Positions 1 to 64,000 of a DNA stretch of 64,000 nt are shown piece by piece; within the stretch, counting starts at the first letter, position 1, and each line of letters opens with the position of its first letter. Under the pieces are notes generated by a model. The model did no database searches and was not told the DNA's origin. It worked only from the letters and a program-made list of their open reading frames with translations. Source of the stretch: Branchiostoma floridae (lineage: Eukaryota > Chordata > Leptocardii > Amphioxiformes > Branchiostomatidae). The translations under genes were made by a program, and so were the position numbers. The stretch covers positions 27,199,737-27,263,736 of the forward strand of contig NC_049982.1 in NCBI RefSeq assembly GCF_000003815.2, written 5' to 3'.

Positions 1-1047
1 TATTCAGGAAATTTGTATTTAAAAAAAATTCACGGAATTTCTGACTTTTCACTTGTCAAATTTCCGTAGAATATGTGCCACGTATAAACTATTGTTACTG
101 ACTGTTGTGTGCTTCGCATACCGTTTTTCGTCTCTAGAGTGGGGCCTCGAGTTAAAAGGAGCTCCCAATCTGGTTGCAGTAGACAAACACCTGTCTGCAA
201 ACTGCGTGGAAATAAAATCAAACGTTGCAAAGTTCTTCACAAAGTTCAACAGTTCATTCCGTCCGCCATTCTGTATCTGGTACAACCCAATTTACAAAAA
301 AAAGGGGAAATAAAATTTTCAAAATGACTTTATTGCCTTTTTATAAATAAAAAAATATAGAAATAAGACTAAAATCTATATGTACTGTATGAAATTATAC
401 GTTTCGATTATGAAAATCATTTTGTATAAAGTGGAGTGCGATTCTTAAAATATTGTGAACCCGCCCTTTTTTTATAGTAAAACAGTCTGGGTCAAAGGTC
501 GGCTGCAAGCCTTGAAGACATGCCATGCCTGTCAGTGGTCCAAGAGGTAAGAAATAAGACAAGGTGGGAAATTCGAACCTATTTCCTTCCTTCTGACGCC
601 GTGACAGCACTTGTAAGGACGTTTAGCCCTTGAAGATGATTGTAAAATGTCTTAGAGTGTCTTGGAGAGTTTTGTAGGTGATGGTGCTCCTTGGGGTTTT
701 TCACATTTTAGCATTCATGACCATGTAATATGTGTACATGACCTATATAATTGTGTAACACTCTTACATAAAATGGTAAAATGCACATTTTGATTAAATT
801 AGTGGGTATCAAGATTTATTTAACGTCCTAACAGGTGTGTTGAAATTATATTGAGTAGTTTTTTAGTTCACAATTGCAAGTGCAGGTGCTGATAATTATT
901 GTAATGGTTGTCATTCAAATGAGATATTACAACAGTACTGCCAGCCATTTTCACACCTAACGTTAGCCTACTTCGTAGACTTTTGAAGTTTATTTCTTTT
1001 GAGAGTGCTGATTTGTGAGTTTCAACATGGTGTAACAGTGGAGGGTA

Positions 1048-1300
1048 TAACGCTAGTTCACCTTTATTCGCGGGGTAACCTATATCCATTGTACCTAAAA
1101 ACAGGACATTTAGGGATAACGTTATCACGTAGATGGACGGTGGTTTCAAATTGCCCTTTTTTCAATATAATTGCAGTTTGAGATAGTGAGTGAGTGTGAG
1201 TGTGTGAGAGCACCGTCAGTCGACATGATATCCCGAAATACCTCGGTATTAAATACAACGGATAAAGTTTACCCCGCGAATAAAGGTGAACTTAGTGTTA
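1048..1300. mobile_element. TIR element (MITE), TAACGCTAG family, copy 1
   Basis: The ends are inverted: TAACGCTAGTTCACCTTTAT at the left, and its counterpart ATAAAGGTGAACTTAGTGTTA-like at the right, followed inwards by the GGGTAACCTATATCC motif. It has no coding capacity. The paralogous right copy of the surrounding repeat reads straight through this point (near 7300), so the element inserted after the two copies diverged. Related copies or relics lie at 11990-12110, 32255-33356, 35790-36006, 38181-38412, 39714-39945, 43695-43906, 53967-54194 and 56266-56476. The family resembles lancelet MITEs; the name is not assigned. Confidence 0.9.
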
Positions 1301-1350
1301 CAGTCTGTATTAGTAGCGTCAAACAACAACGCCAATCGGCTGGTCAGCCT

Positions 1351-1420
1351 TTTGTAGCATAGTGGTTAGCACTGCTTGGTTTGTGATTTGCCGGCCTAAT
1401 TTTGATCCCGGGTGTTGGCA
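1351..1420 (+). repeat. tRNA-like segment inside the left direct repeat
   Basis: A box-A-like TAGCATAGTGG and a degenerate box B (TTTGATCCCGG) have tRNA spacing, and a TTGTGAT stretch sits where a His-type anticodon loop would be. The 5' side does not pair with the 3' CGGCA end, so this is a tRNA-derived SINE head or pseudogene rather than a working tRNA. The right direct repeat carries the same segment at 7352-7422 with a better preserved T-arm. Confidence 0.6.
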
Positions 1421-1432
1421 TGTTGTTTCTTT

Positions 1433-1537
1433 TACTCTCCAAGCAGAGGTTGGTGGGAAAAATCGTGACCTTTTCCTATTTTTTTTTCGATAGCCGGTCG
1501 AAAAAAAAATAATAGGAAAAGGTCACGATTTTTCGTA
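1433..1537. mobile_element. 105-bp palindromic insertion with 8-bp target duplication
   Basis: The insertion is flanked by GTTTCTTT at 1425-1432 and 1538-1545. The empty site with a single GTTTCTTT is intact at 7427-7434 in the paralogous copy. The element starts TACTCTCCAAGCAGAG, ends CGATTTTTCGTA, and contains a 33-bp inverted repeat (arms 1458-1490 and 1498-1533, with a 3-nt insertion in the right arm) around a 7-nt loop. An 8-bp duplication is typical of hAT transposases; assignment to hAT is inferred from that alone. Confidence 0.85.
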
Positions 1538-1682
1538 GTTTCTTTCTGTTTCTACTCCTTTCTTACAATGGGCTAAAATTCTAAGATTCGGGAAAAGGGA
1601 ATTTTAATACTTTTAATATGTATACCACAACCAGGGTATGGTAGAATAAACTCCACTGCTCCCAAAGGCTGCAAAACCATCT

Positions 1683-1782
1683 NNNNNNNNNNNNNNNNNN
1701 NNNNNNNNNNNNNNNNNNNNNNNNNNNNNNNNNNNNNNNNNNNNNNNNNNNNNNNNNNNNNNNNNNNNNNNNNNNNNNNNNN
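1683..1782. other. Assembly gap (100 N)
   Basis: Exactly 100 ambiguous bases, the usual placeholder for a gap of unknown size. It falls at the end of the left direct repeat, so the true distance between the two direct copies is unknown. The following 1783-2420 shows no gene or recognisable element. Confidence 1.
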
Positions 1783-2419
1783 ATCCCTTTGCTTGGCCAC
1801 CATCCCTGCCTGTACGCCGTCCTCCCATATGGTTTGCTGCGTGTACTTCTCAGCTGGCTGGTGGGTCTAAGTTGCTGAACTTGAGGTGGTATTATCAGAC
1901 GTCCTCGCATCACACCCACGCGCGTTGTACTGAATGCTTCCTGTAACATATTTATCATATTGCATGTCCTTCGGGATGAAGCTATCCTTTCTCTTGAAAA
2001 CCTGTACCACCTAACGAATACGTCGTTGGTTACGAATGTTCTACGACAATGTTGCTCTGTGTCTTGTACTTCAAAGAAAACGTACGTGTACCAAGAATCA
2101 TAGCGATACAATAGCGTGTTGAAAAACGAACGAATGATACTCGTAATTAGTTCAAACTCCTTGCAGTTATACGTATATAAGTGCCAACTTTTAATCTTGT
2201 ACTGTCCGTCCTAAAACTATCCACGACGTACTATTCTCTACATTGCACACCGTAATCTTCACAATTGTCGGCCTCGACTTCAGTGCTTCTGTAGATATTT
2301 TCTCAATCGTGTTAAAAACTGCTTGCCGTTCTCGTTATCTACACGGGGTCCATCAACAATCTGCAATGCCACAAATCTCACCAAAGTATCGGACAGTCTC
2401 GGTATGTACCATCACGAAG

Positions 2420-4895
2420 TTAACCAAAAACCTGTCGTAGTCAGCCAGCCAAACTGTACTATTCTCATTTCCTACATGTGGCTACCCTGCCGCACGACCA
2501 ACTATATCAGCCTAGAGTTGTCCCTCGACTTGTCAAGTAACAAACCGAACGAAAACCAAGTCCTGTTATCAGCCTGAAGCTGTCCAATAACTAATAGTAC
2601 GGCTCCATATCACACAAAAATTGTCCTTCAGTCTTAAACTCCACCTGTGGTTGTCCCACAACTTGTCGCATAACAAACAAAATAAAAAACTGTCCGCCAG
2701 CCATGTTACCTACCTAGGCTTGTCTAAACAACCTGTCGTGCGACCAACCACTAACACCTGGGTAACAAATTTGTAACAACGTATCGTGCGATAACAGAAA
2801 ACTGTCTAACAGTCTCTTTACTTCTCTAGTCCAAAAACTTTCCAACAGTCTTGCTGCTTACCTGGGGTTACTCAACAATCTGTCGTACAACAACACACAA
2901 AACTATCTAACAGCCTTTTAATTCTCTGAGGTTGTCTAACAACCTGTCACACGACAACAACAAACAAAAATGTCCAACAGTTTTGCTGCTTACCTGGGGT
3001 TGCTAAACAATCTATCGTACGACAACCCACAAAACTGTCTAACAGCCTTTTTACTTCTCTGGGGTTGTCTAACAACCTGTCGCACGACAACAACAAACAA
3101 AAAATGTCCAACAGTCTTGTTGGCTTCCTGGAGTTGCTAAACAATCTGTCGTACTACAGCACAGCGTCACAAAACTGTCGAGCAGCCTTTTTACTTCTCT
3201 GGGGTTGTCTAACCAACCTATCGCACGACAACAACAAACAAAACTGTCCAACAGTCTTGTTACCTACCCGGGGTTGTCCAACAACCTGTCATACGACAAC
3301 AGCAAACAAACAAAAACTGTCGTACACTGTTGTTACTCTACCTGGCGTTGTCTCACTGCCTGTCGCACGACCACAAACCAAACTGTCCAACAGCCCTGTT
3401 ACCTGCCTGGTGCTGTCCCACAGCCTGTCGCACGACAACAAACAAAACTGTCCAACAGTCTTGTTACTTGCCTGGTGCTGTCCCACAGCCTGTCGTACAT
3501 CAACCAACCAAACTGTCCAACAGTCTTGTTACCTGCCTGGTGCTGTCCCACAGCCTGTCGTACATCAACCAACCAAACTGTCCAACAGTCCTGTTACCTG
3601 GCTGGTGCTGTCCCACAACCCGTCGTACATCAACAAACAAAACTGTCCAACAGTCTTGTTACTTGCCTGGTGCTGTCCCACAGCCTATCGTACATCAACT
3701 AACCAAACTGTCCAACAGTCCTGTTACCTGCCTGGTGCTGTCCCACAGCCTATCGTACATCAACGAACCAAACTGTCCAACAGTCTTGTTACTTGCCTGG
3801 TGCTGTCCCACAGCCTATCGTACATCAACTAACCAAACTGTCCAACAGTCCTGTTACCTGCCTGGTGCTGTCCCACAGCCTATCGTACATCAACGAACCA
3901 AACTGTCCAACAGTCCTGTTACTTGCCTGGTGCTGTCCCACAGCTTGTCGTACATCAACGAACCAAACTGCCCAACAGTCCTGTTACTTGCCTGGTGTTG
4001 TCCCACAACCTGTCGTACATCAACAAACAAACTGTCCGACAGTCCTGTTACTTGCCTGGTGCCGTCCCACAGCCTGTCGTACATCAACAAACAAAACTGT
4101 CCAACAGTCTTGTTACCTGCCTGGTGCTGTCCCACAGCCTGTCGTACGTCAACAAACAAAACTGTCCAACAGTCTTGTTACCTGCCTGGTGCTGTCCCAC
4201 AGCCTGTCGTACATCAACAAACAAAACTGCCCAACAGTCCTGTTACTTTCCTGGTGCTGTCCCACAGCCTATCGTATACATCAACAAACCAAACTGTCCA
4301 ACAGTCCTGTTACTTGCCTGGTGCCGTCCCACAGCCTGTCGTACATCAACAAATCAAACTGTCCAACAGTCTTGTTACTTGCCTGGTGTTGTCCCACAAC
4401 CTGTCGTACATCAACAAACAAAACTGTCCAACAGTCCTGTTACCTGCCTGGTGCTATCCCACAACCCGTCGTCCATCCACAAACAAAACTATCCAATAGT
4501 CTTGTTACTTACCTGGGGTTGTCCAACAACCTGTCGCATGACAACTACAAACAAAACTGTCCAACAGTCTTGTTACTTACCTGGGGTTGTCCAACAACCT
4601 GTCGCATGACAACTACAAACAAAAACTGTCCAACAGTCTTGTTACTTACCTGGGGTTGTCCAACAACCTGTCGCATGACAACAACAACAAAACTTTCCAG
4701 CAGTCTTGTTATCTCTCTGGGGTTGTTTACAGCATGTCGCACGACAACAGCAAACAAAAACTGTCCAACAGTTCAATTGTCCAACAAACTATTGCATGAC
4801 ACCAACCAGACAAAAAACTGCAAACACTTTTTTTTCTACCTAGGGTTGTCCAAGAACCTGTCAAGCGAGAAACCCAACAAAAAGCAAATCGGCTC
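2420..4895. repeat. Minisatellite array, 65-bp period, dimeric unit
   Basis: The homogeneous core (about 3440-4500) repeats every 65 bp, for example the AACTGTCCAACAG motif at 3511, 3576 and 3641. Flanking units, especially 2420-3300 and 4500-4895, are diverged and of variable length. Each unit contains two imperfect CTGT-NNN-ACAG palindromes about 30 bp apart followed by related sequence, so the 65-mer looks like a fused pair of 30- and 35-bp monomers. Long ORFs run through it in several frames only because the unit lacks stops, and 65 is not a multiple of three. It is non-coding satellite DNA in my reading. Confidence 0.93.
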
Positions 4896-6539
4896 ATAAA
4901 AAAAACAAAAATCAAATCACCTGAAATCTCGCTACAAACTCGAGGTTGTCTGCCGACCTGACGAGCAACAAGATAACAACCTCTAGCTGAGATATAGGAC
5001 ACACCTTAGGAAAACTGCCGCAGTGAGCTGTCCGAGCGTCTTGAGGCCTGGTCCCTCAGCTTTTCGGTTTGCTGAATGCTGGCTGGTCCACAAAATGCAA
5101 TGCCCAGAATCGCCGAACCTAACTTCAAAATTAAACAAAGCAAATATACAGAAAAAAAAAAACAAAAGGAAAATACGTAAAATAAGGCAACACGTTCGAC
5201 TCCTTCCACAACAACAACAACAAACGTGATAGGCAGACAAAAAAACTATACCAAATACTGTCTAAAGCCTTTCAAAGAACGTAACTCACCCATAGAGCTA
5301 CCAGTGATAAGTTGAAGCCTCCGACTCTTTCTAGATAAAAAAGGTCGGGCTCTGCTCCGAGCGTGCGGAAACTGGAACAACGTTGTACCGCTTCACAAAG
5401 GCTCCTATGGCGAAAAGACGGGGTAAACGGCAGCCCTAGCGGTGGCTCAGCTGTATCAACATACCTAACTCAAATGAGACAACACAAAAATTAATTATAC
5501 CAAGCCTATTTTACCAAATAGAATCACTCACACCTGCGCACGCGAAACATGTGCGATGCGCAAACATATGCAAATTACGAGTCGCTAAACGAAATGAACG
5601 ACAGAATAGTTGCTGACCAACAAAACACACCATAATCATACAAAAGGGGAAAACAGGAAAATAAAATCATGAAGGAACAAGAAAGAAAACAGCCGAGGGA
5701 TCCACTAGAAAAACAGCCAACGTAGGAAGACAAATCAAAATGGAAAATTCCACAAGACGCCAAAAATGGCGGCGAGCTCAAAACCTTGCGTACCTGCTTG
5801 GCTTGTAAATCCTACGCCCGTAGGAAACTACTCTATCTTCTCTGTTGTCGGCAAGTTTCCCTACCCGTTCCCAGAAGGTCGTAGATATCGCAGACTTGTC
5901 CTGGTGAGTCTCACTGTCAAAAACAGTGTTACTGGTGCTCTGCTATGGAACGTCCGGCTCATTCACAAGGCTGCTGCGTCAGTCATGCTGGGGTCGGCCG
6001 TGCCGGCGGTGTGACTTGCCTTCTCCGTCGACGTTCTGCCAGACAGTACTGCATATACCTGTGATGTCTAACAAACGCCCAAAATAAGCGTCTATTCTCT
6101 CAGTGAGGCATGCTTTCTTCCATAACCCATACACAATGCCCGGCACGCCAGTGTCTGCGAGAAGAACGGACCTCAGCATGACAAAGAGCGATACACGTGC
6201 AAAACGCAGACAACTCACATTCGTCCCTACGCAGCAACAACTTCTCGCAGTTTCACAAAGCAAAATAAAATACGAAATCTTCATGACACTAAAAGGGCAA
6301 TCTTCGAATTCTATACTCCCTGTAAACGCAAACGAGGTAAATACTCGGTCTCTCTTCTACACCCCGAAAAACCTGCTGGCGGTCTTTCTGTGGATCTTCT
6401 GTGTTTCCGTAGCCATGGCGTCGACGAACCGGCTGTGGGGAGGAGTCCGTCAAACTGCATGTGAATAGTCTATCCTGCCTTTATATGGGATTGGGTCTTC
6501 GCCTAATATAGGCATCGCCAATCACAGCGCAGGAAAGAT
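4896..6539. other. Unassigned spacer between array and right direct repeat
   Basis: This is A-rich then mixed sequence. Short ORFs are present, for example + strand 5766-6014 and 6103-6468 and - strand 5979-6284. None shows a domain, splice structure or family resemblance that I recognise. It could be the remaining interior of a large mobile element bounded by the two direct repeats, but no transposase or reverse-transcriptase motif was seen. Confidence 0.5.
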
Positions 6540-7571
6540 AGTTCATTCCGTCCGCCATTCCGTATTTGGTACAGCTCACTTTACAAAAAAGGGGAAATAC
6601 AATTTTCAAAACAACTTTATTGCCTTTGTATTAATAAAAAAATATACAAATAAGACTAAAATCTGTATGTACTGTATAAAATTATATGTTTTGATTATGA
6701 AAATTATTTTGTATAAAGTGGAGTGCGATTCTTCAAATATTGTGAACCCCCCCTTTTTTTATAGTAAAACAGTCTGGGTCAAAGGTCGGTCGCAGGCCTT
6801 GAAGACATGCCATGCCTGTCAGTGGTCCAAGAGGTAAGAAATAAGACAAGGTGGGAAATTCGAACCTATTTCCTAAGATAGTTGTAAAATGTCTTGGAGT
6901 GTCTGCTTGTCAAGTTTTGTAGGTGTTTGTGCTCCTTGGCTTGGGGCTTTTCACATCTGCAGCATTCATGACCATGTAATATGTGTGCATGACCTATATA
7001 ATTGTGTAACACTCTTACATAAAATGGTAAAATGCACATTTTGATTAAATTAGTGGGTATCAAGATTTATTTAACGTCCTAACAGGTGTGTTGAAATTAT
7101 ATAGGGTAGTTTTTTAGTTCACAATTGCAAGTAGAAAGGTGCTGATAATTATTGCAATGGTTGTCATTCAAATGAGATATTACAACAGTACTGCCAGCCA
7201 TTTTCACACCTAACGTTAGCCTACTTTGCAGACTTTTGAAGTTTATTTCTTTTGAGAGCGCTGATTTGTGAGTTTCAACATGGTGTAACAGTGGAGGGTA
7301 AACAGTCTGTATTAGTAGCGTCAAACAACAACGCCAATTGGCTGGTCAGCCTTTTGTACCATAGTGGTTAGCACGGCTTGATTTGTGATCTACCGGCCCG
7401 GGTTTGATCCCGGGTGTCGGCATGTTGTTTCTTTCTGTTTCTACTCCTTTCTTACATTGGGCTAAAATTCTAAGATTCGGGAAAAGGGAGTTTTAATACT
7501 TTTAGTTTTATGTATACCACAACTCGGGTACGGTAGAATAAGCTCCATTGCGAGTGGCTGCGAAAGAGGCT
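6540..7571. repeat. Right copy of the 1.0-1.4 kb dispersed direct repeat
   Basis: Starts at the same AGTTCATTCC as the left copy and stays collinear to about 7571, where the two diverge. It lacks both insertions present in the left copy and so preserves their empty sites (near 7300 and at 7427-7434). It carries a tRNA-like segment at 7352-7422. Confidence 0.85.
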
Positions 7572-7621
7572 AGTTCACACCACTGCTTGTTAGCAAAGAG
7601 TGACTAAAATAAAAATTAAGC

Positions 7622-8030
7622 CATGTTGATTTGATTATATGGATGACATCCGCAAGCGCATCAATTTTCGTCCGTTTTCGAAAATAAAAAGTTTTCAACC
7701 ATGCTTTGAATCGTACAAAGCGACTGTAAAAGAAGCAAATGCATACCCTAGATTAAAAGATAAAAAAAAATATTATAAATATGGCTATAATTTAATGAGT
7801 ATAATGTCAACGTCAATTCCAATGTCGAGGAAGAAGACTTTGAAAATAAAAATGAAGAATTTATTGTTCGGTATTCAATACTCTATGTTTGTCATTTGTT
7901 CAACCTTCCAGACCACTTAAATGTCATAATGAAGGCAACTTTTTATTGGCCAATCTTTTTCTTATTGGCACGCTCTCGTCAGTTTTGGGATTCCCATCTA
8001 GGATATCATCCATACAATCAAATCAACATG
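7622..8030. mobile_element. 409-bp TIR element, ATGGATGACATC family
   Basis: The ends form a terminal inverted repeat of about 30 bp with about three mismatches. The left starts CATGTTGATTTGATTATATG and continues GATGACATCC; the right is the inverted counterpart ending AATCAAATCAACATG. The internal ORF (7639-7920) has no recognisable domain. The ATGGATGACATC end motif recurs in elements at 29492-29818, 41771-42306 and 54948-55000. The element lies just upstream of the zinc-finger gene. Confidence 0.8.
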
Positions 8031-8193
8031 ACCTTCCCTGAATTACATGTAGACACAATTCAACATGGAGCCTTTGGATATTGTATATTTCTACCTTTTT
8101 TTCTCTGCATGCAGGTCATGTAAGATCCAGGAAGTCATCACTTGCACAGTGTTGAGGTTTAAAACACTGAGCTAACAAACAGAAGGAGAGGAA

Positions 8194-11134
8194 ATGAGTG
8201 GGGCTATGCCATTGGATACATCACCATCTATATCTGACCAATCAGCACAAGTCTTCTTTGTACCATCTACCAATGGCGCGTCAGGAATTGACAACTCTAG
8301 TCAGATCCTTCAGGGAGAGAGTTTGCCAAGAATGCCTCAACAGGGAGGCATGTCTTCTTCAGAAAACACAGGAGGGGGAAACTCTGTCCTCCTAACTGCG
8401 TCCGATATCCTCCAGTCCCTTTCGATGGTACCCAACGGCCTGGCAGAGCCAGAATCACAGAGCCAGCATGACATGTCTGTCAGTAGCGTGGCTAACGCCG
8501 ATACAGCAAACCCCAGCGGCGGTCAAGAAACGGTAGAAATCACCGCCAAATCCATCGTCATCCTCACGCCAAAGGGACAGGGGCAGATCAGTTTCAGTAA
8601 CTCCCGGTTGGCCGATTCCCAACCGGCGAAGGAACTGATGGTACAGGGTGTACCGCTGAACATGCAGCCCATCGCGGCCACCTCCGTACCGTGTACCACC
8701 ATGGCAACGCTCCCGCCTGGTTCCATCATCGTCACGCTGCCGCACGAAATGGAGAACCAAAATGGCGTCTGTAGCGCAAGGAAGATGCAAGCTGTGAAGG
8801 ACAAGTCCATTCTAGGAAGGGAGAAACAGAAAAGGAAGGATGGAGTTGTTTGTGATGTTTGCAGTGCAGGGTTTAGTACGAAACACAGCCTCCTTCGTCA
8901 TAAGCAACTTCACAAGGCTGACACTGAGGTTAGAGGAGTTTGTTATCTCTGTGAAAACAGAGTTATTGTTTTCAGTCTGTATTAGTATATCCTTGTATGT
9001 ATGCATTCATAGTTCGCAAATTTGGATTAATGGAAATGGTTAAATATCCTGTTATGTCAAGAAATTGAAAGCTCAGACTTTTATTTGATAAATAGTAAAT
9101 CATGTTAAAAGATAATTTTTTTGGGACTCGAATCTACTAGTAAGATGTTATAATTTGATTCAAAACAGGTTCAGAAAACTGGTACTAATCTGTATATGTA
9201 AGAAGTTGTAATTGTGAGTTAAAAATAAATCATTATGTTTTCCCTTTAGGAGGACCACAGACCTGCATGTGAACTGTGTGGCAAAAGGTTTCACCAGATG
9301 TCAGATCTGAGGAGACACGTCCATACACATACAGGTGAGCATGTGCATCTTCTTAGTATCATATTATGATACATAAACTTCAATCCATTTTTTAAGAAGA
9401 CAGTCACAATATAATGATATTCTGATCCTTTCTTGTGCTTTCTGTTTCATCTATAGACCTAACAGCTCATTGCAGGCAGGATAAATTAAAACAAGAAAGT
9501 TTACATCTTGAAGCAAATACATGTACTGTACATCTAATGTTTATATGTTCACATATGCATGGTGTTGCCTAACAAACTGCGGCTTTGTTTATTCTTCCAC
9601 AAACACATTCATATTGATTGCTGGATGGTGACCAGCCCCACTAGCTCTGTCCTGCCACTTGCTACATGATGTAATCAAACAACCACAGGTTGTCTGCTAC
9701 ACATGTACTTAACTTACTATGGTGATGCTGTCTGGTCCAGGTCATTGACCTTAAATTATCTGCATTTGGTTGGAGAAGAAAAAGAGGAACACTGTATACA
9801 TTTATTTAAATGTAGTACTGAAGACTTCTTGCATAGCTCTTTACCAATGTCATCATATTGAATATGAAATAAAACTTACCTACTGAATGTACTTGACATT
9901 GTGCAGGTACGGAGCCGTACCGTTGCCAGCTGTGCGGGCGGGGTTTCCTACGCCGCAGTGATCTCAGCACCCACCTGAGGTTCCACAACAAGGCCAAACC
10001 CTTCCAGTGTGCCTTGTGTAACAAGACTTACTACCAGTCAGGTATTCTGTTTTTTTTTGTGTAGAGTAGACCCTTGTAGTGCCTAGTGGCACATTGGTAC
10101 GTAGTTTAAGTAGTTAGGTCATATGTTATCAAGGAAGTGTTGCTAGTTTTTACGCTTTAACAATTGCTTAAGGTACCTCCTCAAACACATGGACTCACTT
10201 TTTATGCCCCTTTGGAAAGATGGGTGCAACCCTATCAAAGATCAGGATTGAACTGGGATCTCCAAGTTTGAAAATTGATGATGATTAATTCAAACCAGGA
10301 GTTTAACTGTGTGGTTGCTACCAGTTTAAGCTACAGGGACATGTTTTTGTTTGTTTGTTTTGCATGACAAGTAAACTGCCTTTAGATGTTACACACCTGT
10401 TTTGTAGGTATACAAATATCTTGATCTCACAGATCTTGGAACTCTTGTTTCCTTGCTTTAAGGTGACTTGAAGAGGCACATCCGCAGATCCCACGAGCAG
10501 ACTGCAGACCTGGCCTGCCCCCTGTGTGAGAAGATGTGTGCTACAGAACGGTCTTTCCAAACACACCTCAGGGCACAGCACAACAGTACTAGTGTTCTCA
10601 TGACACAGCACACAGGACAACTCAGGTAATGGCTCTGGCATTCCTGGACATTTCCATCTACGATCAAATTCATTGGGAAACAGGGATGATAGCAAACTTC
10701 CATATAATATCGTTAATGTCTGTGTGTGTGCATGTATGTTTGTGTATGTGTCTACAGTCTGTGTATGTTTGTGTCTGTATGTGTGTGCGTATGTTTGTTT
10801 CAGTGTTAGTGTTAGTGTGTGTGTGCATGTATGTTTGTGTATGTGTCTGCAGTCTTGTATGTTTGTGTCTGTATGTGTGTCCGTACGTTTGTTTCAGTGT
10901 TAGTGTCTGTGTGAGTGTACACGTGCGTGTATGTGTGTGTGTGTTGGAGTGTACGAGTTTGTCTATATGTGTCACTGTGAACTTTTGTTGTTACGTTTAA
11001 GGTTTTATCAGTCAGTAATATCTCAGTTTACCTTGTCAAAGTGATGTTGATATTACATGTACTACAGGTCAGCCATGGGCAGAGGACAGACTTCTGTCAC
11101 AAGTGTGCAAGAAAAGGCTGGGCAACACGTGTAG
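8194..11134 (+). CDS. C2H2 zinc-finger protein, five fingers, five coding exons
   Basis: Likely a nuclear DNA-binding regulator. Coding exons are 8194-8928, 9250-9334, 9907-10041, 10463-10625 and 11068-11134, all with GT/AG borders and continuous phase, giving about 394 aa. The first 205 or so residues are Ser/Gln/Thr-rich and low in complexity, with no known domain. Five C2H2 fingers follow: CDVC...H-x-x-x-x-H (exon 1), CELC (exon 2), CQLC and CALC (exon 3 into exon 4), and CPLC (exon 4). Linkers between fingers are only partly canonical. The short last exon encodes a tail ending at TAG. A 3' splice site at 8114/8115 (TTTCTCTGCATGCAG) suggests an untranslated first exon upstream. The exon 1 donor (GAG|GTTAGA) is weak. 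The orthologue is not recognised, and target genes cannot be inferred. Confidence 0.85.
9620..9740. repeat. Dispersed repeat in zinc-finger intron 2
   Basis: Shares CTGTCCTGCCACTTGCTACA and neighbouring sequence (GTAATC-AAC..., GTTGTCTGCTA...) with 43110-43215 in the MGLL region, in the same orientation. No ends or coding content were identified. Confidence 0.6.
10717..10975. repeat. Imperfect TG-rich microsatellite in zinc-finger intron 4
   Basis: Degenerate (TG)n with a longer internal periodicity, as phrases such as TGCATGTATGTTTGTGTATG recur near 10730 and 10825. ORFs on both strands here are artefacts of the repeat. It sits within the 10626-11067 intron. Confidence 0.9.
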
Positions 11135-11366
11135 CCGGTCAGCAGTGTCCAGGGGTGTGTAAATGGTCAGCGGTGTGTAGCTGGTCACTGGTGTCCAGGC
11201 AAGGCTGACTGGAGCCAAGTTGTGTTGTTATGGATATTAAATGCTGTAACTAATTACTGATAGCAAATTATAACTATACCACAACAGAGATGTATTGAAA
11301 ATACACCAGGAGATATTGAAAGGCAGCAAAAATCATTCTCATATGCAGGGCCTGGCCTGCGGCCAG

Positions 11367-11985
11367 TGTACAAAATACTTTAAGGCGACTATGCTAAACA
11401 TGACTGAGGTTTCTACTTTTGTGGGCATGGCCCCTAACCATCCATCCTATTTACTTAAAGTTAGAAAACATTTAAGCAATTGGTATTTACTTAAAGAAAA
11501 CATGTAAGCAATTCACCCACCAATTTAATTTCTTGGTTCACGGATTCGCTCGCTCCTATTTTTTTGAAAAAAAAAAAAAAAATAAAATTTACCATTCAGC
11601 AAATTTTCACCATTAATGAAACCATTCACCAACTTTCTGGTGTAGCAAATTGGCCTTTATATTATAAGCTCCTTAAAGTGTGGGTACAGGTGCTGTTACT
11701 GTACAATAATAGTGTTTTTGTACTTTTTTTAAGCTGAAAACCTTTTTTTCTTTATGTTTTGGATTAGCTTGGATTACCTTTACCCCAACCATTTTACAAT
11801 TTTTATTTTTATTTTTATTTCGCCCTCTCGCTCCATATTTTTTATGAAAAAATCCGTGAACCAAGAAATTAAATTGGTGTGGCCTTCGATTGGCTGACAG
11901 TTGGTTAGAGGCCACGTCCACACAGGTGGAAAACTCAGCCCGGTTTAACAGAGCCTTCTCAAGGTACATTGTATTGTGTAATGTT
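11367..11985. mobile_element. TIR element with long diverged inverted arms
   Basis: The left arm (11367-11545) and right arm (11820-11985) are inverted relatives. The GACTGAGGTTT and ACCAATTTAATTTCTTGG blocks at the left return inverted as CCAAGAAATTAAATTGG and AAAACTCAGCCC at the right. Poly-A and poly-T tracts lie between. A shorter relative lies at 37770-37935. It is non-coding, and the family is unknown to me. Confidence 0.7.
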
Positions 11986-11989
11986 ACGC

Positions 11990-12110
11990 TATTTCAGATA
12001 CTGCAGTTTGAATCCTCTGTCCGTCGACTTGATGCCCCTAAATACCGATTTTAAGAACAACGAATATAGGTTACCTCACAGATAAAGGTGAATGAGCATT
12101 ATATAGGTTA
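11990..12110. repeat. Relic of the TAACGCTAG-family MITE
   Basis: Contains CCGTCGACTTGATG, ATATAGGTTACCTCACAGATA and AAAGGTGAATGAGC in the order found in full copies, but the left end is degraded. It abuts the preceding TIR element. Confidence 0.6.
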
Positions 12111-13995
12111 AGGGCGAGGCTTTGCTTCAGTTGTAGGAAAAAAGGCAATTGAATTGACATTCCTACAATTATATAGTGCTGGGAATACATTGTATAAATT
12201 ATTTAGTCTCATTGTTAACTTAAGGGACCACTTGAAATGGTACAATCTTCCTTCCTGGCCATGCTGCTATGAAGACTAACCTAGAAATTATTGTATTATG
12301 TTCCATCAGTCTTTTTTTTTACTCACCTATGCAAGAATTTTATGTTTTTGACAGTACCCTCGTGAAAGGAAAAAAGTGATTTGGGCTCGAAAATGTGCTT
12401 TATACATTTTGTGACTTTTGTGTAAAAATGCAGTTTTGCATCTTGAATGCAAATGACTTAAATGTGTTTTGAAAATGTGATTTTTGCTGTAGACCATTGT
12501 TGGGTACAAGGTAGGCTAATATAATGTGTTTTTTTTTGCTGCTGTTTTCTTTCTCATGAAGTACAGATTTTTCTGTACATGTAGGTCTTTCCTTGAATCA
12601 AGGTTGATTTTGTAATGGCTATGATAGCAAAAAATGTGATCAAGAAGTATTGAAGCACAAAAGATTTCCATAGAATTTAATGTACTATGCTGTGAGGTGA
12701 GGTTTGCCAAATGTGTAATTATACATTTATATACAGTCTGTTTCTTGTTAGTTTGCTTTGATAACAAGCCTGGCTTGAAACATGCATCATCTTGGGAACA
12801 ATTATGTTCATAATACTGTAATATCAAGTCATTTTTAATGTGATGAATCTACATGTAATTTGAAGCTGCTAATCAAGAAAAGTAGTAACCCAAGACCACA
12901 ATTTAATTTTGTTTTTGTAGAAAATCATTGAAGTGGACCAAAAAAAGTCATTCTGTCACCATTCATGTCAAACACATGTTATTGCAACAGTTACTATCAT
13001 GTAGCTTGTTGGTATCCAAACCATCTTCCAGTTCCTCGAAAAAAAAAATGTTTTCATAAAGACATTCAGGATTGAAAACGCATGTTAAGTCGGCATATAT
13101 AGGAGAATACTTATTTTTCGCACACAGTCAACAGAGAACATTCACACCTTTCATGTCTTCAAGTTCATGCATCGGACTATTTCAGTAAATATAACCTACG
13201 AATTATTTATATCATTGTCCTGAAATTATTGATCATATTGAATCAAATGAGATTGTGTTAACATAAAAATTTAATCATGAATCATCTTGATGAGGAACAG
13301 TTAAAGAAAATGTTACACTTACAGTAATAATACATGTACATGTAAATTTGTCTATGTTGATAACATACATGTATAACACTCTTCTTTGATGTCTCTCATA
13401 TGTTATCACTGTGGCAGTAACAGTTATGAACAACAATTTTGGGCATATCTGTAAGGTGACTGGTCTGTTGCTAAGTTTTTTCTGGATCTGCTTTTCTTAG
13501 AATCATATCATGTATACAATCACCATAACCTAAAACTTTAGTTATATTCCTTTAACAAATTATTGAGTTCTTTCACATGTTCATGTACATACAAAAAGGT
13601 GATGGTTTGTTTTTGGTAGCAATGATTGTACATGTACTGACAACTACCAATATATACTATTAGAATTCTCATGTACACATCATACATAATAATTCTTACT
13701 ATGCAAGACATTGGACCTGAAATGTATGAAAACCACTAGCAACTATAATCACTATATTAGAGCCAGTCGTTGCTCTTGTTAACATTGAATAAAAAGTGTC
13801 ACTTACAAACAAGTCTGCCTTTTTTTGGAGGAAATCAATCTGCTTTAAGTTCATCGGTAAAATGCATTTTGAAGCAAAGGACTGATTTCCAACTCTAAAA
13901 GATGGACTCATCGGAATTCTAGACAGCATGACTCGATCGGTCTTCTTCAGCTGGTTTGATTCCCCTAGTTCTTTTTGACAAGCATGCACATTATG
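12111..13995. other. AT-rich intergenic spacer
   Basis: This lies between the 3' ends of the zinc-finger and MMS19 genes, which converge. No gene, tandem array or element with clear ends was found. ORFs here, including 13699-13989 on the minus strand, are short and carry no recognised motif. Confidence 0.6.
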
Positions 13996-14002
13996 AACAG
14001 TG

Positions 14003-14345
14003 CAGGGTTCTAGCTAGTGTATTTTAGCATAGTGGGCCACTATGCTAAAATAAGGGCCACTACGCTAATTTCTAACTAGTGTAGTGGTGCTTTGCTATCA
14101 TTTGCTTGATCAACAATGTCTAATCAATGTCTGAACAATGAAAAATGATGATATGCCATTCAAAACTGACCAAAAAATCCTTAAAATTACATGTGATGTT
14201 AACAGATTGCCAACTTTTAACTCTACATTGTCAAAATCTCACTGTTGAAGGGCCAAGAACTCCCTTCCACAACAATCTCCTGATTGGTTGCTTCGCTACC
14301 ATGCCATACCAACTACGCTAAAATGAAATCCTGGCTAGAACCCTG
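14003..14345. mobile_element. 343-bp hAT-like MITE
   Basis: TIRs are CAGGGTTCTAGCTAG at the left and the inverted CTGGCTAGAACCCTG at the right, flanked by AACAGTG at 13996-14002 and 14346-14352. CAGGG ends plus a 7-8 bp duplication are the usual hAT signature. The interior contains repeated GCATAGTGG/CCACTATGC segments and no coding sequence. It sits in the 3' flank of MMS19. Confidence 0.8.
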
Positions 14346-14447
14346 AACAGTGGAGCATGGCTTAATGTTCCATCCTTGGTACACTGATAGCTGAGGAGGA
14401 CTGAGCAATACAGTAAAAAATTTCCCTGTTCTAAGTTGCAGAACAGT

Positions 14448-14453
14448 TTTATT
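14448..14453 (-). terminator. AATAAA polyadenylation signal of MMS19
   Basis: TTTATT on the + strand reads AATAAA on the minus strand, about 48 bp beyond the MMS19 stop codon. Position and spacing fit a cleavage signal, though an A+T-rich flank makes chance occurrence possible. Confidence 0.6.
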
Positions 14454-14500
14454 AGGTCATGATTTGCTATATTTAGGAGGTAACATATTCTAGTATGTTG

Positions 14501-17500
14501 TTATTTTCCTCCAGGACTTCCTAGCAGGAACCATTCTCCTCTTGCAGCCACTGCCTCCTTCCTGACCATCCTCTTCTTGTCCCCGACTGCAACGGCCAGC
14601 TCTCGCACCACCCTGTTTCTGTACGGGTACACGACTGCGTGAGGGAGGCTCGTCATGCTGCCTACGCTTTTCAGGGCCGCCATTCGTACCTTCATGGTCG
14701 GACCATTCTTCGACAGCTCGAGTAGCTGTGGGATGAGAGCGTCTATGTTCTTTGAAATCACCTGGGGGGCTTCTTGGACGAGGCTGGAAAACATCTCCAG
14801 GGTTGACACTTGCAGACTGGGATCCTCGCCTAGCAGGGACTGTACCAAGAGGGGAACCAGAGGGGGGAGCGCGCCCAGGAGAACTTGACGTGGTATGAAG
14901 GTGAGGAGGTGCGAGACTGCGCACAGGAACGACTGCTTCCTCCCGTCGTCCGCTTGGTTGAACCCGTCCACCAGGGCGGGGAGGTTTTCCATGAAGAAGC
15001 GCTGCTTGTACATCAGGCGGATGTTGGCGTGCGATTCTTTAGACAGGACGTCTGGAGAGTCGCTGAGGATGACGTAGAAACCTTCAGCTGCCCTTCTCCC
15101 TATTGCTTCATCCTCGAAGAGTGCCATGAGCGTCTTCGTGAACTGGGAACCTGAGGGGTGACCTCGAATCACCAGGGCCTTGGTCAACCAGACTAGTACA
15201 GCTACAGCTCGACACCTTGCCTTCTCGTCTTCAGTCTTACTCAAGATTTGTTCCAAACAATCTCTCGTTTCTTGTAGAAATGTCTGGAGCTGTTCCCCTT
15301 GGTCCCACTTGTTGACCACACCAGACAAGGACTTTGCAGCTGCGAGGGAGGTGGGCTCGTGGTCGGATGCACAAGACAACGTCAATAGCTTCTGGGCAAG
15401 TTCACTTATAGAGGGAATGTCGACGTTTCGTGCCACACTACACACTATAGCGCTGAGGAGCTGAACTGTTTGGGTCTGTTGCCATGGTGAGGAAACGTCT
15501 AGCGGTTCGAAGCTTGCCGACGTGTTAAGACTGATTGCGGCTAAGTTGCCCTGAAGGAAGGCCTGTACAGTACTGTTGACAATACCCTTCCCTGTACTGT
15601 TTGGTAGGCTTCGAGCTACAGCCCTCAACACCTTAGCTACAATTTCTAGAAGTGACGTATCGTGGAGTAGGTTTTCATCTGACGTATTCACAGCAGCAGA
15701 TAGAGCCATGGACATAAGATTTAGTACAATCGTATCAACAAAATATTCTACATTAGCGTCGTTGATCACAGTTTTTTCTACTACTTTGTAGACACAGTCT
15801 AACGTAGCAATGGCTTCCTGTGTGGCTTGGTCTGGACAACTTTCTATCAAAGCTTGGAGGTGACTCAACAGTTTGGGAATTGTACATCTTACAATGGTGG
15901 GGTGAGTCGAGACGGCTGCCAGAGTGTTCAACACGTACTGATTTGTCACATGTTTGGCGCATACTTGCTCGCTCTGGTTTGTGTCCATGGCGTTTGGGTT
16001 GTTGTTCTCCAGCACTTGGAGAAGTTTGGACAAAACTTCCTCTCGTACTACGTCGGGATGGGCCGTTGCCATGGCAGCGAGTGCCTCAGTGCTCCTACGC
16101 TGTACCGTGGGATCTGCGTCATGAAGAACTAGCCGGCCAAGATGATTTGCGCACAAATCTAAATGTTTCCCTTTTACAACATCAGTAATGCCAATCATGG
16201 CTGCCATCCCGCCGACCCCGCTACTCCGCAGTCCCGCGTCGGCGTCTTCGAGAACGGAGTAGAACAGGGTGAGGAAGTTGTCGCTGTGGGGGACGACGGG
16301 ATTGGGCGCGTCGGTTCCCGAGGTAGAGGCGTGAGCTACGTGGATGAACGCGATGGTGACTTCCAGGATGGTGTGACGGTGCTGGGGGTAGGGGTGGACC
16401 TGAAACTGCTCCACCAATAGGGGCACAGCAGTGTCCAGTACGTGGACGCATGCCGGGTCGGAGGCTCGTGCTGCTGCCTGGAGCAGCTTTGCGCTGGGCC
16501 ACATCAGCTTCAGCTCAGGCTCACACAGGTGGTGTTTACAACCCTTCAGGAGGCTGTCCAAGAAGTGATGCAGGGAGAACACAGACCGAGTCTGTAATAC
16601 AACAACAAATTATAGTGGTATTGTAAGCAAGTCATCATACAAATGTACACTGAATTATACTTACAATCACATAACATTTGGGTGGATACTAGTACAGAAA
16701 CTTCAGTCCAGGTCCGCGCCAGGTTCGAAGAATTAGGCCTAATTTAAGTTCGGCCACAGTTGACGCTTTGCCTCAACATCTATGGACTTATCCTTTAATA
16801 AGTGGTCCTAGATATTGTTAACAGCCAATTGCAACATTTAGAAAGAGAGCAACAGTCTGGTCCTTTTCTGATCGGTCCAAAAAAGTCTACTATTTTCTTG
16901 ACTAAAATAAGGGTTTTGTACCATGTACTGGTACATACAATGTATCCCTACACAGTATCATTTTTTTTGCGTTCTTCATCAATCTGAAAAGTTCATGCAA
17001 GTGGTGTACAGGATAGGAAATCAAAATCTATGTACCACTCTGACAATTTCCGTGACATACATGTACATGCGTGATGAAACTCTGAGACAAAGCGTGGATA
17101 AGAGGATATCTCTACCTCTGTGACAGCATGTGACAGTGTTGCTACCACAGCGGTGAGTCCGGCCAGGGCTGCGTTCTCCACATCCTGGTGTATGGAGCTG
17201 TACACCTCCTTACTGATGGCAGACAACAGCAGGTCCAGGAAAGACTTCATACTGTCTGCACCATATACCTCTGCACAGGCTGCCTGTGGGTGGTGGGAAG
17301 AAGGAAAAGGCATTTTTGTATGATAAAACCAAGAGGTCATCACAAAAAGCTTTTCGAACAGAACATATCTTATAAGCTTGTAAGACCGTGTTTACGTATG
17401 TAAGGATGATATCCCGTCAATAGCCTCTCAAAAGAGAACAGGAGTGTCTCTGTCTACAGAGATCATGATCAGGATTTTCAGAATATAATTTCAAGTCAAT

Positions 17501-20500
17501 TCTTTGATCTAAAGTGACATGAATTCAAGATTGTAATTTCTCAATCTGTACACGCACGCACGCACGACATGCACGCACGAACACGCATGCACACTCACAT
17601 ATAAATATACTTTGTGCCTTAAGTTTGAGAATCTACTTCTCATATGTGTAATGATGTATTTTTATGTGGAGGAGCACAGGAAGAATAGCTAACAACATTG
17701 TTAAGCTAAATGTGGATACAAATAAAGTCAAAGTCACACACAACATGCTTCATCATGCTTGTGCTAATCATTAGTTTGTGTACTAGGGGTCTTGCATTAA
17801 GTTTTTTACACTGGGAGTTTTCCTTCCTCTACCAGAATGTTAATGAACTGAGATGGTTGAAGATTTACCAGTGTATGGAGAGAGTCCAGTTTGGCACTGG
17901 TCACATCAGAGGACAGCTTCTCCAGCAACATGGGCACACAGAACTGGGAACATACAATGTAAAAATGACTTGTATTAACATGAAAGCTCATCTGCATTGG
18001 TTGTCAATCAATCATTCAACCATTGCAATGATAGCATAGCATGCAATTAGAGGTTTCATCAATGAGAAAGTGACTGGCTATATATCTGTCAGGTGACACG
18101 AAGCCACTCTCTCATTGGTCAAACTGCTAAATATTTTCATGTTTTTATTTTGAAAATCTATGTCTTGACAGAGGTAAGTAGGGCTATAAGAGGCTATATA
18201 TGGAGGGAAAATGTCTTTAATATTAGGAACAAACAGTACTGTATTGTTACAGTAATGTTAAACCTTATGGAAGATAAACATCATTTTTCCACTGATTCTT
18301 CTACTTCACCTATAAATAAAATTGTTGTCACCATATATAGCTACAGGTAAATCATCTGACACCCTTGTGGTGTTTGATCACATTATGTTGCAAGAGACAG
18401 TGCTGAAGGGGCTCGTTACAATTATATAACATTACATTTTTGTATATGTTTGAGTAAGAACAAACAGAGCAGTAGTTAACTAGGCTGGACCATGTGAAGG
18501 TAATCATTTTGTCTTTGCTTGCAAATGTTACCTTACTCAGTTGATTCTATCTAATGTCTAGTACAGTTGAACTAACTGTTACCTGTGCAAACTTGCTTGT
18601 AGCAGCTAACACCTGCCTGAGTCCCAGCACCAGGTCCTCCCTCGTTACACCATGGGGGTCATCAGCTGGCTGCAGGGGACATCAGAAAACTTCAGTCCCA
18701 ATTCAAATCTAACATCTGACATAAATTGTTATTGTACTGTAAATCTGGAAAATTTCGCAGTGATTTTATCTTTTTTTGTGGCCTTGCCACTGTGAATGAC
18801 TCAACAAATATGAATTACAGTACTGTTAGGTTATGATAATTAGACACCCAAATAATAAATAATATTCCAAATATACCAATTAACAATTATTCAAGCAACC
18901 GGATATGATTTTGGCATATAATTGTTTTAATCATAAACTTAGAACATTGTAAAAACCTCCTTTTCCTTCCAACTGTGACATAGTGATACAGTGAAAGAAT
19001 AATGCATTTACAGTAACTAATCTCCAAGATATACAAGACTAAAGATATGCAAAACAAAGTCTGATAAAATACAAATTTCATGATATACATGTCTAGGTGA
19101 GAGATGGGGCAATTCCTTCTAATGTTACTGCCACAAATATTCTGGTAACCATATGCATGTTGTTTAGTTAGTTAAAACTCTATCTGGTCCCATATAAATG
19201 CAATAATTATGGTATCTTGGCGACCACTTGGACACTTACCGGAGTGAAGTCAATCGGAAAGTAGCAGGAGATGACCTCGAACAACTCCTCTGTGAACGTT
19301 CCTGTAGAATAAGATTGCCTTCATTATTGCAGAAAAATACATTACATGTTCTTTATATGGCAATTTTTATAACGATTTTCTTCCAATAATTAATTTTTGT
19401 AGACTACCGTACCTTGGAATTTTTTTAAATAAAAAAGACAGTCAAAAGTTTGCTTTTAAACACTTGACAATGACCCTTTCAAAGCTTCTTCATCAATTTC
19501 ATTTCAAGTTCAGATTTTGGACAGACGGTGAAATTTTTTCCGTCCCAACTAGCAAACTTCCATCCCAGGACAGAGGGACGGGTCCTGGAGAAAGCCCTGG
19601 TGAACAGTTTAATTTTTACGTATCATCAACAATAATATGCATATGTCATACAATTATTATAAACCATTTTTAGAATTATGATTGCTTGGTTTGCAACAAA
19701 TCATGACAGAAGTAGAACGGCCATCTCAATGAAAACATGTGATCATGACTGACCAATAGGAAAAGCCTGTGCGACGATCCTGGCAATGCTGAAGGCTATG
19801 ATGAGGTTTCTGGGGTCCTTCTCTCCGTCCATGGCCTGGATAAACCCCCAGACAAAATCTGCACCCAGGGCCTGCAGGGCTGGGGGGGAAAGGGTAATTC
19901 AAGGGTCAGAATGTGTCATTGGAGGAAAAAACAACTTATCAATCATAAAAAAAGCACTTGTCTAGAATGCTTCTTTATTAGTAACTTTTTAGGCAAAAAA
20001 TATTTACCTTCACATGTTCTAGCCAAACAAACTACTGCTCTATTTGTACACATCCATATATTCACCCTAGTCAGACGGTTCCTAATGTTTGCTTTAAAGG
20101 ATATACATCTGAAAAGTTTCCCTATTGCCAATTAGAGACTGTGGTTCAGATGTGTTTCTTGTCATGTGTTTCATAGTAATCAATCAACTCCTAGATGGAG
20201 AGCATAGCAGACAGCAGGCTGGCAGGTCCTTGCGTTTCTGTGGGTGGAGTAGTCGGTCACAGATATTAGCCATGTTTCCACAGGGTTTTGCATGTGTACC
20301 CTTCAGTCATACATTGGAATTACAATAGAAAAGTGCTAAAGTAGTTGTCTACTGTATGAGAGCTTTGCAAGGCTGACTTCACTTGACTTGGCTGTCACAG
20401 TAGCCTGGCTAAAATCGCTCCCCTAGCGGCCGGCCCTACAATTGCCGCCGCCCTAGGAGGGGGTAATTAACTCCAGCCAGCGAGAGCTTGTGTAAACACA

Positions 20501-23500
20501 GGCTAACTGTCATAGCACCTTCCAGTCTGGTGTCCAGGAAGTTCGCCAGGATGTTGTAGATGGCTCTTCTGTCCGTCTGCACCAGGGACTGGACATACAC
20601 CTCCTTAAAGATGACCTGTACAATCTTGACTTCCTCTCCCTGTGGTAGCTGTGGAGCTGCACTCTTTGTATGAGAAAAACAGGGACACAAAGTACAACTG
20701 TTATACAGTGAAACAAACAGTCTAGCTCACTGAAGAGCTGAAGCTGTAAATACCTTGAAGTTCACAGGGATTTTGTTTTATGGCAGAGAGAAAATGGAGC
20801 ATTTGCAGTGGTTTTGAATGTGCCACAGTGCTATATATAGCCACATACATCCCAAAACAATTTCATCGGGTTGGCAGAATAGCTTGCACTTACTTTACTT
20901 TGAGACAATGTATGCAAAGTAAGTACAAACTGGTTGCATAAAAGAATTTCAATTCTCCTATATATCCTACAAATGTACATACTGTATGCAGAGAAATCCA
21001 CTTTGCTCGGCCCGAAAACAGCGAATTGGCGGTAAAATTTCAATGGAAACATAATCAGAAAGCCTTAAGTTTCAATACTTATTAAAGGGAATTTCTGGTT
21101 CACAAAGCCCTGATTAAAAAAAAAAAAAAAAACAAGGAACATACCATCCAAAATAAGAACATATCAGGTGGATTTGGAACACCCCCCCCCCCCCCAAATA
21201 AATTTACGTTTAGTCAAGAGATGAGAGAAGAAAACTTACCAGGGCCAAAAGTCCATGTAGTACATGTGGCTGGACTGAGTGGTGGTCCAACAGTCGATCA
21301 CAGAAGAAGGCAGACAACACCTCAGCTACAAAAGGAAAAGCAAAATAAAAAACTTAGAACCAAGCAAGCAAATACAGACAGGTTGCATTTTAGTGTAACC
21401 TACATGGAAAAAAAATCTACATAGGAGACAGAATCTGTAGGAAATAATATCATGTTGTTATAGAGTACCATACGCATTTATGTCAGTAAATCTCTGCAAC
21501 TTGGTGGTACTGAAGCGCCAACTAGTGATCAATTATAGTACTTCAATAGTATTTCAATATCTAACATTGACCTATGAATTACATTGTATGTGTATACTGA
21601 CCTTCTTTCTCTGTCAGCCTGTTGCTAGGCGACCTGTGCAGTACCTCTGCCAGCAGCTGGGTGGCTCTTGCTCGGGTTGTCACCTCAGTACTGGTGAGGG
21701 AGGACCTGTATGGGGGTTTCAAAGGTTGTGTGTTCAGAGTTCAACTTCTATGAATCTGTGAATAATCTAGAAAGTGCAAATGGTGAAGAGCTGATAAAAA
21801 ATCTTATTTCTTTTAACCACCACTTTTTTACTACCGGGACTTTGATTGACTTTTGGCTACCACTAATAATATTCATGTAAATTCTCTCATAATATAATTG
21901 TAGGATCAGTACCACACAGCAAGCAAGAAACATGCATACTATTTTTCAATGTACTTACAACTTTAAATTGTGATCATGTAGTCACCCATACTACATACAC
22001 TGTCCTACTCGCAAACAATGTAATGTTACATGTAGAATAACGGAGCATTAGTTCTATGAATTTCACATCATCCAATATTCCTTTGGCAATGTCATTGTCC
22101 TAACAAATGTGAAATCGAAGGCATTGTAATCAGTTGGTGTGATTATTTGCTTGTGCTAGTGTGTGTCCGCAGTTATATGAAAATAATGCTGGAGAGCAGC
22201 CTAGCAGGCTGTAACTTGCGTAGTGTAAAGCAAAAATGGTGTAATATGATACAGTCAAACCTGCCCAAGACGACCACCCGGGGGACCTGCAAAAAGCGGT
22301 CGATTTGGACAAGTGGTCGCTGAGACGAGTATTGACTCAAAACATGCCCGATGCAAAGTATAAATGGTTTCCGTTGTGTTTAATGGCAAATAGTAATCAC
22401 ACTGCACGCACGCAAAGAAGCGAGGTCTTTAATGTCAAATACAACACGCACACTGTAAACTGTAAATTTAACCCCAAAATCCGACGCAATCTGGCCAATT
22501 TCGGCACAAAATCGCGCTAGTTATCATCAAAAATCGATGAAAACCTCAATATTGAGACTGATGCGGTCGTTATGGGTCCCAATTTGGGCCGGTCGCGGTC
22601 GCGTTGGCCAGGTGGTCGTTGAGAAAAGGTCGCTTAATGTTTAAGTCAATGGGAAAATAAATCGGGACCGAGAAAAAGCGGTCGAAATGGCCAGGTGGTC
22701 GCTGAGAAGTCGCTCGGGCAGGTTTGACTGTACATTGAGAGTTGGATGTCTGGTTACTAGGCCCTGGTCCAATGTTGTAGCCAGGCAGAAAAGGATTACC
22801 TGCCAGTGGATCACAACACAGTAATGTCTGGTTACTAGGGGTACCCATTTAGACCTTGTCATAATGATGTTCAACTTATTGTATTGTACAATGTTGAATG
22901 TAGTACATTGAGTTTGTTCGTTTGTCTTGTTTAGACTTGTTTTGTGGGCAGTATTATCTTGCATCTCTGTTGACTTACCCGAGACTTTCCACCAGTTGTA
23001 ACAGGCTGGTTTCCCCATCAAACACAGCTGCAATGTACAAAATAATCTAGGTTATACTAATCATACAGTCAGATGGACAATCATACAGGAAAATGATTTG
23101 AAAAAAAAAAGTCTGTTCCAATATCTTGCGCATAATGATAAACACAGTGAACTTTAGCAATGCTCTTTAACTCGAGGGCTATCATAATTTTCTCATTTTT
23201 CACACTGCACGGAAACAAGAATATCTGGCAATGTCTGGTTTCTTACACTACCGTGGAACTTGACATGTCCGGGGCGTATAAAGGAATTTCGAGCCACGGT
23301 GTGTCCGGTGCCGAATATCCCCAATCATTGCCGGACATGGCCATGTCCGGTAGTTCGCGGTACCCGCACACTGCGTGTTTTGAGAAGTGGTTGAGTGAAA
23401 GGGTAATGTGTATTCAAGTGATAATTGCTAACATGTTGTTTGAAAGAAAATGGTTCTAAACTGTATAGAAGTCTTACTGGAATGAAGACAAGGAACTCTC

Positions 23501-26500
23501 TCTTTTTTATTGTATCAACAAGGCTTATCATTATGCTAAACGTAGAATTTTTTCTAACTGTTGATTTGTTCAAATTATGTGTATTTCCCTAACATTGTCA
23601 CCGAACAGTGTGGAAAGCCTTTGTGCCCGTCATTCCGTGAAGGCACGGGGCCACTTACATTTTCGGGCCCTAAGACCGTCAAGCCGGAGCAAAATTACCC
23701 CCAGGGTACCTTATGGGTCACCTGCGGTGTACTATATAAAGCGGGCCTGATCAATAGAGGAAGGGTCCGACAAAGGGCCTCGCTACTCACTAATATTTTC
23801 TAATATATGTCCCCAATTCAAATAACTTAAAAATTTCTGTTCAGAGCACGGAGGTTAAAAAACGATTTTCAACCCCCTTTCGTGTGACCAAAGAGCTATT
23901 ATCAAGAAAAAAACTCTTAGGTGTGAGAAAGAATGAAGCATAACATTATTGTATCGACTTCACTGTCGAGTGTATTTGCATACCTGACACCTACATACTA
24001 AATATCCTTTGTTTGAACGAACAGTGGACCTCTGGCGTCGCCAGCCCAAGCCGGGAAGTACTAGCCTCCGTCGCAGACTACGCGGGATTGGATTTTATCT
24101 TACGGGGCCGTGCAAATAAAATACTAAGGATAGGATGACTACTTGACCGGTAGAGCGAGTCTACGACAAGAAATGGCCCTTCTGCACTATATTACTACCA
24201 GAACTGTACCACCGACAAATAACCGACGTCGTAATAGTGCGAAGTTTTCCACCCTGTGTCTTATGTGTCTTTTTTGTATTCTACAAATACACTTTTATGG
24301 CTCAACAAAGCAAAACAAAACGAGGCAAATCATACACATGGACATAATAGGGACTTTATGTTCATAGCGATTATACATTACTTTCACAATGCCGTTGTTG
24401 TCCAACAGAATTAAAGTGTGATCCAGTGAATTTCCTACCATCTTTCTGGTACTTTTGTGATGTCTTTTAGTGAATCTGCACGTCCATTTGTTAGTATTTT
24501 TGACCTAGAAGTCCGTGATGTTGTAAATTCTTTTGTCTGAATTTTCGCTTGGCTTGGCTTCGAGTGCCGCCATTTTGACCCCCAGTATCTAATGTTCATA
24601 GCGATTATACATTACTTTCACAATGCCGTTGTTGTCCAACAGTATTAAAGTATGAACCAGTGAATTTCCTATCATCTGTCTGGTACTTTTGTGATGTCTT
24701 CCAGTGAATCTGCACGTCCAATTATTACTATTTTTGACCTAGAAGTCCGTGATGTTGTAAATTCTTTTGTCTGAATTTTCGCTTGGCTTGGCTTCGAGTG
24801 CCGCCATTTTGAACCCCAGTATCTAATGTTCATAGCGATTATACATTACTTTCACAATGCCGTTGTTGTCCAACAGTATTAAAGTGTGAACCAGTGAATT
24901 TCCTATCATCTTTCTGGTACTTTTGTGATGTCTTTTACTGAATCTGCACGTCCATTTATTAGTATTTTTGACCTAGAAGTCCGTGATGTTGCAAATTCTT
25001 TTGTCTGGCTTTGAGTGCCACCAGCCAATTTGAACCTCACTAGTTTTTATAGCGTTATATAGTGACTTACAAAAACAAATTCGACTGGATGTGCTGCTTT
25101 GTGGCTATAGAATGATGTTCATATTTTTTCAATGAAGAGTATTTGCGATTGATTGCTGTGTGCTGTTGGGACGGTGTTCGTGATGAAAATATATCGTAAA
25201 ATGCTTTGTGTTTGCAGGTGAAAGAGCAAAAACGAATGATCTGTTAACGGTTATTGTAACCTTATCAGATTGTTAACTGCGTCATAAGGGTAGGGGTGTA
25301 CCTTTCAACTGAAATATCTACATGTAATATATATATATATATATGATATATATATGCACTTAGACAAAAACGGGATGAACTTGACGCTACTCTGTTGTTT
25401 TAGGTTAGTACATTAGTTTGTACCACTACAGTATGTATGTTAACTCGTATACTGTTGCCAGAAAGTGTATTGTTTTAATGTTTGTGTCTGCTGCAATGTC
25501 ATAGTCGTAAAGTTTTAAAATTTGGGTACTCTTGAAGTCGTCAAGCGACCCATGATCACGTGCATAACAGTGGCCAATCATGCAATGTCCATCATTATTA
25601 ACCAATCACAGAATACAGAATGTAGTTTAAAACTTAGTACATTTTCGAGACTACTCGTGATCACGTGCATACCAGTGGCCAATCATGCAATGGCTACCGT
25701 GCTTAACCAATCACAGCTAGCGTACACTCGTTTGGTGCTCGGTTTGAATTGGATTGCAGTCATAACGACATTTGACTCGAGCAGTGAACCACCTTGTGTT
25801 TTCGTTTCCTTCCAATATGTCATCTAACTTCTCTACTCGCGGTTTTTACCGGGACGAAAACGAGGGCCGGGCACGACAGACCACGCCTCAGCACAATCGG
25901 ACCGCTGCGTTTTTAACACCGCCTAGGACGGAGATCGGCAACAGGGAGCTCCTCTCTTGCATCCAGAACTTGGTCCGAAGTACCGCGACTCCCACACCCC
26001 GCGGAGGGCAGAGGGCGCCTTCAGTACCCTCTCTGCCCCGAAGAAGTACCCCCAGGATCGGGCCCGGTATCCTCTTGCAGAATACAGCAACCTCCCGCCC
26101 ACCAACACAAACAGGATCCCAGGACGCTGCTTGGACTTCTATGACAACGCTAGTTTAGATGGATTCAATGCAGCTCAGCGCGTTGAAGACCAGGATTACA
26201 TGTGTAACCCTGAGGACAGCTTTACCGTATTGTAGAGTTCATGTAAATCTAACTCCAGCATGAATAGCTGGAGGGTTTGTCTTTAGTTATCATCAGAATG
26301 TTCTGCTGGCAACTGTAAGGATTGGTTCTAAATGATTGTAAAATACGCCATGATGTCCATAGCTGTAGGAAATTGTATAAACTGATTGTAAAAACTTGTT
26401 TTTAATATCAATAGTTGTAACGTTATGCTTATTTTTAGAATGAATGTAAGTTGAGTTTGTTTTCAATAACTGTAAAAATTCGTTTCCAATGATTTTAGAA

Positions 26501-27611
26501 CAAGTATTGTTGTGCCTAGTTGTTGGAAATAGTATTGAATAATGTTAAAGCGGTGTTTTTAATAGTTATCATAGTATTTGTTTGGAAGAAATAGTTGTAG
26601 TTACCTGTAAATATTTTTGTGTTGTTTTGATTGATTTGTTGATTCGCTTTCACTACCTGCAAGAGATTGGTTTCGTCGGAAATCATGTTATGATAATTGC
26701 CGACTGTTTCGTTGTTTCTTTTGTTTATCTTGCAATTGAATAAAGTGTCCAAAGTATACTGGCATCGATAATCTTTTACTGGCACAATTCCTTTGCATAT
26801 ATATCAATATATATGTGTGTGTGTGTGTGTGTGTGTATAAAGGTGTAGGTGTGGTGAGGGTGTAATCGGTAGGTGGAGGGGGCTAGAGGGGAGGGTTGAA
26901 TCGGTAGGGGGAGGGGGGCCGGCAAGGGGGGGGGGGGGGTTCGTAGGTAGGACGCTGGTTTCCATGACGACGGAGTGCGTGCCCGGGTGCATATGCCTCC
27001 CAGGCACGAGGCACGTGCGATAATAAGGTGATAATTAGGTGTTAATTGTCCGGTAAATTATGCATGGAGCTACCGTGCGGCACGGCAAAAGTGTGGGGTG
27101 TCCGGGTATATAGAGAAGTATAGCGGCTAAATGAGCGGGAACGTTCGGGCCCTATACACGTCCCGGGCACGAAGTGGTTCGTTTCCGTGCATCCTCGGGT
27201 GTGCCAGTTGCCCGGACAGGCAGTCTGTCCGGTATGATACGTACCGTGAATGCCCGACCATTTCGAGTTTCTGGGTGCATGCCCAGGAGTTTCCACCACG
27301 TAAACTCGGCTTTTCAAGCAGTGTCATCAAGGTAAAAGTCCTGGTAAAGAGGTGAAAGATTCTAACTACACTTGCCTTATGCAAGTTTTGGACTGAATGC
27401 CCCTCCCCCCATTGTCTCATACATGATAACAATTACGGCTACCATTTAACCGGCTTTACAAACGTCTATTCCATTACAATATTTACCAGCAGACTTTAAA
27501 CCTCTAATAAAACAATCACCGACCTTTAGCGACACTCTGCAAGGCGCTATCTTGCTGTCCTTGTACAAATTCCAAGACGTTTTCCTGCACGTTCCCACTG
27601 AGCGCTGCCAT
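14501..27611 (-). CDS. MMS19: MMS19, cytosolic iron-sulfur assembly HEAT-repeat protein
   Basis: MMS19 is the large HEAT-repeat adaptor of the CIA targeting complex. It delivers Fe-S clusters to nuclear DNA-repair and replication enzymes such as XPD. Coding exons on the minus strand are 27524-27611, 22979-23027, 21602-21705, 21240-21325, 20519-20663, 19754-19879, 19240-19301, 18583-18669, 17869-17943, 17116-17283 and 14501-16591. All have GT/AG borders and consistent phases, and together give about 1026 aa, close to the 1030 aa of the human protein as I remember it. Family blocks seen include LGADF...WGFIQAMDGEKDPRNL (exon 6), CYFPIDFTP (exon 7), DPHGVTREDL (exon 8), SAKLDSLHTL (exon 9), CEPELKLMWPSAKLLQAAA and the terminal KKRMVRKEAVAARGEWFLLG (exon 11). 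The last exon alone holds two thirds of the protein. For exon 6 the upstream AG at 19880 is the acceptor that keeps phase. Confidence 0.97.
18734..18826. repeat. Short TACTGTAAAT-family MITE relic in MMS19 intron
   Basis: Begins TACTGTAAATCTGG and ends AATTACAGTA, with a TTTCGCAGTG-like internal motif as in the fuller copy at 33569-33777. It is much shortened. Confidence 0.5.
22252..22730. mobile_element. 479-bp TIR element with TA target duplication
   Basis: Ends are CAGTCAAACCTGCC and the inverted GGCAGGTTTGACTG, each flanked by TA. The TA duplication and CAG termini fit the Tc1/mariner-pogo group. The interior is rich in GGTCG/CGACC phrases repeated near both ends (AAGCGGTCGA..., GTGGTCGCTGAGA). 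There is no transposase. It lies in intron 2 of MMS19. Confidence 0.85.
24357..25050. repeat. Three tandem copies of a 234-bp unit
   Basis: The phrase TTCATAGCGATTATACATTA recurs at 24361, 24595 and 24829, so the period is 234 bp. Each unit carries CCGTTGTTGTCCAACAG and CTTGGCTTCGAGTGCCGCCA. The third unit is truncated and diverges after about 25000. The array lies in intron 1 of MMS19, with no coding content seen. Confidence 0.9.
25554..25725 (+). promoter_or_regulatory. Duplicated CACGTG/CCAAT module, probable promoter
   Basis: Two direct copies, about 105 bp apart, each contain GATCACGTGCATA, then CAGTGGCCAATCATGCAATG, then TTAACCAATCACAG. That gives two E-box/CACGTG sites and four CCAAT boxes within 170 bp, all in one orientation. 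It ends about 100 bp before an ATG at 25817. Clusters of CCAAT boxes (NF-Y sites) mark animal promoters. The assignment to a + strand nested transcript is inferred. Confidence 0.6.
25817..26158 (+). CDS. Candidate intronless gene nested in MMS19 intron 1 (unknown)
   Basis: An ORF of about 113 aa starts at ATG 25817, about 90 bp after the CCAAT/CACGTG module, on the strand opposite MMS19. It is Arg/Pro/Thr-rich, with a start of MSSNFSTRGFYRDENEG, and no domain is recognised. A second frame (25957-26235) overlaps it and ends MCNPEDSFTVL; it looks equally protein-like, and a frameshift between them could join the two. AATAAA follows at 26739. It could be a young gene, a retrocopy with a lesion, or an expressed transposon fragment. 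Confidence 0.4.
   Translation: MSSNFSTRGFYRDENEGRARQTTPQHNRTAAFLTPPRTEIGNRELLSCIQNLVRSTATPTPRGGQRAPSVPSLPRRSTPRIGPGILLQNTATSRPPTQTGSQDAAWTSMTTLV
26739..26744 (+). terminator. AATAAA signal of the nested + strand unit
   Basis: AATAAA lies in GAATAAAGTGTCC after about 500 bp of AT-rich, U-rich sequence downstream of the nested ORFs. It would define a transcript of roughly 1 kb starting after the CCAAT module. Confidence 0.4.
26812..26960. repeat. (TG)n followed by a G-rich tract
   Basis: (TATA)/(TG)n at 26800-26836 leads into G-runs (GGGGGAGGGGGGCC, and a run of about 14 G near 26926-26940). It may form G-quadruplex or be assembly-sensitive. It lies in MMS19 intron 1. Confidence 0.8.
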
Positions 27612-27958
27612 CTTGGATGACCGGAGACAGTATCACAGCGCTCTCTAGCGGAATCTTTATGAACTGCAGTCTCATCACTTTTCTACCACCGCATGCAACC
27701 AAAATCAGAATGATTTCGATAAACGACGGGTCGAGATTTAACAAGATGACAATATATTTATCAAAGAAATAATATAAAAGTCTGAAGTTATGAATGATAC
27801 GTCTTTAGGTCTCATATGAGTTGAAGCTACCTTTTTTTCTTAGTTTTATGTATTGATGCGCTCAAATGGTACACCCGGAAGTGAGTCGTGGCTCGTGGCA
27901 GGTCAAAACTTCCTCCAGTTTTTATATTGATTCACAATTTGGTCCTTTTCAGTCGTCT
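27612..27958. promoter_or_regulatory. Shared intergenic promoter, MMS19 (-) and MFSD13A (+)
   Basis: The MMS19 start codon at 27611 and the MFSD13A first exon (ending 28014) diverge, leaving only about 350-400 bp for both promoters. No TATA box stands out. The arrangement resembles a bidirectional housekeeping promoter; transcription starts are unknown. Confidence 0.6.
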
Positions 27959-28010
27959 TCATGTGTGGGTGTTTCGTACTGTGAGAGGGACGGGTTCCCG
28001 TGTGTCCAAC

Positions 28011-28014
28011 ATGA
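28011..28014 (+). other. MFSD13A: End of MFSD13A 5' UTR exon with upstream ATG
   Basis: ATGA followed by the donor GTAAGT. Spliced to 28591 it encodes a six-codon upstream ORF (M-T-M-M-T-L, stop at 28605-28607) that ends before the main ATG at 28635. Such an upstream ORF would be expected to dampen translation; this is inferred. Confidence 0.55.
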
Positions 28015-28590
28015 GTAAGTAATGTTTCTCTAGTCATGTAGAAGTTGAACAAACGGCCATTCTTTGCCCTTGACTCTTGAGAGAGTTTATTTTGTCATAC
28101 AATAATGATATCATCTCACCGTATGTTTCATCAAAATGGTAACTGACCATATGTTCACTCATTATGAGGTATAGTTTGTGAGTTGCAGTCCTCTTTTTGA
28201 TGAAGCAGAAGTTAAGATGAAAATTATCTGCTTGTGAAATAATTCTACCATTAAATATTAAACGTTATCAACTTGCAAGCATGAATAAAAATGCTGTTCT
28301 ACAATTTCCTGTTTAAACCAATTAAGGCACATAGCACATAGTGCTGGGAGTAAATTGAGATATCTTCAAATTTCCAAGCAGATATTTGATCAGCGACATC
28401 TTTTTTGTCCCCAACGAAATAACTTTTTAACGAAAGAGAGTCTGTAATTTGTCAACAACACTTTATTTACTTTACGTATACATATTTTATTACCTGGATG
28501 TCTAACCCTCATTGACATACATGTATGCTATCCTACATTCATTTTAAATGGTCTAATACATGTGATGTATTATATTGCTTCCATTTCAAG

Positions 28591-31500
28591 CCATGATGAC
28601 GTTATGAAGCCTACATCTGTGACAAGTTGGGACCATGAGTAACATGGGTCCCCTCCTGTCTGTACCACTCTGCTATGGAGCCCTGGTGCTGTTCACTGCC
28701 ATCCTACACAACGTGTTCCTCATCTACTATGTGGATGTGTTTGTGTCAGTCTACAAGATCGACAAGATGTCCTTCTGGATCGGGGAGGTAAGAATCAACA
28801 TACTGGTCATCCTAAACACCTAAAACAAAATCAAAATCCAGAGCGCCACACAAGATTGCCCCAAGTACTAGTACACTATTAGAGCGGTTTGAGGTTGTTT
28901 AAAGTCATTGGAGGTGTTCAGGCAGACCTTTAAGATACTGTAAACCCATTTATTTTGGAGGTATCTCATTTTGCGATAGGACCAGAGATTAGTTTTCCAT
29001 GTTGCTTCAAATTCACAGTTGAAACAATTAATTGACAGGGCAAAACATGTATTTGCGTCTTTTGCGATTTTGAATGGTATTGTGGTGGAGAGGCAGTTTT
29101 CAAAAGCCACAAAAATAAAACGGTTAACCACCAAAGATATTTTAAGATTTACAGTAACAGCTGTTCCCAGCTGGTAAGTACTGTACATGTAATTTAGTGT
29201 TTGTTTGTTTGTGTCCACTCAGGCAAAGGTTTGGCTCTGGTTTGTTTTGGACATTCCCTTGGTGTACTGTTGTAGTAAGCTTACTACAACAGTACACCCA
29301 TGGTTCTGCGACTGTTCCCTCGTTTATATATAACAACAGGTCTGTGTAAAGGGCCTCAGTAAGCTGATGCCTTAATGGTCTAAGGTCAGACAGCTGAACT
29401 TGAGATAGTTCCAATGCATTAAGAGAGGTTGAAATGGTGTGCCCTCCCCTTTCAGAAAAGGGCATACAGACTTTCTTTCAGAATACAATAAAGCCATACT
29501 GATTCCATTATATGGATGACATCATCTGGGCATCCCGAACGATGTGAGTGTGGGAAGAAAAAAATTGTTTCATTTTGATGAAATTTAAGGGCTTTGGAAG
29601 GTTGAGCAAATGTCTGAACTCACAGAACAATGAATTCTTTGTCTCCTTTGACTTTGGAAAACTTCAATCATTAGTTATTTTCCAATATTTACAGCATATG
29701 TTTGCTCATTTTGAAGCTTATTTGTACAATAGATTAATGGTATGGCTGCATATTCAACATTCTCTTGTTTTGGAAACGTGCAGGCGGACATCATCCATAT
29801 ATCCAAGTCAGTTTTGCCTAATGGCAAAGGTACAGGAGCTGATTTGTTTAGATCTTCTCTGATCCATTGAATGTATTTCTCCATGCCTTTTCAGACCATT
29901 TTCCTGATCTGGAACTCCCTGAATGACCCATTGTTTGGCTGGATGAGTGACAAAGGCTTTCTGCAGGCAGATAGGTGAGCAAGGCAAATAGAGACCCTTT
30001 TAGTTATCTAACCACATACATGTATATCCTGTTGTAATTTGGGTCCATCTCTATCCTAAAACAGCTCAATGTGTGGCATGATGTAAGGCCATACAAGATG
30101 CAAATTTTGAAATGACCAGACAAGACATGTAATTTTTTGGCGATGCCTCTGGGGCTAGCCTAAAAGTATATAATAAATTTGTTTGACCTTTTATACATAT
30201 TTTTTGTCTTACAGCTCATCCGACCATGGCTCTTCACCCCAGATTGTCCTGAGGCGTTTCCGCGCCCTCTTCATAAACGGACCGCTCTTCGCTCTCTCGT
30301 TCCTCACGTTCTGGGTGGCGTGGGCCGTCCCGGCCGTCCAGTTCGTCGTGTGCCTCTGCCTGTACGACACATTCCTGACCATGGTCGACCTTCACCACAA
30401 TGCCTTACTGGCCGACCTGGCCGTCTCGGACAAGGAGCGCACCAGACTCAACTCCTACTGTTCGATATTCAGTGCCTTTGGTTCGCTCTCGGTCTTTCTC
30501 TCCTATGCAATATGGGACAAGGAGAACCTGGGAAACTTCCGCGTCTTCTGTGCAATATTAGTGTGTATTTCTATCAGCGGATTTTTTCTATGTACAGTTT
30601 GGATGAAGGGACAGTTCATACACAGGCACCAGCAGAAAGAGCCGGACCCATTGCAAAGGTGGGTTCCCCTCTATTAGAATAGTTCTGATATGTGAGATTT
30701 ACAGAAATTAAAAGTTTTTGAAAAAGTATTATAATAGAATTATAGTACTACATGTATGTGAATGAAGCTATCCAGGATTGGTTAGTTGACTTTTCCCCAT
30801 CCAAGGTACAAAACCCTCTCAACTTTCCCAAATCAAAACTCACATAAGCATGAAACCATTCTGATTAATAGTCATATTGATTGATATTAATCTAAAATGC
30901 AATTTCAACATTAACTTTGATAATACACAGGAGATTATTTAAAACAATCTGAAGATCTTTTGCAACAATCTGCATGGAGATTTGAAAAATAATCTCCAGA
31001 TTTTAAGAAAAAATTCGCCAGATCTTAAGAAAAATTCCTCGGATTTTAAAAAAATCTCCAGATTGTAAAAAAATCTCCAGATTTTTTAAAGAACTCCAAC
31101 TGTGCGAGACGGCCAACCAATTTTCCAATGGGTGGCCACATTGATTTTTTAATGATAGCTATTGAGAAATCTTCACGTTAACGTAGTGAGTTTGTACTTC
31201 CAGCATCCTTGTGTCCAGTTCCTCGGGCAGTCCTGGTGTCCAGCTGAGTGTGAGAGGCTACTTCAGACAGCTCATGGCTCACAGGAACTTCCTGTGGTTC
31301 ACGGCCATGAACCTGGTGCAGGTTTTCCACTGCCACTTCAATAGCAACTTCTTCCCGCTGTTCCTGGAGAATCTGCTAGAGGGCATCCCACCTTCAGTGT
31401 GCTCAGTGCTGCTGGGTAAGTCACGTGTTCATTATGTGTTAAAATTCTAACTGGAAACTGTGACTCCACTGCCCACCCCAGGAAAGGCTAGCGCTTGCAG

Positions 31501-34500
31501 GGTTTTTCCTCGGGTAATTTGGGAAACAGGAAACACAACATACTTTTTTTCCTAGTAGGCCTTAAGACCCCCATTGGAACAATGAAAGTTACTGAAGTTG
31601 CTCAAAATACTTTTTTTCAGCCAGGTTGCTCAGGTGGCAACATTAGTCAAAAGCAAGGCTGAACCATCTACATTTAAGATTACCTCACTTCCCACAAGAT
31701 ATTCAAGTCAGCTACTATCCATTATCTTTTCTTCCTGTTACATGTAACTACTAACTTATGTTTTATGTTATCAAGATAAAGCTTAAATGCCAAAAATGAA
31801 GTTTTGGCCTAAGCTACCTGGCTTTAAAATTGTTATTAATGCGCCAAGCAAAATGTGGTTGCATTTGCAAGCGTGCAAGTGGTTATTTCGCGCACTTGTT
31901 TCTTGTACACTTTTAGCAAGTCAGCCTTGGGATACTACAACACACAATACTACCCAAAACTTTTCCTGTTTCAGGTATTTCATTTATTTTCCCCCACATC
32001 AACAACCTGTACTTCCTGACGCTGTGTCGGAGGTACGGTACGTACGCCGTGATCCGCGGGCTGTTCCTGGTCAAGCTGGTCCTGAGTACGGCCATGATGA
32101 TGGTGGGACCGGACTACACATGGGCACTCTGCTTCTTTATAGCCAGGTCAGCTAGTTCACCTTTATCTGTGGGGTAACCTATATTCATTGTTATAAAAAT
32201 ACTGCACCTGGGCACTCTGCTTCTTCAAGCCAGGTAAGTAAGCTCATCTTACTCTAATGCTAGTTCACTTTTATCCGAGGGGTTACCTAACATGCACTGG
32301 CATAATACCGGCACGTTTACGACGATTTCTCTAGCCATACTGATTTGACAAATTGTCAACGCATCATTTTCTCCAGTTACATGTTGCTGTTATAGCTTAT
32401 CCTTGCCACTTCTTCTGTGTATTTTTTTGTCTCTCTTGTCCTGCTAAAAGCGTAATATTGCAATTGTAACACGCCGCGTAATTACACGGCAAACGGGCGC
32501 GTGGTTGGGAGGGGGGAAAATACCGGCCGGAAGAAACACGGCACAATTAACCTCCGCTATGTACCTTTATACATCCTCTGATGTTCCTTCCTTTTCTGTT
32601 AGTAAATGCATAAAACATAAACCTACTTGAGCATACAAAAAGTCATGGGAAAACGGACGTATACTGTCAAGAATTTTCACTTAACTTTTGTCTGTCACAA
32701 CCGCTATGACGTAACACTTTACTGCTAGCGTCGATATAAAATGGCAGGAAAATGTCGGCGTATTCTCAATTTTGCCCATTCAGTCGTAGATCCGGGCGAT
32801 AATGCAACAGTTCTTCACATTTTTACACGAGTTGTAGGTCACCAACAGAAATTCAAGATTGCTGTTGAATCATGTTCGTCTTGTGCCGTGAGCATGCGTA
32901 ATTATGATCTACAAATCTGGCAATGAATGTGACAGTGTGTTCGTCCCATGACAAGCTGCCTGTCCCGAAAAACATACTGAAAACTTTTGGCCTTGTTGTC
33001 TTTGAATGCATTGTTATCGATGCTTTGTAAATGATGTATTGGGCACCTAGATGTCTGAAGTGTGCACAGCTCAGAAATAACTATTGTTGCATGTGTAGAT
33101 CTCTTTAAATTCCATTATTTTTGATCGGCCGGTATAAGTCTTACTGCCGGTATTATGCCAATGCATGTTATATCCATTGTTAAAAAAAAAGGTATTTTGG
33201 GGTATCAAGTTGACGGTTTCAAACTGCAATAATTTGAACATTTTTTATTTGTTGAAAATGTTGCACCGTCAGTCATCTGATACCCCAAAATACTCTGGTT
33301 TTATTTTAAAACAATGGATATTGGTTACTGCATTGGATAAAGGTGAACTAGTATTAAATTCTTTCACTTTTGCAATGACTTACTTTTGAGGTAGGAGGAA
33401 AAAAGGACCTTTCTGCAGTGTTTGAAGTCTGCAGGTGAAACAATTCAACAATTCATATATACTATATATATCTACTTTCTGTACATTACAATTTATCTCA
33501 ATCCTGCATGATGGGCATTAACTCTAGATCTGTGTATGGAGTCTATGTTATCGGTGTCTGTTTACTAGTACTGTAAATGTATTAAAGTTCGCGGGGATTT
33601 GATTTCATTGGAGCGGGAAAAAGGACTTTTTGCGGTGGTTTTTATTTCGCAGTAACACCATAGACAGTCTAATACCATTATAGAAAAATGTTCGCGGTGG
33701 TTTTAAGTTCGCGGTGAAGTGGTCACCACGAAAACTGCAAACATTAATCCACCGTGAACATTTCTGCATTTACAGTATGTTCTTGTGTGTCCATAGTTAT
33801 TTGAATACACTATCAGTAGATATGCACAAAAGCAGTGACGTAGGAAGAGAAAGGCAAAGGTCAGACATGTTGGGCAGGAAGTGCAGTTCAGAGTTGGTAG
33901 AACAAGTCATTAATCACTAGTCATTGATTGAATACTTATAGTAAGTAAGGCGTGTAGGTTTGGGCCCCTAGTGTGTGTTTCTTTTCACATTGACACTGTA
34001 GTGTCTAATATTTTCTATTTTGCTGTCCTATACAGTAACAGAGTGTTCACTGAAGGCACATGCCGACTACTGAACCTGGTAGTGAGTGATCTTGTGGACG
34101 AGGACTACGTACTGAACAACAGGAAACAGCCCATCTCTGCGCTGGTGTTCGGCATGGCGGCCTTCCTGTCCAAACCTGGTCAGACGTTAGCACCTCTCAT
34201 GGGCACATGGATACTCTCCGTGCAAACAGGTTTGTTCCTAACAGTGTTTTTACCTCCGTTAAAATGGAGATATTGTTTTTGGTTGGCTCATTCAAATTAT
34301 GAAAAAACCACAAAGCACTATGCAACATTTGAAATTCCTTTTAAAAAACAGATACATTTTATGTAAACCTGCCAACGACTGCATTATGGGAGAGGGCAGT
34401 CATAAGTATTTTGAAGTTGACAAGTCCTATTATAATAATTCTATTTTTTCCAGGCCATGATATTTTCCAGACAGGGAACAAGTTTGGTTCCATCCATGCC

Positions 34501-35118
34501 AATACCAGTCAGATGGACACAGGCACCTTCACCTCTCACCGACTAGGCTGCTTCCACCTGCTGGTGTATGTCCCTATCGGTAAATATCCTTTTACTCATC
34601 AGTTCTATAGTTTTTCATGTGTGTCTTTCTGTTTTTGTTTAAGTGCCATGCATGTGTTTGTATGCTTCTTTTTCTCTGAAAATCAATAAAGATTATTTTT
34701 AAAGAATATTCCTTTTTTTTCCACCTCTGGTGTAAGTGACCATTAGTAAATGTCATTTTTTGTGTTTAACTTCTTACCATATTCTTACATTATAAACCAT
34801 ACATTTCACTTCAAGTTAAGAAACTTTGTTAAAAATTCATTTCAGGCGATTGAACAGGAGGTACCTTTGTGACTAGATTTTAAACTATCTGCTCAGAACT
34901 TTTGTCAGAGGTTCTTTGAGATGAAAATTTCTTGTATGTTGACTAAAACAACACTCGATTGAGTGAGAGTGGCAGTGGTTCATTGAGGTTTTTCCCTTGT
35001 TTCGCCAGCGTGTGCGCTGCTACAGCTCCTAGCCTGGTCTCAGTTCAGCCTATGCGGCAGCAGGCTAAGATGGATCAAGTCCCAGCGGGAGGGGGGCAGC
35101 ACCTACAAGTTTGTATAG
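28591..35118 (+). CDS. MFSD13A: MFSD13A/TMEM180-type major facilitator protein
   Basis: An orphan polytopic membrane protein related to the sugar:cation symporter branch of the MFS; its substrate is not known. Coding starts at ATG 28635. Exons are 28591-28787, 29895-29974, 30215-30658, 31204-31415, 31975-32146, 34036-34229, 34454-34579 and 35009-35118, with continuous phase and about 496 aa (human about 517). Family blocks include [20 protein letters not shown] (exon 1), [11 protein letters not shown] (exon 2), [15 protein letters not shown] (exon 3), [18 protein letters not shown] (exon 4), [14 protein letters not shown] (exon 5), [20 protein letters not shown] (exon 6) and [12 protein letters not shown] (exon 8). 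A 5' UTR exon ending at 28014 carries a short upstream ORF that crosses the first splice and ends at 28607. The stop codon lies inside the first unit of a 33-bp minisatellite. Confidence 0.96.
28937..29157. mobile_element. TACTGTAAA-family TIR element, diverged
   Basis: TACTGTAAACCC at the left and the inverted GATTTACAGTA at the right bound 221 bp of non-coding sequence in MFSD13A intron 1. It is related to 33569-33777 but diverged. Confidence 0.6.
29261..29298. repeat. Perfect 38-bp palindrome
   Basis: GGTGTACTGTTGTAGTAA followed by GC and its exact inverted complement; the 38 bases equal their own reverse complement with no spacer. It lies in MFSD13A intron 1. Confidence 0.9.
29492..29818. 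mobile_element. ATGGATGACATC-family TIR element
   Basis: TATATGGATGACATCATCTG at the left and GGACATCATCCATATATCC at the right form imperfect inverted ends around AT-rich, non-coding sequence. Same family as 7622-8030 and 41771-42306. It ends less than 80 bp before MFSD13A exon 2. Confidence 0.6.
30930..31095. repeat. Short tandem repeat, AAATCTCCAGATTTT unit
   Basis: About eight diverged copies of a roughly 20-bp unit containing TCTCCAGATTTTAA. It lies in MFSD13A intron 3, about 100 bp before exon 4. Confidence 0.75.
32209..32233 (+). repeat. Duplicate of MFSD13A exon 5 end with decoy donor
   Basis: TGGGCACTCTGCTTCTTCAAGCCAG repeats the last 26 bases of exon 5 (32121-32146) with small changes. 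It is followed by a consensus GTAAGT, whereas the real exon end is followed by the weaker GTCAGC. A fragment of the TAACGCTAG MITE lies between the two copies. Use of the second donor would add about 87 nt of intron and would break the conserved exon 5-6 junction. Confidence 0.8.
32255..33356. mobile_element. TAACGCTAG-family MITE split by a nested element
   Basis: The left part 32255-32289 ends at GGGTTACCTA and the right part resumes at 33169 with TATATCCATTGTT. Joined, they restore the family consensus GGGTAACCTATATCC. The right end is CTAGTATTA at 33356. The inserted element is listed separately. It lies in MFSD13A intron 5. Confidence 0.88.
32290..33168 (+). mobile_element. 879-bp TIR element with TA duplication, copy A (nested)
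   Basis: Ends are ACATGCACTGGCATAATACC and the inverted GGTATTATGCCAATGCATGT, each flanked by TA. It is inserted in a MITE whose uninterrupted sequence is known from other copies, so the borders are exact. It holds a 61-codon ORF (32741-32926, [14 protein letters not shown]...) that is conserved in copy B at 47241-48125. A TA duplication suggests Tc1/mariner-like mobilisation; no transposase is present. Confidence 0.9.
33569..33777. mobile_element. TACTGTAAATG-family MITE
   Basis: TACTGTAAATG at the left and CATTTACAGTA at the right, with internal GTTCGCGG/CCACCG motifs also inverted near the ends. Terminal TA may be the duplicated target. It is non-coding, in MFSD13A intron 5. Relatives lie at 18734, 28937 and 60853. 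Confidence 0.8.
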
Positions 35119-35345
35119 CGGGAGGGGGGCAGCACCTACAAGTTTGTGTAGCGGGAGGGGGGCAGCACCTACAAGTTTGTGTAGCGGGAGGAGGGCAGCA
35201 CCTACAAGTTTGTGTAGCGGGAGGAGGACAGCACCTACAAGTTTGTGTAATGGTAGGTGCGCTGCACCCACAAGCACCCACAGTGGGAGGGGGCAGCATC
35301 TTCAAGTTTGTGTGTAGTGGGAGGGGGGGGGAGCACCCAGAATTT
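35086..35345. repeat. 33-bp minisatellite built from the MFSD13A C-terminal codons
   Basis: The phrase ACCTACAAGTTTGT recurs at 35101, 35134, 35167, 35200 and 35233, exactly 33 bp apart. Two or three degraded units follow to about 35345. The first unit is the genuine last 11 codons of MFSD13A including its TAG, and each later unit carries its own in-frame stop (the fifth has TAA). The array therefore lies in the 3' UTR, and copy-number change would not alter the protein. Confidence 0.92.
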
Positions 35346-35386
35346 GAAGAGCCTGCTCTTCTTTGGTTGGATCTACTTGCAAGTTT

Positions 35387-35560
35387 ACAAAAGTAACGGG
35401 TTCCGCACTGGTGTTCCAGTGCCAAATCAATGGGTCGAATCGGCCTCAGCACTGGTTTTCTAGTGCTGAAGAAACGTCAGGCTCAGCGCTGGACTTCCAG
35501 TGCTGACGACCACTTCAGCACTGGTGTTCCAGTGCTGACAGAGGAGACCGTTACTTTTGT
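35387..35560. mobile_element. 174-bp TIR element containing four tandem hairpins
   Basis: The ends ACAAAAGTAACGG and CCGTTACTTTTGT are perfect inverted repeats. Inside, four short palindromes of the form CAGCACTGG-(4-6 nt)-CCAGTGCTG occur in series at 35405-35422, 35447-35468, 35484-35505 and 35516-35537. No coding content. It follows the 33-bp minisatellite in the MFSD13A 3' flank. Confidence 0.85.
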
Positions 35561-35789
35561 ATATTTGCGATCTACTTATATTTTGGGCCTTTAAAAGGCC
35601 TCTATTTACTACATGCCTCCATTTTTCCTGTCATCTCATCCATAGTGGATGGTCAAAATGAAAGTTAAGCCATAATATGGACATCCATCTAGGAAAGCAA
35701 AAATAAGAATGGAATGGGCTAAGAAATGTGCCAACTGTAAATGATCATAACATCAGCTCTCCTAATTCTGCCGGGTACCCTAAGACTGC

Positions 35790-36006
35790 TAACGTAGTTC
35801 AATTTTATCTACAGGGTAACCTATATCCATTGTTTTTGAAAAGAATGTATTTAGGAATATCAAGTTGATGGACGGTGGTTTCAAGCTGCAACATTTTCAA
35901 AATATTACTGTTTGAAACCACCAGCTGTCAACTTGATCTCCCCAAATGCTTCTTTTCAAAAGCAATGGATATAGGTTACCCCGCAGATAAAGGTGAACTG
36001 GTGTTA
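35790..36006. mobile_element. TAACGCTAG-family MITE, copy in MFSD13A 3' flank
   Basis: TAACGTAGTTCAATTTTATC at the left and CAGATAAAGGTGAACTGGTGTTA at the right bound it, with the internal pair GACGGTGGTTTCAAGCTGCA and TGTTTGAAACCACCAGCTGTC. Near full length. Confidence 0.85.
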
Positions 36007-36327
36007 TATTTGAAGAGATTTACTTAAATGCAGTATTATTAAACCTCAAGATACGGACAGACTAAAGATATCCAGGTGTTCAAGGTTGTCTGAGAAGACC
36101 TCGAGGATGACACAGTGTTTTTAAAACGGAATTCAACTCTAGAGGCGAGAGTTCTGATTCTGCAGATAATATCATTCTGCAGATCCCCTGAAAAATAATT
36201 ATATTGCCAACTTTTTTGCTAGGCAGCAGTTTTACTCTCAGGAGCAATATTCTGCTTTAAACCCCAAGTACCCTTCAGATGAATTACAGCCATGTGTAAT
36301 ATACTGTCCTGAACAACTGTAACACTG

Positions 36328-36371
36328 GTACACCAAGGAGGTTAAAAAAGGAGGTTAACCTCCTTGGGTAC
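36328..36371. repeat. Hairpin, 16-17 bp arms
   Basis: GTACACCAAGGAGGTTA pairs with TAACCTCCTTGGGTAC across about 11 nt. The remaining 36007-37500 is AT-rich, with no gene seen. Confidence 0.7.
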
Positions 36372-37513
36372 ACAAATTTCTGAGAGTTGATATTGGCAGA
36401 GAGCCTTTGTGTAGGTACAATTGTTGATGGTTTTAAAAGATGCTTCTTAGTTTATTGCTGATATTTATTTTCAGCTATTTTAGATGCTTTCTTTACAAAA
36501 TATCCCAGAAAAGGTCAGATTTTCCTGCCACAGTGTCTAAGATAATTATGGCTCAGAGGTAAGACTGTCTGTATAGTTACTTTTATTGAGCTGTTTACAT
36601 GAACCCGTATGGTAAAAAAACTTCTCTTTGGAAGTAAACCATGTATAAAAGATTTTAATGATGTTTTTCTTAAAATATGGCAAAGAGTGAATGATGATGT
36701 ATTTATCACAGACATTCCCATGATAATTGATTTCCTGTAATGAGATTATGTTGTAATATTCTCAAACTTAGCTATTTTTCTTATAGAGTATTAAGGCAAA
36801 CGTGGAAGAAGAAAAATCTTACTTGATATTGTGTCTCACATAAGCAGGATATTTCATACATAAATGAATAGATATTTCATTATGTTGTAGGTTTTTATCA
36901 TATCTTGCATTACTTATGTTAAGACCGATTATGAAAAGAATGTCAAGTTTGAAAATGTAATAACCTCAAGGTATCATTTTAAGATCAACAAACCATGGAG
37001 GTTTTAATATTGTTTTGAAATTTTATAGCAACAAATGTATGACCTGTCACTAACATGACCTGTCAATTACTATACAATCAGACAATTTAAGTGTAATACA
37101 GCCATAATTGAGATACATATGTCCAGAAAGTACAATGTATATTGTTAACTTTGATTAAAATGCATCTTTTTATCAAGTTTGAATTCAATGCTATTTGTAC
37201 CTTCACATATTCTTTTTGCTCCCTTTCTTCATGGTTACTGAAGCCAACACCCTTTGTTGTTCGATTATGTAAAGTGGCAAGTGGCAGGACAGAGCTGGTG
37301 GGACTAGTCACCATATACATTGTGTATACTTGATGATAAATGATGGGAACTTCATACTTGTGACATGTGAACGTGGATTCAGGGTGAACATCACCATGCA
37401 TAATTTAAGTAAATGTGTTTACTAAGTCATTTACCTAAAATCCATCTCATATACTATATATTAGGTATGAGGTAGCCGAACTCTAGTTGTTGATCAATCC
37501 AGCTATACTTGTA

Positions 37514-37519
37514 TTTATT
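37514..37519 (-). terminator. AATAAA polyadenylation signal of MGLL
   Basis: TTTATT on the + strand reads AATAAA on the minus strand, 15 bp beyond the MGLL stop codon. It is close to the stop but plausible. Confidence 0.5.
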
Positions 37520-37533
37520 TTGTGTATGTTGGA

Positions 37534-40500
37534 CTAAGTGGACTTTTTCTCCGGGTTCAGCCTGGCCAACAACCAGTCCAGTATGTCTTGTTTGACCATT
37601 TCCACATCTTCAGGAGTCTCCAGTAACAAGACATGCCGACAGTTCGGGTATACCTGAGTATGTGTAGAAAAAAGATATCATCAAATGAATTGTTTATATT
37701 GAAGAAAAAAACTTTATATTTTGACCCATTCATCTACATGCATAGCTTCGCCCATGGCCTATACAATTCAATATACCTTGGGAGAGGCTCTGCTAGAACA
37801 GACTGAGGTTTCCACTGTTGTGGGCGTGGCCTCAGATCAGTTGTCAGGCAATCAGAGAAACAGATTCTTTTACCTAAAGAAAACAGCAAAACCTCAGCCC
37901 AGTTTATCAGCAGAACTTTATCGAGGAATATATCATAGGCCGCATAAAAGGAAATCAGTAGCGTAAAATGAAAAGCCGGCAGAAAATAACAAAACGCATC
38001 ATTTAGTTGAAAGATATAAAATTGTGTATGTATATAAAATTGATATCTGATTTTGAATGGTAAATGCATATATATTAAAGCAGACAGGAAAAATTATCTT
38101 GACTTTGATTTTCCCCCACAATATTTCACAGAAAAAGACATTTAAAGATTCAAATCAGCATTAGCTAAATTAACAAGAGTTAACGCCAATTCACCTTTAT
38201 CAGTGGGTTAGCCTATATCCGTTGTTTTTAAAACAGGGTATTTAAGAATACCAAATCAACCTCAAAGTGCAATATTTCAAAATTATTCTTATTCAAAATA
38301 TGTTAATCTGAAACCACCGTCCATCGAGTACTTGATATCCCTGAATAACCTGTTTTTTAAAAAAAAGGATATAGACATTTAGGGTACCCCACGAATAAAG
38401 GTGAACTAGCGCTAGCCTAAGTGCAGAGTCACCTTGATTTGCTTATCCTGGCTCCTGGCCTGGTGATATAGTTTCCACGATCCGGATACGTCGACTACCT
38501 CGTCGTCTCCCCCATGTAGCACCAAGAATGGACAATCAACCTCGGGAAGTAGACTTTGTGTTGCCAGCATTCCTGTAGAATTGTAAGACACAACGTCAAT
38601 GTCTGGTCGGAATGCCGCACATTAGGAATATTACACAGCGTTGTTATGAAGTGGTGAGGTAAACTTTATACATGTAGTTGAATCAAGTTGAAGTTTATAT
38701 CACAAGTACGTTCACAATAAAACCCATTCTCCTTCGCAGAGCCAAACTCGCGGCCTGTACATTACTCTTTGGTTTCGACTCTGCGTTTTCAGCTATTGTA
38801 GCATTTTCTCATAAATTATGTAAATGGCTCTAATGTCCGCATGTTCAACTTGTTGCACATGTTGCTACCAAATGTTGCAAGAATGGAATTTTCGTCATTT
38901 AACACTATGCTAACAATTTCTCATTAATCATGTAAATTATGCAACAATTTGCATAATTGATGTCTATCCACATTTCTCTCTTTAGTAAATTTTTTAGTTA
39001 CATATGCCATGTTTAAGTACCCTAGTCTTGATGAAATACAGTAAACTGTGCTCATTGATTATGCAAATTAGCACCTGGTTTGCATTAATAGCCCTTATTT
39101 ATGGAAGGCATCTCCGACGCTACCTACAGATCAAAAATCATGCTGATCTGTCAACCCCTTCCCAAGTTATTTCCTTTCAAAAGGATGGTGCAATTGTGCA
39201 CGTGCGGACGAATTGCTGTGTAATTTCGGGAATTTTTGCCAATCGGTTTTATCTTTAACAGTAAGCCTGATATTTCTCTCTTTTAGAGTTACATATGGTA
39301 TATTTTTTAGCATTCTAGCATGAAATGCAGTGTATTTATAAACTGTCCTGTTGTGGGCGTGGCCTCAGATCAGTTGTCAGGCAATCAGAGAAACAGATTC
39401 TTTTACCTAAAGAAAACAGCAAAACCTCAGCCCAGTTTATCAGCAGAACTTTATCGAGGAATATATCATAGGCCGCATAAAAGGAAATCAGTAGCGTAAA
39501 ATGAAAAGCCGGCAGAAAATAACAAAACGCATCATTTAGTTGAAAGATATAAAATTGTGTATGTATATAAAATTGATATCTGATTTTGAATGGTAAATGC
39601 ATATATATTAAAGCAGACAGGAAAAATTATCTTGACTTTGATTTTCCCCCACAATATTTCACAGAAAAAGACATTTAAAGATTCAAATCAGCATTAGCTA
39701 AATTAACAAGAGTTAACGCCAATTCACCTTTATCAGTGGGTTAGCCTATATCCGTTGTTTTTAAAACAGGGTATTTAAGAATACCAAATCAACCTCAAAG
39801 TGCAATATTTCAAAATTATTCTTATTCAAAATATGTTAATCTGAAACCACCGTCCATCGAGTACTTGATATCCCTGAATAACCTGTTTTTTAAAAAAAAG
39901 GATATAGACATTTAGGGTACCCCACGAATAAAGGTGAACTAGCGCTAGCCTAAGTGCAGAGTCACCTTGATTTGCTTATCCTGGCTCCTGGCCTGGTGAT
40001 ATAGTTTCCACGATCCGGATACGTCGACTACCTCGTCGTCTCCCCCATGTAGCACCAAGAATGGACAATCAACCTCGGGAAGTAGACTTTGTGTTGCCAG
40101 CATTCCTGTAGAATTGTAAGACACAACGTCAATGTCTGGTCGGAATGCCGCACATTAGGAATATTACACAGCGTTGTTATGAAGTGGTGAGGTAAACTTT
40201 ATACATGTAGTTGAATCAAGTTGAAGTTTATATCACAAGTACGTTCACAATAAAACCCATTCTCCTTCGCAGAGCCAAACTCGCGGCCTGTACATTACTC
40301 TTTGGTTTCGACTCTGCGTTTTCAGCTATTGTAGCATTTTCTCATAAATTATGTAAATGGCTCTAATGTCCGCATGTTCAACTTGTTGCACATGTTGCTA
40401 CCAAATGTTGCAAGAATGGAATTTTCGTCATTTAACACTATGCTAACAATTTCTCATTAATCATGTAAATTATGCAACAATTTGCATAATTGATGTCTAT

Positions 40501-43500
40501 CCACATTTCTCTCTTTAGTAAATTTTTTAGTTACATATGCCATGTTTAAGTACCCTAGTCTTGATGAAATACAGTAAACTGTGCTCATTGATTATGCAAA
40601 TTAGCACCTGGTTTGCATTAATAGCCCTTATTTATGGAAGGCATCTCCGACGCTACCTACAGATCAAAAATCATGCTGATCTGTCAACCCCTTCCCAAGT
40701 TATTTCCTTTCAAAAGGATGGTGCAATTGTGCACGTGCGGACGAATTGCTGTGTAATTTCGGGAATTTTTGCCAATCGGTTTTATCTTTAACAGTAAGCC
40801 TGATATTTCTCTCTTTTAGAGTTACATATGGTATATTTTTTAGCATTCTAGCATGAAATGCAGTGTATTTATAAACTGTCCTCATTAATTATGCAAATTA
40901 GCCCCTGATTTACATGATTAGCATTTTATTATGTAAGGTAACTATCTACATTCCAAATATGAAGATCCGTCAAGCCATTTCCGAGTTATTCCCCTCTAAA
41001 GGGATGATTCAACTACACATGCTTATAGAAAAATTCCTGACATGCCTGCGGAATTTGGGGAATTCTTGTCAAACGGACGCTCTCTATACTATTAGGCTAG
41101 CCCCTGAGGCGTCGCCAAAAACGCAACCGTATTCAAAAGAAAGAAAGACCACACGCTTCTCAACAACAACACAATTATTCCTCTGCAATCACAGCTCAGA
41201 TCTATGTGTCTTTGCCAAGTTTATCAAATTTTCTCTCTATTGTCTAATACTTCCCAGAGAACCCTTGTAACCTGCATCCCGCAGGACAGGTCAGGGAGCA
41301 GGTAAAGTTAAATAAAATATGAATTCAGGCTACAACACACACAAACACGCGCGCGCGCGCACGCACGCACAGATACATGCACACACACGCGGACGCACGC
41401 ACACACACATGGAAATACGCAAACAACACACACGCACGCAAACAACACACACGCACGCAAACTACGCACACGCACGCAAACAACACACACGCACGCAAAC
41501 AACACACACGCACGCAAACTACGCACACGCACGCAAACAACACACACGCACGCAAACAACACACACGCACGCAAACAACACACACGCACGGAAACTACGC
41601 ACACGCACGCACACACACACACACACACACACACGACGTCGAAAATTCCATACCGTATAAAAATTTCATTCCTATGCGCATTGTGCGTACTCCTTGAGAT
41701 ACCAATGGGTCCTCTACATACGTTTTGAGCTGAAAAACAAATACAACAAAGTCAGTAAATAATTATAAGGCCACTGCAAGTAAATTTTATGGATGACATC
41801 CTCCAGGGACTCCAAATTTAGTGAGATAGCGCGGGAAAAAAACAAGGCGGGCCAAAAATGACAAGATTCCTACATATTCAAATTTTGAGATCATAAACCT
41901 TACAAAACAATTATCGAGGTGACAAAACATGATATCACAAGCAACAGATCTTTTATTCCTGTATTCAACATCATTACCTGTCCTTGTAGTTGTGTATCCA
42001 TCCCCATTCATCAATAACTTTAAAGTCAAGAACGATTGTGGAAAGAGCTTGTCCTACCATCATTGTCATACCAACAAATCCTGAAAAAAGTTTGTCATAC
42101 TATCACGGGTAGCAAGTATACTGGATATTCATATGCGATTGAACACCTTATAAACTGTCTACATATGCCATAAAACACAAACAATTGCAAGACATTCATG
42201 ACATATTTGTCAATTTGCGGCATGTTGATTTTCTTGTTTTTTATTTTCAAATCAGCCGAAAATTAACGCGCGCGCTGATGTCATCCATAAAATTTACTTG
42301 CTGTGGTCTAACATGCAAAAACATGAATGATGCACCACTTGGAATGCCATCATTGTAATTTTTTACGTTTTTTAGAAGGTTATGTTTTCGGTAGCGTATG
42401 TGTGTGCGTCAATGCATATATCTGTGTATGTATGCTTGTGGATTGACAGTATAACTCTAGATGGCCTAGATGTATTGTACTGATGTTTGGTATGTGGGTT
42501 GGTAACCTTGAAATTGAGATATTGTGCCCCCTAGCGGTTTGTTACAGTAATGCGACGGAACGTCCTGTTTTGATATCTCGAGTTCTTGACATGCTACGGT
42601 CGTGATTTTTTAGGGGTCGTAATTTTTTTTTATCGGGGGGAGGGCAGCAGGTAAGTGGTGTAGGTTCTGGTCCCCTTGCAGCTTATTTTTGGAACTGCAG
42701 GAGCCGGTTTAGTGTCAGACTTATATTGTTTGACGGATTGTCATGATTTTGGTGAGTGGAAAGCTTAAGTGATAAATACCTTTTCATTGTCCTTGGTAAG
42801 TTGGTCTGGACAGAGACCCCACTGTTCCATATTTGGTAATATCTTGGAGACGACCCATACCAGGGCCCGCTGGAAACGATGGAACGGATGAGTAAAGAAT
42901 GATATGGATTTGATGAAGACGTCACTGATTTCGAGAAATACAATCTAATCATATCAAGAATGACAATAACTTCTTTCCACACTATCTTTCTCATCTGAAA
43001 ATGGAGGAGAATGGAGGAAAACTAAAAAGGCAACATTTGCGAGCAAATACACAATAGTCAACTTCTAGCCTAGCAAAATACTGTTAACGTCTAGCCTTAC
43101 AAACTTCTCTTGTTGTGACCAGCCCTTCCAATTGTGTCCTGCCACTTGCTACATAATGTAATCGAACAGTACAGGGTGTCTGCTAGACTGCTACTATACC
43201 AGTAACCATGGTGACAGTCGTCTTGTCACTGGCCTTATTTGCTCGGAACGCCGGAAGAAGGGCAAGAAGAAGAAGAGGAAGAAATGGGGAAAAAACAATA
43301 TGTTTCCCTTCCATGTGGGTAAACATAACATACAAATGAGTAGGAACAGGTGACGGCGTTCTCAATAGCGGGTGACGTCAGCACCATCCCGGCGAACTGA
43401 CCCGGACGCTTGCATGCTGCAACTATCGCCGCACAGCCTCCCTGTGGGGGACAGAATTTGTATAGAAAACAAAATAAACCCTTCTTCGACCGATATACGA

Positions 43501-45757
43501 ATCATACAGTTAAAACTTAAAAGAATCAGTTTTGACAATTTACAAAGTGAAGAACCGCTAACAGTTTTCAGCATGCGTATTTCCTAACTTGGTCAGTCCC
43601 CTATTACTATTCGACCAGGTGGGATTCTGCTAGAGACTACAAAAACAACAGAACCAAGCGGTTAGCCTGCTAGAAATATCTATCTTTAAAGCTGTAACGC
43701 TAGTTCACCATTATCCGCGGGGTAACCTATATCCGTTATTAAAAAAGACAGCCTTAGGGCTGTCTAGTCAACGGACGGTGGTTACAAACTACAAATACTA
43801 GAGTTTGATATGGCAACGGATATAGGTTACTCCAATACTAAGAATATTGCGTGTTTGATGTAACAACGGATATAGGCTACCCGTGGATAAAGGTGAACTA
43901 GTATTATACAGAACTTGCACAATCACCTGGTGTACCGAAAGTGCGAAATGGAACGAAATGAAACTTTCCATTTCGTTCCATTTCGCACTTTTGGTACACC
44001 TATTTCGTACATTATCAAAGTTATTTTGTTGCTTTGTGTGTATTACCATTGAGTGTCCGAGCAGGAAGATCGGTACATCCGGGTATCGAGCTCGCATCAC
44101 GTCCACATGCTGAAGAATGTCTCTGGCGAGGATGTCGAAGTTTTCCACACACAGTCTCTCTCCTTCACTCTGGCCATGGCCAACTGGATTCAAATATATC
44201 ATATGGGAAAACGTTCACAGTGTTTACATTGAAGTCGTAGGAGAAATTTTAGTACCCGAAGCTCGAAGTCACAAAAAAATCATGATGTTTCACGTTTTGG
44301 CCAACATTATATCTTGATTTTACTTTACGTTTGGGACCGCATTGTTAGCAGCGACACCTACCTGCAGTGCGAAGTAGAACCAGTGAGTATTGCACAGAGG
44401 AAGGTGACAGACGGATGTGGTTGTATATGTTTTGATTGTGACTATTACAAGGATACCCGCGGCAAGTTTTTCATCACGCGTACGGTTTCAATGAAGACGA
44501 CATCACATCCATTTTATCTCATATGACGTCCAAATCTATTATTGAGAAGTAACTGCATGATAGTATGCATGATTAAAGTATGTATGTATGTATGTATGTT
44601 TACCGTGGTCATGCCCGAAGACTAAGAAGCCATGGTTGTTGAGAAGCTGCGCCAGTATGGGACCGAGGACTCCACAGTGACTTCCCCGTCCGTGAGACAA
44701 GAATAGCAAAGCTCTAGAAAGGGACAGAATGATAAGGATCTTAAACTATTATTGAAATATATACTATTATTAGAATATTTCACTATCCAAGAGACAGTCA
44801 GATATAAAGTATGAATAAACTAGCCATTCATCAGAGATTTATTACCTCCCTCCAAAAAAAAATAAGACTCAAAATAGAGGACAACACCACTTTTCCCTTG
44901 CATCAAATGCTATCTAATCAAGGCCACAGATTGTCCAGGACAAAATATACAAAAATCGGAAGTTTTTCTGCAGGGCAGGGTCAGTCCGCAAGAGGCCTAA
45001 TATCGACATCATCTACCCACATACTGAATATCAAAACAATCCATCCAGAGGTTCCAATGTTGTATCTGCGTCCCGGACACAAAACAAACAAACTGGCTTA
45101 TAATAGCAGTCTCTGTATTTGTGCTTTAGATAACAACATATGACCTTTGATCTCTTATATGTGTTTATCCACTAGATAATCCACCTTGTTGTATCATTAC
45201 AGACAGTTGTTACCCAGTTTCTGAGTAATGGGGATATTGTGCTCGAGGCACACGGGGCCCCCATTTTACGTCCCTCCCGAAAGACGTTGCAGTTCAAACC
45301 ATGGTACCGTTCCCCGGATTCAAACCGGGGTCTCCCCGTTCTGCTATGGTCATATTTCCAATCCGGTGCCGTAGCGAAGTTTGCGGAAACGTAAAACAAA
45401 AGTGTTTATCAAGAAATATACACAAATTATGCTCAGGAATAATTTCTTCATATCTTGTGTGTCTTGTGTGTCTTCCTTCCTGAATGCTGTCCGGCCGGGC
45501 CCCAGTATGAAAATACGACCGAAGCATTAACGTCTAATTGGAACATAGGAGCTCAACTCTGAAGCTGCTACCAGTTGAGATACAGACCAGAAAAGACTTA
45601 TGACCTTGATCGAAATGACGCACCTGAGTTTCTGGTTCGGTTCCCATGTCCTACAGTACAGGTACTGTCCGTCTGAGTTTACAATGTGCGGTACGGTACT
45701 GTAGCTCACACCCTGAGGCGTACAGCGGTCCGGATCTGTACCGGTTTCAGAGGCCAT
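37534..45757 (-). CDS. MGLL: Monoglyceride lipase, alpha/beta hydrolase
   Basis: A serine hydrolase that cleaves monoacylglycerols (including 2-arachidonoylglycerol in vertebrates) to fatty acid and glycerol. Minus-strand exons are 45624-45757, 44604-44713, 44047-44183, 43355-43441, 42780-42869, 41654-41729, exon 7 (38433-38572 or its copy 39966-40105) and 37534-37653. Phases agree throughout, giving about 297 aa against about 303 in human. Visible features are the oxyanion HG motif in FLSHGRGSH (exon 2), GHDH then [10 protein letters not shown] across exons 2-3, nucleophile Ser in LLGHSM|GG (exons 3-4), DPL...G (exon 6), catalytic Asp in [10 protein letters not shown] (exon 7) and catalytic His in [11 protein letters not shown] (exon 8). 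The exon 4 donor (GCC|GTCACC) is non-consensus; it was chosen because it keeps phase and alignment. Exon 7 is duplicated, as described separately. Confidence 0.95.
37770..37935. mobile_element. Short TIR element related to 11367-11985
   Basis: GGCTCTGCTAGAACAGACTG at the left returns inverted as CAGCCCAGTTTATCAGCAG at the right, with ACTGAGGTTTCC/AAAACCTCAG inside. Its right part is included in the 1533-bp tandem duplication, whose left breakpoint (37815) cuts through it. Confidence 0.7.
37815..39347. repeat. 1533-bp tandem duplication, unit 1
   Basis: Identical by eye to 39348-40880. The junction reads AACTGTC-CTGTTGTGG, and only about 2 bp are shared by the breakpoints. The unit holds a truncated TIR element, a TAACGCTAG MITE (38181-38412), MGLL exon 7 (38433-38572) and AT-rich DNA with several ATGCAAAT-type octamers. 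Confidence 0.95.
38433..38572 (-). other. MGLL: MGLL exon 7, distal copy
   Basis: 140-nt exon with acceptor CTACAG and donor AAG|GTGACT. It enters in phase 1 and leaves in phase 0, and encodes the catalytic Asp motif HGGDDEVVD. The exon is not symmetric: if this copy followed the other in one mRNA, the frame would shift and meet a stop after about 11 codons (GGT TGA). Only one copy can be used per functional transcript. Confidence 0.9.
39348..40880. repeat. 1533-bp tandem duplication, unit 2
   Basis: Second unit, with MITE copy 39714-39945 and MGLL exon 7 copy 39966-40105. No difference from unit 1 was noticed. Either it is very recent or it is an assembly duplicate of one locus or allele. 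Confidence 0.95.
39966..40105 (-). other. MGLL: MGLL exon 7, proximal copy
   Basis: Same sequence and splice sites as 38433-38572. In transcript order it comes first after exon 6 (41654-41729). Exon 6 ends TAC G| and this exon supplies GA, making the Gly codon that continues into [11 protein letters not shown]. Confidence 0.9.
41328..41636. repeat. CA-rich minisatellite in MGLL intron 6
   Basis: Many copies of CACACGCACGCAAACAA with variants containing CTACG, ending in plain (CA)n. It begins about 18 bp inside the intron after exon 6. ORFs on both strands rich in Cys/Val or His/Thr/Arg are products of the repeat. Confidence 0.95.
41771..42306. mobile_element. 536-bp TIR element, ATGGATGACATC family
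   Basis: 30-bp ends with one mismatch: CCACTGCAAGTAAATTTTAT continuing GGATGACATC at the left, and GATGTCATCCATAAAATTTA continuing CTTGCTGTGG at the right. It lies in MGLL intron 5. On the minus strand, 41980-42080 looks like an exon: TTTTTCAG, about 102 open nt, then CAG|GTAATG. It does not match the lipase. Confidence 0.88.
43110..43215. repeat. Dispersed repeat, relative of 9620-9740
   Basis: Shares GTGTCCTGCCACTTGCTACA, then TAATGTAATC, GTGTCTGCTA and CATGGTGAC in order with the copy in the zinc-finger gene. It lies in MGLL intron 4. Confidence 0.6.
43695..43906. mobile_element. TAACGCTAG-family MITE in MGLL intron 3
   Basis: TAACGCTAGTTCACCATTAT and GGATAAAGGTGAACTAGTATTA bound it. The inner GGATATAGG motif occurs twice, at 43818 and 43868, so the right part is internally duplicated. 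Confidence 0.88.
43929..44000. repeat. Near-perfect 32-bp hairpin in MGLL intron 3
   Basis: Arms 43929-43960 and 43969-44000 are inverted with a single mismatch (a G-U pair in RNA) around an 8-nt loop. The arm starts GGTGTACCGAAAGTGCGAAA. It lies 22 bp after a MITE and 47 bp before exon 3 on the + strand map. Size and shape would suit a small-RNA precursor, or it may be a tiny MITE. Confidence 0.85.
44320..44400. repeat. Dispersed repeat shared with 60220-60300
   Basis: TTTGGGACCGCATTGTTAGC and AGCGACACCTACCTGCAGTG recur with small changes at 60230-60275, followed in both by GAA-TAGAACCAGT-AGTAT. No known family recognised. Confidence 0.6.
44572..44600. repeat. (GTAT)n microsatellite at the MGLL exon 2 donor
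   Basis: Tetranucleotide run ending two bases from the exon 2 donor; on the minus strand the intron begins GTAAACATACATACATAC. Length variation here would change the sequence just after the splice site. Confidence 0.8.
45140..45400 (-). repeat. tRNA-headed SINE-like repeat in MGLL intron 1
   Basis: On the minus strand a box-B-like GGTTTGAATCC follows GGGGAGACCCC near 45330, then a body with GAGGGACGTAAAATGGGGG, CCTCGAGCAC and CCATTACTCAGAAACTGGG. The body matches the 5S-headed repeat at 50345-50625. A second partial tRNA-like head (CTCAACTGGTAGCAG, minus strand) lies at 45540-45600 and resembles 59485-59595. Confidence 0.65.
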
Positions 45758-47240
45758 TTTACGTCACACTGATTAAACATTAACGTGTTGACCTTTGTCA
45801 CTCATTCCACGGAGATCATGAGCTTACGGTCATACATAACAGCTGATTCAGTTCTTTTTACAACTAAACGTTTTCTTAAAAAAGGACATCTGAAATGTTG
45901 ATGACTTGACATTATGACATGAGAAACAAATGTACAGGATTGGAGCAAAAATATTGCGTCTTATTTTTGGAAATTAGACTTTGCGTATTATTTTTAGGGA
46001 CTACTGTATTTGGCCGTTTATGGTGTCCATTTTGAAGATGTAGCCATCTTGTTTTTTTTAACAAATTGTTCAGTCTGTCGATGATGAAGATCCATGGAAT
46101 AAAGTTCTTGTGGCCTTAGTATAGAAAACGTTTTTCTCCAAAATGTTCAATGTTGTAAATACGTAGACACAGCAGAAGTATTGTTTTTGTCCGAAATGGA
46201 GAATGTGTAACCTTTCTTTCAACGTGTTCAGATCAAAACAATAAGGAACCATATAATGTTAGCAATGATATGATTAGTCTCAATTGTACAAATGACTATG
46301 TTTGAAATCCAATGTGAGTAATTGTACCTTTAGCTCACGACGGCAAACTATTTGATTTGGTCCTCTGTCTCTGCTGATGTCGTTATATATTAAAATCACC
46401 TGATGTCGTGGTCTACAAGACAAAAGCAAACACTTGACCTCGTTGGTCACATTTTTGTTAAGAAACACTTATCAAAAAGAGAACGGGTGTGAGTGAATCA
46501 AAACCTAGTTCTTTGGCCACGCCTGGGTAAATTGCTGTCGTATTGAGGTCACCCGAGTTAGCGCCGAATGGCAGATCACTCTAGGACCTTACTGTTTCAG
46601 GAAGCCTACTTGTAATCTGCTTGTAATTCAGCCCCTGGCTGCGAAAAGGGTGTAGTCGACCCACCCAGTAACAGACCGACAGCTACAGGTAGCGAACTAC
46701 CGATACAGGGCAAACGCATCGATTTCATGTCGTGGGATTTTAATCCCTTCACCAATCCTGCCCTGTTACTGCTCTAGAAACCATACATGTCTGTTCAGAA
46801 TGACTCATTTTCCTGTACGCTACTCCCATGCGTTAAATATGCATCTATTTATTTATTCAATTCAGATCTGTACTCTTTAACCATGGTAACTCTCTCAGTG
46901 GCTAAGCACTGCATTCCATATACAGTGTTTGCATAGTTCAATAAATGTATATACATAACAAACAAAGACCATCATACAAAACAAAATCATATCCATGCTC
47001 TTAGTCGTTATCCGTACCATAAATCCTAAGATCAGGGGTCAGATGTCAGCATTGATGTTTTTAGAAGTTTCTTTATAAAGAGTGGTCAGTTGTGGTCACT
47101 CTAACGGAAAATGCACCTCTGTATGCAAATTTCATTCAGCCAGATTCGAGTCTGACTTTAGGAAGCTGCAATGATATATTTGTATTGTACCAAGTTGCAT
47201 AGAAGTGAAACGTTCTATCAAATGTTTGGCCGGGAATGTA
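45758..47240. other. Intergenic region upstream of MGLL
   Basis: Contains the MGLL promoter, presumably just above 45757, although no TATA box is evident. No gene was recognised; ORFs are short. Ends at a mobile element. Confidence 0.5.
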
Positions 47241-48125
47241 ACATGCATTGGCATAATACCGGCCATAAGCCTTATACCGGTCGATTAAAAATAGTGGAAC
47301 TTAAAGAGATCTACACATGCAACAATAGTTATTTCTGAGGTATGCACACTTCAGACATCTAGGTGTCCAATACATAATTTACAAAGCATCGATAACAATA
47401 CATTCGAAGACAAAAGGCCTAAAGTTTTCAGGTCATTTTCGGGGCAGGCGAACTCGTCGTGGGACAAACACACTGTCACGTTCATCGCCAGATTTGTAGA
47501 TAATAATCACATGTGCTCACGGCACAAGACGAGCATGATTCAACAGCAATCTTGAATTTCTTTTGGTGACCTACAACTCGTGTAAAAGTGTGAGGAACCG
47601 TTGCATTATCGCCCGGATCTACGGCTGAATGGGTCAAATTGAACGTACGCCGCCATTTTCCCGCCATTTTTAATGCTACGGCCAGCAGTAAAGTTTTACG
47701 TCATAGCGGTTGTGACGGACCAAAATTAAATGAAAATTCTTGTCAGTATACGCCCATTTTCTCATGACTTTTTGTATGCTCATGCAGATTTTTGTTTTGT
47801 GCAACTACTAACAGGAAAGAAAGGAACAACAGAGGATGTATAAAGGTACATAGCGGCAGTTAATTGTGCCGTGTTTCGTTCGGCCGGTATAGTGCACTCC
47901 CTTCCAACCACGCGCCCGTTCTCCGTGCAATTCCGCGGTGTGTTCCAATTACGATATTATGTTTTTAGCAGGACCAGAGAGACAAAATAATTTACACAGA
48001 AGAAGTGGCAAAGGTAAGCTGTAACAGCAACATGTAACTGGAGAAAATGATGCGTTGATCATTTGCCAAATTAGCATTGCTTGAGAAATTGCAGTAAACC
48101 GACCGGTATTATGCCAATGGATGTT
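47241..48125 (-). mobile_element. 885-bp TIR element with TA duplication, copy B
   Basis: Reverse-orientation relative of 32290-33168: ends ACATGCATTGGCATAATACC and GGTATTATGCCAATGGATGT, flanked by TA on both sides. The ORF at 47482-47667 on the minus strand (MAGKWRRTFNLTHS...) is homologous along its whole length to the copy A ORF, ending LQIWR versus LQIWQ. Non-autonomous; not inserted in a recognisable repeat here. Confidence 0.9.
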
Positions 48126-48594
48126 ATATCAAGGACGCAAAATGGTAAGGAAAATACTCAGCAAAATAACAACAAAACATGAATCAGTATGACGTAGGTG
48201 CGTGGGATTTTTACACACGGATATTCACTGCTGCACGGAGTTCCACGACCCCATACCTTCGCCAAATGATCCTAACCTTTACAACTGCTGTACTAATTGT
48301 GTTTGTCATTAATCATGCAAATATGGTCCTTATTTGCATAGATTATTTCAGTTGATCATCTCCTCCACCAGATACCAGACGTACACAATCTATGTTAAGA
48401 AAAAAGGCTTTTATCGCATTTCCTGATAATTTATGCAAATGAGGATCTCAGAACAGCAGTTTTTTAAAATTCTAGATCATGTGAAGATAAACATTAAACA
48501 TTATATTTCAAATGCTGCATTTCTAGCTGTTTACCATTCCTTGTAAAAGGTATGAGGAAAAATGGACAGGTGAGCATGATTTTCCTGCAGGTGG

Positions 48595-48600
48595 TTTATT
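48595..48600 (-). terminator. AATAAA signal of the mosaic EGF/lectin gene
   Basis: TTTATT on + (AATAAA on minus), about 138 bp beyond the stop at 48738. Confidence 0.55.
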
Positions 48601-48737
48601 GATGTAACGTATTCTATTTCCATGCGGTGCTTCTATCTCTGGTTAGACTCTAAATCAGGCAAAAACGCTAAATTTCAAGGCGTGCATAAAGCAGCCATTG
48701 GCTGGTCGTCGTCAAGCCGGAGGCCCTGGTTGTGACG

Positions 48738-51700
48738 TCACTCAGGCCTGCATGAAAAGGCCGCCACGCCTTCAGGGGTGCAGTTCAAGCCATCCGGACA
48801 GGAGGCGCTGCTGCACTGGTAAGGCAGCCCCCGGGTGGTGGTAGATGCACACAGTGCTCATAAGGGTGAATTTGTTGATATTTTGTCATACAAAGGTGAA
48901 TGTTGTCGATGGGTACTGTACGTTACAGTATGTGCTAAGAGAATTATGTGTAAATGAAGAAAAAAAATTAATGTAACATTTTTAGAAAAGTTTAAAGGAC
49001 TGGCTACATGGAGTCATGCCATCACATGTATTTATAAATAGCTTACCATTCATATGACTATTCATGTCGAGTGATTTGCAAAGCTACTTGAAAATGATAA
49101 TGCTATCGAAATATTATTAGAAATGGCATTAGAAACTAAATTATTCTGAACACTGATATATGTAACAACTATCATAGTATGTAATGAACGTTTACTCACG
49201 AACGCAGACGAAGTAGAAGGTAAAGTCCTGGCAGACGAATCCAAGAGGACACTGGACTTGGGAACACCAATCCGTTTCTGTATAATGATGATGATGATGA
49301 TGATAATGATAATGATGATAATAATAATGATAATGATAACAATAATGATGATGATGGTGATGATGATGCTGATAATAATAATAATACTAAGTCTGGTAGA
49401 GACTACATTAGAAGTGGGCAGTCAATCGCCTGTACGTAGTAGACACCCTGAGAACGATTACTCAAGAGTTACCGAAACGCCAACCAACGGTTTTCCACAG
49501 GCCTTGTTACAAGAACCATATTCCTGTCACACCAACCTGATTCGCAGTGGTCTCCTTGGTAACCGATCGGGCATTGACAGGTGTAGGAGTTGATGTTGTC
49601 ATGGCAACTCCCGCCATTTTGGCACGGGCCGGAGGCACACTCGTCGATGTCTATGGAAATGCATATAAGAACAGGGTTGTCATTAAAATGCGTGTCATAA
49701 AACAACAGCTAGGGGCATCTAGTGTATGTACGTATCGAGTTGAGTATGAATGATCGTATGAAAGCATATAAACAAAGATATAAGAGTATGACAACTGCCG
49801 GATATGGCCAACATTTGAAGGAAATGTCTAATAGATTACTTTGAAAATTTCCATTATATATTAACCTTAGCATCAGGAATCTTGTCTATTGTGGTTGTTA
49901 TGTTCATGTCTTTGTGTGGTCACAGCATGCAGGTTTAGCACTTTTTCCGCAGTATTTCACCTTAGAGGGGCGAAATTCAGTCCAGAATGGCATACTTATG
50001 TCTGCAATACAGCCTATATAGTATACGCAGAATCCCAACTGCAGCCTCATTCTGGTGCCATGACCTCGGATGACCCCGGGAAATCCAACATGGCCGCCAT
50101 AATTGGAATTAACTCTATTGCACGATTTGTTCCTGAAGTGTTATCTTTTACGGAAGAGAGAGAATTTACTGAACGTGCGATTCCAGGAAGCACTGTGTAT
50201 CTTGAGAACTACAGCAGTACTTACCTATCTCACAAGTCTTCCCGTCCAACCCGGCAGGACAGTCGCAGAAGGCGGCAGAGTCGTTGAAGCAGGACGTGCA
50301 GACGCCGCCGTTCTGGCAGATGTTCTGCCCGCAGGGTTTCAGGTCTGAAATTATTATTATCATTATTATCGGGTGTATTTGCAGCCAGTAGGTACCCATT
50401 GTGTTGAGTAATGAGGCTGATTAACGTGGTCGAGACAGCTCCTCGAGCACCGGACCCCCGTTTTACGTCCCTCGATTTCGTGGAATGTTTCGTGAGACTA
50501 CAGCATCTGGTCGTACTTGGTTGGTCTCCCATCCAAGAACTATTATTGAAAATAACCAGACTACGCATTGCTTAACTTCCGAGATCGAGGGATCGGGTGT
50601 ACCAAAGTCAAAGTTGCCCGTACAAATTGCAGATGCTTAGGGGTGGTGTCCATCTCCATTTCTGTAGCCCTTGGGCCACACATTTGTGTAAGTCACTACG
50701 GCAGGGGGCTAGTCCGCTGGTAGTGATGTGTGTTTAACTCCCATACTCTGTCCCAAATGCTGAATGCCAAGCAGAGAAAGCAGCATGTACCATTTTTTAA
50801 GTCTTTGGTATGACTCGGCCGGGGATCGAACTCGCGACCTACCGAATGCAAGGCGAACACTACACACTCGGCCTTTGCACCGGACATTATTACATCTACC
50901 AAATAATTTTTCGCTGTCAGTTAGTAATAAGCTGATTCATGGTCTACGACTTTACTCATTCGCAGTTCAGACAGTAAAACACCTTATTCTGGTAACTATG
51001 AAATCTTACAGCTTACAATTTCCTCATTGCCGTTTTGTCCGAACTCATTCTATTTTTCTGTCATTCCAGCTGACAGTCAAATGTTCATTGGTAACATATA
51101 ATAATAATATAACCATTGCGGATTTTGCTTTCGACTTAAGTGTTGTCGTTGTCATTATTCCATCATTTCTTTTTCATTCTGAGTAGTGTTTTTGTGTGAA
51201 TTTTACTAAATTAGGTGCAAAACACAAACTTGATTTACCATCCTGGCAGACGTAGTTGTGCTGCTCCGTGCACGGTGCTGTCTTGGCCAGGAAGCTGTCC
51301 GAGCTGTCCAGGAGAACACACAGGTCATCACAGGGAGCGGCGGGTTCACTGGCAGACCACTGCAGGGGGACTGGTGGATGGTGAACAAAATTTCATGATT
51401 ATTATCCACGTATAAGACTAGAAATGGCCGTTTTTGTGATGGTTTACAGTTCTTCTGGTTTTCTAAAGAAACAAAAAAAGGGTCATTGACTGCCATTTGT
51501 ATCCCACCTTGCTTACAAAATGTTGTACAGAAAAGATTGTAACAAACGTTACCATTGTTTGAAGCTTTCTAAGCATTCTGTCTGACCCGGTGCAAACATG
51601 CTGCCCACTTTTTAAATGTCCCTAGGGGCGTCATCTTATGCCTAAATGATGTTGCCAATGATGTTAACATTTTTTAAGAAAAAGGGTTAAGTTTAATGTT

Positions 51701-54700
51701 GTAGCAAACGTAACCGGTAACGTTTGTTACCTGCTCTGTAATGCATTACCGATGGGACCGAAAATAATACGTTGCCATTTTTGGCTATGGTTAAAAGAGG
51801 AATTTTTCCTAAACAACCAGGTAGTTTTCACTGAAAATAAAGCCGATTTATTTTTTGACCAAAAAAATGCCATTTTCGACATTTCAATGAGAACGAGTGT
51901 TATACGGCCAGTGGGCTTCAATTTGAAGTACCTGATAAAGGAGCCCCGTGACTGTAGAGAAACACCGCCGGTGCTGTTTTGAAGGCCAGCCAGTTCGACA
52001 CGCCGGAGGTAGCCGCGACCTTGTCAGCGAGGAAACTTTGCTGCTGCTGGTCTGTTATATCCACCAGGTGACCGTCCTGAGCTCGGCAGGCTCGGGCCGC
52101 GTCAAGGTGGGCAGCAGCGGTGGGGGAGAACTGGTAACATTCTCCGGCAAAGATCACTGGAATTTGTGAAAAAGAAAAGTTAACAGACATTTCATTTCAA
52201 TTCAATTTACTGTACTCATATAGTAAGGTTCTAACACGACCAGGATTGTACTCACTTGTAGTCTTGCTGCTTAACATATGGCCGATGAAGGTGGCGCTGT
52301 AGCAGCAAGAATGCCGCCCCAAACGCATTCTCCTACGCAAAGGAACCACAGTCGTGTCAAAACTTACTGTGTTTACGTCTGCTACCTTGTGCACTCAGAC
52401 CAGTTAGGGACCGGCCTACTTATAAATATTAATGAGCTTGCCCTTATATGGGCAGTCAGCCGTTGGGGATCGGGCATAGGAGGATGGAGCCATGTGATAC
52501 GTAACATGATTGGCTGATAGCTTCCCAGCGGCCTTTGCGAGACAGCTTGCGACAACAACAAGCCCAAGAAAGGCCTATTCTCTGATTGGTTGACAGCTTG
52601 TTTGTGGCGACAATCATAATAACCACTGATAGGGCATGAGATAGCAGGGCCCCATAGGCTAATGCCGTTGGGGACCGAGCGTTAGGACCGGGCGTTAGGA
52701 GGATGCCCCAAACGTGGCTCAGTTTGTATCCCCCCTCGTCTCTGTTCATGACTGGAGCTGAGCCACGTTTGGGACGGCATTTTTGCTGCTGCAGCGCCAC
52801 CTACATCGGCTATAAATATAAGCAAAAGAATCAGATCCAGCCATTCTAACCCTGATGATGGTGTCTGACAGACATCGAAACGTTGGAAGGGAGTCCGATT
52901 CTGGTTGTGTTTTGAAGAACCTTACTATATGAGTAATTTACCAACCTGATGTAACTATAAACGGATCAATTCACCTGTAACGTTATAGAGAAGGTAAGTT
53001 ATGAAACAATAACAATAAAAGAAAACATGGCTGGGGTGGATGGACAGAAACCTTCAAGTTGTCTTTCGTTTTGTGGGCCGCCCTCAAACTTGAGAATAAT
53101 ATTGCAATTAGATGTTCAGAATTCGCTTTATTGTTGCGCACCTGTTATAAGATGTAACCCTAAGTAAAGGAGACCTGAAGGTGGACCTCAAAATTCTTCG
53201 TCTTCTTCTTTTAACCTCATTAGGCTAAGGGCTACAAGCACGGTACGTAAGGCGTATACAGGACTGTAAGTTTTGATTCACTCACACCGGGAAGGTTCCC
53301 TATACTCTTTCCGATACGTCTGGCGGGTTCTATTACGCGCGTGGGATTTTAAAGGTCCATCCAGATGAAAGTCAGTATCAACATAGGACTTAAAGAACGA
53401 TATTTTGGGGAAAGAGATGTCTGGAAGGAGAGGGTGGACTTGGTCCGGGCAAGCAGCCCGCAATGATGATGATGATGATGATCAACATACACATCGCTGT
53501 TTGCTATGTTGCTGTTCGGGTGAAAGCAAAAGAAAACCTTACCGTATGGCCGATAAATATCCTACCCGTTTCACAGTTCTTCCCGGTGACATCTTCAGGA
53601 CAGGCACAGCTGTAGCCGTTCACGTGATCGAGGCAGGTCCCTCCCAGCCAACAAGGGTTGCTCGCACACTCGTCTATGTCTGAATTATAGTAAATAAAGA
53701 CTCAAAGATGATTCCAGAATCTGATGAACCATAACATTAGAAGCGTCTTACGCAGTTACCATGTCAACCGATGTAAATGATTAGAACCTAGGATGTGCAC
53801 AATCGTTGATGTCAGCTTATACTTGCATATGTTGCTTTAACAGAAAAGCGCTCGCTGACCTTGATCACAGTTGTGTCCGGTCCAGCCGTCCTCACAGGTA
53901 CACGTCGAACCGTCTGTACACGTTCCGTGGACACAGACACACGCAGGGGCTGGAGACAGAGATGTGTAACACTAGTTCACCTTTATCCGCGGGGTAACCT
54001 ATATCCGTTGCTTTTTTTAAAATGGGGTATTTAGGGGCACTATGTCGACGGACGGTGGTTTCAAAGTACAATATATTAAAAACATTGCATTTTGATTAAA
54101 CAACGGATTTAGGTTACCCCGATATTTAACACCATTGCAGTTTGATATAAAAACGGATATAGGTTATCCCGCGGATAAAGGTGAACTAGCGTTACATCAA
54201 GTTTGTCATTGGCTTCGAGAAGGAAACGAAACGAAGCACAAGATGCAGACTGGGACGGATCTTCAGTGCTGTCTACTGCTGTATGTTTCACCACTCCTAG
54301 CCCCGTCCAATTTCTGCCAAGTCATCATCAATTATTGTTATTTCCTTAGTAATTCAAATTTCATGCGTCTTCTGACCTTACATGTCGGATCATAACCCCC
54401 ACCCCACCCCGAAAAAGGGTGAAAAAAGAGAAGTTGACAGCGTCTTTTGACACGACATCGAGGCTTCATCCTCACCTGCACACAGCGCGTACATGTCGTT
54501 GTAGTTTCCTCCTTGCAGGCCTGTGGTCTGAGTGTCGTAATCCACTCCGTACGCACCGTACAAGCTCCAGCCAGGGATGTACACAAAGGTGTCATCAAGC
54601 GGCTGACACTGACTGCCAGCCCCGTCCGTGTGTCCACACAGCTCACTCGAGAGAGCCCCGAGCGTTGTACATTCGGCATGGTGAAACGTGATGCAGTCTG

Positions 54701-56788
54701 ATGCCCACAGGTAGGTACACCCATCCGCACCTGTCCGGTAGCCTGGGTACCTCATCCCCGCCGCTTCACACGTGGCTTTCACGTTAGCATTGGTCATCTG
54801 TCCTGTCGCACGAATCTTCCAAAAGGACCAGGTGTCAATCGTGGCCAGGTACACCTGTTGGCCTGAAAAGAGCGAGACATCTTGTTATGACCAGATAGCA
54901 CATGTATTATTTAGATGACGGTTAGGCCACACCGACTTCATCTTTAATATGGATGACATCCTCTGGAGACTCCAAAACTAACGCTCACGGGTGAAAAAAA
55001 TGAAGAAGAAAAAAAAACAGCAAAAATAAAAAGTGCTGCTAAACCACAGGACTAAACATCCAAACCATTTTCCCCAGGGTTTGTTTGTCTTATGTTCACC
55101 TCCAGTCAGACTGTGCGAGACAATCGTCGCCATTTCAATCATGTTTGTATTGGCATTCTTGTTTAAATAGGGAGCAAGATAGCCTATGTCGCAGACTTCG
55201 AGCGGACTGGCTTTTTTTCAGGGGGCGTGGCCTCTGGTTCGCGATTTTCAACATTGGCTAGCCGGGAAAGGGAGTTTGCCGTGGAAAGGATTTTACTCGA
55301 TCTCGAAGCCTGCGCGCAACGAGCTATGCACGCAACCGCTCAAGGCAAGGTTACACTTTGAGCAAAAGTGCGGGTGACGTGCGTTGAGACGTGCACCCTC
55401 CCTGCTCTTGCCATTTCTTCCCCACGTTTTCAGAAAAAAATATGGCGGACGTGGCCTCCAAAAAGCACGACAAATAACACTTACGACGGGTTGGGCCCTT
55501 AGCGTTGAATTAAGTAGACGATATATATCAAATAATCTCAAAAATAGGGACTAAGACAGTGACTCCACAGAAGGTAATAAGTCCTCACTTCTGTGTTGAT
55601 ATATTTTTCAATCGGGTTGCGGTGTAACAACACAGATATCTGTCTATCATTCAGAACGAAAATATCATTTTACATTAAGGTATTGATGTGTTTTAACATT
55701 TTAACAAATGACTATCGCACAGTGGCATAAATAGTTATTTTAACTAACTTTGTACTCATTACATTGAAGCGAAATGTTGATTTAACATAATCAAATGAAT
55801 ACCAAATCATTCGAAAAAATGTAAGTCTACATGAGAATATCGATGCTTTTAAAATATTTTAACAAACGTTTTGACATACATTGAAGCGAAGTATTGATTG
55901 AAAGTAATTGAATGAACACTAAAGAAACATAGTCGTCACTCCTCTACCACGAGCACTGAATAGCGATTTGATTTAGGAACGGAGGTAGCCTGCCACTAGC
56001 ACAAAATGAAACGGTTCAACTGTAGTTTTCACGGCTTACGTGTAAGTTTGGCTTGGCATCTTCGGACGCGAATATCTTTTACGTAATTGCATGATTACAG
56101 ATTAACGAATCCTAGGAACAACAGCGGGAGGAGAACATTTACTTATAGATCGGTAAAGATGTGGAATTTGCTACCTAGAGATTTCAAGATTGTCTCTGAT
56201 ACGCGATTGTTTAAGAGAATGATCATGACAGACTAATTCTACGGATTGTAGGATGGTTTTTAGTGTAACGCTAGTTCACCTTTATCCGCATGATAACCTA
56301 TATCCGTTGCTTTTAAAAACATTTCATTTAGGAATACCAAGTCGACGGACAGAGGCTTCAAACTGCAAAATAAAACCATGCATTGTAGACCATTGTAAGT
56401 CGACTTGATATCCCTACGTAGTATCCTGTTCTCAAACACAACGGATAAAGGTTACCCGGCGTATAAAGGTGAACTCTATGTGCCCTCTGACCTCACTCGT
56501 GGTTTTAGACTTGATGTATGTATTTTTATGCAAGTCTGATCTGTATCTGATAGTATGTTATTGTATCTGTTAATGTATTTATATATACACTATGTGTTTT
56601 TATTGTATGAGCCCTGGAAGATTAGCTCAATCTGAGCTAAAAGGCATCTAAATAAACTCAATAAACTCAGTATAATTAATACTTTGGCATCGATTCCGGA
56701 CGAAATGCTGGTACAAAATGTACTCACCGACTGAAGCGGAGGGCAGGGTGCCTACTGCCGCGAGGAGGAACAGAAACTTCCACATCAT
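48738..56788 (-). CDS. Secreted mosaic protein: Cys-rich, EGF and C-type lectin domains
   Basis: An extracellular protein of about 479 aa; function and orthologue not recognised. Minus-strand exons are 56728-56788, 54476-54862, 53860-53949, 53566-53679, 51932-52156, 51239-51370, 50225-50344, 49537-49650, 49200-49277 and 48738-48856. Every intron is phase 1, the hallmark of shuffled extracellular modules. Order of domains: signal peptide ([18 protein letters not shown], aa 1-18); a 129-aa module with seven Cys beginning [16 protein letters not shown] (150-179); calcium-type EGF starting DIDEC (180-217); C-type lectin fold over two exons (218-336); EGF (337-376); DIDEC EGF (377-414); and two short Cys motifs of shared spacing (415-479). 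The lectin domain keeps structural Cys and WLAF but lacks recognisable EPN/QPD and WND sugar motifs. The last two exons are less certain, since exon 9 also reads into TAA if its GTGAGT donor is not used. Confidence 0.85.
49283..49390. repeat. ATG/ATA trinucleotide microsatellite at a splice acceptor
   Basis: (GAT)n and (AAT)n mixture. On the minus strand it forms the intron end just before exon 9: the acceptor ATACAG at 49278-49283 is preceded directly by the repeat rather than by an ordinary pyrimidine tract. Confidence 0.9.
50345..50625 (-). repeat. 5S rRNA-derived SINE-like repeat
   Basis: The minus strand at 50497-50610 reads like the 3' two thirds of 5S rRNA: CCCGATC, then CGATCTCGGAAGTTAAGCA, CTGGTTA, a short insertion, CTTGGATGGGAGACC and GATGCTGTAGT. 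A body with GAGGGACGTAAAACGGGGG and CTCATTACTCAACACAATGGG follows, then a (TAA/TGA)n tail near 50349-50366. 5S-headed SINEs are known in vertebrates. It lies in intron 6 of the mosaic gene, and its tail abuts exon 7. Confidence 0.82.
50640..50890 (-). repeat. tRNA-derived SINE-like repeat
   Basis: The minus strand begins with a Leu/Ser-type tRNA-like head: GGCCGAGTGTGTAG (box A), GCATTCGGTAGGTC, then GAGTTCGATCCCCGG (box B, plus-strand position about 50822-50836). A non-tRNA body (TGCTTGGCATTCAGCATTTG...) follows and runs into the 5S-like repeat. The two may be separate insertions or one composite unit. Confidence 0.75.
52281..52810. mobile_element. TIR element in intron 4 of the mosaic gene
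   Basis: GCCGATGAAGGTGGCGCTGT with AGCAGCAAGAATGCCGCCCC at the left returns inverted at the right (GGGACGGCATTTTTGCTGCT, GCAGCGCCACCTACATCGGC). Near the right end a second hairpin has CCCAAACGTGGCTCAG (52707-52722) against CTGAGCCACGTTTGGG (52758-52773). No coding content. Confidence 0.78.
52852..52881 (+). ncRNA. Hammerhead-ribozyme-like motif, Penelope-type relic
   Basis: CTGATGA, a short stem-loop (GTGTCT-GAC-AGACAT) and GAAAC occur in hammerhead order, followed by GTTGG. Penelope-like retroelements carry such minimal hammerheads in their terminal repeats. No reverse transcriptase was found nearby, so this would be a terminal relic. Confidence 0.5.
53967..54194. mobile_element. TAACGCTAG-family MITE in intron 2 of the mosaic gene
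   Basis: TAACACTAGTTCACCTTTAT at the left, GGATAAAGGTGAACTAGCGTTA at the right. Near full length, with the right inner motif (GGATATAGGTTA) present twice as in the 43695 copy. Confidence 0.9.
54948..55000. repeat. ATGGATGACATC-family end fragment
   Basis: AATATGGATGACATCCTCTG and GAGACTCCAAAACTAACGC match the left end of the 41771-42306 family; no opposite end was found. Confidence 0.5.
55690..55925. repeat. Two diverged direct copies of an AT-rich unit
   Basis: TTTTAACAAATG...ACATTGAAGCGAAATGTTGATT (55700-55785) recurs as TTTTAACAAACG...ACATTGAAGCGAAGTATTGATT (55855-55900). Confidence 0.65.
56098..56237 (+). pseudogene. 3' end of a non-LTR retrotransposon reverse transcriptase
   Basis: The frame reads [20 protein letters not shown] followed by ...[11 protein letters not shown] and a stop. 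This is the conserved tail (F-x-x-R-x-x-x-x-W-N-x-L-P) of CR1/L2/Jockey-type ORF2. It is a 5'-truncated fragment in intron 1 of the mosaic gene, on the opposite strand. Confidence 0.8.
56238..56675 (+). mobile_element. LINE 3' UTR interrupted by a MITE
   Basis: Downstream of the reverse-transcriptase stop, 3' UTR-like sequence continues across a TAACGCTAG MITE (56266-56476). It ends with AAAAGGCATCTAAATAAACTC-type sequence and tandem AATAAACTC repeats (56650-56670), typical of CR1/L2-like 3' ends. The MITE is therefore younger than the LINE. Confidence 0.7.
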
Positions 56789-57029
56789 TGCCGTCTGTTA
56801 TGTCAGTCTCGACTGCCTGGACAGAGTTCTGGTTACAACAGTATAGACCAAGTCTGTGTGACGCCGGCCAGCAATGTAGGGTGGACCGTATAGAAGAGCG
56901 ACTAAACCAGGCTAGTTTAGTATACCGGTAGTTCTGGGTGACGAACGGCGCATTAATTATTGTAGGTCAGAGTTGACAGGCGCCGAATCAACGTTGTTGA
57001 CTTGACAACTTCGAGATGTTGCAAAGTTT

Positions 57030-57255
57030 TGATTAAAAATGCCTCCGCTTACTTGTGTTGCGATGGGACCTGGACGATAATAGCTTGGAAGAAAAAATGC
57101 CTCAGTTTACTTGTGTTGCCATGGGACCTGGACGATAATAGCTTGGAAGAAAAAATGCCTCAGTTTACGTGTGTTACCATGGGACCTGGCCGACAATAGC
57201 TTGGAAGAAAAAATGCCTCAGTTTACGTGTGTTGCCATGATACCTGGGCGGTAAC
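57030..57255. repeat. 58-bp tandem repeat, about 3.5 copies
   Basis: AATAGCTTGGAAGAAAAAAT recurs at 57079, 57137 and 57195. A single diverged unit with its left flank (CCGAATCAACGTTGTTGAC) reappears at 58160-58265. Confidence 0.9.
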
Positions 57256-57984
57256 AGGTTGGATGTGTAGTAGAGTAGTAGTAGTAGACTGGTTTGTTAA
57301 GCAAGCGTATATACGCATAACAGGCCTCCAAGCAGTCTGGAAGGATGAATAGCGAGGACATTATAATAGTGTATCATGCAAATGGAAAACTTTGTGAATG
57401 ACGTTAAAACAATGGATCAATGTTAAAATCATAACAATAGTTTCTAGTTGAAATACAATTTTGGAGGAAGTATTACGAATTTGTTGTGTTGACCTTAAGA
57501 TATTGAAAGAATTCTGCTATTCACAGGCTTAGAATTTACATAGACTTTAAAAACTTAAACAAGACAAATTTGTAAAAGCAAGTTCGTAGGTAACCATGAA
57601 GAGGCAATAATAGGAAAAGTGTAATAGTGTCAGTGAGGAGTAAAGTTCAGCTTGAGTTCATTAAGCGTTTCCACAATGGCCGGGATGGCGCTTTTCTTGT
57701 AGCAGAGAGTGCGGGGACGGAGTGTTGTTAACGTGACGGACGACGTATTGTTGAATAAAAGAAGACCTTTATTGTACAGTTTTGCCCAGCCTAGCTTAGT
57801 ACAGGTCACAACGAGCAACATATATACATATAAAAGTATCACAAGTCTAGTCTAACACAAACGTTTGGCTTCTTCTCGCTTCTTGGTAATGGTGAAAATG
57901 TAGGACTGTATGGGTTTAGCTATTGTCGGTTTGTCAAAACGCATGAAAAATATAAACATGTGTCTAAAATGGGGGAATCTACTT

Positions 57985-58165
57985 TCTATATATTACTAAA
58001 TAGAGTATTTCTATCATTGACATACATATCGCAATCAACAGTGAAGTGCACTTCATCTTCTACCATGTTTGAGGTACAAAATTGGCAGACTCTTTGTTCT
58101 AGAGGAGTGCGGTTGTGCCTTCCTGATTCAATTCGCAGTCTGTGGCAACTGATTCTTAGTTTAGG
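57985..58165 (-). pseudogene. LINE reverse-transcriptase C-terminal fragment
   Basis: The minus strand reads RLRIESGRHNRTPLEQRVC, then QFCTSNMVEDEVHFTVDCD and MYVNDRNTLFSN before a stop. The C-x-x-C...H-F-x-x-x-C arrangement with E-D-E-x-H-F is the usual zinc-knuckle-like tail of several LINE ORF2 proteins. No catalytic domain adjoins it. Confidence 0.75.
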
Positions 58166-58908
58166 TCAGAGTTCATGACAGGCACCGAATCAACGTTGTT
58201 GACATGAGAACGTCGATATGTTTACTTGTGTTGCCAAGAGACCTGGATGGTAATAGGTTGGATGTGTGGAGACGGGGGCGTTCAACAAAAGTGTGACCGG
58301 CAAGCGCTGGTTACTAGGGACTGAAGGCACGGGAAGGGGTATTAGACATACTAAAGCCCACCACACGCATACAAAGTTGTATGCGCAATGTATGGATATA
58401 AAGGAGACAAAAGTGTCAGGATGAGGCGGAGTGTAACGCTTTTTCGAAAGCTTGTAGTGCAATGCGGCTTCGTCATCGTCAGATACGCGCTAAAAGGTGC
58501 CCTCTCACTGCATTTGGGGCCAGCTTGCGGCACCGCCGGGTTTGTTCACTGCGGCACTATTTTGTTATTTTCGCGATTTGTAACGAGTTAGATATTGCGT
58601 AATACGTAAATTATCACTTAGAAGACAACAAAATACACAAAACGGGAAGAAAATTCGGTCTTTATCTCTGAAATTCGTTGAGTATTTTTCGAACCCCGCA
58701 GTGCCGCACCAGTACCACAGGCAGTGAGAAAGGAAACGAAAAATAGAAATGTGCAAGTAAAAAAATATGCACAAATTATGCCCACGACTATTCTCTTGAC
58801 GTCTTATGTAGTTTGGTGCCTTTTATATCATACTTTTCGTTTCCGAAAGCTGCCCGTCCTGGCGGAGGTTTGGAAATGTGACGTAGGCCTTACTCGTCTC
58901 TAATTAAA

Positions 58909-59096
58909 GCCTCCATTACAGGCTCTCTGGGGCCTTTTTGGGTTCATAATACACTTTTGCTGGTCATTTTTTTTGTACTAGGTCGCTGATTGCCGGCCGT
59001 CGCTGATTACTGGCGATCAGCGACACAGTAAAAAAGAAATGACCAATAAAAGTGTATTTTGAACAAAAAAGGCCACAGAGAGCCTGTTATGGAGGC
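58909..59096. mobile_element. 188-bp MITE with about 66-bp inverted repeats
   Basis: GCCTCCATTACAGGCTCTCT at the left and AGAGAGCCTGTTATGGAGGC at the right continue inwards as inverted arms (CACTTTTGCTGGTCATTT / AAATGACCAATAAAAGTG). The short centre holds GTCGCTGATT twice and the inverted GATCAGCGAC. The whole element can fold into one hairpin. Confidence 0.88.
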
Positions 59097-59484
59097 TATC
59101 TGAGTAAAGCACTATATCTTAAACATGTGGCGGGAGGACATTAGATATAAACCTATCTACTGACCCGTACTACCCCTACTGCCTGGATTACTCCCAACAA
59201 GTCCTGTCACCAGGCGACAGGAGGAGGGATGATGGACTGTGGACTCGTGACGTCAGTGTATCTCGTTTATGTTGCTTCGATACGACTAACTAATCTTCCA
59301 GGGTTTAGAATAGACGTACTGACGTATCAACCACGTTTGACTGGCCAGACTACGACAAAAAGATTCACGAATATTATTAGAAATCGGATGGATTTCACGA
59401 GTTCTTATGAATGCTAAGACACCAAGCTTAGGCACCAAGCCTGATTAAATCTAGGTTATGGTGTTATGCCACAATCATGAAGAA

Positions 59485-59595
59485 CTTGGGATGTCCCTGT
59501 AGCTCAACTGGTAGCAGCCTCACAGTTTAGCTCAACTGATTCCAATTGGTTGGTAACTGGGAGACCCCATTTCAATCCTGGGTATTCATCAGGAT
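59485..59595 (+). repeat. tRNA-derived SINE-like head
   Basis: Box-A-like GTAGCTCAACTGGTAGCAG and box-B-like ATTTCAATCCTGGG, with GGGAGACCCC before box B. A related box A occurs in reverse at 45560-45600. The body after 59600 was not matched. Confidence 0.65.
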
Positions 59596-60107
59596 AGCCA
59601 TCAAAATTTTAGTAATTTTCAGCCATAAATTGTTGGATTTTAGAGGGTCTCTGAGGGGGGTCCCAGAACGCCAAAACGAAAAATAGCTGGAGGGTTTTAA
59701 CTATATGGCTGTTCATAGTTCCACATACCTATCACATATACAAAGTATGAGCCGATTTGGCCGACCCCCATCTTCCGACCTCTGCCTGGTTTTGCTGGTT
59801 TTCTCGTGCAAACTCATAATGAGTCAAAATTTTTTGCTGTGACTTTCTAGTCGTCCACAAAGACGCATGGATTTTTCAGAGCGCGCACTGGGTCGATGGC
59901 ACGGTCCACTCTGTTAAGCGAGAATCATGGTCATCTATGACGTCAGCTTTATGGCTGATTGGACGCATGTACTCGAAAGCAGGTATCTTCTCTCTGTGTA
60001 GACTAGACATAGATAAAGGATTGAGTAAGAGTAAGCAATGGTACACTAGCAGGGATGATAAAGTTCTTTGCACGTATTCCAACCCCCTTAAGATGTTTAT
60101 TTCAAGT

Positions 60108-60144
60108 CGACGTTTCGGTGACCACCCCTCACCTTCCTCGGGGT
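60108..60144 (-). ncRNA. Second hammerhead-like/Penelope terminal motif
   Basis: The minus strand reads CCGAGGAAGG, a GTGAGGGG-TGGTCAC stem and CGAAACGTCGAC, the degenerate hammerhead layout common in Penelope-like terminal repeats. The CUGAUGA core is altered (CGAGGAA), so self-cleavage is unlikely. Confidence 0.4.
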
Positions 60145-60852
60145 ATTTGACAATACTAACAGGTTTTCATTCGCACTGTAGCTAGGAGTCGAATGGACTA
60201 CCTATCTATGTACATATCTTAATACTTTGCGTTTGGGACAGCATTTGTTAGCAGCGACACCTTGCTGCAGTACGAAATAGAACCAGTCAGTATAAAACGA
60301 CTTGGTGTAATCCGCATCAGTCTAGGTACCAGCTGGACAGCGGGTTGAATCGCCTGCTGACCGAAGCCGTATACCCGTAAACAAGCAGAGCAAATCACAG
60401 CCCACCATAAAAAAGAAAAACAAGTAGAAATAATCATTACAATCATCACATGTGTCAATATTCATGAAGCTGAGCTGAGACAATCAACACCTCCAGAAAC
60501 ATATGAATAATCTAATTTTGTTTGTCACATTGTTACGGAAAAGCTATCCAGTGTTCACAGCGAACAGGCACAATTGCAACGAGAGAGCTGAAGAAAACTA
60601 CTTCAGGACTAGTCGACTGGCTACCCCGGAAAGCACCGACTGAATTCGAAGATACCGTGACCAGCTTAAGAGGTAAGCTTGTATGATACATGTATAAGTG
60701 ATACACGACCACAAACGGGGGGCATTCGCGGGGTAGCCGTGCATGCGTCATGCAAAATTCTACCACGAATGTGACCACGCCCATACTGTAAGTTCGTTTA
60801 GATTTGAGGCACTTAAATTTAGCGACATGGGATATCAAATCGACAGTTTGCA

Positions 60853-60935
60853 ATACTGTAAATGCAGAAATGCTCGCGGTGGATTAATGTTCGCGGTTGA
60901 CCACTTCACCGCGAACTTAAAACTAGCTGATGAAA
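60853..60935. repeat. TACTGTAAATGC-family MITE, one end
   Basis: TACTGTAAATGCAGAAATGC then TCGCGGTGGATTAATGTTCG and GACCACTTCACCGCGAACTT match the inverted right end of 33569-33777; the other end is missing. Confidence 0.7.
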
Positions 60936-62371
60936 TGACAAGTAACAAAATCGAAGCCTGTGTTAACGGCTGTAATGAATTCATGATAACTTAGAATACT
61001 ATGGAAATTGCACAATTTATATTAACGTATGGTATACAGGTGGGTCTAGTATGTGTTGAGCTCATAACAATTCAGGTTCAAAATGAACGGCCATATTAAC
61101 CTTCCTTGACTGAAGAGAATATCAAGCATTTAGTTGTTTTTTCTTGAAAACAAAGAGGTAAAGGCTTCTATGAATTGCTAATGCAGAAATCTTCTCTGAA
61201 ATTACAGGATAAAATTTTATTATCGCCACTTATTGCGTTCAGGTGTCTGCAATGTATTCATTTTCCCCGTTGCTATAGAATTTCTTTTGAATTGAATCAT
61301 TAATTTTCAAAGAAAGACTTATAATGTTTGTGAAACCATTACGATATATCATAAAAAGCCAACATTTTCTATTACTGAGAATACTGTCTTTAAATCGGAG
61401 GGGTCTAAATAACGTCACATATGAAAGTAAGGACAGTCAGTAAAAAATCTTTTAGCAAAAAAATTGCAAAACATTAAAATTCAAACAGAACTGCGCGAAA
61501 AGCAGACATTAAAGCACACGTTAAAGGTGCGTTTTCATGAAATTATGCTTAACGTAAGCCAGAAGTTCATTCAACGAACCATATTTAGTATGAAGATGAT
61601 AAGTGACAATAATGTAAAACTTGAACTATACAAAATTGTTTTGTGTCTATGTGTCCAGATGCATCTATTGTTCATGTAAGAACAATACCGAGTCCAGTTA
61701 CTGTTTCCCTGCAAATCTGCACCACATTGAGTGAGAAATGAATACTCATCAACGTCGCTATGCAAATTAACAGACCCAGACTGATTCAAAACTGTTTGTC
61801 ACGCAAGACATGTATTAAGTAACAGCTGGTAAGAACAACTTTACCAGTCACGTATGAATTTAATTCATAAAACTTTTCACTGATTTCATTGTATGCTGGG
61901 AGACGCGGGGCACTATGGGTAACGCAGAATACAATTATAGCAAGACGTACATGCGTGCAGTGCATGTGCATTCATATATAACGTCCAGCAGTAAGATTCA
62001 TATGAAAATGTATACGTTTTTTTTCCACTTATTTTTTCTATTGCAGTAGTGTCTGATGGTACTCCGCATATCCAAAACGCATTTTTTGCTTTGATATTAG
62101 AGACAAATTACATTGAAATATCGGCACATGATCTGAAAAAAATATTTGTTTACTATCTTTTTGGACTTTTGGCCTTAGCGGCCATGTGTGGCGTATGCTA
62201 AAACTCTTACTCCTGCTTTCTCCAAAGGTACCCCCTTGTTTCCCCTCTAAATGAAACGCGAGACTCCTATTGTTCCCTTTTTTCAAAGGTAGAAATCAAT
62301 TTTAATTGGCTGCCAGGAAAATATGATCACACGAAATACAAATTGAAAAAAATACACCATAGTCTGTGATA

Positions 62372-62470
62372 GGGGTGGGTACCGGTACAGAAAATTCAGG
62401 TACAGGTATGGTTCAGGTCCAGGTCCGGACCTGGACGTTAACCTGGACCTAATTATCTGCGAAAACTTAT
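62372..62470. repeat. Repeat with a 20-bp perfect palindrome
   Basis: Starts GGTGGGTACCGGTACAGAAA, a phrase related to 16680-16730. It contains GTCCAGGTCCGGACCTGGAC (62417-62436), which equals its own reverse complement, and then another AACCTGGACCT. Confidence 0.6.
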
Positions 62471-62849
62471 GAATGGACGATAATCAAAACAATGGTCCGT
62501 TTCGCTACAAAGGATTCGGTTTGATGGAGTATCTGACTTCCATTGGCGTTTTAAAATTCTATTTTCATGTAAACAACCCTAACTGCCAGTTTTAGACCAT
62601 GTTTAACCGTAGAAGCTTGGTAACATGACTATCAAACTCTCCTCTACTTCGCTCTTGTTCTTTTCTAGGACCTGCAAGCCCTAAAATACGTTAACGCCGA
62701 TATAATCTGCTCATTTTCGAATCGGCCCAACATCCGGTCACTGATTTTTCAGGTCCGGTCCAACAAGAAAAAAGCTGGTATTGTACCCTTACACTGTTCT
62801 GTGATTACCATGTTTTATTCCTTCTCCTTGTTTCTTATGACAGGACAAC

Positions 62850-64000
62850 ATGGGAAGAAAGCTTCGGCACATGCTGATATTTCTTCTCATCATGATGAAG
62901 GAACCCAACATGCCAGAAGCTGGCTGCACATGTTTATCATTCGAAAAATGCGAATGCAAAAGTCTGGGCCTCAACAGATTCCCTCAGAACCTCCCCAAAT
63001 TCACCAACCACCTAGACTTGAAAGATAACTGCATACGTAGTATTCCATCACTTTCAAATCTACCTAGTCTAAAAAATTTGATCATTGAAGGCAACTTATT
63101 GAGTAACATCAATCTAGGTACATTCTCAAATCACTCCCAGCTTGCGTATTTGAACCTTGGCCTGAACAAAATAACCAGCATTCGAGCTAGTGTTTTCTCA
63201 AATTTACCCCAGCTCATGCGACTGTACCTGCACTGTAACAAGATAAGCAGCATTCAGGCAAGTGCTTTCACTAATCTACCCAAGCTCGAGTCTTTGGATC
63301 TGTCCTGCAACCAGCTAACTCACATCCAATCAGGTACATTCGTAGGTCTGCCCGAGCTTCAACATCTGCGCCTGCACTCTAACAACATAAGTATAGTTCA
63401 GTCTGAAGCGTTCTCAAATCTACCCCAGCTTCACACTTTAGACCTTAAATCCAACAACATGAGTGTAGTTCAGGCTGCTTCATTCTCGAATATTCCAAAG
63501 CTAACTCTTTTGTATCTGGACAAGAACCAGATAACTGACATCCAGTCTGGTTCATTTTCAAATCTACCCAACCTCCAATACTTGCACTTGGAGTCAAACA
63601 AGATATCCTCCCTTCCTCTATCAGTTTATAATGTTTTAGCATCGGAATCCATTTTTGAGTTGTGTATTGACAACAACCCCTGGCAGTGTGACTGTAGGAT
63701 GGTTCCCTTTTGGCAAAATCAGCTCAACTCATTCATAATATGTTCCCAACCTCCTGAACACTCTGGACGGCACCTTCTACTAATAGATCGCAAAGATCTG
63801 ATTTGTAAAGACCAAATAAAATCAACAACAGTCACGTCCAATAGTCACGCCCCATTCAGTTCATCCCCAGTGACAACGTATTCTCCATATGGCAATACTG
63901 TAAGCAATACTGTAAGCAATACTGGCCCAACAGTGCATAATACTGTAAACTCCAAATTTGCCACCATGTCTGATGATACACAATCGCAAAGTGCTACCAA
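62850..64000 (+). CDS. Leucine-rich-repeat extracellular protein, 3' incomplete
   Basis: An open frame of 383 codons runs off the window edge. A 3' splice site (TTCTTATGACAG) at 62843 suggests an upstream untranslated exon. Order: hydrophobic leader (HMLIFLLIMM); an LRRNT-like Cys cluster (C-T-C-x6-C-x-C); about nine LRRs of 22-26 aa with the consensus LxLxxNxIxxIxxxxFxNLPxL; an LRRCT cap starting NNPWQCDC with later Cys; then a Ser/Thr/Asn-rich stalk. This is the ectodomain layout of many LRR receptors and of secreted variable-lymphocyte-receptor-like proteins. Whether a transmembrane segment, Ig, TIR or GPI signal follows lies outside the window. No introns interrupt the LRRs. Confidence 0.92.
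   Translation, partial: MGRKLRHMLIFLLIMMKEPNMPEAGCTCLSFEKCECKSLGLNRFPQNLPKFTNHLDLKDNCIRSIPSLSNLPSLKNLIIEGNLLSNINLGTFSNHSQLAYLNLGLNKITSIRASVFSNLPQLMRLYLHCNKISSIQASAFTNLPKLESLDLSCNQLTHIQSGTFVGLPELQHLRLHSNNISIVQSEAFSNLPQLHTLDLKSNNMSVVQAASFSNIPKLTLLYLDKNQITDIQSGSFSNLPNLQYLHLESNKISSLPLSVYNVLASESIFELCIDNNPWQCDCRMVPFWQNQLNSFIICSQPPEHSGRHLLLIDRKDLICKDQIKSTTVTSNSHAPFSSSPVTTYSPYGNTVSNTVSNTGPTVHNTVNSKFATMSDDTQSQSAT
63890..63955 (+). repeat. Short coding tandem repeat in the LRR stalk
   Basis: AATACTGTAAGC repeats two to three times with diverged neighbours, encoding N-T-V-S units in the Ser/Thr-rich stalk. 12-bp units keep the frame, so stalk length may vary. Confidence 0.75.

Follow-up and report, generated by a model that had tools for sequence, protein, structure and literature searches.

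A head-to-tail tandem block of intron, exon and intron, with an out-of-frame exon and a few base pairs of microhomology at the join, is described for exons 38-39 of the human LRBA gene (PMC8602677). According to the passages of that report used here, the microhomology is of 3 bp and loss of function is expected from the intragenic duplication. The locus that we describe lies in a 64,000-nt stretch of amphioxus DNA (hereafter the window), in an MGLL-like gene, and resembles LRBA in these features. The LRBA duplication spans 12.3 kb and two exons (one in frame), is homozygous in patients and, in the same passages, was proven by reads, PCR and ddPCR, whereas the MGLL tandem includes one exon and is known here from sequence alone.

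Apparent exon duplications can also be created by genome assembly. Two haplotype contigs set side by side make exons look duplicated, as stated in the sections consulted of Kelley and Salzberg (PMC2864568). With homotype and gap-fill false duplications, as excerpts of two papers present them (PMC9516828, PMC2864568), the MGLL tandem shares adjacent, near-identical genic copies on one scaffold; the published cases in these excerpts are mostly gap-separated and of low read depth, whereas the MGLL tandem has no gap. True allele-specific tandem duplication inside a contig is described as well in the part of PMC9516828 considered. Mutually exclusive exons derived from tandem duplication, as portrayed in extracts of PMC5740500 and PMC6071210, likewise consist of adjacent homologous exons that disrupt the frame when used together. 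The MGLL tandem is ordinary in kind and of a kind already known: either a frame-shifting intragenic tandem duplication, as in LRBA, or an assembly error.

The repeated unit and the gene that holds it

Comparison of the window with itself at an offset of 1533 bases showed directly that positions 37815-39347 and 39348-40880 are identical at 1533/1533 bases and that the two copies abut. The match at this offset is a single uninterrupted run of 1535 bases starting at 37815, so the unit consists of 1533 bp, with 2 bp more common to the breakpoints; BLAST of the window against itself agrees (1535-bp match, 100% identity). The copies are arranged head to tail, with sharp ends and nothing in between, and their identity extends to a run of 6 T next to a run of 8 A. 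The common dinucleotide is CT, found at 37815-16, 39348-49 and 40881-82. An earlier note on this DNA had reported two identical-looking 1533-bp units and breakpoints sharing about 2 bp, and both descriptions are exact. No gap is present at the unit junction, the sole N run of the window being at 1683-1782.

37815..39347, no strand: duplicated unit, transcript-downstream copy, 1533 bp, identical at 1533/1533 bases to the other unit
39348..40880, no strand: duplicated unit, transcript-upstream copy, 1533 bp (self-comparison and BLAST)
39346..39349, no strand: unit junction 39347/39348, 2-bp microhomology CT, no N

Exactly repeated 100-mers number 1503 in the window, with 67 outside the 1533-bp tandem; the five non-tandem ones listed pair 737-741 with 6988-6992. 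By this exact 100-mer scan, the window contains no other full-identity repeat of comparable length. Given its length, a 1533-bp exact repeat is not credible as a product of chance.

The gene holding the tandem is an MGLL-like monoglyceride lipase gene of eight exons on the minus strand, running from 45757 to 37534. The model is based on homology and splice signals: tblastn with a human MGLL query located the two exon 7 copies and portions of exons 1-4, and exons 5, 6 and 8 were placed by reading frames.

45624..45757, minus strand: MGLL exon 1, coding part with start codon (gene model)
44604..44713, minus strand: MGLL exon 2 (gene model)
44047..44183, minus strand: MGLL exon 3, ending within the GHSMGG motif, with Ser126 (gene model)
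43334..43441, minus strand: MGLL exon 4 (gene model)
42780..42869, minus strand: MGLL exon 5 (gene model, reading frame)
41654..41729, minus strand: MGLL exon 6, phase 1 at its end (gene model, reading frame)
39966..40105, minus strand: upstream copy of MGLL exon 7 (140 nt, entered in phase 1 and left in phase 0), with Asp242 (tblastn, gene model)
38433..38572, minus strand: MGLL exon 7, downstream copy, identical to the upstream one (tblastn, gene model)
37534..37653, minus strand: MGLL exon 8, coding part with His272 and stop codon (gene model)

With one copy of exon 7 the model comprises 304 codons, and all introns are GT-AG and in phase. A phmmer search aligned residues 10-296 of its protein to solved MGLL with an E value of 1.2e-75, the best PDB matches being seven distinct MGLL sequences (5zun, 3hju and others; E 1.2e-75 to 3.1e-75), and Pfam recognized Hydrolase_4 (E 2.3e-65). 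Ser126, Asp242 and His272 align with the triad positions of human MGLL; these we take to be the catalytic residues of the human enzyme, and the triad of the model is assigned on that assumption. The likeness to the solved enzymes (5zun, 3hju) thus lies in homology over residues 10-296 and in the retained triad positions, whereas identity between the model protein and human MGLL is 43% (123/287 aligned columns). Exon 7 codes for residues 220-265, Asp242 included, and His272 is encoded by exon 8. The attribution of the duplicated exon to the catalytic Asp of MGLL is borne out by these matches, and its length of 140 nt and its phases (1 in, 0 out), also given in the earlier note, recur in the model, where the exon is bounded by GT-AG introns and occurs once per unit.

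Reading frame and splice sites of the two exon 7 copies

When one exon 7 copy is included, the frame stays open to the end and yields 304 aa. When both are included, the frame closes after residue 290, when 25 codons of the second copy have been read and before the His codon is reached; when neither is included, a stop follows residue 232, within the last exon. It had been anticipated that inclusion of both exons would cause a frameshift and a quick stop, and this is what the frames give. The stop codon of the double-inclusion transcript starts 65 nt upstream of the last exon junction. Since nonsense-mediated decay usually acts on stops located more than 50-55 nt before that junction, this transcript is only just past the usual threshold.

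Joint inclusion of the exon 7 copies hence breaks the frame, as it does in many mutually exclusive pairs: in the portion of PMC5740500 available to us, exon lengths are not divisible by three in 377/629 human mutually exclusive clusters (60%). Reads joining both exons occur, in the same portion, in only 83/377 of the frame-breaking clusters, so that in many clusters frame-breaking pairs can be kept separate by other controls. The two exon 7 copies might likewise act as a working mutually exclusive pair, held by frame constraint, by decay of double-inclusion transcripts or by RNA competition, an arrangement that the 140-nt length would favour in that double inclusion and double skipping would both be non-functional. 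We consider it improbable. Frame constraint alone is no mechanism that makes the spliceosome choose, a choice being needed only for enzyme production. Moreover, the copies are identical, so choosing between them leaves the protein unchanged and no product is gained; established mutually exclusive exon pairs code for variants, whereas the exon 7 copies do not differ and have no evident mechanism of exclusion.

Both copies carry identical GT-AG sites and are spaced 1393 nt apart. The exon 7 donor (GTGACTCTG, AAG/GTGACT) matches the consensus at 8/9 positions, a score equalled by exon 1 (8/9) and higher than those of exons 2-6 (5 to 7 of 9), which argues for recognition of both copies; the acceptor tract is middling, with 13/20 pyrimidines. 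Steric clash demands less than about 50 nt between donor and branch point and, judged here from the spacing of the copies, is ruled out as a mechanism of exclusion. A U2/U12 conflict is ruled out too, the sites being identical and GT-AG and the donors lacking the U12 pattern. On the splice signals, double inclusion with early termination of the frame would be the default expectation.

Complementarity between intron 6 and the units

A route by which RNA structure could separate two exon copies was proposed by Ivanov and Pervouchine, in the excerpt of PMC6071210 used here: duplication of one arm of an intronic stem gives two selectors and one docking site. A weak candidate for such a docking site adjoins the tandem:

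40883..40920, minus strand: weak candidate docking element of intron 6, lying beyond the tandem, with complementary partners at 40458-40495 and 38925-38962 in the units

Its complementarity to the unit elements has a score of 50, which none of 100 shuffles reached in either control (flank shuffled, mean 34.2 and maximum 48; unit shuffled, mean 33.0 and maximum 44), and which fits that proposal. On the intron 7 side there is nothing: the best score, 31, was reached by 18/100 and 16/100 shuffles. The partner in the unit (38922-38962) is self-complementary, with a score of 40, and the sequences concerned are part of a repeat family; a docking element within a partly self-complementary repeat would be complementary to the units without any function. 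In a partition-function fold, 12.9 expected paired bases are shared by the element with its near partner versus 0.7 with the far one (about 18 to 1), and the element also pairs, at about 0.48, with the sequence next to it (around 40931-40961). These figures come from a single fold without a shuffled control, limited to 41150-38400; intron 6 beyond that range, intron 7 and the lower part of the downstream unit lie outside it.

The case for RNA competition between the exon 7 copies is weak. A pair already mutually exclusive at birth, with zero divergence, in which the duplicated stem arm lets 40883-40920 pair with either unit and the gene stays active, appears to us very improbable. The suggestion of forced mutually exclusive splicing is not supported in view of the identical sites, the wide spacing, the absence of U12 donors and this weak case for competition.

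Origin of the second unit

The two breakpoint flanks were compared with each other, and only chance-level matches were found between left and right, with no shared homology. The right breakpoint is located within a further repeat:

40814..41076, no strand: stretch of a degenerate tandem repeat (291-bp offset) extending over the right breakpoint, 65.7% identical to positions 1176-1432 of the unit

We reject unequal crossing over between copies of a common repeat: the flanks have nothing in common above chance, even though the right one sits in this degenerate repeat. The earlier note had argued against unequal crossing over from the 2-bp breakpoint. Its conclusion stands on the lack of flank homology, but not on the overlap: with equal base frequencies assumed, about 16% of random joins should overlap by at least 2 bp, and 2 bp are thus uninformative by themselves. 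A non-homologous join would fit this locus, which bears no sign of recombination between repeats, and so would an arbitrary join made during assembly.

A palindromic repeat family is represented inside the unit and recurs at least six times elsewhere in the window, one of these occurrences being partial. A mobile element belonging to such a family could have captured exon 7 and inserted it beside its source as a second unit. We hold this to be the least probable origin and set it aside, given the perfect head-to-tail join of the units with nothing between them, an overlap not above chance, and unit ends that differ from those of the palindromic element.

The choice offered in the earlier note between a recent duplication and a false one in the assembly is a sound pair of options. 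The commonest kind of false duplication, two alleles retained side by side, is rejected. At the amphioxus heterozygosity of 3.2-4.2% given in the consulted part of PMC12862219, about 49-64 allelic differences would be expected over the unit, and about 8 at 0.5%; none was observed. Another kind, in which the locus has a single unit that was written twice through overlapping contig ends or a misfilled gap, is a close second among our readings and a serious possibility. Such a mechanical copy, made by an assembler or a gap filler, would have the same appearance as a real duplication; the absolute identity across 1533 bp, mononucleotide runs included, is what it would produce, the single-unit model is a complete and conserved gene, and the right breakpoint sits in a degenerate repeat. 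Precedents exist in the passages considered: false duplications are sometimes joined via incorrect gap filling (PMC9516828), and a misplaced contig made three exons look duplicated (Kelley and Salzberg; PMC2864568). Against this, the junction lacks the gap that is a usual but not constant mark of false duplication, and only the identical-copy kind fits, which in the excerpted results of PMC9516828 is the rarer kind in two of three older assemblies. We lean slightly to a real duplication over a false one.

The best reading, to which we give a probability of about 0.52, is that of an intragenic tandem duplication which arose very recently and belongs to a kind that usually disrupts the gene copy carrying it. 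Its existence as real DNA, like the origin, splicing, frequency and effect proposed below, is what we infer from the repeat and the gene model. A 1533-bp stretch, reaching from intron 7 via exon 7 into intron 6, would have been copied once, head to tail, and joined with little or no homology, by end joining or by replication-based template switching with a 2-bp overlap; the overlap and the unrelated flanks are consistent with such a non-homologous join. Both exon 7 copies having good and identical splice sites, the majority of transcripts would carry both. These transcripts would change frame and stop after residue 290, leaving out the catalytic His; they would probably be non-functional and possibly be targets of decay. 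Occasional skipping of one copy may leave some residual normal enzyme. The duplication is probably a rare allele and not a fixed feature.

Identity of this degree has parallels among segregating duplications. In the extract of PMC6380325 considered, 1,560 out of 1,920 segregating tandem duplications of Drosophila (81.3%) showed zero divergence, the authors "assuming most were not false positives". At an amphioxus-like mutation rate (5.89e-9 per base per generation in the consulted part of PMC12862219), zero differences between the units set an upper bound on the age of about 166,000 generations (roughly 5% of 2Ne), so that the duplication, if real, is young. The passages considered of an amphioxus pangenome paper (PMC12373286) do not contain the word tandem and supply no rate applicable here. 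It would then add to the gene copies disrupted by recent exon duplications, and would offer a system in which to follow whether exclusive splicing can emerge ahead of exon divergence. A false duplication would instead serve as a warning, as an annotation would list an exon duplication or a broken lipase that is not there.

A literature text search on amphioxus monoglyceride lipase returned nothing relevant, and a text search for the repeat sequence did not find it in the amphioxus literature, yielding an unrelated human paper only. Within the window, five of nine proteins had no Pfam match up to E 0.01, no tRNA was found, and Rfam gave no match at the gathering score. The window also carries an MMS19 exon and a transporter exon.

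Repeats in and around the MGLL-like gene

A palindromic, MITE-like family is present in the window, with members of about 220-260 bp and termini closely resembling GTTCACCTTTATCCGCGGGGTAACCTATATCC. Each of the two tandemly duplicated units of the MGLL-like monoglyceride lipase gene holds one member.

Copies of the palindromic MITE-like family
1045-1305
35786-36008
38170-38425 and its tandem counterpart, inside the duplicated units
43690-43908
53960-54195
56258-56476
near 11988-12103, partial

The gene is also flanked, with one arm on each side, by an inverted pair of about 890 bp and 87% identity (32288-33173 and 47236-48126), and one of the tandem arrays of the window is located within its intron 6.

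Tandem arrays
2832-4772, long minisatellite, periods of 65 bp and 130 bp
24358-25007, period of 234 bp
41417-41628, period of 19 bp, within MGLL intron 6
57035-57263, period of 58 bp

Direct match adjoining the N gap

The sequence 251-1676 matches 6540-7565 directly, in fragments and at about 87-93% identity, and stops 6 bases before the sole N gap of the window (1683-1782). This match corresponds either to a dispersed repeat or to an uncollapsed allele adjoining the gap.

Other open frames

14504-16609, minus strand, long open frame, MMS19 homologue (E 2.8e-132 versus PDB 6tc0)
30177-30674, plus strand, match to MFS_2 sugar-transporter (E 2.4e-10)
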